Below, piece by piece: positions 1 through 64,000 of a stretch of DNA of 64,000 nucleotides. Positions within the stretch are counted from its first letter, which is position 1; every line of letters begins with the position of its first letter. Origin of the DNA: Antedon bifida (Eukaryota > Echinodermata > Crinoidea > Comatulida > Antedonidae); assembly GCA_963402885.1 (NCBI GenBank), contig OY727095.1:4035001-4099000 (forward strand). Direction: 5' to 3'. The translations under genes were made by a program, and so were the position numbers. The notes under the pieces were generated by a model. It was not told where the DNA came from. It worked only from the letters and a program-made list of their open reading frames with translations, and did no database searches.

Positions 1-3000
1 CAAAGTTCCTCTCCCAAACACGTCAGACGGAGGATCTCAGAACTTATCAACAACTGAACACTCGAGGCACATCCTGTTTTGTGGGACAGAGGTCATAGAA
101 ACGAAATACTACGGGAATGACCATGTCAAAGCTGTTGTTATCCAGACAGGTAAACACTAGTAGTAATTCTAAGAAAAGCAAGCAACATGGCATTATGATA
201 AAATCAAAGTTGGCTTACCGTCGGCCAATGTTAATTCTTCCACAGAATATACAAATCATTTGCTTGATTTGCGGTCGTGGACGTTCACTGGTGTTGATAA
301 TAAACTCGCTAGGGACAAAACTTAAAGTTGGTTGCTTTTTACTTTTAATTTCATTTCAATGATTGTAGGTTTCTCGACGGCGAAGGGTATGCTCGTAAGA
401 TCAATACTGTATCCAAAACCGACTGAATTTAAATTATATCAGGACTCAATCAGATATATTCTAACTCTGGCGTCTGTCGGTAGGTAACGCTTTATTTTTA
501 ACTTGCATAATAATAGTAATAATTAGTTCATATTAAGTGTAGGCCTACATCTGTCCTAATCTTGTATTTCTTAACTTGGCGGGAAACTCAAACGACTTCA
601 ATCGCATGCATTTTATTTCATTATATCACTTCATTGTGATGTACACATTGTTGACAAAACACTCTCTGTTACCCTCGATGTGCCTACATCACGTCCATAA
701 ATAATGGAAACCATCATCATAGAAGCAAGTGGCCTACTAACAATGTTTTCCTTTTTTTTAAAGCTTTCATTGGATTCGTCTTTACAATTACACAGTTAGT
801 GATTGCTGGTGTAAGTAGGCCCACATTCCACATGAAATATTTCGATTTGTGACAACCGACGATCTAGGATTGCATGTGTCGTCGGTCGGCGCCGCGGACC
901 TAGAAAGCACAAAAAATGCGCTGAGGAATTGAGTGTCAAATCACTTCAATTCCCAACTTCCCCGCGCATGCGTCCAATGAATTCACATGACATGACTTGT
1001 TCCAGGTCGCCGAACGTCGTAAATCTATAGTGTAGGCTTAAACCATTCCAACAACTATCATTCTGTGTGCAGTGCGTAAAGCTCTGTCTACACTATAAAA
1101 CTAGTTTGACAAAAAAGTGTGATGTGTCCAAATATGGTAGTAATAGTTAGATTGTAGAATAATATAAATTAACAAAGATATTTATTTGTCTGTTTCTACT
1201 TTTAGTTTTCTCTAGAACGCATCATCATCCGGGCTTTAGATATCATTACTATTGCCGTACCGCCACCTCTTCCTGCTGCGTTGACCATCGGGATGGTTTA
1301 CGCGCAGTTCAGGCTTAAAAAGAAGTCTATCTATTGTATAAGCCCACAAAGGATTAATTTTGGCGGCAATCTTGATGTCGTCTGCTTTGATAAGGTAAGT
1401 GCTGTATTTGTAATCTATGCTACAGGCCTACACGAGATTGCAAATCATTCGGTTAGGCAGTAAAGGTAGTTTTTACAGTTCAAGTTTTACCTGTTTTGTC
1501 TCTTTATCTTCTTAAGACTGGGACATTGACAGAAGACTGTTTAGACCTTATGGGAATCCAGTTGGCAAATGACGCTAGGTAAGAACACATAGTAAACTAA
1601 CACTACTGAATTTTCTCTGCTAAGTGCAAGTTGGTTTTTACAATTAAAAACCCTTTGTCCATCTATTTCCATGCTTACGGGTTTTGCAGTGGTAACCAAG
1701 GGCTGATGGTAGATTGAAGAATTATGGGTAAAATAAATATACATAGAAGAAATCACATTAAATGTAGGCCTATCCTTCTACACATCGTTTCAATATGTCC
1801 AAGCCACCGTAATCTTTTACCTTTTCAATATATATTAAGGCTGTCTGATTAAGTTGTTGCGATGTCTTTCCTCTCAACATACACAAGATAAATAAACGAT
1901 TTCTTTGTTTTATTATAATTTATTCAAGTAGTAAAATAAGTTCACTTATATCCCTGGTTTATTTATATTTTTCTGTAGATTTGATAAACTTCAGACAGAC
2001 TTTCAGAGGGCCACTGGTCTGTTTTCATATTGCATGGCAACCTGTCATTCCTTGTCAAAGATCGGTTCCGAACTTGTTGGCGATCCGATTGATACAAAAA
2101 TGTTTGAAGCCACTGGATGGGTAAGCTGTAATCTAAGTTATTATATTCTTAAGAGATTCTTAATGGGAACTGTTTTTTCCAATATGGTTGTCATTTTCTG
2201 TTTATTCTTAGTATTATGTAGCAGATAGAGAATGACAACCTATACGCTTATAAGTAACTCATTTCCTGTTTTTTTTCCTGTTTTTTTACTTTTGATCAAT
2301 AAACCTTGCTGCTAAAAAGGAATAATTCTTATTTAAAAAGAAGCTTTTATTGTTTGTAAATTCAGAATAACTGTTTCTATCCATTCCCCCAGACATTAGA
2401 AGAGGCATCAACGGTTGAAGATGCCGCAAATTTGGACCAGATTGCGCCAACGACCGTCAAGTCATCTAACATGAATGCGGTAAGAATTCTAAATTTCAAT
2501 TGCTATGGTTTTGATGAAATTTTCAATCCAAACCTATATTTATGCCATTAAATAATACTTAAGCTCCTGGCATGTCTTTAGTGGTAGTTATCTTATCTTC
2601 AATCAATCAATCCACACATCTTACCATTAGGACTACCTAAAGATGAACAATGTTTGTTTCAACAACAATTTAATTTATGATAAATGTGTATTATATAAAT
2701 CAAATCACCTTTTTTCGTTCTCAATAGGAACATATTTTTAGTGTATTTCATAGTAAATGTTATATTGCTTTTTGTACATGATTATTTCAATGATTATTTT
2801 GTTTACAAACGTCTTACTGTTGTTTTCTTGTAACATGAATAGGCTGACGTTCACGAAATTGGAATCTTGCGTCAGTTTCCATTTTCATCGCGTTTGCAAC
2901 GCATGAGCGTTATCACCAGAACGGTTGGTGACGAGAACTTAGTTGCATTTGTTAAAGGATCTCCTGAAATGATTACGTCACTTTGTACACAAGAAACAGG

Positions 3001-6000
3001 TAAAACATCACACCTGTACTATGTCGATATTATGATAATTTTGTTACAGTAATCTAAATACGTTTGCATTCCTGTCACGTCAACTAAGACGGTTGTATCA
3101 TAAACAAACATCACGTAAAGGCTTTCTCAACCATACTTTATTTCTTTATGGAAACACATGGTACCACAGACCTAACTTTATTAGTGTTATTCGCCGTGCA
3201 AATAATATATTATACTTGTTGAATTTTTAAAATTTCAGTACCAACTGATTTCAAAGAAGTTCTATCTGAATACACTAAACAGGGATTTCGTGTACTAGCA
3301 CTGGCGTACAAACCACTGGACTCCAGTTTGAAGTGGCACAAGGACATGCAACTAAGCCGAGACGATGTAGAGAGCGAACTCGTATTCCTAGGCCTCATGG
3401 TGATGCAGAACAAATTAAAACAGCAGACGGAACCAGTGATTTCTGAACTTCATAGCGCCAATATTAAAACCGTCATGATAACAGGCGATAATATTTTAAC
3501 AGCTATCAATGTGGCGCAAAAGTGTAATTTAGTAACGCCGCACCAAAAGATATATCAAGTCCATGCAAATGTGTCAGGTGACGACGTGGCAAACATCTGC
3601 CTAACGCTTGAACATGCTGCAGTCGAACAAATGACGTCACATAAATCAAAAGTAAGTTTTTCTTCCATGATATTTCGGACATTGCAGCATCGTGATTGTT
3701 ATATTTCGCTTTACAAAAATTAGAAAAAAGATGGAGAAGGAATGAAAGAAATAAAAGACAAAATAAAAGACAAAAAAAAAAAGAAAGACTAGCATTGTTT
3801 TATTTTCTTTTTAGAATAATAATGTTCAACGACATTCACAATCAGATGAAGCAGCAGAATTGCCCAATATGTGCTATGCAGTCGATGGAAGTTCGTTTGA
3901 GGTTTTACGAAAATACTACCCAGAAGAGTTTAAAAAGGTAGGCCTACTAGGTTCTTTCGGAAAATTGTGTTGTGAACACGTCGTGGAAAGTATCGATCAT
4001 AGTCTTTCAGTATGCTCTCTCACGATGGAGTAATTACCTCAAATTTTCACTAAATTTCTTCTGTAGGTTGTGGTCGGGGCTAAAGTATTTGCAAGAATGT
4101 CACCAATACAAAAGGACCAATGTGTTGAAACGTTGATGGAGGTAGGCCTAACCGTGGGAATGTGTGGAGATGGGGCAAATGACTGTGGCGCCCTGAAGAC
4201 TGCACACATTGGTATATCATTATCTGAGGCAGAGGCGTCAGTAGCGTCTCCATTTACCTCTAAGACACCAGATATATCTTGTGTTCCAGAAGTAATAAAG
4301 TGAGTAAATGAAATGCATCAACATTAGATGACGTTAGACGAAATTATTAATTTCATTATATCTGCGATGGCGATAGTTACACTTCGTTATGCATGATTGA
4401 TTTATAATTTGTTACGTAATATATACAGTATAAAATAGGCAGAGGCGTCAGTAGCGTCTCTATTTACTTCTATGACACCAGATATGTCTTGTGTTCCAGA
4501 AGTAATAAAGTGAGTAAATGAAATGCATCAACATTAGATGACGTTAGACGAAATTATTAATTTCATTATATCTGCGATGGCGATAGTTACACTTCGTTAT
4601 GCATGATTGATTTATAATTTGTTACGTAATATATACAGTATAAAATAGGCAGAGGCGTCAGTAGCGTCTCTATTTACTTCTATGACACCAGATATGTCTT
4701 GTGTTCCAGAAGTAATAAAGTGAGTAAATGAAATGCATCAACATTAGATGACGTTAGATGAAGTTATTCATATCATTGTATTTGTGATGGCGCTAGTTAC
4801 TATTCGTTATGCATGATTAATTTTTTTTAAATGCTTACGTAATATATACACTATAAAATACGGTTTGGACATATTGTTCGTTGCTGGTACTGGTTGATCG
4901 GTGAATGTTATGCAAAAAACGGGACTTAATTCCATGTTAATAATTATGACATAGTAGTATAGACTATGACACATTATGAGAGCATAACCAGAATCCCTAG
5001 AACACACACACAAACAAATCTGCGCTTACTTCAAAAGAGATCGATGTTTGTTGCTTTGAAAATGGCGGTTGATTTGCAAGCAGTTGTTACGGTATGTTCT
5101 TTCATTAAACTGTAAATGGTATTATAGATTAGTAGAATATATTATGTCTGTCAACAGGGAAGGACGTTGTGCTCTTACGACATCTTTTGGAATGTTCAAA
5201 TACATGGCTCTATACAGCATGATACAGTTCGTTACTGCAATGATGTTAAACACGGTACGTATTCATCCGCCAAACATACATATTATACAAGCCCATTATG
5301 CAAATACGGATGATGTATATACGTTTTTTTAACTTTCGGATGTGAATTCGAGTTAGGTGATTCATCAATTTATTGAAGTTTGTAATAAATCGACTCTATT
5401 ATTGTGAAAAAACTTAAACCTTAATTTCATTTTATTTAATAGTACATCTCTTTGATACTTATTTATGCATTTTGAATTAGTTTATAACACTTATTTTCTA
5501 TTATATATGTTTATGACCGATGTAACGTGTAGTGAATACACAGGTATTAAAGTTTTATAATAGTTTTTAATAGCATAATTAATATATATTTTCCTCAGTT
5601 TGGAACTTATTTTGGAGATATCCACTTTCTATACATAGACATATTTCTCTGTACATCCGTAGTACTTTTCAGTAAGTCAACATTTTATTTGCTACTTCAG
5701 ACATATTTAATACGATTTCCAGATGTAATATAATAATAATTATTTTGATATAAAGTTTGCAGTACACCACGTATATTTAGTTCTGAAAAGAACTGTTGAA
5801 TTTCTAGACATTTCGGTCAATATACTTTAATCGTCCTCAGGAGTGGCAATGCAGAAAGTTTAGGTGTTACCGCAAACTTCATATCAATGTGTGGATTTCG
5901 CCATGCAAACATTCAAACAATTATAGGCCTACTGTAATATAATTATGATTAAAATCACATTTACAGATTCATCAGATCGATAATGTTTTATTTTTTTTCA

Positions 6001-8471
6001 GTGGGTCGCAACAAACCATATAATCGAATTTCAGTGCAAAAACCGGTAAAAAACTTGATGTCGGCGCCAATCATCTTCAGTTTTACCAGTCAGACTGTTA
6101 TTCAGACAATCTTTCAAACAGTCTGCTACTATATACTTATCGCACAACCTTGGTAGATAACCTTTGACCTTTAGTTTAACTTGAATTTGATTATATTTGT
6201 TTTGTTGTGTTGCCAAGTTTCCCAAATAAAAGTTTATTGAGACAAATTAATAAATCCAATAATAGTTTATTTCTTCCATGTTACTGTTAATATAAATTTA
6301 AATAAAATAGTATTAATATGGATTTTTCAATTTGTGGTGACCTATGACCTACGCATTGATGTGTCTTTGACAAGGAATCTTACTCTTCCCTACCTGGATA
6401 TAGAAACCACCAACACTTGTTTGTGTGGAGGCACGCCTCAACTTCCCCGCATGCGCACAATGAATGAAAATAGCCTAACGTGTTTTTAGTCTTCGAAAAC
6501 AATTCCTAATTATATCTCTGTATATAGGTATTGGTAAATCTTAATTATTTACAATAGTATGCATTTTGTTGTTGTTTAGGTTCGTACCACTTGACCCAGA
6601 TTTGGATTCTAAGAACATTCTGTGTTATGAAACAACAGCGCTTGTACTTTACTCTTTCTTCCAGTACGTTATAACCGGGTACCTATTCACCCCAGGAAAG
6701 CCATTCCGTACACCAATATACAAAAATAGTGAGTACTGGTTTGTGCACTGTTAGGCCTACATACAATTGATATAATGAGGATGAGGATATAACATAAATG
6801 AATGAACACTAGCACTAAAGCTTGGTTCCCAATCGAAAAAAAAATCTGCCGCAACGCAACGTAACACACGACACGACGTGCGAAATTACTTTTCTATCAA
6901 TTTCGCATCCCTCTCTTACAGCAACTTCAATCATCCGATTTGTACGCAAAGCAGATGGCTCTTCACGTAGATACGTTGCGTCTGCGTCCCTGCGTAGCGT
7001 TCTAGTGGGAACCAAGCTTCAAGTTAGTTTCATCAAAGACGGTTGTAGCATATTCTCAACTTTCCTTGCCTAGCAATTAATCAATAGAATATTTGTAGCG
7101 GAACAGCGGAAATTCTCAACTTTTCTTGAAGACTGTAGCATAACAACTAATACGTCGAGACGTTCTCAACTTTCCATTTTGGAAACATGTTGTACTGGAA
7201 ACATGTTGTACTGCAAACCTGACATTACTGACGATGATATAATTACTGTAGGAGAAGTTAATGAAGATAATTTACATTATAGTTTGATTTGTTATTTGAA
7301 TTCTATAAATATGTATTTTTATTTACAGAACCATACGCTATATCATTCATGCTTCTAACCTGTTTCAATCTTATGATGCTCTTTTTCCCACCTGAGCCTT
7401 TCAACACATTTTTTGAGGTAAGTTTTCATTTCGGGTGAACTCGAGTTAATTCTATACTAATTCGTGTTTTTAAACTCGAAGCTGGCACTTAAATTATCTT
7501 CACAATTAAAAAAACTGGTATAATTCATAAACTTTATTAAAAAGTTTAATTCATAGCAATAATGAATTTGTACTGCTGAACGATTGGTCGAATAAGTCTT
7601 ATTCTTTATAATCATGATTAGTGCGCACGCGCAGTTTTTCAAATCTATCCAAAGTACTCATTTGTGGAATGTTACACGAAGAATGATACGCATACGTTAA
7701 TTAAGGAAAATCTATAGGCCTATGTTGATGACGTCACAACATCTCAAGTAATCTTTATCTTCAATCCCTCTGTCCCACAGTTTCGAATAATGTAGGTCTA
7801 TTCGTTTTTTAGTTTGTTGAAATTCCAAGCCCGAATAAGATTTTCCAGGTGGAATTGTTTGCATTACTTCTTGTAAATGTTGTTGTTTCAACACTGTTTG
7901 AGGTAAGTTTTAATATTTTTAATATAAAGGGTTACGAATAAAATGTGTGTGTATTTAATTTTATTTGTCTTTTTCGTGTTAGTCCACCAGTCGGCGTTTC
8001 AATTTTTGTCTGAGAGCTCAAGTAGTATACGTATGAAACGCCATATGTGCCAAGATATTTATCTTTTACTAATATGAAGTCGAAGCAATTTTTTTTGTTG
8101 CTCCATGTAATAAATATACTGCGACTGCCATTCTTTTCGTAGCTTGTCGATGCAGAAAACATGATTTATACATAATTTCCTCTACCTTGTTGAATATGCA
8201 TGATGCGTGACAGTGAAAGTCATTTAACTAAAATGTGCTAATTAGGTAGTTTCGAAAAAAAATGGAAACGCTCTAAGTATAAAGAAACAACAGATAGATA
8301 CTTTTTTAGCTACGTTGCGTCATACTCTAAAAACTTTCCTTTTAGCGTTGTCTTGTTACAAACAAGAAGTTGATGGACATTGTGGCATGCCGTTGTTTCA
8401 GAAAGAAACACAAACTTTCTTATACTGAAGCTTACGGTCTACTTACTGAGATCAAATGTGAAACAACATGA
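1..8471 (+). CDS. ATP13A2: ATP13A2-like P5B cation/polyamine-transporting ATPase (3' part of gene, 18 exons)
   Basis: Exons read by translation and splice sites: 1-149, 369-479, 764-810, 1206-1394, 1517-1578, 1979-2120, 2393-2479, 2843-2999, 3239-3651, 3815-3937, 4067-4299, 5158-5254, 5599-5671, 6002-6152, 6580-6728, 7329-7417, 7813-7902, 8346-8471 (TGA). They give about 828 residues; the cytosolic N-terminus and part of the actuator domain lie upstream of the window. Seen: [17 protein letters not shown], the phosphorylation motif [10 protein letters not shown] split by an intron after 1394, [20 protein letters not shown] (nucleotide binding), MITGDN, the hinge [13 protein letters not shown], then membrane helices to a basic cytosolic tail. 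Family knowledge: P5B ATPases sit in late endosomes/lysosomes and export polyamines. [16 protein letters not shown] and AQPWFVPL favour ATP13A2 over ATP13A3. Oddities: the usual PPALP of helix M4 reads PPPLP, and the tail of exon 11 is tandemly copied in the next intron. Confidence 0.93.
1079..1150. mobile_element. Family-2 inverted-repeat element, one-ended remnant
   Basis: Begins AAGCTCTGTCTACACTAT, runs through the AAGTGTGATGTG core and stops after an AATATGGTAG segment; the other terminus is missing. It sits in the intron before the exon at 1206. It is the same family as the copies in ATF6 and EXOSC2 introns and at 45.2 and 59.0 kb. Confidence 0.75.
4227..4858 (+). repeat. Three tandem copies of a 210-bp exon-tail plus intron segment in ATP13A2
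   Basis: The segment beginning AGAGGCGTCAGTAGCGTC recurs at 4231, 4441 and 4651, an exact 210-bp step. Copy 1 is the genuine end of the exon 4067-4299 plus the start of its intron. Copies 2 (exon part about 4437-4509) and 3 (about 4647-4719) repeat the last 24 or so codons, stay open in the same frame and keep the GTGAGT donor, but lack the first part of the exon and have only a poor acceptor context. Their exon parts share P-to-L, K-to-M and I-to-M changes. They are probably silent intronic duplicates; use as an alternative exon is not excluded. Confidence 0.9.
6818..7019. mobile_element. MITE of the GGTTCCCACTAG family (family 1), in an ATP13A2 intron
   Basis: A roughly 200-bp element with inverted ends AAGCTTGGTTCCCA and TGGGAACCAAGCTT. 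The subterminal GCGTTCTAGTGGGAACC matches the other family-1 copies at 51.9-63.3 kb. It has no coding capacity, as expected of a non-autonomous DNA element. It lies between the exons ending at 6728 and starting at 7329. Confidence 0.82.
7979..8077 (+). repeat. Dispersed repeat, copy 1 (second copy at 43197)
   Basis: The sequence TTAGTCCACCAGTCGGCG through TGAAACGCCATATGTGCCAA to TACTAATAT matches 43197-43306 over about 100 bp with scattered substitutions. It lies in the intron between the last two ATP13A2 exons. Family unknown. Confidence 0.7.
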
Positions 8472-9106
8472 GAAATTAACATTGGACATCGATGCAAATT
8501 ATTAACATTTTACAGCGAAGATAACATCGTAAATAACAGCCTACATTTTTTTTTATATTGATATTACACTTCAATCGTTTTTTTGTGGAACTTGGCTTGC
8601 CTTAGGCTTAATAATAGTAATATTATTAATATTGTAAGCTCTAATAATCGTAGTTACATTCGTGTATCTTTATCTCTAGCCATCCACCTATCTGACATCA
8701 ATGATTATATTATTATAGTGTATAATAATTAGTGAATTTTCACATACTGTAAATCACATAATATCGTCTGCGATGTTGGGGACCTTGAGTCAAGTTATTT
8801 CAAAATATAGAAATATATCGAAATTCATTCTTTGTCCAATTTTTTCTCTGTAATAGTGTAAACGCATCTTTGCACAAATCACATTCCTTCAATATTATCC
8901 TTTCGGACATGCACCCTACTACTCCTACTAGATACACTAGGCATTGTTTGTGATAATATTCCTATAGGCCTATAAATTGGCAAATATTGTGTTCAAATTT
9001 AATTAGAAATATAATTATGCTATACACACATACATTTCCGTCACCAATATAAGATTATAACACAATATATGGCATTATTATCGCATAATTATTGAATTTA
9101 AAAAAG
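8472..9106. other. ATP13A2 3' UTR and intergenic DNA
   Basis: AT-rich sequence downstream of the ATP13A2 stop codon. The end of the transcript could not be fixed: no strong AATAAA with a downstream GU-rich element was identified. The last 50 bases contain AACACAATATAT and TATTATCGCATAA, both of which recur on the far side of the satellite array (14298-14338). This suggests the array grew inside an older sequence. Confidence 0.5.
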
Positions 9107-12100
9107 TGGTTACTATAGCATAATAAACATGCGCAGAGTCGAATAATGCATGTCAATTGTGCTATAGTAACCAGTTTTATAAAAAAATAAAAAGGTCGAA
9201 AATTGGCCATTTTTTGAAAAAATCCCTGTACTATTATAGTACAGGGAAATTTTCGAAAAATGGCCGATTTTCAACCCTTTTATTTTTTGACATAAATGGT
9301 TACTATAGCATAATAAACATGCGCAGAGTCGAATAATGGGTTCTGCGCATGTCAATTGTGCTATAGTAACCACTTTTGACATAAATGGTTACTATAGCAT
9401 AATAAACATGCGCAGAGTTGAATAATGGGTTCTGCGCATGTCAATTGTGCTATAGTAACCACTTTTGACATAAATGGTTACTATAGCATAATAAACATGC
9501 GCAGAGTCGAATAATGGGTTCTGCGCATGTCAATTGTGCTATAGTAACCACTGTTGACATAAATTGTTACTATAGCCATTTTTTGAAAAATCCCTGTACT
9601 ATAGTACAGGGAAATTTTCGAAAAATGGCCGATTTTCGACCCTTTTATTTTTTGACATAAATGGTTACTACAGCATAATAAACATGCGCAGAGTCGAATA
9701 ATGCGTTCTGTGCATGTCAATTGTGCTATAGTAACCAGTTTTATCGAAAAATAAAAAGGTCGAAAATTGGCCATTTTTTGAAAAAAATCCTGTACTATAA
9801 TACAGGGAAATTTTCGAAAAATGGCCGATTTTCGACACTTTTATTTTTTGACATAAATGGTTACTACAGCATAATAGACATGCGCAGAGTCGAATAATGC
9901 GTTCTGCGCATGTCAATTGTGCTATAGTAACCAGTTTTATCGAAAAATAAAAAGGTCGAAAATTGGCCATTTCTTGAAAAATCCCTGTACTATAGTACAG
10001 GGAAATTTTCGAAAAATGGCCGATTTTCGACCCTTTAATTTTTTGACAAAAATGGTTACTATAGCATAATAAACATGCGCAGAGTCGAATAATGGGTTCT
10101 GCGCATGTCAATTGTGCTATAGTAACCACTTTTGACATAAATGGTTACTATAGCATAATAAACATGCGCAGAGTCGAATAATGGGTTCTGCGCATGTCAA
10201 TTGTGCTATAGTAACCAGTTTTATCGAAAAATAAAAAGGTCGAAAATTGTCCATTTTTTTCAAAAATCCCTGTACTATAGTACAGGGAAATTTTCGAAAA
10301 ATGGCCGATTTTCGACCCTTTTATTTTTTGACATAAATGGTTACTATAGCATAATAAACATGCGCAGAGTCGAATAATGGGTTCTGCGCATTTCAATTGT
10401 GCTATATTAACCACTTTTTACATAAATGGTTACTATAGCATGATAAACATGCGCAGAGTCGAATAATGGGTTCTGCGCATGTCAATTGTGCTATAGTAAC
10501 CAGTTTTATCGAAAAATAAAAAGGTCGAAAATTGTCCATTTTTTGAAAAATCCCTGTACTATAGTACAGGGAAATTTTCGAAAAATGGCCGATTTTCGAC
10601 CCTTTTATTTTTTGACATAAATGGTTACTATAGCATAATAAACATGCGCAGAGTCGAATAATGGGTTCTGCGCATTTCAATTGTGCTATATTAACCACTT
10701 TTTACATAAATGGTTACTATAGCATAATAAACATGCGCAGAGTCGAATAATGGGTTCTGCGCATGTCAATTGTGCTATAGTAACCAGTTTTATCGAAAAA
10801 TAAAAAGGTCGAAAATTGTCCATTTTTTGAAAAAATCCCTGTACTATAGTACAGGGAAATTTTCGAAAAATGGCCGATTTTCGACCCTTTTATTTTTTGA
10901 CATAAATGGTTACTACAGCATAATAAACATGCGCAGAGTCGAATAATGCGTTCTGCGCATGTCAATTGTGCTATAGTAACCAGTTTTATCGAAAAATAAA
11001 AAGGTCAAAAATTGGACATTTTTTGAAAAATCCATGTACTATAGTACAGGGAAATTTTCGAAAAATGGCCGATTTTCGACCCTTTAATTTTTTGACAAAA
11101 TTGGTTACTATAGCATAATAAACATGCGCAGAGTCGAATAATGGGTTCTGCGCATGTCAATTGTGCTATAGTAACCACTTTTGACATAAATGGTTACTAT
11201 AGCATAATAAACATGCGCAGAGTCGAATAATGGGTTCTGCGCATTTCAATTGTGCTATAGTAACCAGTTTTATCGAAAAATAAAAAGATCGAAAATTGTC
11301 CATTTTTTGAAAAATCCCTGTACTATAGTACAGGGAAATTTTCGAAAAATGGTCGATTTTCGACCCTTTTATTTTTTGACATAAATGGTTACTACAGCAT
11401 AATAAACATGCGCAGAATCGAATAATGCGTTCTGCGCATGTCAATTGTGCTATAGTAACCAGTTTTATCGAAAAATAAAAAGGTCGAAAATTGGCCATTT
11501 TTTGAAAAAAAATCCTGTACTATAATACAGGGAAATTTTCGAAAAATGGCCGATTTTCGACACTTTTATTTTTTGACATAAATGGTTACTACAGCATAAT
11601 AAACATGCGCAGAGTCGAATAATGCGTTCTGCGCATGTCAATTGTGCTATAGTAACCAGTTTTATCGAAAAATAAAAAGGTCGAAAATTGGCCATTTCTT
11701 GAAAAATCCCTGTACTATAGTACAGGGACATTTTCGAAAAATGGCCGATTTTCGACCCTTTAATTTTTTGACAAAAATGGTTACTATAGCATAATAAGCA
11801 TGCGCAGAGTCGAATAATGGGTTCTGCGCATGTCAATTGTGCTATAGTAACCACTTTTGACATAAATGGTTACTATAGCATAATAAACATGCGCAGAGTC
11901 GAATAATGGGTTCTGCGCATGTCAATTGTGCTATAGTAACCAGTGTTATCGAAAAATAAAAAGGTCGAAAATTGTCCATTTTTTTCAAAAATCCCTGTAC
12001 TATAGTACAGGGAAATTTTCGAAAAATGGCCGATTTTCGACCCTTTTATTTTTTGACATAAATGGTTACTATAGCATAATAAACATGCGCAGAGTCGAAT

Positions 12101-14275
12101 AATGGGTTCTGCGCATTTCAATTGTGCTATATTAACCACTTTTTACATAAATGGTTACTATAGCATGATAAACATGCGCAGAGTCGAATAATGGGTTCTG
12201 CGCATGTCAATTGTGCTATAGTAACCAGTTTTATCGAAAAATAAAAAGGTCGAAAATTGTCAATTTTTGGAAAAATCCCTGTACTATAGTACAGGGAAAT
12301 TTTCGAAAAATGGCCGATTTTCGACCCTTTTATTTTTTGACATAAATGGTTACTATAGCATAATAAACATGCGCAGAGTCGAATAATGGGTTCTGCGCAT
12401 TTCAATTGTGCTATATTAACCACTTTTTACATAAATGGTTACTATAGCATAATAAACATGCGCAGAGTCGAATAATGGGTTCTGCGCATGTCAATTGTGC
12501 TATAGTAACCAGTTTTATCGAAAAATAAAAAGGTCGAAAATTGTCCATTTTTTGAAAAAATCCCTGTACTATAGTACAGGGAAATTTTCGAAAAATGGCC
12601 GATTTTCGACCCTTTTATTTTTTGACATAAATGGTTACTACAGCATAATAAACATGCGCAGAGTCGAATAATGCGTTCTGCGCATGTCAATTGTGCTATA
12701 GTAACCAGTTTTATCGAAAAATAAAAAGGTCAAAAATTGGCCATTTTTTGAAAAATCCATGTACTATAGTACAGGGAAATTTTCGAAAAATGGCCGATTT
12801 TCGACCCTTTAATTTTTTGACAAAAATGGTTACTATAGCATAATAAACATGCGCAGAGTCGAATAATGGGTTCTGCGCATGTCAATTGTGCTATAGTAAC
12901 CACTTTTGACATAAATGGTTACTATAGCATAATAAACATGCGCAGAGTCGAATAATGGGTTCTGCGCATTTCAATTGTGCTATAGTAACCAGTTTTATCG
13001 AAAAATAAAAAGATCGAAAATTGTCCATTATTTGAAAAATCCCTGTACTATAGTACAGGGAAATTTTCGAAAAATGGCCGATTTTCGACCCTTTTATTTT
13101 TTGACATAAATGGTTACTACAGCATAATAAACATGCGCAGAGTCGAATAATGCGTTCTGCGCATGTCAATTGTGCTATAGTAACCAGTTTTATCGAAAAA
13201 TAAAAAGGTCGAAAATTGGCCATTTGTTGAAAAATCCCTGTACTATAGTACAGGGAAATTTTCGAAAAATGGCCGATTTTCGACCCTTTAATTTTTTGAC
13301 AAAAATGGTTACTATAGCATAATAAACATGCGCAGAGTCGAATAATGGGTTCTGCGCATGTCAATTGTGCTATAGTAACCACTTTTGACATAAATGGTTA
13401 CTATAGCATAATAAACATGCGCAGAGTCGAATAATGCGTTCTGCGCATGTCAATTGTGCTATAGTAACCAGTTTTATCGAAAAATAAAAAGGTCGAAAAT
13501 TGTCCATTTTTTAAAAAATCCCTGTACTATAGCACAGGGAAATTTTCGAAAAATGGCCGATTTTTGACCCTTTTATTTTTTGACATAAATGGTTACTACA
13601 GCATAATAAACATGCGCAGAGTCGAATAATGCGTTCTGTGCATTTCAATTGTGCTATAGTAACCAGTTTTATCGAAAAATAAAAAGGTCGAAAATTGGCC
13701 ATTTTTTGAAAAATCCCTGTGAAATTTTCGAAAAATGGCCGATTTTCGACCCTTTAATTTTTTGACAAAAATGGTTACTATAGCATAATAAACATGCGCA
13801 TAGTCGAATAATGGGTTCTGCGCATGTCAATTGTGCTATAGTAACCACTTTTGACATAAATGGTTACTATAGCATAATAAACATGCGCAGAGTCGAATAA
13901 TGGGTTCTGCGCATTTCAATTGTGCTATATTAACCACTTTTGACATAAATGGTTACTATAGCATAATAAACATGCGCAGAGTCGAATAATGGGTTCTGCG
14001 CATGTCAATTGTGCTATAGTAACCAGTTTTATCGAAAAATAAAAAGGTCGAAAATTGTCCATTTTTTTAAAAAATCCCTGTACTATAGTACAGGGAAATT
14101 TTCGAAAAATGGCCGATTTTCGACCCTTTTATTTTTTGACATAAATGGTTACTACAGCATAATAAACATGCGCAGAGTCGAATAATGCGTTATGTGCATT
14201 TCAATTGTGCTATAGTAACCAGTTTTATCGAAAAATAAAAAGGTCGAAAATTGGTCATTTTTTGAAAAAATCCCT
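9107..14275. repeat. Alternating-hairpin satellite array with a 1725-bp higher-order period
   Basis: Two hairpin units alternate. Unit A (about 75-90 bp) is bounded by TGGTTACTATAGCA and TGCTATAGTAACCA, with inner arms CATGCGCAGA and TCTGCGCATG. Unit B (about 105 bp) is nearly palindromic around CCCTGTACTATAGTACAGGG, flanked by GGTCGAAAATTGGCCA and TGGCCGATTTTCGACC. About 20 B centres are present, spaced about 195 bp (one A between) or about 285 bp (two A's between). Segments 9.77-11.50 kb and 11.50-13.22 kb match at an exact 1725-bp offset, so this is a higher-order repeat. Unit A has the form of a short inverted-repeat transposon, so the array may have grown from tandem MITEs. Long minus-strand reading frames here only mirror the repeats. 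Confidence 0.93.
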
Positions 14276-16402
14276 TTGGCTCTATAAGATGATGATAACA
14301 CAATATATGCGCATATAATGGCAATATTATCGCATAACTAAAAATCCCTCTATCGGAAATTTTCAGAAAAATTGGCAAACAAAAAAACCTTGTTTCTCTT
14401 CATTAAAATTTAGACAATATATAAAAATAACAATGCAAAATATATTTTATAATGAAATTTTAATATTTCTGAGTTTTTAAACTGCACTAAGTACAATAAA
14501 AGGATATATAAAACACTACTATAAAATACACTTTGCATGTGCATAAAAAAATGAAGTATTTTTTTTATATTTATGGTTTATATAAACTTGCTAATTTATA
14601 TATGCACATATTTTAAATAAAGTAAACATAATCACCTACACAATACAAGTTATTGATGATAACTTTGTGAGGTCCTTTGCTGAAATATTCAATCAATATT
14701 CCTGGTGACTTAATATAATTTAAAATTTAATCAATCAATCAATCATAAAACATATTTTTCTAAAAATGATAAAATGTATGCCTACATATTTTACCTAACA
14801 AGAAACGGTTTATTTCCTTCACCCATACCTCCCTCACATCAGTATGGTGTAAATATAAATTATTAAAAAATATGCTAAATAAAGAAATCATGTGACAAGC
14901 TTTTCTGTAGAATTACCCAGGGAAGAAATTATAATTTAACTCTTCCCTGAATTACCTATATAGAAACAAAACTACAGTAATTTATACTGTAACAGTTTTT
15001 AATATTAAAACATTTCATCTAAGTTAATTTACAACCATGTACTACTCCACCAATAGATATGTAATAAAACTATCTAATTCCAAGGCAATCTAAAAACAGG
15101 ACACTGAGCTTGGCATTGATCTTATGTCTGGTTGCAACAATATTTTAAAGAAGGCTGCTCAGAGCACTGGTATTGTGAAAAATCTGAACTTTAACTAATA
15201 TAATCTAATACATCAATATAAATACTAATACGATACAATTTCAGAATAAAATCTACCAACTACATTTTTTCATCCTGACCAGTTTTTCATTGTTTTCAAA
15301 CAAAACAATTATAACAAAAATGAATTTTATTGATCCTTAGCAGACTGTTATTAGCCTAGAAATAATGTCAAATTGAAATTAGTGCGAAATATTGCATATA
15401 ATACAGTATTTTTTGGTCTGTATTTTGTAATGATGTGGGAGACAGTAGCAAATAAAATATTACACTAATATTACATAGATAGAAATGGAAAAAAATAGCA
15501 ATAGAAAATCCTAATATCTTTATAACAGAAACTAATTAATAGAGTTACATAATGTTTAAAATATTTGAATTGGAAAAACTTAAATACAGTATAACATAAT
15601 TATATCATTTGTTATATTCCTAATTATATGGAATGTTTCTAATTTAAATAGGTAATATGTACCGTATTACAATGTAATATCCAAGGAATCTGCCAAAAAA
15701 ATTACAACCAACCCACACCATTCTTAAAAACGATTTAACCAAATGTTATTTCCTATATTCTAACATTATATCATGGGTTGGGAAATTAAGTACACTGACC
15801 AAAAATATTACTTTTTAGGCTAATTTCAAATTTATAAATTGGGGTAGTTGCTGACGCTATCACAATGTATCATTATGCCTAATGCTTCATCATTATAAGA
15901 CCATTACTACAGTATGCAGTAACAATCAAATCATGTGGGGTTTAAAGATAGAAGAATGTATAAATCTAGTACCCGAAGAAAAACAAGAATAGTCAAGAAA
16001 GTTATTAAAAAAACAAATATTAAATATTTACAAATATCAATAACACAACATTGTAACTGATCTCTTTCAGATTGTTAATATACAAAATAAAATAAATAAA
16101 AGGCAGCATGTAATTGTTTTAACCAGGAAGGTACATTATTATATACCTCCCTGTTTTAAAAACTTTTCTCAATTTTACATTTAAGATTTAGTTTTAAATA
16201 CTTTTATATTTCATTCTTCTAATCCGTGGACTAAAATTTCCAACATAATTTTAATCAGTGGACTGAAATCAAAACTTTCAATTCAAACAAATTCATGAAT
16301 CTTATTTCAATCCAATATTATTACGTCAATTGTATTATCAAGACAATTATTCTTTTAATCAAATGTATTAAATTTCAAGTACCGGTATATTAAATTAATT
16401 TG
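14276..16402. other. AT-rich non-coding DNA 3' of ATF6
   Basis: No open frame with recognisable content on either strand. It begins with AACACAATATAT and TATTATCGCATAA, shared with the left side of the satellite. It may hold the ATF6 3' UTR: minus-strand AATAAA signals occur at 15326-15331 and 14809-14814, but neither can be assigned from sequence alone. Confidence 0.5.
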
Positions 16403-16419
16403 TTTGGCCCTCATACATC

Positions 16420-16590
16420 ATACTTTCAATTTCAATCTTATAAGATTTGATTTCAATCTTATCAGTTTTAATTTCAATCGTATCAGTTTTAATTTCAATC
16501 TTATTAGTTTCAATCTAATCAGTTTTAATTTCAATCTTATTAGTTTCAATTCCAATCTTATCTTACCCGTTTTAATTCCAACCTTTTCAA
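16420..16590. repeat. Short degenerate tandem repeat downstream of ATF6
   Basis: The phrase TTTCAATCTTATCAGTTTTAA is repeated with variation about eight times, in periods of about 15-21 bp. It is simple low-complexity DNA, probably in or near the ATF6 3' UTR on the minus strand. The open frame across it encodes only an N/F/L/I/S repeat and is not a gene. Confidence 0.75.
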
Positions 16591-16742
16591 AACAATGAAT
16601 TGCATTTCAGAAATATCAAATCTATTTGGTCCACATGTTTTACAATTCATTCTGTACAACTAAAGTTAATTCCAATACTTCACTTTCTTCATACTTGTCT
16701 AAATAAATTTCCAGTTGTTGATTCACAGGGGGCGCCGAATTT

Positions 16743-16798
16743 GCATAACTTCACATGGAGAACCAATCATGCATAACTTCACATGGAGAACCAATCAT
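16743..16798. repeat. 28-bp direct duplication in the ATF6 3' flank
   Basis: GCATAACTTCACATGG followed by AGAACCAATCAT occurs twice back to back, about 90 bases beyond the ATF6 stop codon on the minus strand. The copies are identical, so the duplication is young. Confidence 0.8.
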
Positions 16799-16884
16799 GC
16801 ATAACGATTGGCCTATTAGAGCTCAACAGAACAATACCAACCAATCACATTAAGGCACTTTTTTCGGCATCATCGAATGCCTAT

Positions 16885-19800
16885 TCATGGTATTGTGATG
16901 TTTCTTGGATGAAACTTGATTGGTTCGTTATCGGTCATTATGTGATCTTTGGCCGTAGAGGTCGCTGCAGCATTTTTAACTTGTATGACACGCGTATCCA
17001 TTACCTCACAATCTATTTGCATCATGGACATGTGATCCATCATATGATCATCCACTGTTGAATCTACAGATATACATGTGTTTAAATAATAGAATAATAA
17101 TAATATACAAACATTATACGTTAAAAATGAGATAAATAACAACACTTACCATTCAATCTTAGGGCTGGCATAAGCACAGATATTTTGGGTCTTCCAGTGT
17201 TGTTATGTTGAAGTGCTGGTAGTAACAGATGATCCTATAATATAATCGCATCAAATTAATTAAAGTTAGGAATAGGGTCTTTTTATGGTGTGCACTTGCA
17301 AAGTCAGGTTTGGAGTTTTTCCCCCAGCCTAATTGTTGGTAGAATGTAATTAAAAATTGAGAACTTTATTATTAGGAAACTAATCATCTAATGGACTGTA
17401 AATGTATATCTTTGAGATTAAGTTCAATCACAGTTCTAAATGTCAAATGTTGTCTCTGAATCAGGTCAACGCTGTCAAGAGTTTTCAAAACCTTTACTTG
17501 CCAAAGACACATATTATTTAAAACGTTTTTTAATCAGTAAATGGGAATTAATTGACAACTTACTCTTCTAAAGGACACGACATAATACGTGTCGTTTTTC
17601 CTGTCGAGAGCATCCAGGAGATTCGCGTAGCGCCTGTCAAAGAGGCTGTCGTACAGCTGCAGGCCACGCTCATCTATGTTCTCCATTTGAGAAGTCATTT
17701 TACGGGCCATGTCACGCTTTCTTCTCTTCAGAGATTTCTTTAAATAATTAAATATTATAAATGTGTATACAATTTTTTATATCAAAAATGGTAAACTTTA
17801 TGTTACAAAAAAAATGTGATGTGCCCATATATGGACATGATGATGTCATATCACTACCATATTTGGGCATATCACTACCATATTTAGGCACATCACACCT
17901 TTTTGATAGTGTAGACAGAGCTTTATACAGTGTTGATTACACACCAGGTGAACATTTACATTTAATATCATAATCATAAAAAGTTACATTACAAGTTACA
18001 AATGTTATTACAAATTATTTTAGAAAATAAATGTAATACTTACAGATTTTTTACTTTTCTGTGCACTTTTCTTTTTTTCTTGTTCGTGACCAAACACCCA
18101 ACCTTTTAATTTATCTGCTAACCTAAACAAATTAACATACAATAATTGAAATATATTAGATATTGCAAATTATTAGTACACTAATTTCTTTTAAATTTGG
18201 ATAAAATGAATTTAATTGAAGGTTTTTTGACTAAAATTCTTTTATTATATAACATATATCACAAACAATTTTTTTCCCTTGGCCTAGTGTTTGACATCCA
18301 TTTCGAAATGGAAGCAACCAATTTTGTTCATTCAACCATTACAGATATGCTATAGAAAAAATCCATAGTTTTGTTATTCGTTAAATGGACAGGATATTTT
18401 CAACTCATAAAAATATTCGCCCCATTTATTATTTGTTATTTTTTTTAACTTCTTATTTCATAAGAGGAAATAGAGTTAATTGGAATTACTAATAAAGATA
18501 CATACCTCAACACTTCTGTAGAATTAAATGGACATGATGGATGAGCCTTAGACATCGGATAATTACTCATATCATTTAACAACATAAGCTGGTTGCGTTC
18601 CTCTTGTGTGAATGTGACATCCATTATGTCTTGGTCGCTAGAGGTGTTGTATAAGGATGTAGTGTTTTCATTAAAAGATAGTAAATTTCTACTGTTGTGA
18701 ACGGTTTTGATATATTGCGGTGCTGCATGCTGCGTATTGAAAACACTGAAATGAATAAACAAATATTAAATACATTAAAAAGGTGAGCAGTGGGTGGGGT
18801 TTCAAACTGGCATATCTGATTGGATAAACAGATCAGGGATCATATCTCACTATGTAAAGCTTTGTCTACACTATTATTAGTTTGACAAAAAAGGTGTGAT
18901 GTGCCCAAATATGGTAGTGATATGACATCATCATGCCATATATATGGGCACATCACATTCTTGTGTCACATAAAGTTTGATAGTCTCTATGTAACTTATA
19001 GCTCTATGCAACTTATAGCTCTATTACCTTATAGCTCTATGCAACTTATAGCTCTATTACCTTATAGCTCTATGTAACTTATAGCTCTATGCAACTTACA
19101 GCTCTATGAACATATACTGTAGCTCTATGCAACTTATAGCTCTATGCAACTTATAGCTCTATGCAACATATAGCTCTATGCAACATATAGCTCTATACAA
19201 CATATAGCTCTATACAACATATAGCTCTATACAACTTATAGCTCTATACAACTTATAGCTCTATACAACTTATAGCTCTATACAACTTATAGTTCTATAC
19301 AACTTATAGTTCTATACAACTTATAGCTCTATGCAACTTATAGCTCTATGCAACTTATAGCTCTATGCAACTTATAGCTCTATACAACTTATAGTTCTAT
19401 ACAACTTATAGTTCTATACAACTTATAGTTCTATACAGCTTATAGCTCTATACAGCTTATAGCTCTATACAACTTATAGCTCTATACAACTTATAGCTCT
19501 ATACAACTTATAGCTCTATACAGCTTATAGTTCTATACAACATATAGCTCTATACAACTTATTGTTCTATACAACTTATAGCTCTATACAACTTATTGTT
19601 CTATACAACTTATTGTTCTATACAACTTATAGTTCTATACCGCTTATAGTTCTATACAGCTTATAGCTCTATACAACTTATAGCTCTATACAACTTATAG
19701 TTCTACAGTATACAACTTATAGTTCTATACAACTTATAGCTCTATACAACTTATAGCTCTATACAACTTATAGCTCTATACAGCTTATAGTTCTATACAA

Positions 19801-22800
19801 CATATAGCTCTATACAACTTATTGTTCTATACAACTTATAGCTCTATACAACTTATTGTTCTATACAACTTATAGTTCTATACAGCTTATAGCTCTATAC
19901 AACTTATAGCTCTATACAACTTATAGCTCTATACAACTTATAGCTCTATACAGCTTATTGTTCTATACAACTTATAGCTCTATACAACTTATTGTTCTAT
20001 ACAACTTATAGCTCTATACAACTTATTGTTCTATACAACTTATAGTTCTATACAACTTATTGTTCTATACAACTTATAGCTCTATACAACTTATTGTTCT
20101 ATACAACTTATAGCTCTATACAACTTATTGTTCTATACAACATATAGCTCTATACAACTTATTGTTCTATACAACTTATAGTTCTATACAGCTTATAGTT
20201 CTATACAACTTATAGCTCTATACAACTTATAGTTCTACAGTATACAACTTATAGTTCTATACAACTTATAGTTCTATACAACATATAGCTCTATACAACT
20301 TATAGTTCTATACAACATATAGCTCTATACAACTTATAGTTGTATACAACTTATAGCTCTATACAACTTATAGCTCTATGTGACTTATAACTCTATGAAA
20401 CTTATAGCTCCATGGAATGCATGAGCATTAGTACATTTGTTCATTTTTGGTATTGGAGTATCAAAATGACCACAATGGTGATGAAAGGTTTGGATCCAAA
20501 ATGACATCCCCTGCCCTGGGGTGGGTTTCTTCACTAGAAGCTCTCTAAAATCTATGCAATAGACTAAGGTACACACAATATTAAACCAATTTGCAATTTG
20601 AAAATTAACTTTATCATACCTTAATGGGGCTACGTTGAAACCGATAATAAACACTACAGCTAACAAACATGTGGCAGTTTTAGTCGTTGAGGGCAGCATT
20701 GATCGCATCTTGGACAAAGTATCATACTGAAAAAGAAAACCATTAATATCAAAATGTAAACAGGATGAAAAAAAAAATGTAGACAGGACCAACAGCCTAA
20801 TTATTCTTCCAAAGGTTGAGGCAACTTAACTAGAATAAGTCAGATATCATAGAATACTTACGTCGTGTCTTAATGCTTCTAACTGTTGTTTAAGTGATAA
20901 ATTCTCTCTTCTAAGTTCATCATTCTCTTCTTGAATGTCATGTATCTGTACTTCTAAATTTGTTAAATACTGCGGAAAAAAATATAAATACTGACGTTAT
21001 TTAATGCTATTTTTCATCTAGTTCTAGTGGAATTTGCATTGGTTCAAGAATTCACAGAACATGTTTTGTTTATTTGTGGTTGTAGTTGAAATAAGTTTTC
21101 TCTTAGCATTTATAAAAAATGTTATTACAAAATTCCTTGTAAATTAAATACACTTATTAAATGGACGCTATCATGACATCAATGTGTCCTCTAATTAGAG
21201 ATGTTCTTTTTAGGGATTTGTGTTAAAAGTGCAAATGATTACCTCTTTTTTCTTTTTCCTAGACAAACAAGCAGATTCTCTATTTTTAATCATTCTTTGT
21301 TGTCTTTTCCATATCCGCACCTGAAAATAAAGCAAAGTTGCAAATTAGCAAATTATGAAGTGAAACATTAACTGACAATTGTACTAGATATAAGAAAATG
21401 TTATAAATAATAATCTCTTTATTGTCAACAAAACAAAAATAATTTACAAATGGTTATAAGGTATAGATAGCTAATCAAAGCTTATCACAATCTAAATATA
21501 CAAACTTATCTACTAACATGATTTCTTGAATAAAAAAGTTACAAGTAGAGAAAAATAGTAATACAACATCCAAAATGTGAAATACTTACATCTACGTCGG
21601 GGGGACAAGTAGGTTCCGTAACTACTGGGGCTAAAACAGGTTTTGGAACATTGATATTACTCAGTCTAGCTTGTTTCGTTGGCGGAGCTTCAGATGAAGT
21701 AATCACCGAAGTTGTGCTTAATGGTTTCACGTTGGAGGGTGCCAGAACAATACGTTGATTGGCAACTGAAAATTGAAAAAATAAAAGTCATAATATGGAT
21801 ATCATATACTTCATAATAGTTCAGGGGCAATAAAGGTCTTAAGCTAGGTCTTAGACTTAAGCCCAAGATAAAACCCTTACCAACGACGGTCTTAGATTTA
21901 GTACCATCGTTGCCAAGGGTAGGTTGCCAATATTTTTAATTATTTGTTAAAAATCTCCTAATAGTTATGTAATGAATAGGCAATGTGTCCATTAATGCAT
22001 AAAAATGGCCTCAACATGTCCTACTATAGAGATAGTTCACTATACTATATCTATGGTCCTACTGAGGAGGTAACTATAAGCTTGTTTGAAATTCTTTACT
22101 ATTAAGGTCTCAAATAAGACCACAATATTACAATAGGCTTAACTGAGCTTTCTCAAGGTCTTAGATTAAAGCCAGGCTTAGGTCTTTATATTGCAATCCA
22201 CCCCTGGTTGGGAGAACCAAGCATCCACTTAATAGCACTGACAAAACATAATATATTGTCCCTCATTTCATTCACAAGTGTCCAACTATAACCAAAAACA
22301 GAAATTCATACCTGATATTGGAGTGACCTTCATGTTATTAGCTGTTGATACCGTCACTATATTTGGATCAGTCTTGGGAATTATAACCTGACGTATTGTC
22401 TGCGGCCTTGGTAGTATGCGCTTCCCATTCTTCAGCCTCACTGGCTGCCCGACTATCACCTCATTTACTACGCTCACTCCGTTAACGGTTGGAACAAAGT
22501 TTGGACCAGTAGGGGCGATAAGCGGTGTCATGTCATCTTGCGGGGGGCTCAGAGGGGGTGTTTCTATCTTTAAATCTATATGTGCACATGTTGGACTTGA
22601 AATACTCTGGGAAAAAAAATTGCGAACATTTAGTGATAATTTGTAAATTTCAATAGAACAGTCTTATAAATTACTGTACTAAGCTTTTGATGGTCTAAAT
22701 TAACATTACAAACTATATGCTTATATAATAGTAATTATAAAATGCTAGATATCCTCCCTCTCCATCCTACTCCGAGTGGTTTTGAACTGTACAATACTTG

Positions 22801-25081
22801 TCATTTTGATACCCCATTATAACCAACCCAACCCCTCAGACCCCAACCCGTTTTATGTGGTTTATTAGCCCATCAGTCATACACTTACTACATGCTAGCC
22901 CGGATGTTTTACATTTTCACTATATGGTTTGTAAAAAAACTTACATGAGTACCACTATCGGCAGAATCTTCAGAGCATGTAGATGATGGGGGAGGCGACA
23001 GTGGTTCTGCCTTTATATTAATACCTGTTATTAATATAAAAAATAAGTGTTATTAATCACAAACAATAATTTTTATATTAATCATACATGCCTTTATACA
23101 TTCAAATGTTTAGCTCATATGCAATCATTGAGGAAAAACTTTTGCTTTTAAGTCTCATCAACGAAACCAGACTTCCTGAACAAAAGGAGGAAAAATCTCA
23201 AAATTATTATTTCTTTAGGGTATCAAATTCTTTTTAACAACAGTATTTACTGTACAGCCCTACATACAATTCCTGTACTACTGTAATGCACTTGTCAATT
23301 GTATGAGCCACTATACAAGCCTGGGGAGAGGTGCGTTATGGGCGCGTCATTTACAAATAACTATTGATGCAGGTGTGTGTTAAAAATCCTAGATGGTATG
23401 TCATATCAATAAACAATGGTGTGTCAATGTCCGTCACTTTACCACCCACCACATCATGAACAACATAGTCACAATGAATCATGGTCACTTAAACGCAAGG
23501 CACTTTTTTGACACAGGGGTGTGTCTGTGACACATGACGTACTGTACTGTACCTCTTCAGGGGATCGTATAGTGGGTCATACAATCGACGAGTGCATAAC
23601 TCATACATACAGCATGAATACTGTATCAGGGATGTCACCACGGTGGTCGGTACCATACAGTGTAAGGTACTGTACTCCAATATTTTAGCTCTTTGTTACA
23701 CGTCACCTTTCCAGTATTAACTTTACTTACCTGCAACAACATCATTGATTCCTGAATCCAGGTGATCCCATGGATTTCCCAGGTCAGCACCAAACCAGTC
23801 TGTAACCTTTGAGTCCACAAAATCCCCAAGAGGATTCTGAAACAGTAAGTGAAATAAATGAAAGTTATTACATTATCACAGCTGGAAAAGCAAGCAAAAG
23901 TGGCGATGTACCGTCAAATATGGCTGCATAACAACAGTCAATAAGATGTGTGATTTTTAAAGGACACAATCTATGTCAGTATAAACAACATTTAAGTACT
24001 CTACTAAATACAGTATTAAATAATTAGTTAAAAATACATTACCAGATAATGTGTATTAAATATCAAAATCTAACTTTCAATTTTTAACATGAATCAAATT
24101 TAATTACATAAAAAAACGGGAATCTGTCTTTACTGAATTTACAATTCAGTCATGTCATGTAATTATTTATAATACAAACCTTTAAATGTGGAATGTCACT
24201 CAGAAGGTCGGAACTTGATATGCTGTCTGCTAAAATATCCAACTTGCCAAGATCATTATCTAAAATAATTAATAATAATATATTAAATAATTGATTTATT
24301 ATACAGTAATAATAATACAATTAATAAAAATATAATACAGTAAATCTAAACGTTTATAGGATCGTGTATTTATTTACAATAAAATGGCAATAGGCCTACA
24401 ATTACTATTGAATTGTGATCACGAAAAAAATTATAAAAAACCCTATTCTATATTAGGCTAGCCATTTAACCTACCTACGAGGCCTACTTATTACTACTAG
24501 CCTACAGTACCTACTAGGCTACCTCTACTTTAATAACTAGCCTACTAGGTTAGTCCTAGGCGTAGCCTATATACTACTACTAATACATTGATCTATCGAT
24601 GGCTAGCTAGAGGCCGGCGCCTACTCTAGCTAGGCCTTAGTTAGGCCTACTACTACTATGCTATCTATACTTGCCTAGCTATTTAGGCCTAGGCTACTAG
24701 CCTATCCAGGCCTACGGCCTACTACCCTACTAATAATAATAATAATTATATCATAAATTAATCTGCCTACTACTAGCTAGGCCCTCTAGCTAGCTATACA
24801 TCCGGCTATACTAGGTCGGTTAGTCATGTTTTTAGGCTAAGCCAGTGTAATAAGTGTAGGCCTACGTGGTATTCCCACGGTTGATACCCGGCCCAATAAA
24901 ATGAATTTAAAAGGCATCGTTTCTGCTTGATTGATTTCATTTGATGCCGTTTGAATGGGGCTAAAAATAACAAAAATACAACCAAATTTAGTGCCTATTT
25001 ATACGTACCCCAATCTTCAGATGGCAAAAAATTGTCTGTCAGATAAGTTGTATCAGCTTCAGATACAAAATCCAGAGACAT
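16885..25081 (-). CDS. ATF6: ATF6, ER-membrane bZIP transcription factor (complete, 14 coding exons)
   Basis: Coding exons, 5' to 3' on the minus strand: 25081-25009, 24259-24180, 23836-23731, 23024-22945, 22606-22312, 21765-21590, 21320-21243, 20969-20862, 20726-20620, 18745-18506, 18122-18044, 17737-17564, 17234-17150, 17063-16885. Total 1860 nt, 619 aa. Seen: acidic N-terminus with [16 protein letters not shown]; basic region [20 protein letters not shown] (about 275-294); leucine zipper (297-332); membrane helix about 349-367 with Asn363 and Pro366; RNLL at 387-390; lumenal [24 protein letters not shown] and [12 protein letters not shown]. Family knowledge: on ER stress ATF6 moves to the Golgi, is cut by S1P at an RxxL site and by S2P in a helix needing Asn/Pro, and its bZIP fragment activates chaperone genes. 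Both cleavage features are retained. ATG chosen because it opens the acidic domain. Alternative: an ATF6B-type ancestor, since invertebrates usually have one gene. Confidence 0.95.
17790..17924. mobile_element. Family-2 inverted-repeat element in an ATF6 intron
   Basis: Core GTGATGTGCCCATATATGG, then CATGATGATGTCATATCAC, ending TTGATAGTGTAGACAGAGCT. The left terminus is degenerate. It carries an internal duplication of CATATCACTACCATATTT. Lies just upstream (on the minus strand) of the exon 17737-17564. Confidence 0.8.
18856..18994. mobile_element. Family-2 inverted-repeat element in an ATF6 intron
   Basis: Starts AAAGCTTTGTCTACACTAT and contains GTGATGTGCCCAAATATGG and ATGACATCATCATGCC; ends in a degenerate AAGTTTGATAGTCT. 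The 17-bp minisatellite begins immediately beside it, so the element may have seeded or bounded that array. Confidence 0.82.
18994..20412. repeat. 17-bp minisatellite in an ATF6 intron
   Basis: About 80 near-perfect copies of ATAGCTCTATACAACTT, with variants TTCTATAC, GCAAC, CAGCTT and TATTGTTC. Variant order shows larger blocks repeated within the array, for example runs of TTATTGTTC units. It fills most of the 1.87-kb intron between the membrane-segment exon (20726-20620) and the first lumenal exon (18745-18506). Nothing suggests coding. Confidence 0.96.
21822..22206. mobile_element. Non-autonomous inverted-repeat element with CAGGGG termini, in an ATF6 intron
   Basis: Left end CAGGGGCAATAAAGGTCTTA; right end, reverse-complemented, CAGGGGTGGATTGCAATA then AAAGACCTAAGCC. 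Diverged subterminal TTAGAC/GGTCTTAG repeats point inward on both sides. No coding. CAGGGG ends are common in hAT elements, but no 8-bp target duplication was visible, so the class is tentative. Confidence 0.65.
24400..24870. repeat. AGGCCTA/CTAG-rich tract in ATF6 intron 1
   Basis: A 470-bp block with an extreme density of AGGCCTA, GCCTAC and CTAG words plus TACTACTA runs, unlike the flanking AT-rich DNA. It lies between the first two ATF6 coding exons. It has no coding capacity and no clean period. It looks like expansion and decay of the TAGGCCTA palindrome seen elsewhere in the window. Confidence 0.65.
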
Positions 25082-26603
25082 TTCTGGAGATAAAATGTTG
25101 TTTTTTCATTAAAAACTGTAAAATATGGAATTATTATTTTCTTTCCGTGTGTGAACTTTTACGTGTGTTTCTTATGCTATCCCAGAGTTCAGTGTTGTGG
25201 CGTTAGGCTAGTCGTGGTTATCCAGACGTTTAACAAACATTGGGTTACACTCGGCATACCAAAGCGGACTTGAAACATGTTCGATCGCAATAAATATACA
25301 AGGGTTGACTGTATGCCTATTTCATTTCATTAAAAAAAAACATAGTTTAAAAAAACCCTGCAAATGGAGAAAATCGGAGAAGATGGCGTAGTCGTAAAAA
25401 AAAAACAGAAACAAAAAAAAAACAACAAATTGTTACTAGGCCTACAATTAGGCCTCTGCGGTAACCGTACGGACCTCGTTAAGCAAAATGCCGGATGGGA
25501 TGAGTTGAGCTCAGTTAATTTTTGTCCAGAAGTAAATTATATCGATTGAGCAATTAAAACTTCCAAGAAAAAAAAGAAAACGAAAATTGAGTCAATGGTT
25601 GAAGCAGGGTTGAAGCGAGGATAGGCGCGGTACAAACATTCAGTGAAGTTTAAAACATATAACCAAGTCTTTGGGCACACCCCTTCACACAGGGCCAACT
25701 GCTGTTAATTAACATAAAAGAGGTGATTTAAAGTATGTGGATAATTGTAATGAATTATTTCACGAGCTTCATATTATCAGTGTAGGTAAACACTGGATCA
25801 AGACCCGCCTTCGACGCAGGCCTACAAATTCGATACGGTAACCGAGGATTACTGTTCACTATTGAAATTGACAATCATGTGTGATTATGAGCAATATATA
25901 ATAGTACAGTTCGACCATGGAGTAATTAAAATATATATCTTTTTTTAATGTATATATAAAAACATTACTTTCAAAAAAACTTTACATAGTAATGATTATT
26001 ATAAAAAGTACGATAAAAACAATACATATAAAGAGAAGATGCACCAATAAATATTTAGAAACAGTAGGGCCTACACCCCTATACTAACATAGATACATTT
26101 CGGGAGAGCACGCAAATTGATAAATCTCATAATTAATTACTGTAATTAATTTATTTACCATTCTGGTTACTTTATAAAACAAGGCTCCTTTAATTTATTT
26201 CGACACCAGACGCGGCGTGGTAGAAACATCGAACGGGTGCGAAGTCCAATTTGGTATGCTAAACCTACCTGCAAAACAGGCCAAAATAATGTGCAATAGG
26301 TAAATTAATTTTAAAATAGCGTATGCAACGCAAAAAATACGACAGATATAAAATTAATTTTTCAGATGCATAATCATTTCTAATTAACCAAACTATGATA
26401 AATTTTGAAACCTAATGTTTAGTTAAAATTAACATGGCATTTTCAGTTACCCGAAATAAAACATCGTCTTAATAATTAATGGTATAATCCTATCCCACCA
26501 TACAGTAGTCCATTAGTGACCATGTGTCCCACCTCCCAATAAATCAAAGGAAAAAAGTTGATAAACAAACTTTGTGAGGACAGTGTACTACAAAAAAAAT
26601 AGT
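25082..26603. other. Shared 5' region between ATF6 and EXOSC2 (head to head)
   Basis: The two start codons face away from each other across about 1.5 kb. No clear TATA box, CpG-dense stretch or upstream coding exon was found. A TTTTACAG acceptor-like site about 40 bases before the ATF6 ATG allows an upstream non-coding exon. Frames inside this stretch show no recognisable protein. Shared or separate promoters cannot be told from sequence. Confidence 0.55.
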
Positions 26604-29600
26604 ATGACTTCTGTTGAAATACGTGTTGTAAAACGGAAAAAGAAAGCTCAAAATGTAGCTGAACCAGAAAATCTGGTTACCCCAGGCGACGTTATAACAA
26701 CAGAGAGTGGTATAATGAGGTACAGTATTTACTATTTAAGGCTTCAATAAAACGGATGGTGCTAGGCCCACATGACAGAGTGCGGTCTGTGTTTTGATGG
26801 TGATGTGCACGGGATAGAGACCTGCTGTTGTGCTGTGGTTCACTATGCCTAGGCTGTGTGTAGCCTAGGCCCTAGTATATTTGGTGTTTTCTACCTTTCA
26901 CTGCCTGTTCAGGTACAATAAAATAACAGCTCTCTCTCCTAATATTTAATTTATGATATAAAATGTGACAAGAACAAAATTATTCATTAAATTAAAACTA
27001 AAAGCATAATACTTAATAATAATAGTTAATTTAATACCCTTTGATTATGGTTGCCTAGTTTAATTTATTACTTTCCTAGATAGTAGTAATGGAGATGGGT
27101 TTAGTCCTTGTAGGCTGTCTGTAATTATTTAAATATATCAATAATACATTTATTTATTTTGCTTGATTGATACAGAGGACATGGTACATACATGGCTGAG
27201 GACAAACTATACGCATCAGTGGCTGGGATGGTAGAAAAGGTCAACAAACTGGTGTGCGTTCGTCCTTTGAAAACCAGGTATGGTTATGGTACAGTACTAC
27301 AATAGTATATACTATTGCACCACCAGACTAATATAACCAAAATATCCACAATTTTAGCAATATACACTGTAGATAACACTTTGCTAAGCTAAACAAAAAA
27401 TAAATACATTTAAAAAAAATTATTGATTTTGTGTTTAATATTGACTTGAAGAAAAACATTTTCTCTTTTAATTTGATTGCTTTAGATATAATGCTGAAGT
27501 TGGTGACGTCATTGTAGGTAGAATCACTGAGGTGCGGTAATAAAATGTGCTTTTAAATGTCTATAAAAAAATTGTTTTATTCAGTTACAGCATCAAATAT
27601 GATATAGTAGAACCCCTTAAAGGGACACCTTTGTAAACCCTCCAAAGTGTCTCTTTAATAAGGGTGCCCCCCTGTAGGGGTTCCATAATAGATTAATGTA
27701 AATTGTCTTAAGCCTTGTCTACACTATCAAACTGTGTGTGATAAAAAATATGTGATATGCCCATATATGCTCTCTATGGTCACGCAAATGGTGATTGGAG
27801 TTGTCAATTGGCTAAAAAAAATTTGATATCAATTGCAATACTGGCTGGAAAAAAAAGATCGCCACCATCGCCTGCCTAAGCAATCACATTTTTGCATGTG
27901 GTAATGTTTTATTTGTATTTTAATAATAATAATAATTTAATTTTTTTTGTTTTTAACCGAAAAATTTGCTGAAGAAGTTACAATTTGGTGAAAAAAAATC
28001 GGCGACCTTTCTCCAATTTTGCTAAAGCAAATATGACCGTAGTGTGAACATAGGCACGTGATGATGTCATATCACTAACATATTTGGGCACATCACACTG
28101 AAAGTGTAGACTGATCTTTAACAAATAATTAGCTTGAGTACACATTTTTTTTTAGGTTGGCCAAAAACGTTGGAAAGTGGATACGAACTCTCGTTTAGAT
28201 TCAATGTTAATGCTGTCCTCTGTTAATTTACCTGGTGGGGAATTACGAAGGAGGTCAGCTGAAGATGAACTATCAATGCGAGATTACCTGACAGAGGGCG
28301 ATCTTATTAGTGTAAGGTTTATTGTAAATGTCTCCCTCTATTGAGCTGAATTTCATTTACCTCAAAAAGATAACATAAACAGAACATAAAATACAATACA
28401 TGGACAAGAAACAAAACACAAACAGGAATCTGTGCTATATCTCCAAATACTACAATATTTGCCAAGTATCATAGGAATATTTGGTAATACAGCATCTCAT
28501 GTGTATCACATGTGGTGCCTGTATCATGTTAGGTTAAGTTACTACTGAAACATATGTGATTGATTGAAGATAAAATATTTAGAATACAGAAATATGTATA
28601 AACATTTATTTTGGTAAAAACACAACTTTAGATACAACATTGCAGAACAACCCACATGATTACAATTAATTCAATTTTTTAAATATCTCCAAACAGCAGA
28701 AAAAGAACAACAATTCAACATATTGCACTAATGTGTTATAAATAATAAAATATAAGATTTTCCATGACAAAGAAATTGTGTTTTCCAATAACTTGGCACA
28801 GTTTTCTTTATTGCTGTTTTATTTAGCTTTTTGCTTATTTTATCCAGCCACTGATACCTAAGGCATTGTCATTTCGTTCATCAATTTGCCTTTGGATTTA
28901 TTCATATCTACATATTTAATATTTATTGTACATAGAGGTTAATATTTGCATATTAATAATAAAACAATAGATTATTGGATATTAGAGTACATGTCATTTT
29001 TCCTATATGTACTATAAAGTTCTGTCTACACTATCAAACTAGTTAGACAAAAATGTCGATGTGGCCAAATATGGTAGTGATATGACATCATCATGCCCAT
29101 ATATATCACATTTTTTTGTCATAAAGTTTGATAGTGTAGACAAGGCTTAAGACACATACACATTTTTAATCTATTTCTTAATACTTTGAAATTAAATTTG
29201 CTTCAGGCTGAAGTACAGACCATTTACCAAACAGGCATCGTGTCACTCCATACAAGGAGTTTAAAGTATGGCAAGGTAATGGAGTAATTATATATATAAT
29301 TGAAGTTTACAATATACAGTATGACAGAAAAGCAATCATAAATGAGATAATTGGTATTTTAGTTTCTTATATACGCTTATTGCTTGATGCTTGGCAAAAC
29401 GTCTTGTTGTTTTGTGTATTGAATTTCCTTGTACAATTATATGGGTTTTATAAGTGGACTGTCAGATCAACGAGTTAACGAGTGTAGTGTGAATTAAAGT
29501 TAACTCCCCCAATTCCCCTTTAAAAATAATTTCATACAGTTGATGGACACACTTGTTCTGCAAAATGTTCTTACATTAAATACACCCTAACAACTCTTTT

Positions 29601-31423
29601 AGAATTCCTACTTTCTTATTCTCCTTTCACAGAGTAATTTTTAGATCACATACTGTACTGTACATGTTCCTAAATTTAAATGCACATTAAAATTCACGCT
29701 TTTGTTTCTGTAGCTGGGACAAGGGATTCTATTGAAGGTGTCTCCGTCACTCGTCTTGCGTCGTAAAACACATTTCCATAATCTTCCATGTGGCGCCACG
29801 GTAATCCTAGGTAATAATGGATACATCTGGATCAGCCAGAATAGGAATGAGGACGACGCCGAATTGGCCGGAGGCTTCATTCAAAATTTAGAGGTTTGAC
29901 ATACCAACTCAAATATTATTAGGCCAAGATCTTTAATAATCTTATTTAAAGTGCTAGGCTGAACAAACATCCTTTTTTTTTTCTTTTGCCCTTAATATAG
30001 AGACTAGCAGATGCCAACTAGCCCACCTAATAGGCCTAACTAGCCTAGCTAATAGGCCTAACTAGCCTAGCTAATAGGCCTAACTAGCCTAGCTCATGCT
30101 CCTTTTTGTGGAAAAAAATGTGTAGCAGGTAAAGCAAGATTAAGTAGATGGATGGACAGAGAGAGATTTGAACTGTTGACCTCACAATCAAGTGGTCGGC
30201 ACACTAGCAACGCCACCACTGACTTTCAATAATGATTAAATTAAACCATATTATTGGATCTTGTGCCTGAAATTTTTTGTTTATTTTGTCATTATTGGGT
30301 TGTCTTTGGTTAGCCTATTTTCTGCTCAAAGTCTAGATAATTTTTAATAATCAACACTCAAAGCGCTTTGATCTTTATGAAATAGCGCTATATAAATATC
30401 GCATTATTATCATTATTCTATGGTATATAAAAATCACCCCAATCTCATATTTAGATATACCTACCCCTTTTTTCAGCCTGTCCCGATTGCTGACAGAGAG
30501 GTCATTGTCCGTCTAAATAATTGCATTCGAGCACTTGCACGTCATCGAATGATGCTCTACGACACAAGTATCCTCTATGCCTATGAAGAATCATTAAAAT
30601 ATGAGGTAAATTAAAAAAATATACAAAATAAATTACAGTTTATCTTAATAAAGATGATAAAATATATTTTAACACCATGACCTACCCATTTAAGCTGAAA
30701 AAAGTGTAATGTGCCCAAATTTGGCACTGATATACCCAAATATGGTAATGATATGACATCATCATGTCCATATATGGGCACATCACATTTTGTTCTCACA
30801 TAAAGTGTAGTGTAGTGTAGACAAGGCTTTAAGCAAATACTTTGTTGGGGCCTGAAGCTGTCCCCTTAATAGAGGTTCTACTACTGTATATTGAAAAATA
30901 ATTTGCAAATAAAATGGTTTTTATTGGGTAAAGTTTGAATTTAATAACCAACCATCATAATTGTACATAAAATATTACAATTTATTTTACAATAACCATT
31001 ACATCATGGATAACTTTTTGCACATATATTCTCAATTGATATTTCCACTGGTCATTCATATCTAATATACAGTAAAAATGAAATGACTGATTTATGATAT
31101 TTTAACAATAAATCATACAGAATGTTCCCTATATTAAATTATCAAATATTTAAAACTGAGATCAAATCCAATCCGTTGTTGTCAGTTCGACCTGAACTAC
31201 AATTTAGAGAAAGGTCACATCTTATTCTCAAAAGAATAAAATCAATTTTACTAAGAGTTTTTTTTCTCAAACGAATAAAAGAGCCTGTTTACAAAATTGT
31301 AATAAAAATGTTAATATGTTTTTATTTAATTTATTTAACCAGATAAAAGAATTACTTTCAAGTGAAGTTATGGACGAGGTTGTGGAGAAAACACGGGTTC
31401 GCATTGAACAAGAACAGACATGA
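26604..31423 (+). CDS. EXOSC2: EXOSC2 / RRP4, RNA exosome cap subunit (complete, 8 exons)
   Basis: Exons: 26604-26719, 27176-27277, 27486-27531, 28156-28311, 29207-29275, 29714-29893, 30477-30605, 31343-31423. Total 879 nt, 292 aa, against 293 in human. Seen: N-terminal VTPGDVITTESGIMRGHGTY; S1 region around VGDVIVGRITEVGQKRWKV and NLPGGELRRRSAEDE; LHTRSLKYGKLGQG; KH region with LPCGATVILGNNGYIW (GxNG-type loop); C-terminal RMMLYDTSILYAYE. Family knowledge: RRP4 is one of three S1/KH cap proteins on the exosome ring and helps guide RNA to the nuclease in nucleus and cytoplasm. The donor after 27531 (GAG|GTGCGG) is weak but is required by the frame and by homology. AATAAA at 31897-31902 is the likely poly(A) signal. 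Confidence 0.96.
27607..27692. repeat. Family-3 (GTAGAACCCC ... GGACAC) repeat in an EXOSC2 intron
   Basis: Begins GTAGAACCCCTTAAAGGGAC and ends AAGGGTGCCCCCCTGTAGGG; an imperfect palindrome of about 85 bp. Same word set as the tandem copies in the EXOSC2 3' UTR and the array at 51.1 kb. Confidence 0.65.
27710..28118. mobile_element. Family-2 element split by an inserted 280-bp sequence, in an EXOSC2 intron
   Basis: The left part (AAGCCTTGTCTACACTATCA ... GCCCATATATG) ends near 27769. The right part (CACGTGATGATGTCATATCA ... GAAAGTGTAGACTGATCTT) resumes near 28050. The insert starts CTATGGTCACGCAAATGG and ends with the inverse of CTATGTTCACACTACGG, so it looks like a second short inverted-repeat element. 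The insertion is therefore younger than the family-2 copy. Confidence 0.72.
29016..29149. mobile_element. Family-2 inverted-repeat element in an EXOSC2 intron
   Basis: AAAGTTCTGTCTACACTATC at the left and AGTTTGATAGTGTAGACAAG at the right frame a core with CAAATATGGTAGTGATATGA. About 134 bp; intact at both ends. Confidence 0.85.
30030..30096. repeat. 22-bp tandem repeat AATAGGCCTAACTAGCCTAG in an EXOSC2 intron
   Basis: Three near-identical units of 22 bp (AATAGGCCTAACTAGCCTAG then CT), each containing TAGGCC and CTAG words. It resembles the AGGCCTA/CTAG-rich tract in ATF6 intron 1 but is regular. Confidence 0.85.
30150..30235 (-). mobile_element. tRNA-derived SINE head, degraded
   Basis: The minus strand reads CAGTGGTGGCGTTGCTAGTG, then TGCCGACCACTTGATTGTG, then AGGTCAACAGTTCAAATCTC. 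This has the order and spacing of a tRNA: an A-box-like TGGCGTTGCTAGTG and a B-box-like GGTCAACAGTTCAAATC. It lies in an EXOSC2 intron. It is too diverged to be a functional tRNA, and a SINE is the simplest reading. Confidence 0.5.
30355..30420 (+). mobile_element. SINE/LINE 3'-tail-like fragment (AAAGCGCTTTGA ... AGCGCTATATAAAT)
   Basis: AAAGCGCTTTGATC and AGCGCTATATAAATAT are followed by an ATTATTATC run. From memory, this word order is widespread as the 3' tail of L2-clade LINEs and the SINEs that use them. A similar tail on the minus strand is at about 49320-49366. Only the tail is present. Confidence 0.5.
30692..30831. mobile_element. Family-2 inverted-repeat element in the last EXOSC2 intron
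   Basis: Core AGTGTAATGTGCCCAAATTT, then ATGACATCATCATGTCC and TATATGGGCACATCACATTT; ends GTAGTGTAGACAAGGCTTT. The left terminus is decayed. A family-3 fragment (CTTAATAGAGGTTCTACTAC) follows at about 30845-30892. Confidence 0.8.
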
Positions 31424-31430
31424 AGTTTGG

Positions 31431-31840
31431 AACCTATTGTGAAAATAACACAGGGGACACTTGTGGGACCCACCCAGGTGTTCCCTTAATAGGGGTGTCC
31501 GAATAGTGCTGGGCAGTACAGTATTTGTTAAGAGACATACCTCATACATACTGAAGTTTGAAACCTCTTGTGATAACCCAGTAAAACCACCATTCAGGGG
31601 ACACTTTTGGGGACCCATTCAGGTGTTCCCTTAGTAGGGGTGTTCGAATAGTGCTGGGCAGTACAGTATTTGTTAAGATACATACCTCATACATACAGAA
31701 GTTTGAAACCTCTTGTGATAACACAGTAGAACCTCTATTCAGGGGACACTTTCGGGGACCCATTCAGGTGTTCCCTTAACAGGGGTGTCCAAATAGTGCT
31801 GGGTAGTACTGTACTTCATACATACTGAACTTTGGGTACA
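31431..31840 (+). repeat. Three 145-bp tandem family-3 repeats in the EXOSC2 3' UTR
   Basis: GTGCTGGGCAGTACAGTA recurs at 31506, 31651 and (as GTGCTGGGTAGTACTGTA) 31796, exactly 145 bp apart. Each unit also has GGGGACACTT, CAGGTGTTCCCTTA and AGGGGTGTCC, plus a TTTGAAACCTCTTGTGATAA linker. The repeats lie between the stop codon and the AATAAA at 31897, so they should be part of the mature mRNA. GGGGACAC and GTGTCC arms could pair within a unit. Confidence 0.88.
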
Positions 31841-31896
31841 AGGGTACTTATTTTCTTCAGGGAAGAGTGTAATTTCACTCTTTCATGTTTTCATGT

Positions 31897-31902
31897 AATA
31901 AA
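31897..31902 (+). terminator. Probable EXOSC2 polyadenylation signal AATAAA
   Basis: Canonical AATAAA in TGTAATAAAACACC, about 475 bases past the stop codon. It is followed about 40 bases later by the GT-rich GTTTGTGGCACTGTTTTGG, as expected of a cleavage site region. Confidence 0.7.
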
Positions 31903-31988
31903 ACACCTTAAAAATGAGAAATGTGAGGCTTTGTTTGTGGCACTGTTTTGGTTATGAGGAAAACTTGCTACTTAACCAGAAATAAACT

Positions 31989-32081
31989 AAAGCTCTGTTT
32001 ACACTATCAAACTTTATGTGACAAAAAAATGTGATGTGCCCATATATGGACATGATGACGTCATCACTACCATATTTGTGA
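31989..32081. mobile_element. Family-2 element, one-ended
   Basis: AAAGCTCTGTTTACACTATC, AACTTTATGTGACAAAAAAA, GTGATGTGCCCATATATGG, then CATGATGACGTCATCACTAC. The right terminus is missing. Just downstream of the EXOSC2 poly(A) signal. Confidence 0.8.
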
Positions 32082-33720
32082 TCATTTTATTTTTAATTTT
32101 CGGCACAAATAGGATAAATAGAAAATAGCCTAACAAAACAAATAACCGTCCATCACCACTATTAAACAATCACTGATGATAAATCAACCTATCTCTAAAT
32201 TAAAATTAAAACCATCGCGACTCGGATTGATTATACTCCATTACAACCAGCCTACTAGAACATGATTAAATTCACTAATACCCGTACGCTTTGAATTTCA
32301 CAGTCGAACAGGCTACGAAAACATAGATAGGCTACTTTTTATGAAACGTAATTTGGCGGTATCCGTTTATACGATGTACTGTAACGGTTAGTGTTTGTAA
32401 AGCAATTAAAACTAAAGTGTCCTTCGCTATGAAATCTACTCGAACGTATTAAACGTTCTATACTTGATTACACTGCTTTGATGACAATCCATTAACATCT
32501 GAACAATTCTACTCAATGACATCAACTGCTTCGACTTCTCATTAAAAATGAGGGTCGTCTCTTACTTATCGCTGGAAGATTTGTTGACAAAACAAAAAAG
32601 AAGACATACAAACACTTGGAAAAGAATTGGAGTCGCGTCAGGATCAAAATCCCTCACCCCGTTTCGGGGTTTCAGCTCAGTCTGATGGTTCGATAAGGGT
32701 AACATGACTACTAACCCCTCTCACCGGTATGTTACGTACGGTTACTGATTAAATCCAAATTTGGGGATAATTTCGGTGGTGAATAGGACCCGTCATTTAA
32801 GAATTCCCATTTCTTGCCACATATACATAATCCACACCTCAAATCTTTGTAGGCCTACTCCAATTGCTAAAACAAAACCTTCTGGGCTCCCAGAATATCA
32901 CCGTTAAAAAAAGTGAATGACTTGACTAGGTACTTCTTATGTTATCCTTTCCCCAACACTTTCCTTGACCAAATATAAAACGAATCTACACGTTAGTAAA
33001 CGTTATTTGGGTTAAGCTATGTGGCTGGTCAATACGGTTACAGGGGTCTCCATCCCATTCAATACTTTGTACCGGTCGCCCTCCACCCGTTTCTTCTCCG
33101 AGAAAAATGTTGAAATGTTGCTAGTTTATAGGCATATTACCATTATTACCCGTTCGTGACCTGTAACTAACTATTACAAAAACCTGTATTAAACAATTAC
33201 GTTGAATCTAAGACTAATTGACAAGTCTGACAAATCTTTAAGGCCTGGAAAATTGATGTGCTTTTAACTAGATACAATTCGCCATTAGTATAATGTTAGT
33301 GATTAAGTATAATAAGTAAGTGTTTTTCGGGTAAGTCTTTTTTTATGATGTAAGAAAGTTTAATATACGAGAAGAGGAACGAGAGATAACAGAGATAAAG
33401 AGAGATAAATAAGCTGTCATTAAAAAAAGTGCCTCAATTATCTTAATTCAAACTGTTTTTTTAGAGTTTGTCATAATGTTCACCGATCCTAATCTAAAAA
33501 AAAATAGGGAACAAAAGGGGATTTTTGTGTATAGTTAGAAAATCAATACTTTGCTGATAGAAAGATAATAACTAAATTTAGTAGGACAAGAGGAAACAAT
33601 ATTGCAAAATAGGCCTAAACAAGTTTGCGGTCATATTTTGGAACGGCAGCATGTAAATTTGCCATCCAGTTTCCTTACGCTACAGTTTATGATAATTTAC
33701 TTCAGTATTGCTGTGTGGAG
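32082..33720. other. Intergenic DNA without recognised content
   Basis: No open frame of note on either strand, no inverted termini and no tandem period. A short hairpin CACCCCGTTTCGGGGTTTC is at about 32657. The sequence is somewhat less AT-rich than its neighbours, but I cannot name it. Confidence 0.4.
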
Positions 33721-33779
33721 AGTTTTTTTCTTGCAAAGAAATCCGTTTAAGTTATAAAGTATGCTAGCAAAGAAATAAG

Positions 33780-36700
33780 ATTAAAAGCAAATAGAGCAAA
33801 AGAAAAGTCACAAAGTAGCCAGCAAAGAAATCAGTTTAAAAGCCAACAAAGCAAAAGAAAAGTCACAACGTAGCCAGCAAAGAAATCATTTTGCAAATGA
33901 AGCAAAAGAGAAGTCACAAAGTAGCCAGCAAAGAATTCATTTTGCAAATGAAGCAAAAGAGAAGTCACAACGTAGCCAGCAAAGAAATCATTTTGCAAAT
34001 GAACCAAAAGAGAAGTCACAAAGTAGCCAGCAAAGAAATCATTTTGCAAATGAAGCAAAAGAGAAGTCACAACGTAGCCAGCAAAGAAATCAGTTTGCAA
34101 ATGAATCAAAAGAAAAGTCACAAAGTAGCCAGCAAAGAAATCATTTTGCAAATGAATCAAAAGAAAAGTCACAACGTAGCCAGCAAAGAAATCATTTTGC
34201 AAATGAACCAAAAGAGAAGTCACAAAGTAGCCAGCAAAGAAATCATTTTGCAAATGAATCAAAAGAAAAGTCACAAAGTAGCCAGCAAAGAAATCATTTT
34301 GCAAATGAAGCAAAAGAGAAGTCACAACGTAGCCAGCAAAGAAATCAGTTAAAAGCAAATAGAGCAAAAGAAACGGGAAGTAGCCATAGAAAATATTAAC
34401 AGAGAAATTATAAGAATGTAATAAAAAATAAATAAAACCAAAACACAATAAGTGAATGAACCATGAAGTAATATGTACAAGGAAATGTAGACACAAATAA
34501 CTGTGCTCCAGGCCCGCTGATAGTTTTCTCAGTAATACTCCCGGAAATTCGGATGTTGCGGTGAGTGAAGGGCTAATACTAGTTAAAAACAATTAGTGGA
34601 GACAAGTACATAATGTAGGCCTACCCATTTAGTCGCATGAGACATAGCACGGTTGTACAGTATAGCCTTGTTATCAACTCCAGTAATGAAGTGGGTTTTT
34701 GTTTTCAATGTATCCAAATCTAGTATAACTTGCTTTCTGGCATAATTTGGACTCATCTGGCATCGAAGGCTAAAAAGTCTGCCATAATTCTTTGACTGTT
34801 TATGTTAAATTAAGGGGAATAAATTCAAAATCAGAACATATTAAGTTATTCATATCAATTACTGGGGAAAAAATGACCATTACATTTTTTTATATGGGAA
34901 ATGCTCTAAAATTTAGCGATTTACCATCTAAAGCATACGTTTTTCATTGTTTTTTTTTAACCCGTTGGTCACATTGATTATGTTTGTGTAATATAAAGAT
35001 GTGCCATACTAAACACAGGGCATGTCATTTGTACTACGATGCGTGTTTTGTCAAGTTGGGAGTTCGTGATAGAGTGAAGGAGGATAATTTTTCAAAAATA
35101 AACTTTATTTGAGTTTATTTTATGCACCAGATGGAACGGTGAGCTAAAAGGCTAGCTAATCCTGGAAAACCCCCTATACCTAGCTGCTAAAACCATTGAG
35201 CAACCAGCTTAGTTACAGGTTCGATGAGCCTTCAAAGTAGCCAGCAAAGAAATCAGTTTAAAAGCCAACAAAGCAAAAGAAAAGTCACAATGTGCCAGCA
35301 AAGAAATCATTTTGCAAATAAAGCAAAAGAAAAGTCACAAGGTAGCCAGCAAAGAAATCAGTTTGCAAATAAAGCAAAAGAAAAGTCACAACGTAGCCAG
35401 CAAAGAAATCAATTTGCAAATAAAGCAAAAGAAAAGTCACAATGTAGCCAGGAAAGAAATCATTTTGCAAATGAACCAAAAGAGAAGTCACAACGTAGCC
35501 AGCAAAGAAATCATTTTGCAAATGAACCAAAAGAGAAGTCACAAAGTAGCCAGCAAAGAAATCATTTTGCAAATGAACCAAAAGAGAAGTCACAACGTAG
35601 CCAGCAAAGAAATCATTTTGCAAATGAACCAAAAGAGAAGTCACAACGTAGCCAGCAAAGAAATCATTTTGCAAATAAAGCAAAAGAAAAGTCACAATGT
35701 AGCCAGCAAAGAAATCATTTTGCAAATGAAGCAAAAGAGAAGTCACAACGTAGCCAGCAAAGAAATCAGTTAAAAGCAAATAGAGCAAAAGAAACGGGAA
35801 GTAGCCATAGAAAATATTAACAGAGAAATTATAAGAATGTAATAAAAAATAAATAAAACCAAAACACAATAAGTGAATGAACCATGAAGTAATATGTACA
35901 AGGAAATGTAGACACAAATAACTGTGCTCCAGGCCCGCTGATAGTTTTCTCAGTAATACTCCCGGAAATTCGGATGTTGCGGTGAGTGAAGGGCTAATAC
36001 TAGTTAAAAACAATTAGTGGAGACAAGTACATAATGTAGGCCTACCCATTTAGTCGCATGAGACATAGCACGGTTGTACAGTATAGCCTTGTTATCAACT
36101 CCAGTAATGAAGTGGGTTTTTGTTTTCAATGTATCCAAATCTAGTATAACTTGCTTTCTGGCATAATTTGGACTCATCTGGCATCGAAGGCTAAAAAGTC
36201 TGCCATAATTCTTTGACTGTTTATGTTAAATTAAGGGGAATAAATTCAAAATCAGAACATATTAAGTTATTCATATCAATTACTGGGGAAAAAATGACCA
36301 TTACATTTTTTTATATGGGAAATGCTCTAAAATTTAGCGATTTACCATCTAAAGCATACGTTTTTCATTGTTTTTTTTTAACCCGTTGGTCACATTGATT
36401 ATGTTTGTGTAATATAAAGATGTGCCATACTAAACACAGGGCATGTCATTTGTACTACGATGCGTGTTTTGTCAAGTTGGGAGTTCGTGATAGAGTGAAG
36501 GAGGATCATTTTTCAAAAATAAACTTTATTTGAGTTTATTTTATGCACCAGATGGAACGGTGAGCTAAAAGGCTAGCTAATCCTGGAAAACCCCCTATAC
36601 CTAGCTGCTAAAACCATTGAGCAACCAGCTTAGTTACAGGTTCGATGAGCCTTCAAAGTAGCCAGCAAAGAAATCAGTTTAAAAGCCAACAAAGCAAAAG

Positions 36701-38095
36701 AAAAGTCACAATGTGCCAGCAAAGAAATCATTTTGCAAATAAAGCAAAAGAAAAGTCACAAGGTAGCCAGCAAAGAAATCAGTTTGCAAATAAAGCAAAA
36801 GAAAAGTCACAACGTAGCCAGCAAAGAAATCAATTTGCAAATAAAGCAAAAGAAAAGTCACAATGTAGCCAGGAAAGAAATCATTTTGCAAATGAACCAA
36901 AAGAGAAGTCACAACGTAGCCAGCAAAGAAATCATTTTGCAAATAAAGCAAAAGAAAAGTCACAATGTAGCCAGGAAAGAAATCATTTTGCAAATGAACC
37001 AAAAGAGAAGTCACAACGTAGCCAGCAAAGAAATCATTTTGCAAATAAAGCAAAAGAAAAGTCACAATGTAGCCAGCAAAGAAATCATTTTGCAAATAAA
37101 GCAAAAGAAAAGTCACAATGTAGCCAGCAAAGAAATCAGTTTGCAAATAAAGCAAAAGAAAAGTCACAATGTAGCCAGCAAAGAAATCAGTTTAAAGCAA
37201 ATAGAGCAAAAGAAACGTGAAGTAGCCATAGAAAATATTAACAGAGAAATTATAAGAATGTAATAAAAAATAAATAAAACCAAAACACAATAAGTGAATG
37301 AACCATGAAGTAATATGTACAAGGAAATGTAGACACAAATAATTAACTGTGCTCCAGGCCCGCTGATAGTTTTCTCAGTAATACTCCCGGAAATTCGGAT
37401 GTTGCGGTGAGGGAAGGGCTAATACTAGTTAAAAACAATTGTGGAGACAAGTACATAATGTAGGCCTACCCATTTAGTCGCATGAGACATAGCACGGTTG
37501 TACAGTATAGCCTTGTTATCAACTCCAGTAATGAAGTGGGTTTTTGTTTTCAATGTATCCAAATCTAGTATAACTTGCTTTCTGGCATAATTTGGACTCA
37601 TCTGGCATCGAAGGCTAAAAAGTCTGCCATAATTCTTTGACTGTTTATGTTAAATTAAGGGGAATAAATTCAAAATCAGAACATATTAGTTATTCATATC
37701 AATTACTGGGGAAAAAATGACCATTACATTTTTTTATATGGGAAATGCTCTAAAATTTTGCGATTTACCATCTAAAGCATACGTTTTTCATTTGTTTTTT
37801 TTAACCCGTTGGTCACATTGATTATGCTTGTGTAATATAAAGATGTGCCATACTAAACACAGGGCATGTCATTTGTACTACGATGCGTGTTTTGTCAAGT
37901 TGGGAGTTCGTGATAGAGTGAAGGAGGATAATTTTTCAAAAATAAACTTTATTTGTATTTTGAGTTTATTTTATGCACCAGATGGAACGGTGAGCTAAAA
38001 GGCTAGCTAATCCTGGAAAACCCCCTATACCTAGCTGCTAAAACCGTTGAGCAACCAGCTTAGTTACAGGTTCGATGAGCCTTCAAACTATATCA
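33780..38095. repeat. Triplicated 1.42-kb unit: 51-bp minisatellite plus about 0.85 kb of unique sequence
   Basis: Three tandem units: arrays at about 33790-34370, 35233-35810 and 36655-37215, each followed by the same block (CTGTGCTCCAGGCCCGCTG ... GGTTCGATGAGCCTTCAAA). Units 1 and 2 match at an exact 1421-bp offset in the non-array part. Unit 3 has more small indels. The array unit AGCCAGCAAAGAAATCA, TTTTGCAAATGAA, CAAAAGAGAAGTCACAACGT is 51 bp (17 codons), so several frames stay open: plus-strand QQRNHFANEPKEKSQRS and KEIILQMNQKRSHNVAS, minus-strand NDFFAGYVVTSLLVHLQ. I treat these as by-products of the period, because no splice, homology or single-frame bias supports a gene. Confidence 0.93.
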
Positions 38096-38433
38096 TAATC
38101 AAATCTTGGGCGCTGGGATTGCGGATTCTTTACAATAATTAACAACTTATTTTTTACTTAGGGAATGTACTGTAGTTTGTGAAGTCGCTTGGTCACTTGT
38201 CTAAAGGTAAACTATAATATTATAGGATTATCATGATACTGTATTACACTAAATTAAGGTTCAGTAAGTTACCCTCATGCCCGTAAATCTGGTTTCAAAG
38301 AAACTAGTTTGATATTCCAAAAAGGAAATTGTTATTACAACGTCATCGTAAGATTCATTTCAATTTCATCTTAAACCCAATTTAAAGTTATGTGATAAGA
38401 TCTTAATCATAACAATCACATCCTGAATTCAAA

Positions 38434-38440
38434 TATAAAT
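38434..38440 (+). promoter_or_regulatory. TATA box of peptide gene 1
   Basis: TATAAAT within AAATATAAATAGGGGC, about 30 bases before the inferred start of the non-coding first exon. The paralogous gene at 44.5 kb has a TATAAAAG in the equivalent place, which strengthens the call. Confidence 0.6.
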
Positions 38441-38464
38441 AGGGGCACACTCACAACATGTAAT

Positions 38465-38579
38465 CGGTCCTAATACGAGTACTATACTGAAGTTTTACTG
38501 AAGTATCTACAAGGCTGTTTGACTGTCTGTGACGTTTGCGAACAACTGAAGTTTAACTGTGTTCCATTGAGCTCAGCGT
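38465..38579 (+). other. Non-coding exon 1 of peptide gene 1 (inferred)
   Basis: Sequence after the TATA box, ending AGCTCAGCGT|GTAAGT, a strong donor. It lacks a useful ATG. The matching acceptor TTTCTTACAG ends at 40850, four bases before the start codon. The exact transcription start is a guess from TATA spacing. Confidence 0.5.
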
Positions 38580-38614
38580 GTAAGTTTTTAATAGCTTTAT
38601 GTATTTTAATTATG

Positions 38615-38645
38615 CCTAACCCTAACCCCTAACCCTAACCCTAAC
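38615..38645. repeat. Interstitial telomere-type repeat (CCCTAA)n
   Basis: About five units of CCTAAC/CCCTAA (one with an extra C) lie just inside the intron of peptide gene 1. This is the animal telomere repeat, in a short internal tract. Confidence 0.85.
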
Positions 38646-38787
38646 ATGCATTACCATATACTCTGTTATTTATATAGTTATAATTGTTTATTTGATTTTG
38701 TTATCTTTTGTTTTGATGTTAAGAATAAGTGTAAGTTAGAAAACGTACAGCAGCCATTGTATTGCATTATCTTCTATTTATTTCTTG

Positions 38788-40474
38788 TGGTGGCGCCAGG
38801 ATTTGCCCGACGGGGGGGGGGCCGAATTCCCCGACCGGGTAGGGGGCGGGGCCGTACGCGCGAAAGAGGGGGTGGGTTTGGGAGGGGGTATCCCCCTCCT
38901 GAGCCTCAGAAAATTTTGAAAAAATAGATGCTTACACACTGTTTAATAGGCTAGAGCAACTAGTTTCCATTACATTTAATAACAATGTTACATAATGTAA
39001 ATTTAAATAAATCCTTCCTAAATACTCTAATACGGATCTTTTTCGACGAACTAATAATAAACTTTGATCGAAAAACACTTCAAACGAAATGAACATTTGG
39101 TAATGCGGCACTCCGAAAATGCCTCGATAGTGCATGTGTTTAGTGTACGACTGTGCTTTGGTGGTCTGTTAACCTCAGATATATACCCTATAGCCGGGTG
39201 AATAACTCAATGTAATTTAGTATACAATGATTGCCGTAATCGCCGTGTCTATAACACAAATCAATAAAATGCCAAATCACCACACACGTTTTTTCGGCCG
39301 TGATAGAACAAGACATTTCATGTTTATGTTATGTCTATGAAATAATAATAAAAGAACATCATGTTTCTCGTTTTTTATTGTTTATACTGCATACCATTAT
39401 ATAAAAAATCTTCATACGCGAGAAAAAAGTTCACGATATTACACTCTACTCTGTACGGGGGTGTAAATATACAGGTCCACGCTATTCGCTTGCACACGGA
39501 CCAGGGCGGAAAATGGTGTATTTTTGGAGAGTGATGACGTCAGCATTCACACGAGGAGCAAGCTAAGACAACGTGATGCTGGTAGTGGGAGTGCATGTGT
39601 TTTGAAAATAACTCGGTTGTGGGTATTTTCCGAAGATTTTAAATCACGTTTTCTTTTTAAACTCTTGAATTCATAAATAGTAATTAAACTCTTAGCTCTT
39701 TCACTTAAGTAGGCCTATTTACACAACTATAGCTCTAGCCTACTCTTCTTAATTAAAAGAGTCAAGTGCGTCGAATCTGCGTTTAGCGACGGTCGCGGGT
39801 TTGGTGCATCTTTTTTCCCCTTTAGAATTAAGGTGGGTGGCTAGCCACCCTATTCACCCCCTAGATCGAGATTTATGCGCGAAAAGAAACGTGATCAGAC
39901 CCTGTTTTATGGTTCGGGCCAACCGCTTCCTCTTTCCAAATCGAACCCCCACCCAAACCCCTTTAATCGACAGCGAACATACACGCGGTACACCAATGGT
40001 TATTGGTAAATTGAAACAATTCGTAAACTCAACCGTGAGAACATAACTCGTACCTTTATCCCTGTATGAACGTACGTCGATGCGTAGTTGCAAATGAATC
40101 TCCGATTTTCGCCTGGAATCTGGAAAATACACATTTTGGTCCCTGGATGTAATATGATACAGCCCAGATATGTCGACGCGTATACCGCAGTGAGCCGGCC
40201 GGGCCATGAAAGATTCGTACAAAGAGACACCGCCAGACAAATGCGTACCACATACTGTTTACTTCGCTGTCAGTGTATCGTATGTACGTCAAAAATAGAA
40301 TGCCGCAGTTACTTACAATATATAGTAGTACACTTATGGTTTTATTTTTTACCAGAAAAGAAATGATCATATTTTTCTCCCCGACAATAAGGCCAATACT
40401 CCCCGACAGGGGGGCCAGCTTTCCCCGACGGGGGGGCCTTGGCCCCCCTGGCCCCCCCGCTGGCGCCACCACTG
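38788..40474. mobile_element. Non-autonomous hAT-like element, 1.69 kb, in the intron of peptide gene 1
   Basis: The left end TGGTGGCGCCAGG and right end CTGGCGCCACCACTG are inverted. Flanking TTTCTTG is duplicated (38781-38787 and 40475-40481). The right terminus, read outward in reverse, is CAGTGGTGGCGCCAG, a typical hAT form; the first bases of the left terminus are missing or overlap the duplication. Subterminal regions are rich in CCCCGAC/GGGG runs at both ends. No transposase was recognised, and the open frames inside are short and overlap on both strands. Confidence 0.8.
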
Positions 40475-40854
40475 TTTCTTGCGCGTAACAGAAAGGGGAG
40501 TGGAAACTAACATGGAATTTAAATTGATAGGTTTAAATATTATTTCAGTTACAAACTACTACATACTATTATACGCGCGCTCGTTTGAATCTGTGGATTA
40601 TCCCACAATGCTCCTTACGTACTTATGCGTTTTATCACCAGAGATGATGACGTCACTACTTGACATTCAATGAAAATGTACTCAACCTAATTATCATTAT
40701 TTATTAAAAATCTACACAATTTGTTTGGGTTATGATCATTCAGGAACTTTTGTTCATGGTATTATGTGTTTTGACGAAGTATAAAAGTACAAGTCTATTA
40801 GAAGGCACCGTGCCACACATTTAACTAATACTATAGTTTTTTTCTTACAGAACT

Positions 40855-41199
40855 ATGTCGTCGTTCCAATTGATACTTATGATAGTTTGCGTCGTCGCCA
40901 TCGCAAATATTGACGCTAGTGCCATAAATCGGCTCCTGAGGAAAAATCAATCTCAAAAACATTTAGCAAACGTTCAACGCCAGATCTTTAATCTCTCACC
41001 AGCAACGAGCAGTGATTTCCAGCAGACAAACAGTCACAACGAAGAAAGTCCAGAACAATATTCTCAGTACACCTATTCAAGTTCCTTTCCTAACAAACGT
41101 TTTAAGAGAGATGACGGCGAAGAAGACGCGCTCCTAAGAGCCTTGGATGAACTCCATCAAAAGTTACAATTGCCAGGTCTACATCGCTTCTTTTCTTAG
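40855..41199 (+). CDS. Secreted peptide precursor, paralogue 1 (114 aa)
   Basis: The product is not recognised. One coding exon follows the acceptor ending at 40850. Residues 1-23 form a signal peptide (hydrophobic QLILMIVCVVAIA, then DASA). Next are INRLLRK, a Gln/Asn-rich spacer, an acidic Tyr-rich block (HNEESPEQYSQYTY, 61-74), paired basic sites NKRFKR (80-85), and a 29-residue C-terminal peptide DDGEEDALLRALDELHQK (86-103) plus LQLPGLHRFFS. The C-terminal peptide should form an amphipathic helix. The layout is that of a neuropeptide or hormone precursor; no cysteines follow the signal peptide. A close paralogue lies 5.5 kb downstream in the same orientation. AATAAA signals are at 41275 and 41564-41573. 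The helix recalls CRH/PTH-like ligands only in general shape, so no family is claimed. Confidence 0.8.
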   Translation: MSSFQLILMIVCVVAIANIDASAINRLLRKNQSQKHLANVQRQIFNLSPATSSDFQQTNSHNEESPEQYSQYTYSSSFPNKRFKRDDGEEDALLRALDELHQKLQLPGLHRFFS

Positions 41200-41579
41200 A
41201 ACTTTTAGAACGACTTGTCTCTGGCCTAGCCTTCTATTCGGCATTGGTTCAAGATGGAATCGGCGAATTAATTTAATAAAAGTCAATCAAGCTCATTAAA
41301 GAAACTCGTACAACAAGCTCATGAAAAAATTCGTATATTGTAATTACTATAATAATAGTTTTGTTTGTTTATGTACTAATTATATATATGCCTAATATAG
41401 ATAATTTTCAAATGATATAAGCTAAAAGAAGAATGTTTAGTTTATGGTTGATAATTAATTATATTTAATTAATTAATTGATTTCATTATCATTAACTTCA
41501 TATTAATCATATTGAATGCTACATTGTTTTAATGTTCAAAACTCTTATTTCAAAACGTATGTTAATAAATAAAATAGTT

Positions 41580-42280
41580 GTTTAGAACACGTTCTATTTT
41601 TCTATTCTTTTTACTGTATATTTTAAATAGAAGTTATCTGTGAAATGTCCACTATAATATCTCTATGCTTGAACAGAATCAACAATTTCTAATCCAACAA
41701 TCTGGAACACGTCGCGTCTGGAGATGTATTTATGTGGCACACAATTAAAAAAAATGTTCAAATTCCCATTGCCAAATTAATTATACTGCCCTCAATTTTT
41801 CGTTTCCCTGGTTTTACAGAACGATCATCATCAGACGTCCACCAATCCTAATCTCGAAATATGGAGCAAATAAAATAATTAAATAAAATTAAATAATGCA
41901 AGTTAAGATCGGCTTGATTAATACAAAAAAATGCAAAAAATAATAAAGAAACAATAAGTCAACAATTAAAACAAAAATGGTAATTCTTACGCAGTTAAGT
42001 AGTTTGGGAACGGCAGGTAAATTGATTTGTCTGGAATTTTACTGAACAAACAGTTGGGAGAATTGAAGCGAAGTGTTTAAAAATGAACATAAAATAAATT
42101 TAAGACATCTGTTAAAAAGTTGATACCCAATCGGAAAGCAGAACAACAAAGTATCTGAGCAGGCGATTACGTCACTGCTTATGGCACTAAATTTAGTTCC
42201 TATTATTCTATAAGAATTTACTGATTTTCTCTACTTTCTTTTTGGTATTTAGTGAGACAGAAAAGAAACTTAAAAATATG
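41580..42280. other. Intergenic, distal part shared with the 3' flank of peptide gene 2
   Basis: 41527-41620 (TTAATGTTCAAAACT ... GTTAATAAATAAAATAG) resembles 47680-47770. CTGGAACACGTCGCGTCTGG at 41701 resembles CTGGAACACGTCACGTGTGG at 47892. The gene duplication therefore took at least 500 bases of 3' flank with it. The rest shows no gene. Confidence 0.6.
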
Positions 42281-42628
42281 TCCGGATAGCAATTTTTTTC
42301 GTATATAAGTTGGGGACCACTTTGAGAAAGATAGCCGAACTAATTCCTAACATAACTAAACCTAAATAATCTGTCACATTAAATTTAAAAATAAAAAAAA
42401 AGAAACTGCTCGTGAATTCGAACCCCGTAAATCGCCATACAAATTCCAGAGCCTAATCCGTTACGACTACAAAGACGGCTCGAGAAAAAACATTTGCATT
42501 AGCAAATTGTAGTTAGCTCAATTCTTACGTCACACTTTATGGATATGAATAATGAATATTCATGTGTATTTTGTGACGTTTCACGAGGGGTCCCCAACTT
42601 ATGTACGAAAAGAAATATCGCGTCCGGA
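42281..42628. mobile_element. Inverted-repeat element (TCCGGA ... GTTGGGGACC ends), 348 bp
   Basis: The left TCCGGATAGCAATTTTTTT then CGTATATAAGTTGGGGACC, and the right GGTCCCCAACTTATGTACG then AAAAGAAATATCGCGTCCGGA, are inverted over about 40 bp. A one-ended remnant of the same family lies at 53908-53952. The interior holds a tRNA-like segment on the minus strand. Confidence 0.8.
42405..42480 (-). mobile_element. tRNA-like (SINE-type) segment inside the inverted-repeat element
   Basis: The minus strand reads GAGCCGTCTTTGTAGTCGTA, ACGGATTAGGCTCTGGAAT, TTGTATGGCGATTTAC, then GGGGTTCGAATTCACGAG. There is a good B box (GGTTCGAATTC) and a plausible A box (TAGTCGTAACGG) at tRNA spacing. The acceptor-stem pairing is poor, so a functional tRNA is unlikely. 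Confidence 0.45.
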
Positions 42629-42937
42629 TATTACGTTGCGTTTGGTCGATATATTACTTCCTACCATTATTTACGGTTAACAAAAACAAACGCCGTGTTG
42701 TTGAGCAGATTTACGTAATCAAATTATTAGTCTTCTGAAGTATATTCTTCATTAAACCACAGTTATTACGTGTTTCTTTCTTATTTCAAGGATTCACCTG
42801 TTATTAAAACAAATATTTTTGTGTTTATTTACGTCACAAAACAAACGACTATCCTGAGTGACTAAAAGGCAGTTTGCTTAATTAATTAAGGACAGATTAT
42901 ACGTATTTTAAAATATTTGTTTTAAGTAGTTGTTTTG

Positions 42938-43090
42938 TTACCTCCGCCAAGGAGTCATGTTTTCACCTCTGTATGTTGGTCTGAACAGCCTAGAGGCCAT
43001 TTTTATTCGATTTTTGCCAAACTTGTCCACAGTGATCCATGTAACAGCATAGAGGTATTAGTAATTTGTTTTGTTTAAAAGACCATCGGC
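42938..43090. repeat. Dispersed repeat beginning TTACCTCCGCCAAGGAG
   Basis: The words ACCTCCGCCAAGGAG, GTTTTCACCTCTGTATG and GATTTTTGCCAAACTTG are, from memory, a phrase common to a widespread marine-invertebrate repeat. One copy only here; class unknown. Confidence 0.45.
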
Positions 43091-43196
43091 AGAATTTGAA
43101 CCAGGTTTTTAATCATGGAAACCTACATTCATTCATACAATTACACATTATTGAAAACAAAGTAGAAGTCAACTGTAGGAGTTTGGTTTGTTTTAA

Positions 43197-43306
43197 TTAG
43201 TCCACCAGTCGACATTTCGATTGTTGTCTAGATTCCGAGATCAAGTATTATACATATGAAACGCCATGTGTGCCAACATATTTATATTTTTACTAATATT
43301 AAGTTG
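43197..43306 (+). repeat. Dispersed repeat, copy 2 (first copy at 7979)
   Basis: TTAGTCCACCAGTCGACATT through ATGAAACGCCATGTGTGCCA to TTTTACTAATATT, matching 7979-8077 in the same orientation. Confidence 0.7.
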
Positions 43307-44549
43307 AAATACCTAGAATATCCTGCTCAAAAGTAACAATACATTACATACATAAAATGATCTACATAACGAAAGTATTAGGAGACGCATATATCTTATA
43401 TTATTTGTATTCTCATATATTATACTATATTAGGTACTGTATATATATTATATTGATTTATAATTATAATCTTATCACATGACTTTAAGATGACCAAATT
43501 CAAATGACATCACCATCGTCTTTACGATGACGTTGGACTGTAGAAATAATTTCCTTATATAGATTTATGACATATGCAAGTGAGCATAGGCCAGTGACCA
43601 AACATGTTCAGTTTTTTAAAAAGAAAATGTATTTACAGTAAGTGTATTGTTTTTTAATGTTGTTAAATCGAAAAATGTCTGTCTTTATTTCATTTCCACG
43701 AATGTGGGATGAGATTCCGGTACATAAAATACAATAATGTGCTTGTCTTTCCTTTCCGAGTTTGTGTTTTGTCCTTTCCGATGTAGTACTAGTCTTTACC
43801 GCGTTTGTGCTGGTCCTTTCCGATGTTACAAATTGGCTTGTTCTTTCACAGTAATGTTGTGCTGGTCATATCCCGATGAGTGCCTGTTATTTCGATGTTT
43901 ATGCTAGTATTTTCCGAAGATATGCATGTCTCTTCATAGGGCCAACTTATACGTTGTCTTTTCTGCCACTAACGGCCGCCCATACTAAACCGAAATGTGA
44001 TGTTTAATGGTACAGCATTTTGCTTAATTGATTCGCATTTCGAAAACCAACATGTAGTGTGCGTCCAAATAATAAAATTGAAATCGCGTGATTGACGCGT
44101 AAGAATGACATATGCTTCCTTACGGGTTCTCAGTTGAAATCCGCCATCCAATTGTGCAGTGGGTCTATTTTCCATGTACACATCTAATAACTTTGGGATA
44201 GTTTAACTATATGCCTACATCTTATAGGCGTATATCAACAGTATAATCATTATTTTCATTAAAAAAAATTATCAATATTTTTATTATTTACAATTATATT
44301 TTTATCTAAAAACTCGTATCGGAATAAAAAACAAACTGTTATCACAGAATTTTGTAATACAATTTTTTTCTAATAATAGTCAAATTCAATCGAGATAACA
44401 TTAACTGTTTATAAAATGTCATAAATAAAAACACAAACATTGAATAAATATCAGTTTCTGAACAAACTGCCGAAGATTCTCAGCATGTTGTTAAATTACT
44501 CATAGCTAGGAAGTGACAATTTGCGCATGCGTATTAGATGATATGATGA
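43307..44549. other. Upstream flank of peptide gene 2
   Basis: No gene. 43740-43925 contains a loose, degenerate repetition of TCCTTTCCGATGT / GTCTTTCCGAG words. The rest is AT-rich sequence leading to the TATA box at 44550. Confidence 0.45.
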
Positions 44550-44557
44550 TATAAAAG
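44550..44557 (+). promoter_or_regulatory. TATA box of peptide gene 2
   Basis: TATAAAAG in ATGATGATATAAAAGCATGC, about 30 bases before the inferred non-coding exon 1. A good consensus match. Confidence 0.65.
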
Positions 44558-44579
44558 CATGCTTGTGGAACTGGAAAAC

Positions 44580-44770
44580 ATCAGTGGCAAGTTGACTGTT
44601 GACTATCTCAGTGAAAGGTTGAGCAGAGAATTTGAAAGACAAACTTGAGTGAAATAGTTGGACAACCTTCGTGAAACATTTTGTTTTTTTCGATTGAATA
44701 GAGAAAGAAGGGAGATCAAGACTCCGCATTGTGGTAGATATTTTACGTAGATTACGGGACTAAAAAACAG
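44580..44770 (+). other. Non-coding exon 1 of peptide gene 2 (inferred)
   Basis: About 190 bases from the expected start to the donor AAAAACAG|GTAAAT. It splices to the acceptor TTTTCTTACAG ending at 46332, which has the same context as in gene 1. The first exon is only weakly similar to that of gene 1. Confidence 0.5.
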
Positions 44771-45146
44771 GTAAATATCAAATAATTTTTACGCAAAATG
44801 TCGTAGTTTTTTATATAATTAAAGATATTGGATAGTGTTTGTCGTAAAATACCAAATTGACATGAATAGTGAAAATTGCAATTTAATCAGCGTAACGGAA
44901 TTAGGCTTGTTAAACGCATTCAGAACGCGATTAGATCGCTATTGCGTTTGCAAGCAAGCGTATCAAATAATGTGTGTATTGCCATGATTACTAATGATCA
45001 TAAAGATGGAAATCGATCGACGATGTTAGTGAAATACAACGTAAATATTATACGGTTGCATTAATTAAACTATAAATCATTATTATTATTATTAAAAGAT
45101 GTCAGTTCTTGGAAAACAATTACGGGTTTCTATAAGTGAATTGTGT

Positions 45147-45388
45147 AGTAGAGCCCCTCATTTCGGACACATGTGAAACAAAAAAGGCCTTTTTTAAACA
45201 CTTACAGCCAACCCATTTTCAGTGGAACCCTTAAGCCCTGTCTACACTATCAAACTATGTGACAGAAAAATGTGATGTGCCCATATATGGACATGATGAT
45301 GTCATCAATACCATATTTAAGCATATCACTCCCATATTTAAGCATATCACTACCATATTTGGGAACATCACACTTTTTTTAGAGCTTT
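45147..45388. mobile_element. Family-3 fragment followed by a family-2 element, in the intron of peptide gene 2
   Basis: GTAGAGCCCCTCATTTCGGA ... CAGTGGAACCC (about 45147-45231) resembles family 3. It abuts a family-2 copy, TTAAGCCCTGTCTACACTAT to CACTTTTTTTAGAGCTTTA (45232-45388), with an internal duplication of the ATATCACTCCCATATTT part. Confidence 0.72.
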
Positions 45389-45395
45389 ATTCAAT

Positions 45396-45733
45396 TAAAG
45401 ATGTATTGTCCCCCAAAAACATGAAAAATGAAGATTAATAAAATCAGACTTTGAATAGGCCATTTTGTAGTTTTAAGAAAGTTAATCACTTCCGTAGAAA
45501 ATAAAACCCGAAAAAATAATGTTTTCATTTATAAAATGAAAAAATAAATGGTTAAATTCAACCAAAACTTTATTGGCTGGCAGCCAATTTGTCTAGTTTT
45601 TTGCTTTAAATTACAGATTTTTCAAGTAAATAATTTTTGTTCTAAGTGAATAACTATTATGTGACATTAAAATGTCATACTCAACAAAAAAATGTAAAAA
45701 AAAAATTTTTTTCTGGGGGACAATACATCTTTA
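45396..45733. mobile_element. MITE with AAAGATGTATTGTCCCCCA inverted ends, 338 bp
   Basis: Left AAAGATGTATTGTCCCCCA; right TGGGGGACAATACATCTTT, a near-perfect inverted pair of about 19 bp with TA on both outer sides. AT-rich, no coding. TA flanks suggest a Tc1/mariner-type target. It lies next to the right end of the family-2 copy, in the intron of peptide gene 2. Confidence 0.88.
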
Positions 45734-46336
45734 CACTATTATCAAGAGGACACTTTGTTTAGGTCCTCGTTTATAGAGAATTTAATATATATTATTTTCA
45801 CTTTTATTATGAAAGTTGTTTCGAATTTTGTATTCGCCACGTTTAACACTCTATTTAAAAGATACAACATTTGGTTTATTAACCAATTAAGTTTTATTTC
45901 AAAATCTATCAGATAAACAAGATTCGAAATTTAATTGAAACAACTTCATCTGTGATTTCTAACATAGCGTTATTGACAGTACAGAAATAAAAGCTAACGA
46001 AAATTGGTACTATTTTTTCGACATTTGTACGCACATACAAGTGTACGCGCATACAATTGTACGCGCGCGTGTGTGCATCTTGATTATTGACGTTTTTATT
46101 TTAATTATTCTTGTTTGCTTTGAAAGAATAAGGCGTTTTGCTGCGTTTTATCAGAAAGAAAATGTGTTTCACTCTACATGACATCCAATGAAAATGTCCC
46201 TTTTGCCATATTATTCATAAAAAATGTTCTGTATTTTCTATGTTTTCCAAAAAAAACCCCTACAAAACAGCACCAGTCTATAAGGCGTCGCACTTACCAT
46301 AAATTGAACCTTATTGTTATTTTTTCTTACAGAACT

Positions 46337-46717
46337 ATGTCGTCGCTCCAATTGATACTTATGATAGTCTGCATCGTCGCCATCGCAAGTATTGATGCTG
46401 GTACACTTAATCGGCTCCTGAGGCGAAAACAATATCAACCAAATTTAGCAAACAACTTCGAACGTCAAATCTTTAATGAGAATCTCTCACCAACGAACAA
46501 TGATTTCCAGCAGACAAACAGTCACAACGAAGAAAGTCCAGAACAATATTCTCAGTACACCTATTTAAGTTCCTATCCTAGCAAACGCCCTAAGAGAAAT
46601 GGTCGTCCAAGCGTAGCAGAGCGACGTTCATCCCCTGTAGAAGACTCGCTCCGAAGAGCCTTGGATGAACTCTATCAAAAGTTAGAATTGCCAGGTTTAC
46701 GAGTAGGTAGAAAATGA
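46337..46717 (+). CDS. Secreted peptide precursor, paralogue 2 (126 aa, amidation signal)
   Basis: Start chosen at 46337, four bases after the acceptor, as in paralogue 1; the longer open frame from 46178 runs through the intron. Residues 1-22 are a signal peptide (QLILMIVCIVAIA). Then come LNRLLRRK, a spacer, the block QQTNSHNEESPEQYSQYTY (part of 21 residues identical to paralogue 1), SKRPKR (82-87), and NGRPSVAERRSSPVEDSLRR plus ALDELYQKLELPGLRV, closed by GRK at 124-126. GRK is a classic cleavage-plus-amidation end, so the mature peptide would end LRV-amide; RR at 96-97 could give a shorter form. Paralogue 1 lacks this Gly. Probable poly(A) signal AATAAA at 47715-47720. Neuroendocrine, epithelial or host-defence roles are all possible. 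Confidence 0.82.
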   Translation: MSSLQLILMIVCIVAIASIDAGTLNRLLRRKQYQPNLANNFERQIFNENLSPTNNDFQQTNSHNEESPEQYSQYTYLSSYPSKRPKRNGRPSVAERRSSPVEDSLRRALDELYQKLELPGLRVGRK

Positions 46718-47769
46718 ACTTCGTGGAATACACGGCAAAACAGATCGTTCCAGCGTGCCTTCGTTGACCTTCCTTACAGCCACTTGGACCCTGATGACGC
46801 ACCGAGCTTATTGACATTTTCATATTATTTAAACAAAAGTTAGGCCTAACTAAGATAATGGAGAACACGTCGTTATCAGTTGATATAACTTGTAAATTCA
46901 CAGATCTGTTTAAATGTATTTATTTTTACAATAGTAGTAAATAATTTAGTTTATTTTAAAAAGTGCAATATTTTAATATTAAAACACGATTTATTTAGAT
47001 CACGATTTGCCAAATCACCCTAGCTTGTAAAATATACATTAAAGGGGCGTTACACCGACTTACTGTTTAACACAATTATTTAAGAGAATGTAACTATTTC
47101 GTCAGCAGAAGCATCGAAGTTCAATACTTCGTTGTAAAAGAATACGATTAATTATTGAAGTAATGTAGTATTGTTCTAACATTCTAAGGCATTGACGCAT
47201 CTTCCTGCGTTATCACATATTGTTATAATACTAGTGTATCCAAGACTATCTGATTAATTCTGATTGGTTCTTTTTCTAACATTTTGTAAACATGTTTGGA
47301 CCAACGCGAGACTGCCGTTCGAAAGCCAAACTGTGCGCCGTCTATACTGTTGTACACGCGTACAAAATCCGAGCGTTGCTTTTTTTAACGGCAGCTTTAT
47401 TTGTTTAAAAGTTAACCATAAAAATATTATCTCTATTCAACTCATAGAAATGTATAATTTTGTATATTAAATAGCTTTTGTTTTTACATCTGAAGTAAAT
47501 ATATATAATTCAATTTTCGATAAGGACTAACTATATTATTTACGGGGGAAAAATGTTTAAAATGATGAATACCAAAACAAAGATTATTTGTAGTTAGTGG
47601 CAACAAATTCAGGGTTATTAATTAATATTGATTTAATTGACTTAGTTACACTTACCTTAATGAATGTTACATGTTTGTTTTAATGTTCAAAACTGTTATT
47701 TCAAAACTTATGTAAATAAATACAAAAGTTGTTAATATTTGTTCTATTTTCATTCTTTTCACTGTATTA

Positions 47770-49996
47770 AAAAAAAACCTTTCTGTGAAATGTAACAAAA
47801 GATACTATTTTTTACGGCGAATGAACTCTCCAAGGATGGAACCTACACCTTTTCGCGCGTATAATACACCAGACGTGTTGGTAATCCACAAACCTGGAAC
47901 ACGTCACGTGTGGATGTTTCGCAGTTGTTTACTATTAATTTCATCAAAATCACCAAAAATGTGATAACGAAAAAAAAAAGATAATACTTATATTATAACA
48001 CCATTCGGATGCGATGTTAACTCGTTGGCTATGATGGGCGTAGGTGTTCGAAAAACATGACAACCTGTTGTGTACATCGTCTTGCTTGATTCGCGCTAGG
48101 AATCAACAGCAACAGCTTTCGATATTGATTTTAGATTGATTAATTGATTGATTGAATGGAATGGATATTTCATTCTATATTCAACCCATAAACATTCATT
48201 ATTTATTTTAACGTATCATAGTGTTATTCATAATGGCACAGAATTGAAAGTAAAGTTGGAATTACAGAAATGAGTAAATTAATCTATTTAATCTATTTAA
48301 ATTCCTCAATTTATTTTACGATTACAAATTGACGCCTTACTGGACAAATTATAGGTAGAAATTATTCACAACTAAGCGACGTTTTTGTTCCGGTAGATCC
48401 GTGTTTTAAATTTATATTGTTTATTATAATATATAAACATAACATTTCAACAACATATATTACAATTCCACTTATTTTCCGACAATGGTGAAGTAAGTAG
48501 TAAAATAAGTCCCCCTTTAAAAAGTTTTTTAGTGTTAAAAGAATTTCACCAAAACTGACTTCCATTTATATAAATTTGAGATTTTTTTGTTTTGTTTTTT
48601 TTTTTTGTTACATGGGAAAATACTACATATATCTAGAAATTGTTGTCCAGTACGATTGTAAATTTAAAAATCTTGTCTTAATAAAATTACAAAAAAAAAA
48701 TCAGAGATGTAATCAAATAAATCTTTACATTTACCGAAAAACTGTTGATAGGTTTTCTATTCTGAACGGTAGCCGGGTCAAGTCGGCCGGTCGTAAACTT
48801 TATCGGCCTCTGTCTACTCGACCCTCGCATCCACTCGGCCCCGGGTAAACTCGGCCTTTCATCAGTAAATGTAAATTGGCACACTAAACTGTTTGAACAT
48901 TATTATGTAAATTATGTATTTAAACATACATTACATTTCTGTCTATGTTAAATGTCAATATAACCCTGGACGGTTTAGAGTTTCTCTTTCTGTTTAAAAT
49001 TTACATATCTATAAATAAGAGAGAGTTGTACGTTTTGTTCGTTATCGTTGCCACAGCACGCATCGAAATTGTACTGAGAATGTTTTAAATTACATTTGAA
49101 ACCCGACCTGGGGTGGGTATCCTTGCTAGCTATGTTTAATTAAGTTATAATTATTCAATAAAAGGTTCCCAAAAAAAAAGAAAACAAACAACAATTCTAT
49201 GGCATATAATATACGGCTTGTCTAAAATACAACAAAAAAACACAAGTAAAGGGAAATATTATTGTCAATTCTCAATTGTGGTTTTATTTGCACATTCAAC
49301 AATACTATATAGGCCTATAGATTTATGAAGCGCTTTTCCAAAAAATACCAAAGCGCTGAAATAGTGTTAGCCTAAAAACTTTAAAACACCCACATTTCCA
49401 CCCACCTTTACAATTATTATTTGAACCTTGACAGGAATTATAGTATTTTTAGGCCTTATTATTAGATCACTATGACATTTAATAATGTTGCAATTATGAG
49501 TTCATTTTTTCTACATGTTTTACAGCTCAACGTTTAGTGATCGATTGATCGTTTGTACATTATACAATATTACTACTATGCATCCATACATCAAAATGCC
49601 CGCAATTTTATTGGGAATGCCGATATGAAGTTTGAACATTATCCGCCATCTTGGATCCAATATAGCGGCCAAAATAGAGGTCTAAATACCTACTGTTGCG
49701 TATTAGGGAGATGGGTTACGAGGTATCAAAATGACCAGAATTTAGGCACTGTGAAAGTTTTCCAATACATTTGAAACGCACCCGGAGTCGATTAGGCCGT
49801 CGCTAACAAATTGGCAACAATTATGAACATTCCATTCCGAATAACGCAACCAGTCTGCGAAATAATAAACCTTGCCAGAAATTCGTGCTGCTTATAGGAA
49901 AGTTGAATAGTTTTTATTTTTAATATTAATAATAATAATTCAAGCTTTATACTAAAACCTCAATGTGGTTAACAGTAAAACCATTGCTGGCTTAAA
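47770..49996. other. Intergenic DNA without a gene
   Basis: Contains the duplicated CTGGAACACGTCACGTG word at 47892. A GATTGATT run is near 48130. 48766-48858 has a loosely repeated CTCGGCC/GTAAACT phrase. A minus-strand SINE/LINE tail-like AAGCGCTTTTCC/AAAGCGCT fragment is at about 49320-49366. No frame here encodes a recognisable protein. Confidence 0.5.
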
Positions 49997-50632
49997 CAAG
50001 GCCATACATGGCTGCAGTCGCGTGCGCAAATGTGAGTTAGTGTTTACCGACCGACCGACCGACCAACCGACCGACATAGTGAGCTATAGAGAATAAAAAT
50101 AGCAATTAAAGTTCCCGGATGGATAGATATTTAATGTAATTTTATTGTACAGTATATGTCAATCTTTTGATGTACACATTTGCAGTAATTTACTCAAATT
50201 TTAATGTGGTTGTGTTATTTTTCTCTCTCTCGTCGTTCTACTCATATCTGAGTACTCGTGACCATTCGGATGAGGTGTCTCCATTCTTGCCGATCTTGAG
50301 CTTCATTGTAGCTACTGATTATTGGTCGGTTTGCAGCACCACTTATACCATCAATCCATTTGAGTCTCTGTCTTCCTCTTTTTCGTTTCCCATCAACTTT
50401 CCCAAACATAATCATTTTCTCCATACTATCTCCATCCCGTCTGGCAATATGTCCAAAGTATTGTAGTTTTTGTTTGATAATAGATTCAATTAATGTGCCT
50501 TTCTTGCCTATTTCGCATATATTTTTAGTCGCGTTCAAACGCGAGTTCACAGCTCACTATGTCGGTCGGTTGGTCGTTGGTCGGTAAACACTAACATTTG
50601 AGCACGCGACTGCAGCCATGTATATGGTCTTG
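49997..50632. mobile_element. Element with about 85-bp inverted ends enclosing a LINE coding fragment
   Basis: Left 49997-50087 (CAAGGCCATACATGGCTGC, AGTCGCGTGCGCAAATG, TGTTTACCGACCGACCGACC, ACATAGTGAGCT) and right 50551-50632 (its inverse with few changes) form long inverted repeats. Both contain GACC tetramer runs. About 460 bp lies between them, most of it the minus-strand LINE fragment. A composite non-autonomous element, or a LINE tail captured between two halves of a foldback element, are both possible. Confidence 0.8.
50242..50550 (-). pseudogene. Non-LTR retrotransposon (LINE) reverse-transcriptase C-terminal fragment
   Basis: The minus strand encodes KQKLQYFGHIARRDGD, KMIMFGKVDGKRKRGRQR, LKWIDGISG and AQDRQEWRHLI. 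This is the familiar C-terminal tail of LINE endonuclease/reverse-transcriptase proteins (FGH..RRDG, GKR.RGRQR..W.D.I, DR..WR). Only about 95 residues remain; the catalytic domain is absent. The frame is still open to its natural-looking end, so the fragment is fairly young. It lies wholly between the inverted repeats of the enclosing element. Confidence 0.85.
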
Positions 50633-51094
50633 TACATACAATGCAATTTCAATATAATTTGTAATTTTTTTTCTCAATATCTCTTTTCCAATAAATTGTT
50701 GTTACAACAATCTCTTTGTCTTGTGTAAAGTTCATGCATTTTGGCTAAATATAACTAAATAAAACTAAACAAATTGAATATTGAAAATGATATATTTTTT
50801 CGAATGCATCGGAATCTTGAAAAACAAATTAATATAGCATCAATTGTTCGCGTGAACAAGTGTTGCAGATTCTTCCTGAGAAACTAAATGACGTAAGCTA
50901 CCTTACATATCAATATTAATAACATGCCAAAATAGTGTTTGAAGATAAGCACGATTTGTGATAAATGACTAAAGAAAAACATATTTTCAGATAATGTTTA
51001 CACATATAAAAACAATAAGATGATTGAAGACTTTGACAATTAAACAAAAATCGTGTGAACATCTCACATTCATTGTACCTCTCAATCCAACTAC

Positions 51095-51310
51095 AGTAAA
51101 ACTCCTCCTTCGGGACATCTCTATTCAGGGGATACCCCTATTCAGAGGACATCTTTATTCAGTGGACACCCCTATTCAACGGACACCCTTATTCAGGGGA
51201 CACCCTTATTCATGGGACACCCTTATTCAGAGGACACCCTTATTCAGGGGACACCCCTATTCAGGGACACCACTTATTAAGTAAACATTCCTATTCAGGG
51301 GAAACCAATA
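51095..51310. repeat. 21-22-bp tandem array related to family 3 (CCTTATTCAGGGGACACC)
   Basis: About nine units of TATTCAGGGGACACCCCT with variants, starting after CAGTAAAACTCCTCCTTCGG and ending at CTATTCAGGGG. The same words occur once per unit in the 145-bp repeats of the EXOSC2 3' UTR, so this looks like local amplification of one arm of that element. Confidence 0.85.
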
Positions 51311-51928
51311 TACCGTGGACGTGGGGTGGGGGTGGGGGGATGCATGGGGCTCTATTCAGGAGCTCTATTTCATAATGAAACGAACAAAATGAAAATGCTA
51401 TCAACGCAATTCAGGGGAACGTTCCATTTTAAAGGACATTTTGTTGGACGTAGAGCCATTTTTAAATTTGCTTCAAAATCATTCAACTGGATCGAGACAA
51501 ACTGAATATAAGTTTTTTTTAATTTGATGGGCGTCTGCTATGACACGCGACACGCCCACACCATTTGAAAGAGAAGAAGATAATTCATATAATTTTATCA
51601 TTTATTAATATAAGCGTTTATCAGTTATAGACAACAATTTTTAGATAAAAAATATTAATTTTGATAATAAAACATTTCATTTTCATTGATGACATATATT
51701 TTGTGACATCATCATCATCAATCATGACGTGTAAACTCAGTTAAAGATTACCAATAACGAATAGTCTGATATTAGGCCTAAAGAAGTCTGGGCGGGAAAA
51801 ACAATTAACGGCGAAGGGAGGGACCGATTATAGGCCTAAATCGTAAGTGAAGTGCTGATACATTAACCTACTATTGTGTGTTGATAATGTAAATATCGGG
51901 TTAACCTGTGTCTTGTAGTCTAAAGATT

Positions 51929-52040
51929 GGTTCTCACTAGAATCCTAAAAGCAAAAGAACCTAAGCGCAAAGCAAGTATAAATTCGACCAATCACAACGC
52001 ATCGTTACTTGCATTGCGTCACTGTGGGAAGCAAGCTTAA
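51929..52040. mobile_element. Old family-1 MITE
   Basis: GGTTCTCACTAGAATCC at the left and TGTGGGAAGCAAGCTT at the right, with the internal CGACCAATCACAACGC typical of the shorter subtype. Strongly diverged. Confidence 0.6.
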
Positions 52041-53345
52041 CTGGGTCGCGCCAAATTTTCATCAAACGGCGTACGTTCATTCGTCTGTTTTTATCCACGA
52101 AATTTAAACGGTGGGAGAGGGTCGCCTATAATCTACAGTATTATAGTTTATATTTATCCGCAAATTAGGATTTCATACTTGAACTTACAAATAATTTGGA
52201 TCACTGCGTGTATGAACAGAAGCAAATAACACACTGGAGATGTGACATGGCAGAATCGATGTTTTTTATAGTACAACCAAATCAAGTTACAGATAAACAA
52301 TAGAACATCTGATATGGAAGGCTTATAGAAATCAAATCACACTGAACAAGATTATAATTTCACATGTGAAGAATCAGATAATAATATTAGTTTGAAAATC
52401 GTGCTGTAATCCAATAACAATTGTGTTACAAACAAGACTTGTAATTAATAAAGCATACAAATGTCATCTGGATATAACTTACCTATACCTATTTTATAAA
52501 TAATATAAAATTATAATAATAAGAATTTATTTTGTGATGGTTAAATTATTCCATACTTATATTAGTATAAAACATTAAATTAATATTTTAAAAATAATTT
52601 GGTTTCAAAATATTTATTTATAATTGTATTCTCTGCTTCATAACGCTTAAAACATGTCGATGTTTTAACCAACTTCATCCCATACGGTCGTATTTTTGTA
52701 CCCCGTGGTGGAAGTAAGGTCCAAGCAGATCACGTCATCAATAACAAACAAATTATTAAATTCTTAAATAATATTAAATTTGCAGACACAGAAAAACTCT
52801 AAACCACCCACTGATATATCCTACTGAAAATAATTTTATAAACATTGAATATAAAAATTTTGTTTAATGGTAAATATTCAAGATTCAATTTATTGTCACA
52901 TAATATAACATACGTGAAATTTGTTTTCCTGAGCATAGAAACATAGATACAATACAATTTAAAACACAATATAAAAACGTAACACCTTAACTAATTATCT
53001 TGAAAAATGTACATTATATAGATGACAAGTATATGGGAAAAAGAGTTGGTTTTAACTTTGCATTGCCGAATTCTACCAGATCTATTAATACAATACTATT
53101 TAGTGGAAGAGTCACATAAGGTAAGGTTATGATTAGATTAGGCAGGGAGAAGGTGAAATAGATAGTTAAGTTAGTATAAAGGTTAGTCAAAATCAAATTA
53201 TTTTACCATAACTTGATATTATTAATATTTAATATTTAATAACATCTAAATCATGCACTTTACCACACTTGTATATATAAAGTTCAAGTTATATAAACAG
53301 TAATAATGATATCTACACCCCCACAAACAAATACAGTACCACCAG
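52041..53345. other. AT-rich intergenic DNA
   Basis: No gene or clear element. 52880-52980 contains TTCAATTTATTGTCACATAA and CGTGAAATTTGTTTTCC, a phrase that looks like a repeat tail, but no copy elsewhere in the window confirms it. Confidence 0.4.
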
Positions 53346-53349
53346 TAAG

Positions 53350-53440
53350 CAAGGACGTAGACGCAAGCGAGTTGACCAATGACAATCGACAGTTTGAATA
53401 ATGAATCGCTTGTGATTGGTCAAAAGTGGGAACCAAGCTT
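53350..53440. mobile_element. Family-1 MITE, half element
   Basis: AAGGACGTAGACGCAAGCGA, GTTGACCAATGACAATCGAC and CTTGTGATTGGTCAAAAGTG lead into GGGAACCAAGCTT. The left TIR is missing. Shorter-subtype interior. Confidence 0.7.
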
Positions 53441-53907
53441 TAATATTTAAAGGCACGATTTTTGTGTGTTGTCGAGTTCAAATTAAATTAGAGACAGGCA
53501 GATGGTCTTATAATGAAATCTACATAATTAATAACATCAATGTAATCAATTTAAACAAAAAGCATGTTCTAATTCCAAATCCTTATCTAATATAAACGAG
53601 ATTTTTCAACCCATAATTCAAGTGGCCCAATAGAAGGAAACAGACTCATTAATTTTAAATAATAATTCATTGACTGTTGGTAAGATAAACAAGAGAAGTG
53701 TCCGCTATCATTTTCTTCACTTGTTAAACACATCACGCATTACTTACCGAAAACTCGTATTCAGGAGACCCAGAAAAAAATGAACGAGAGGAAATACAGG
53801 TCTCCTTCCAATTAAAGATCATTTTTGGGACTCAGGTTTTAGTAGTTAGTACTAAAGTATTAGTAGCTTTGGTCTATAATTAGAATCCCTCCCTCAGCTA
53901 TCTTTCA

Positions 53908-53952
53908 CTAAGAAGTCCCAAACTTATGTGTGCGAAAACAAAATCGCACCCG
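53908..53952. mobile_element. One-ended remnant of the 42.3-kb inverted-repeat family
   Basis: AGTCCCAAACTTATGTGTGC, GAAAACAAAATCGCACCCGG matches the right terminus at 42590-42628 with several changes. No partner end nearby. Confidence 0.55.
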
Positions 53953-55049
53953 GGACTGACTCAATGATATAGAGAACACACACATATAGGTTACCATAAA
54001 GGAAGGGCAATTAAACACTTAAAATGGCTTGTAATTACTTTAATAACAATTGAAAGTATGTTTGTATGTCAAACACATATCCTAAATTCACAATGTCACC
54101 ATTTTAATATATTAAATGTTTAAACCAACGTTTTTGATTCTTGTTTAATATCATATGACCGCCATTTGTCATGTCACGTGTACTATTCACCAAGATTCAG
54201 TAAGGCATATATTAGCTTCGGAGACATAAAAGGTTCATCAAAAGCATTATATTGTGAAATTAATTGTTTTGGTATAATTTAGTGAAATAGAAAAGAGGTA
54301 TAGTTTAAAATACAACATGTGTATATTATCTTAATCATCAACAATTGCTACAACATATCGCCTGCAACACAGTTCTACAATTGATGTACGCATGCGTCAA
54401 TTGTTCACGTTTCATGTTCATCTGTTACGGACAATATTGGTTGTTTTTGATCGATTAAGGATGTACCATCGTTTCCAACTTTAATGATATAAATATAATG
54501 ACGTCGTAAAACTGACGCATTTCCCGTTTTTTCTGACACGCTGAAACTTTCACACTATATGTAGTTAATCACGTATCGGATACGCGATGCTTTTACGGGG
54601 ATAAGCAGCCCTTCAGAACACGGCGGCAGGGCAATTAGTCAACTTCACACGTCCACGGACTATCTAGAAAAACTTTCACTCAAACTCACGAGCGTGGTTG
54701 ACATCATTAAATTATGTTATTAATTTGTTGTTCATTAAACGGCTTTTAGGAATCATTAATCTTTTGTAAAAAAAGACTTTTTGTAACAATACACACGAAT
54801 CAATCAAGCCATACAGTTCGTATGTAAAGCACGGGGTCAGACACAATTTATCCCGCGTATATAGTTACAAAAAATCAGGCTCACACAACTTTAAATACAT
54901 CAAGCTTGATACGTTCCTGTTATCTAGATTCTGAGATTCTTTTTTCAAATTTCTTCTGCCAATTTTGTAACAAAAATGCATAATGACCTATAATTTTGAA
55001 AAGAATATAACAACTCACCGTCACTAAAACTGCTGATCCATAAAACGAC

Positions 55050-55215
55050 CATGTAGAAAACGTACGCCTACATTCGTTTGTTTTCACTGCTATGCAAATA
55101 CCACTACACTGGTTCATATGCAAATTACAGTGTAGAAAACGCTGTACATTGATTGTTTTCACGTTATTACTATGCAAATACCGCTGCACTGGTGAATATG
55201 CAAATTACAATCCAG
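55050..55215. repeat. Tandem 80-bp duplication carrying four ATGCAAAT octamers
   Basis: Two copies of GTAGAAAACG ... TTGTTTTCAC ... CTATGCAAATACC ... CACTGGT ... ATATGCAAATTACA. The exact octamer ATGCAAAT occurs at 55092, 55118, 55172 and 55198. Family knowledge: ATGCAAAT is the binding site of POU/Oct factors. No gene was identified next to it, so a regulatory role is only a possibility. Confidence 0.8.
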
Positions 55216-55813
55216 GTCAGCACGAATAATTAATTAAGCGCTTAGAAAGGGAGGGAAATAGTTGGCAAAATTAAAGATAGTGGCAAATATAGAAAGGCCA
55301 ACAGAGGGCGTGCTATTTTAAAAATCGGCCCATACTGAAGATACAAATAACTCGAGATTATATAACGTCAATAATATATCGATTTTTCTGAAAATCAATA
55401 GGCATATGGTCAAGTAGTATACTCTACTTTGAAACTTATGCTTTGAAAGAATTGGGCTAAGTAAAAAATAACACATTTAATCTTTTACAAAAGAGATTTA
55501 AAGACTATAAATTAGACCAGCGTGTATAAAGTTGATAAATATTAAGTTAAGTGGTGGGTGGTGATTATTGTTTCTCGAAATCTAGGGCAGCAAAGTGGAG
55601 GAAAGTAATTTGACCAATTTCTAACATTGTTGTAATTTATCGTCAGTAAAGAGGATTAAAATTGTTGTCTTCTTTAATTAAGTTTCCTTTACATGATTTC
55701 TTTTCAATTTAGAGAAATGGCGAAAAGACATTTACGATTATAGTGGGTATACAATCATAATAAACCGCTGGAGAAGCTAATTGTCCTATACATAGTGGGG
55801 ATTGGGGTTTTCT

Positions 55814-56034
55814 TAAGCGTGGTTCCCACTAGCGACGCAACGTAACGCAACGCAGCGACGTTTTGACGCAAAGTGCTGTATTGCGTCATCACAAGTGGGA
55901 ACCGACCACGCAATAGTGCTGCAAACATCGCAGGTTTGATTTCACGCAGGCCGGGGCAAACACAATTATTAGAAGGGCATTTTCTTACGTTGCGTAGATT
56001 GCGTTACGTTGCGTCGCTAGTGGGAACCAAGCTT
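55814..56034. mobile_element. Family-1 MITE, long subtype, intact ends
   Basis: AAGCGTGGTTCCCACTAGCG at the left; CGCTAGTGGGAACCAAGCTT at the right. Interior with GACGCAAAGTGCTG, CAGGTTTGATTTC and ACAATTATTAGAAGGGCAT, shared with the copies at 59.5, 60.3 and 63.1 kb. TTAA lies at both outer borders. About 221 bp. Confidence 0.9.
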
Positions 56035-57535
56035 AAATGTTTTCTACCGCATAAAAAAATAGTAATAGTATAGTGAGATTCGATATATTTACAAAGTATA
56101 CTCGGAGTATACTCGTCAATTTTTAGTGACGCCGTGGCGGTCACCGCTTTAAAAAAAATTATTTTATCTTTGAATTGTGTCATGGTTCATTCTTTAAAAC
56201 TCGTTTCAATAATGTAAATTTGAATTTTTATACAATTGAATTATCGTTTTCTTCAATCATCTGTGCCAAAAATACAATTCATGAACATTGAAGTTTCATT
56301 TAACTTAAATATAAATGATTTTAATTGATTAATTTTAAAGACCTAAGTGCGTAGAGGTAAATTTATAATACAAATACGTGAAATATTTACTTTAAAATGA
56401 ATCAATTCAACTTACACATTTATTCCATTTTTTTCGACTTACATATTTATTCAATTTTTTTCGACTTACATATTTATTCCAATTTTGTAAGTTTTAGTTT
56501 GGTAGCAATACTAAATTAAATAATATTAAAATGGCTATAATTTTTTCTAAAAAGGTTGATGAAATATTTTATTTGAATTAGTTTTAAGATTAGTATTTTA
56601 TTGATTAAAAGGATTGTTTTTTGTTAAATTTGTTTTACTATAATAGGTAAACTATTACGTCACAATTCTCGAAGTGACGTCACGACATATGTGAACTAAT
56701 TAAATTCCAATGCGAACATAAACAGTAAATGTGTGAGATTGATGATCAATGCCGTTAACAAAATCGATCATAAATTTAAAAGTTATATCCGCTTCAAAAA
56801 ATAATAAAATAACAAGTTTTTGATGAAATTCTACTACCGTTATCAAAGGACTAATTAAAATCGCCATTTTAATATTCTTGTTCCCCGGATGTTGCTTACG
56901 TCATGGTTTGCCTACGTTCTAGTTTGCAACAATGAGTGCCAACTTACTTATTTGAATGAGAAAATGAGAACATAATTTTAATTTACAAACAATTTAATTT
57001 GTCACTACAGAATATGAAACAAATGATGTAAAAAAAAATAAAGAAATACTAATAATTTGTGACGTATAAAAAAACCTAAATAATATTTACAATAATTTCG
57101 ATCATTAAATTCTTATTTTTGATGACAGCTTCATTAATTCAATATAGATTTAATGTTACACATAAAATCTTCAAAGTCACTCGAAAACGTATAACGTATT
57201 AAAAAAATAAAACATTAAAACGGCAATAATAATAATGATTCCGCAATTATTTCACGACTGCTTTAAATACATTGGTTTTTATGATTAACCATAAATCTTA
57301 CAATGCACTTCCATTTGGAATGGTGACAACTATTTGGTGTAAAATAACATTTTGGAAAAATAATGACGAACAGGCAATACATTATTATTATTATTTTATT
57401 GTTTTATAAATGTAGGTCTACTTAAAATAATTATTTTATGACGCCATAACTTGTTATGACAGGTGATGTTTATATTTTACTCAAACCCATCATCTTCATA
57501 GGCCTAGAACATAATCTAACACACACTAAATAAGT
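56035..57535. other. AT-rich intergenic DNA with one short tandem repeat
   Basis: Three 27-bp units of TTTTTTTCGACTTACATATT lie at about 56411-56490. Nothing else recognisable; no coding frame. Confidence 0.5.
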
Positions 57536-57830
57536 AATGGTTTGTCAATCTATGGAAACTAATATTTTCCGGTACACACTAGAGTTCGAACGGTTTCGTC
57601 AATTTACGGAAACTAATATATGTCTGGTACACACTAGAGTTCAACGGTTTAGTCAATCTATGGAAACTAATATTTTCCAGTACACACTAGAGTTCGAACG
57701 GTTTCGTCAATCTATGGAAACTAATATATGTCCGGTACACACTAGAGTTCGAACGGTTTCGTCAATCTATGGAAACTAATATTATCCGGTACACACTAGA
57801 GTTCGAACGGTTTCGTCAATGTACGGAAAT
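57536..57830. repeat. 54-bp tandem repeat, about 5.4 units
   Basis: Units of GGTACACACTAGAGTTCGAA, CGGTTTCGTCAATCTATGGA, AACTAATATTTTCC, with TATATGTC and ATTATCC variants in alternation. 54 bp is 18 codons, so one frame stays open across it, but the resulting peptide only repeats the unit and is not a gene. Confidence 0.92.
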
Positions 57831-58247
57831 GGATGTGCCTCATATACAGTTAGTGTTCGTACAGTACAGCACAATCTAAGGAATATATTATACCATTATC
57901 ATTGCGCTACGTTTGGTTGTGTAATAAATCTATGATAATACACAAAACACTGTCGTTTTTGTAAATTTGGGACATGTGATAATAACCATAAGTTAACTCT
58001 CTTGACTATCGCACATCACTCAGCTGGGGATGCACCAATAAATGTTTTAAACCTCTGTGAGTGAAGCGATAAAAACAATAATAATTGTTGTGTAGAGCAC
58101 GTGATACGTTATTTATAGTACACATGAGATGATCATAAGACGTCTTCTTCGTTAATAACAACAAACATCAGTTTAAATTACGGAGACTTGTCCTGCTGAA
58201 GTCAGGAATTACAGTTATATACCTGATAATGTAGCTATCTAAGTAAA

Positions 58248-58345
58248 GCTTGGTTCCCACTAGCGACGCAACGTAACGCAACCTACGTAACGTAAGAAAA
58301 TGACCCTCTGATAATTGTGTTTTCCCCCGCCTGCGTAAAATCAAT
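58248..58345. mobile_element. Family-1 MITE, left half only
   Basis: AAAGCTTGGTTCCCACTAGC then GACGCAACGTAACGCAACC, GATAATTGTGTTTTCCCCC and CCTGCGTAAAATCAA; it stops before the centre. Long subtype. Confidence 0.75.
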
Positions 58346-58560
58346 AGTAACATAAATTCTATATTTCTGTTTTCCGCTTACCGTTACCGCTTGTCTGTGT
58401 AAATTGGCATTTACGAGGCAAAGACGAGTTCAATAGATAGTCAAGCTTTTAATGAAATAAAATATTCTCTCTATTCGACGAATACAAAACATTTGTTATT
58501 TGTTTAGCAAACTTTTGTTCAATTATCCGCCGTTTCGCATCTTGATGTCGAAGGCGGCTA

Positions 58561-58742
58561 AAGCGTGGTTCCCACTAGCGACGCAACGCAAGGACGTAAC
58601 GCAACGCAAGTGAATTGACCAATCACAAGCGATGGCTTATTCGCTTGTGATTGCTAACTGTCTATAACTTCGCTTGTCATTGGTTAAAACGCTTGCGTTG
58701 CGTTTACGTCCTTGCGTTACGTTCTAGTGGGAACCAAGCTTA
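58561..58742. mobile_element. Family-1 MITE, short subtype, intact ends
   Basis: AAGCGTGGTTCCCACTAGCG ... GAATTGACCAATCACAAGCG ... CGCTTGTGATTG ... TTCTAGTGGGAACCAAGCTT. About 182 bp and nearly palindromic throughout. It differs from the long subtype only in its interior. Confidence 0.9.
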
Positions 58743-58973
58743 AGCCATTAAAAATAGCGGCTATCGGATTTTGGGCGCGGGGTAGAGCAGATAGACGGCA
58801 CACAGTACAAGTTGGTTTTCGATCCGGCATATTCAACAGCCTATCGCATTGTTGCACATAATCTCAAAAAGCTGAACGTGTTATAATTCACGTATGGAGC
58901 AGTTCATGATAAATTTTCAATGTTCTCTTGCTAGAAAAAAGAACAGAGTAAGAAACAGATGTTGCGCTTGTAG

Positions 58974-59122
58974 TAAGCTTTGTCTACACTATCAAACTTT
59001 ATGTGACAAAAAAATGTAATGTGCCCATATATGGACATTGGTGATGTCATATCACTACCATATTTGAGCATATCACTACCATATTTGGTCACAAACTAGT
59101 TTTGTAGTGTAGACAGAGCTTA
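58974..59122. mobile_element. Family-2 inverted-repeat element, intact
   Basis: AAGCTTTGTCTACACTATCA ... GTAGTGTAGACAGAGCTT, about 149 bp, TA on both sides. It contains GTAATGTGCCCATATATGG and a doubled ATATCACTACCATATTTG. Confidence 0.88.
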
Positions 59123-59511
59123 CTATTATATGGCTAATAAAAAAAATCGATTTTTGACCATTATGTTCGTGGCCAAGTCTAGCTAATAATAAATCGGTAC
59201 AGACATTGTGATTCTTTTGCATTCAAAGAATCTACCATGCAAACAGTGTCTGCTAGTTATACAATTGCTGAGGTTACCTGTGGATCAGATAATTTGATTA
59301 TGTTATGAATAAGAGCGAATGTAAATAGGAAGCTCCTTTGTCTCTGTAAATACTGCACTTTTAAATAAATTAAATAAAGTTAATGAAATCGTGCGTTTTG
59401 GAAAAACCAGGACAAACACTTTCTATCGTTACAAGGAACGATGGACTCATTATGATGAATTTCATTTTGTTTTTAACAAGCCTAAACGCAGTGATAAATA
59501 AATCTGGCTTT

Positions 59512-59730
59512 AAAGTGTGGTTCCCACTAGCAACGCAACCTAACGCAGCGACGTTTTGACGCAAAGTGCTGTATTGCGTAATAAGTGGAAACCGACGATC
59601 GACGCAGCAGCAGCAGCGCTGCAAACACCGTTTGATTTCAGGCAAGCGGGAGAAAACACAATTATCGGAAAGGCATTTTTTACGTTGCGTATATTGCGTT
59701 CCGTTGCGTCGCTAGTGGGAACTACGCTTA
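59512..59730. mobile_element. Family-1 MITE, long subtype, with a short CAG expansion
   Basis: AAAGTGTGGTTCCCACTAGC at the left and GCTAGTGGGAACTACGCTT at the right; interior as in 55814-56034. It contains GACGCAGCAGCAGCAGCGCTG, a small triplet expansion not seen in sister copies. Confidence 0.88.
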
Positions 59731-60322
59731 AACATGGCCCGCATGCGAATCTGACGCATACGAATCGTCGCGTCGCGGCGAACACTATAGGACAGTTTCA
59801 ATCAACTCATGAATTTTTCATGTTTATTTGGTGACGTCGTCTGTATACTGTACTTAAATTTCAATAAGGTCTACTTTCAATAATTATGAAAGGTAAAATG
59901 GTGTTTCGATCCATTCTTGGTTGACTATATTTACATTCATTGTCTGGATAAAATGATACCTGATGATGCCAGATGTTTCTTCATCATTATAGATAGTTCC
60001 ATGAAATTAAGCTAAATGAAAGATTTCTTCAATTTAGTCACCAAAAGATGCGTCATAGCTTCATGAGAACCCATTTCATGGGATCGAAGAAATTCAATTT
60101 ATTCTCGAAATAACGAACACTCTAAACCATTTGATGAATGGTGATGTGATAGCTTAATTTCAAGAGAACCAATTTAAATATGAATGATTAGACCATACTA
60201 ATTACGAAATACAACAATCAAAATGCTAATAGTATTCTTTCTTATATTTTAGGAATTAATGGGACACATAAAGCAACTATTATAGTTGCACATCAAGCCA
60301 TAAGAATCCCGTGGCGAAAGCT

Positions 60323-60534
60323 AAAGCGTGGTTCCCACTAGCGACGCAACGTAACGCAATCTACGCAACGTAAGAAAATGCCCTTCCAAACATTGTGTTT
60401 GCCCCCGCCTGGGTGAAATCAAACCTGCGATTTTTGCAGCACTATTGCGTCGTCGGTTCCCACTTGTGATTACGCAATACATTACTTTGCGTCAATACGT
60501 CGCTGCGTTGCGTTCTAGTGGGAACCACGCTTTA
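60323..60534. mobile_element. Family-1 MITE, long subtype
   Basis: AAAGCGTGGTTCCCACTAGC ... TTCTAGTGGGAACCACGCTTT, with interior CAAACCTGCGATTTTTGCAG in inverse orientation to the 55.8-kb copy. Immediately followed by a decayed copy. Confidence 0.9.
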
Positions 60535-60695
60535 GCTTGGTACCACTTGGACGCAGCCTAAGCGCGTAATCGCAACGCGGGCGAATTGACCAATCACAAA
60601 CGACAATTCGAATGATCCGTTGCTTGTGATTGGTCAAAATTACTTGCGTTGCGCTTACGTCCTTAACATTGGCAGTAGTGAACGTAGCTTTAAGC
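60535..60695. mobile_element. Decayed family-1 MITE, short subtype, abutting the previous copy
   Basis: AGCTTGGTACCACTTGGACG ... GAATTGACCAATCACAAACG ... CTTGTGATTGGTCAAAATTA ... GTGAACGTAGCTTTAAGC. Its left end touches the right end of 60323-60534, so two elements sit in tandem. Confidence 0.7.
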
Positions 60696-61985
60696 TTTTA
60701 CGCAATGTTACATATAAATTGCGTTTTAATCCTAAAATATTACTCTTACATAAATAGACATTTCAACAAAAACATGGTAATAAAAACAAAGCATTTAATG
60801 AATGGATAAAAATACGGCTTGTGATTAACATACGTGATAGACGGGTCGTGCTACTATTACAATGCAAATTACGTCTTTAGTATCGATATAGTATTCGAAT
60901 AATTTAGGATCATTACAACACAATGTATATGTACCATTTAGGTAAAAGTTACTAGGCCTACTCTAAAGTTCACTATCATGGATCCAAGATATAGAGAGAC
61001 TCCACAATCCACAACCCCCCATTTTTTCAAATTATTATCTCGAAAAACATGGTCTTCGTTTAGTTTAAAATTTAAAACCATGCCTACGCATATTTTAGCC
61101 TGGAAAACAACATAAAACGGCTTTAAAAACCCTACTTAACCGAGGAAGCGCGAGGTTGGATACCTAAGCCACCTAATTGTGATGTAATATTTTAGTACAG
61201 TCTAGATTGATAATAATCGTTCATTTTTTGATCGCCAGGCTGGGGCGCCAGACGATGAGATGGACTGAAAATGCACTATCCGCATGCAGGTTATTACGTG
61301 GATAAAGTTCAGTCACCCACACACCATTCGAAGGCTAGCAGCAATGTTAAAACTGCTACTGATTAATTAGTTCTATTATGATCCCCAGTATGTCCCCGCA
61401 AGCGTTTTCACTAACAGGCTCGAAATACCTACTGACATGCTGAATATATAAAAAAAATGATAATGTCGTCTTTCAACAACCAAAACACAACCAGAAACAT
61501 GTCAGCCGTACTGTATACATAATTTAACATTCATAGACCAGTCAAATACACTCGTAACCTCTCCTAGACAAAATGACCATTCTTTCTAAAAGCCTCTATG
61601 TCATAATTGGAGGGTTTTGGCAAATCTGGCATTGTTGTACAACTGTATATCTACATTATCTTAATATAAAACAACATTATAAGCTTAGGTATTATAGTTG
61701 GCCAATTAGCGTTTCATACATCATAATAGTTACAAAACTGCAATTACGAGTCATAATTACTTTCTAAGCAATATCTAAAATACTAATTTCTAGAAAAGAT
61801 TTAATTTTAGATCTTAATTTGTTGGCATACATTATATGTTACTTCTTTAAATGTATTATTACAGTAAGCTACATTTGCACTTACGGAAAACGGCGCTATG
61901 TTGTTAAATAATGGAAAAACATATAATACCGTACATAAAAGGACGGCACCGTCTTCCGTTCCGTGAAACGGAACAAGTGTGAATA
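60696..61985. other. Intergenic DNA without recognised content
   Basis: No coding frame, tandem array or inverted termini seen. The frame at 61573-61767 encodes an unremarkable hydrophobic sequence with no start context or homology that I recognise. Confidence 0.4.
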
Positions 61986-61989
61986 AACT

Positions 61990-62130
61990 TATTTCTCACT
62001 AGGACACGACGGAAGGAAACGTGTGCATGCAACGCAAGTGATTCGACCAACCACATACGACGGATTATCAAACTTCTTAGCGTTGCGCGTGCGTTGTTGC
62101 ATTGCGTGCAAGTGGGAACCAATCATAGCT
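61990..62130. mobile_element. Decayed family-1 MITE
   Basis: TCTCACTAGGACACGACGGA ... CAACGCAAGTGATTCGACCA ... GTGCAAGTGGGAACCAATCA. Both ends recognisable but diverged. Confidence 0.6.
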
Positions 62131-62880
62131 AATGTAGAAGGACTTTCATAGAATAAAGCTGATCTTATTATTTTGTTTATCTGTGGATCGCAAAGCTGAT
62201 AAAATTATTCAAGCTCGTGACAAGTTACGATTTTTTCATTAGACGTAATTGAAATATTTTGTACGTGGATCGATGACATTCATTGGATTTTCAACAATCA
62301 CGATAAGGTCAAAATGTTATTGTTGATAAAGGGACTTTTACGCTTGCTGTGTGAACTACGGTAACTCTACAGAAGAATAGCGCGTACGACCGATGACCAA
62401 ATTACGTCATGTTAGTTTATTGTGCGCATGCGGCAATATTGGGACGTGTATCCTCGCTCCTTACCTCGACACATGTTTGATGGTTTAGGTCCAGACGATC
62501 CGACGACCTATGACCTAGCTTAGGTCCTCGGTCGTCGCAAATCAAGCTCGCTTGTCTCAGGTCAAACCGAGTGATCTGAGCACGCGCAGTTGTTTTTTAC
62601 GCTACTTTTATCGATTCGTTTTCTTTTCTGCATCGTACACCGTTAGCACAATTGCAATTAAGCTTACTATGTTCATTTATCAAAGCATAATTATTGCAAT
62701 AATGTTCCTAAACTGTTTAAATTAAAAGCTAATCTAAAACGCTAATCACATTTTAGTTCAGAAAAAAAGCATGCATTAACTAGAATGTCTTCTCTGGTAC
62801 AATGCAACATTATGCATCATGGCCACTCAATATCTAGTTTCGTATAGATAAGATAATTACGTAAGTAAACATACAGTTAA

Positions 62881-63342
62881 GCTTAGTTCACATTTGGACG
62901 AAACGCGGTGTAATTGATCAACTGACTTAAATTTGGTTCCCACCAGAGAACGCACCGAATTGACAAGTCCAAAAGCGATGGATTATTCGAACTGTCGTTT
63001 CTGATTGGTCAATTCGCTTGAGTTGCGACTTACGTCCTTGCGTTGCGTCTAAAGCTTGGTTCCCACTAGCGACGCAACGTAACGCAACGTACGCAACGTA
63101 ATAAAATTCCCTTCTAATAATTGTGTTTGCCCCCTCCTGCCTGAAATCAAACCTGCGATTTCTGCAGCACTATTGCGTCGTCGGTTCCCACTTGTGATTA
63201 CGCAATACAACACTTTACGTCGATACGTCGCTGCGTTACGTAGCGTTGCGTTGCGTTGCGTTACGTTGCGTTCTAGTGGGAACCACGCTTTAGTGGGAAC
63301 CAAACTTAAGTCAGTTGATCAATATAAACCGCGTTTCCTCCA
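62881..63342. mobile_element. Nested inverted-repeat elements, three layers
   Basis: Outer layer: AACGCGGTGTAATTGATCAA, CTGACTTAA near 62905-62932 inverted with TTAAGTCAGTTGATCAATAT, AAACCGCG at 63305-63333. Middle layer: an older short-subtype family-1 copy, TTTGGTTCCCACCAGAG (from 62934) to GTGGGAACCAAACTT (to 63308). Inner layer: a clean long-subtype family-1 copy, about 63052-63293, with AAAGCTTGGTTCCCACTAGC and TTCTAGTGGGAACCACGCTTT. Each layer interrupts the one outside it, giving a relative age order. Confidence 0.85.
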
Positions 63343-64000
63343 AGTTCAGTATGCGGATTTACGCATTCGTACAAAAACCGATAACATACTGTGCGTTAGC
63401 GTAATTCTATTTATGGATCATGTTGATTGCTATCAATGGAATTGAATATTCATACAATAAGAGTTACTATTAAGACACCTCCACACTCCAAAAAAAAAAA
63501 AATAAAAAAAAAAAAAATTATCTTATTATAAACAACTATCTCGTGAAGAATTATACCCAACCCAGAATCAGGTCATATACAAAATGTACACTTTTTAATT
63601 TATTGTACGAGTACGTCAAACAAAACTCACAATATTTCTTATTTGTAATTCCCCAAAGGGCAAAATTAGGCTGAATTAGAGATGAACACGTAACGTGTTG
63701 GCCTACGGTAAGTTATGACATGTTATTTAGCTGCTAGAAAGAATAATAATTATATTCAATTTAAGGACATGTCATTTAGGTATTATACAGTTAACAACAA
63801 AGAATTATGTCTGATAAAACTATTTTGATTTCTTAATATTTCTGACAAACTGGAGATAATTAAAAAAAACAGTACCTTTTATTCGAAGTCAACTCAACAA
63901 AATTAAATTTGTATTTTCTTTGAAAAAAGTTAAATGTTGATCAAATAGATAGTTATAGTTTTTTTTTTGTGTGGGATTCTTGACACTTATCTTATCTTCA
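63343..64000. other. Intergenic DNA to window end
   Basis: Contains an A-rich run at about 63490-63518 and otherwise ordinary AT-rich DNA. No gene seen. Confidence 0.45.

Follow-up and report, generated by a model that had tools for sequence, protein, structure and literature searches.

Tandem paralogous genes for predicted secreted peptide precursors in the crinoid Antedon bifida

Two similar open reading frames follow one another on the forward strand of a contig of the crinoid Antedon bifida, and the question they raise is what kind of product they encode. The window (the whole 64-kb stretch of DNA that was analyzed) does contain both frames proposed by the first-pass annotation: p1 at 40855-41199, with 114 amino acids ending in LPGLHRFFS-stop and no glycine or amidation site, and p2 at 46337-46717, with 126 amino acids ending in LPGLRV-GRK-stop, for which amidation is predicted. 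All features described below are on this same strand. That the two are tandem paralogues was borne out at both levels, as the DNA agrees at 306 of 384 positions (E 2e-99) and the proteins at 66.4% over 122 columns (E 6e-43). The gaps between the copies at the DNA level (2+1, 6, 3 and 16+14) add up, in each local group, to a multiple of three, and on the sequence the net reading frame is retained. When random substitutions were simulated, a p2-like frame stayed open in 50% of the cases with 15 changes, 38% with 21 and 16% with 42. The stop-free frames in both copies are therefore only supportive. Over 108 codon pairs dN/dS was about 0.77 (0.134/0.173), indicating that the whole protein is weakly constrained. 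Towards the C-terminus dN exceeded dS, both in the longer segment, p2 residues 99-122 (0.193 and 0.137, 23 codon pairs), and in residues 77-97 (0.244 and 0.154). A tblastn search at E values up to 10 found no third paralogue in the window; the other matches printed for p1 and p2 had E values of 0.13 or worse, and minisatellite open reading frames were among them.

The features expected of a secreted precursor, as first described, held up with one reservation. Both N-termini are hydrophobic, with a maximal Kyte-Doolittle value over 12 residues of 3.5 in p2 (starting at residue 6) and 3.475 in p1, and AlphaFold predicts a helix over residues 3-17; the signal peptide is assigned on this hydropathy and helix rather than by a dedicated predictor. 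The acidic, Tyr-rich block is 21 residues long and identical in the two proteins, and is enclosed in a stretch of 65 nucleotides that is itself identical (41013-41077 and 46501-46565). Paired basic sites are located at residues 29, 30, 83, 86, 96, 106 and 125 of p2 and 29, 81 and 84 of p1, flanking the conserved peptide, and the motif RALDEL.QKL.LPGL is common to the copies. The only Cys falls within the signal peptide, leaving the pro-region Cys-free. The reservation concerns the amphipathic character of the C-terminal peptide. Outside the signal, the 11-residue helix moment does peak there, but that value was reached in 17.9% and 17.6% of 2000 composition-shuffled sequences and is not above chance. 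AlphaFold places a helix at p2 residues 100-116 with modest confidence (pLDDT of 69 and 61 in its blocks, mean of 57.5 for the whole protein), followed by an unstructured tail.

From the dibasic sites, the predicted mature peptide of p2 is SSPVEDSLRRALDELYQKLELPGLRV (46628-46705, 26 residues, containing the predicted helix), or 16 residues if the inner RR is cut, and the predicted C-terminal peptide of p1 is DDGEEDALLRALDELHQKLQLPGLHRFFS (41110-41196, 29 residues, non-amidated). The tails diverge after LPGL, and as originally noted the C-terminal Gly with basic residues required for amidation is found in p2 alone, p1 ending in HRFFS. The GRK-stop is a rare ending here: among the 8381 stops counted over all six frames of the window, G[KR][KR]-stop occurs at 10, that of p2 included. 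Other origins for the p1 tail were tried and rejected. A fuzzy search for a further p1 exon carrying a GRK tail, with starts from 41101 to 44500, matched at best 15 of 21 bases. Between 41201 and 44500, none of three frames contains a G[KR][KR]-stop preceded by six residues. A micro-inversion gave p 0.33. A splice within the coding exon at CAG|GTYTAC, immediately ahead of the tails, was judged by eye rather than computed; it is disfavoured by the GRK-stop of p2 and by the weak donor.

We consider that p1 and p2 are probably regulatory-peptide precursors, with a probability of about three in four judging from these sequence features, and the secreted, prohormone-type pair of the first-pass annotation is to this extent well supported. 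Signal peptidase would remove the N-terminus and prohormone convertases would cleave at KR/RR; in p2 a carboxypeptidase would then take off RK and the amidating enzyme would convert the Gly, releasing SSPVEDSLRRALDELYQKLELPGLRV-NH2 or ALDELYQKLELPGLRV-NH2. From p1 a non-amidated cousin would be obtained. The C-terminal peptide would be a helix ending at Leu-Pro followed by a tail, and would most likely signal through a G-protein-coupled receptor, perhaps of the secretin (B1) class given its long-helix form. Long helical peptides of the CRH/ELH and secretin/PTH types are ligands of class B1 receptors, but they differ from p1 and p2 in length and motifs. In peptide-similarity shuffle tests (38 comparisons in all, p values before correction) CRH, ELH, DH31, secretin, VIP, glucagon and PTH gave p values of 0.13-0.83 with p2 and 0.07-0.93 with p1. 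If expressed, the pair would represent an additional family of orphan peptides in an animal genome. With a common core and different tails, the two copies would also be a natural test of the need for amidation in receptor activation.

The family itself had been left unplaced, and our profile search agrees: neither the whole proteins nor the C-terminal fragments matched a Pfam family at the cut-off. No homologue outside the window was detected in Pfam, PDB or viral contigs; PDB gave chance-level matches only, and in the viral contigs a protein pattern scan returned 11 pattern matches with no relative among them and a dispersed-repeat scan returned 0. Five peptide strings had no printed match in the literature. 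The absence of a Pfam match does not in itself establish a new family, the databases searched being these three. The Pfam family Calc_CGRP_IAPP was hit below the cut-off by p1 alone (residues 4-85, E 0.058), and a calcitonin-type peptide was discarded since the mature peptide lacks the N-terminal Cys pair, the only Cys being in the signal peptide. The gene pair is of an ordinary kind, a duplicated neuropeptide-like precursor, outside any curated family tested.

At somewhat less than even odds, p1 and p2 are lineage-restricted orphan precursors, possibly among the predicted crinoid neuropeptide precursors (PCNPs) already listed without a family, e.g., PCNP11. In the text of PMC9793003, PCNP1-20 are described and only PCNP1 is given relatives in other echinoderms. 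By its description, precursors of the PCNP2-20 set such as PCNP11 resemble p2, with one long amidated peptide close to the C-terminus. That of AmedPCNP11 has 27 residues, is amidated and lies in the C-terminal region (PMC9793003), compared with the 26 predicted in p2, but this likeness is one of published description and not of sequence. The GC content of the window, about 34%, fits the crinoid Anneissia (33.22%) and equally well a sea urchin (33.71%), as given in PMC7351957.

The regions around the coding exons bear on whether both copies work. For p2 the proposed architecture was recovered: a TATA box (TATAAAAG, 44550-44557), a predicted 5' non-coding exon at 44580-44770 (its start assumed about 30 nucleotides past the TATA) ending at the donor CAG|GTAAAT at 44771, and a predicted intron at 44771-46332 with the acceptor TTTTTTCTTACAG, identical in p1. 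This exon contains no ATG, which favours the precursor reading and was equalled by 1.25% of 2000 dinucleotide shuffles and by 4.9% of window stretches of the same length. An intron right before the start codon is also described for echinoderm SALMFamide genes, and is not specific to them (PMC9793003). The same TATA and non-coding exon had been claimed for p1, and this was not confirmed. Nothing else in the window matches the stretch around p2 exon 1 (44481-44850) significantly (the next best hit has E 0.23), and the TATA-like site ahead of p1 (40780-40787, assigned by comparison) is located 70 nucleotides upstream of the splice acceptor, where p2 has its intron. A shared promoter architecture is thus unsupported. 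Lacking an identifiable first exon and an amidation signal, p1 may be in decay, its promoter, leader exon and amidation signal gone, while p2 remains the working precursor, which is compatible with the other readings. The differing tail and the dN/dS near 0.77 point the same way. Against it, the frame of p1 is intact with its gaps summing to multiples of three, the acceptor is conserved and so is the 3' region, where 41465-41648 (AATAAA at 41564 and 41568) is 76% similar to 47618-47793 in p2 (AATAAA at 47715). The site at 40780 could, moreover, drive an unspliced p1 transcript. On balance we lean against decay.

Among known families the nearest lead is PDF/cerebrin, with a resemblance that is only suggestive. 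It appears unlikely that p1 and p2 are divergent precursors of this type, that is, with one amidated C-terminal peptide, a helix followed by a Leu-Pro-x-Leu tail and a putative PDF-type receptor. They share with this type a short precursor, signal peptide, dibasic cut, a peptide that lacks Cys and sits at or near the C-terminus, a D-x-L-Y ... L-P-x-L motif and, in p2, amidation. The scallop cerebrin/PDF-like peptide is NAGTIDSLYNLPDLFAAamide (PMC5996578), and its IDSLY---NLPDL aligns with LDELYQKLELPGL of p2 (TIDSLYN-LPDL-amide against ALDELYQ-KLE-LPGL-amide) with a shuffle p of 0.03, uncorrected and one of the 38 comparisons. However, the alignment requires a three-residue gap, an insertion in p2 ahead of LPxL, p2 ends in LRV and p1 is non-amidated. 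Control peptides did better with p2 (kisspeptin p 0.0018, MCH p 0.022), and galanin gave 0.034 with p1, for which the scallop peptide gave 0.25. For p2 and p1 respectively, Aplysia cerebrin gave 0.08 and 0.15, fly PDF 0.47 and 0.22, and crustacean PDF 0.73 and 0.52. The likeness has no statistical support after correction. Pfam returned no PDF/PDH match with whole proteins or C-terminal fragments. Echinoderm PDF-type precursors, as described for a starfish (PMC4772807) and a sea cucumber (PMC6586643), are close in size (104-133 amino acids, peptides of 29-35 residues), and of the two peptides in each species, one is described as lacking a C-terminal Gly; but they carry two PDF-like peptides (PMC4772807), as against one LPGL peptide in p1 and in p2. 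In favour of this reading, the crinoid family list of PMC9793003 includes no PDF-type precursor and the main text of that paper uses "PDF-type" 0 times. No PDF sequence is given in passages of PMC8557429, PMC7737342 and PMC6188537. Against it, the echinoderm assignments have themselves been questioned (PMC7235175). If the pair were PDF-type, it would be relevant to whether deuterostomes have PDF ligands, which is contested. It is decidedly improbable that p1 and p2 are the missing ligand of a lineage with no listed PDF precursor, about one helical turn longer between D-x-L-Y and L-P-x-L, with duplication having yielded an amidated hormone and a non-amidated counterpart, possibly a modulator or antagonist.

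Precursors of antimicrobial peptides often show tandem duplication, rapid divergence, an acidic pro-block and a C-terminal helix. These traits speak for the host-defence option of the first-pass annotation, but it is very unlikely, with an unexceptional helix moment and the sole Cys in the signal peptide, and a cationic antimicrobial peptide is disfavoured by the net charge of the predicted peptides (-1 for the 26-mer and -1 for the 16-mer of p2, -4 for p1).

Two tandem open frames on the forward strand, p1 (40855-41199, 114 aa) and p2 (46337-46717, 126 aa), are, judging from their sequences, a real and probably functional pair of neuropeptide-like precursors. Both frames are present as the first-pass annotation had proposed, and their paralogy is upheld by the alignments of DNA (306 of 384 aligned positions identical, E 2e-99) and of protein (66.4% identity across 122 columns with E 6e-43; 72% by a separate count). 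Each begins with a hydrophobic N-terminus, MSSxQLILMIVCxVAIA, followed by NRLLR. The pro-region holds an acidic, Tyr-rich block of 21 residues, identical between the copies, and then a KRxKR cluster; the C-terminal part shares ED-x-L-x-RALDEL-x-QKL-x-LPGL. The Tyr-rich block and the RALDEL.QKL.LPGL segment had been noticed at first reading, as had the two endings, which we also read in the frames: past LPGL, p2 finishes with RV-GRK-stop and p1 with HRFFS-stop, lacking Gly. Since G[KR][KR]-stop occurs at only 10 of the 8381 stops in the six frames of the whole window, p2's own counted, the GRK ending is unlikely to be accidental. Of the pair, p2 is complete and p1 perhaps altered or decaying.

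In p2, a leader exon is predicted at 44580-44770 (191 nt), with its start placed by us about 30 nt downstream of a TATA box (44550). This exon has no ATG, a situation found at that length in 1.25% of 2000 dinucleotide shuffles and in 4.9% of window segments of equal length. Its donor is CAG/GTAAAT, the acceptor of exon 2 is TTTTTTCTTACAG, and the start codon follows the first four bases of that exon. In p1, the acceptor plus AACT-ATG has the same bases. The same TATA and non-coding exon had been ascribed to both genes. This is unsupported, because no other part of the window significantly matches the stretch with the p2 leader exon (44481-44850; best remaining hit E 0.23) and the TATA-like site of p1 (40780, 70 nt upstream of its acceptor) falls in the equivalent of the p2 intron. 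That site could drive an unspliced transcript (49 nt, without ATG); alternatively, the p1 leader may be more distant, unrecognisable or lost. Upstream of the genes, only patches of 24, 17 and 31 nt are alignable at E < 0.001. The 3' regions (41465-41648 in p1, 47618-47793 in p2) are 76% identical with AATAAA in each, consistent with a common 3' end.

Overall protein constraint between the copies is weak (dN 0.134, dS 0.173 over 108 codon pairs). By region the pattern is mixed, and the values, being small counts that depend on the alignment, serve as indications and not as tests: the Tyr-rich block (21 codon pairs) has no changes, dN is below dS in RALDEL..PGL (0.059 and 0.111, 15 pairs) and in the signal region (0.064 and 0.156, 21 pairs), and dN exceeds dS in residues 77-97 (0.244 and 0.154, 12 pairs) and in p2 residues 99-122, which make up a longer C-terminal segment (0.193 and 0.137, 23 pairs). 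A stretch of 65 nt is identical (41013-41077 and 46501-46565), which may come from gene conversion or constraint. The gaps between the two DNAs (2+1, 6, 3, 16+14) sum to a multiple of three in each local group, so the reading frame is kept. The intact frames are supportive, not decisive, because under simulated random substitution such an ORF stays open in 50% (15 changes), 38% (21) and 16% (42) of trials.

The kind of gene is already known, a neuropeptide-like precursor, and the searches made place it in no family, in agreement with the first-pass annotation. In Pfam no family reached the curated cut-off with whole p1 and p2 (E up to 10), and none was found with three C-terminal fragments; sub-threshold names were five for p1, the best being DUF4834 (E 0.0026, 19.1 bits vs a cut-off of 27.8), and one for p2. 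The PDB gave chance-level matches only, viral contigs held no relative, and five peptide strings occurred in none of the papers searched. The pair might match one of the family-less predicted crinoid neuropeptide precursors (PCNP1-20) of PMC9793003, if the DNA is crinoid; PCNP11, compared by its description there only, has an amidated peptide of 27 residues in its C-terminal part. Window GC is ~34% (mean over the rows of the composition table), and is equally compatible with the values quoted in PMC7351957, 33.22% for a feather star genome and 33.71% for a sea urchin; the window sequence is AT-rich and looks animal-like.

By eye, the C-termini resemble pigment-dispersing-factor-type (PDF/cerebrin) peptides, such as the scallop NAGTIDSLYNLPDLFAAamide (as given in PMC5996578). 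In a shuffle test of 19 known peptides with both paralogues (38 comparisons; only the scallop sequence was taken from a paper), p2 gave p 0.03 for this peptide, 0.0018 for an unrelated kisspeptin and 0.022 for MCH; for p1 the values were 0.25 with the scallop peptide and 0.034 with galanin. These scores are no evidence for PDF/cerebrin membership. Echinoderm PDF precursors, as described in PMC4772807 and PMC6586643, are alike in size and in having a peptide without C-terminal Gly but, unlike p1 and p2, carry two PDF-like peptides; their family assignment is itself doubted in PMC7235175. PDF-type receptors of a sea cucumber are described as activated by calcitonin-type peptides (PMC12638048), so the identity of the PDF-type ligand in such lineages is of interest.

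Assuming cleavage at RR/KR and then amidation for p2, the predicted peptides are SSPVEDSLRRALDELYQKLELPGLRV-NH2 (26 residues) or, with the inner RR cleaved, the shorter ALDELYQKLELPGLRV-NH2 for p2, and DDGEEDALLRALDELHQKLQLPGLHRFFS (29 residues) for p1. Their negative net charge (-1, -1 and -4) and absence of Cys speak against a defence peptide of the cationic type, disfavouring the defence option raised at first reading. AlphaFold, with a two-sequence alignment, predicted a helix (100-116) and then an unstructured tail at low overall confidence (mean pLDDT 57.5, pTM 0.20). For the amphipathic C-terminal peptide initially described, the helical moment is no higher than that of shuffled sequence, so "amphipathic" is a descriptive label only.

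Elsewhere in the window, the ORF at 3223-3720 has its match in polyamine-transporting ATPase 13A2 (E 1e-27), and near it a 210-bp unit is repeated three times (4227-4860, 94% match), possibly containing an exon, since 210 is divisible by three. Minus-strand ORFs at 16.9-23.9 kb presumably resemble the ER stress factor ATF6; six of them gave no Pfam family at E 0.01, and among them lies a 17-bp tandem repeat of ~83 copies (18980-20410). A minus-strand ORF at 50245-50553 is by eye like the C-terminus of the polymerase of a non-LTR retrotransposon and had no Pfam match at E 0.01. Dispersed 21-bp repeats with ATCACTACCATATTT (45303-45371, 17847-17896, 59048-59087) may sit inside related mobile elements. 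For the copy at 45.2 kb, one of the flanking motifs was looked for in viral contigs and found nowhere in exact form. A large nested satellite with periods of 89, 195, 284 and 480 bp occupies 9285-14275. At 33787-38090, a ~1.42-kb unit occurs three times, with copies 98-100% alike outside the array; the long ORFs of its 51-bp minisatellite arrays look like artefacts of the repeats. A short interstitial, telomere-like CCTAAC repeat lies at 38615-38645.
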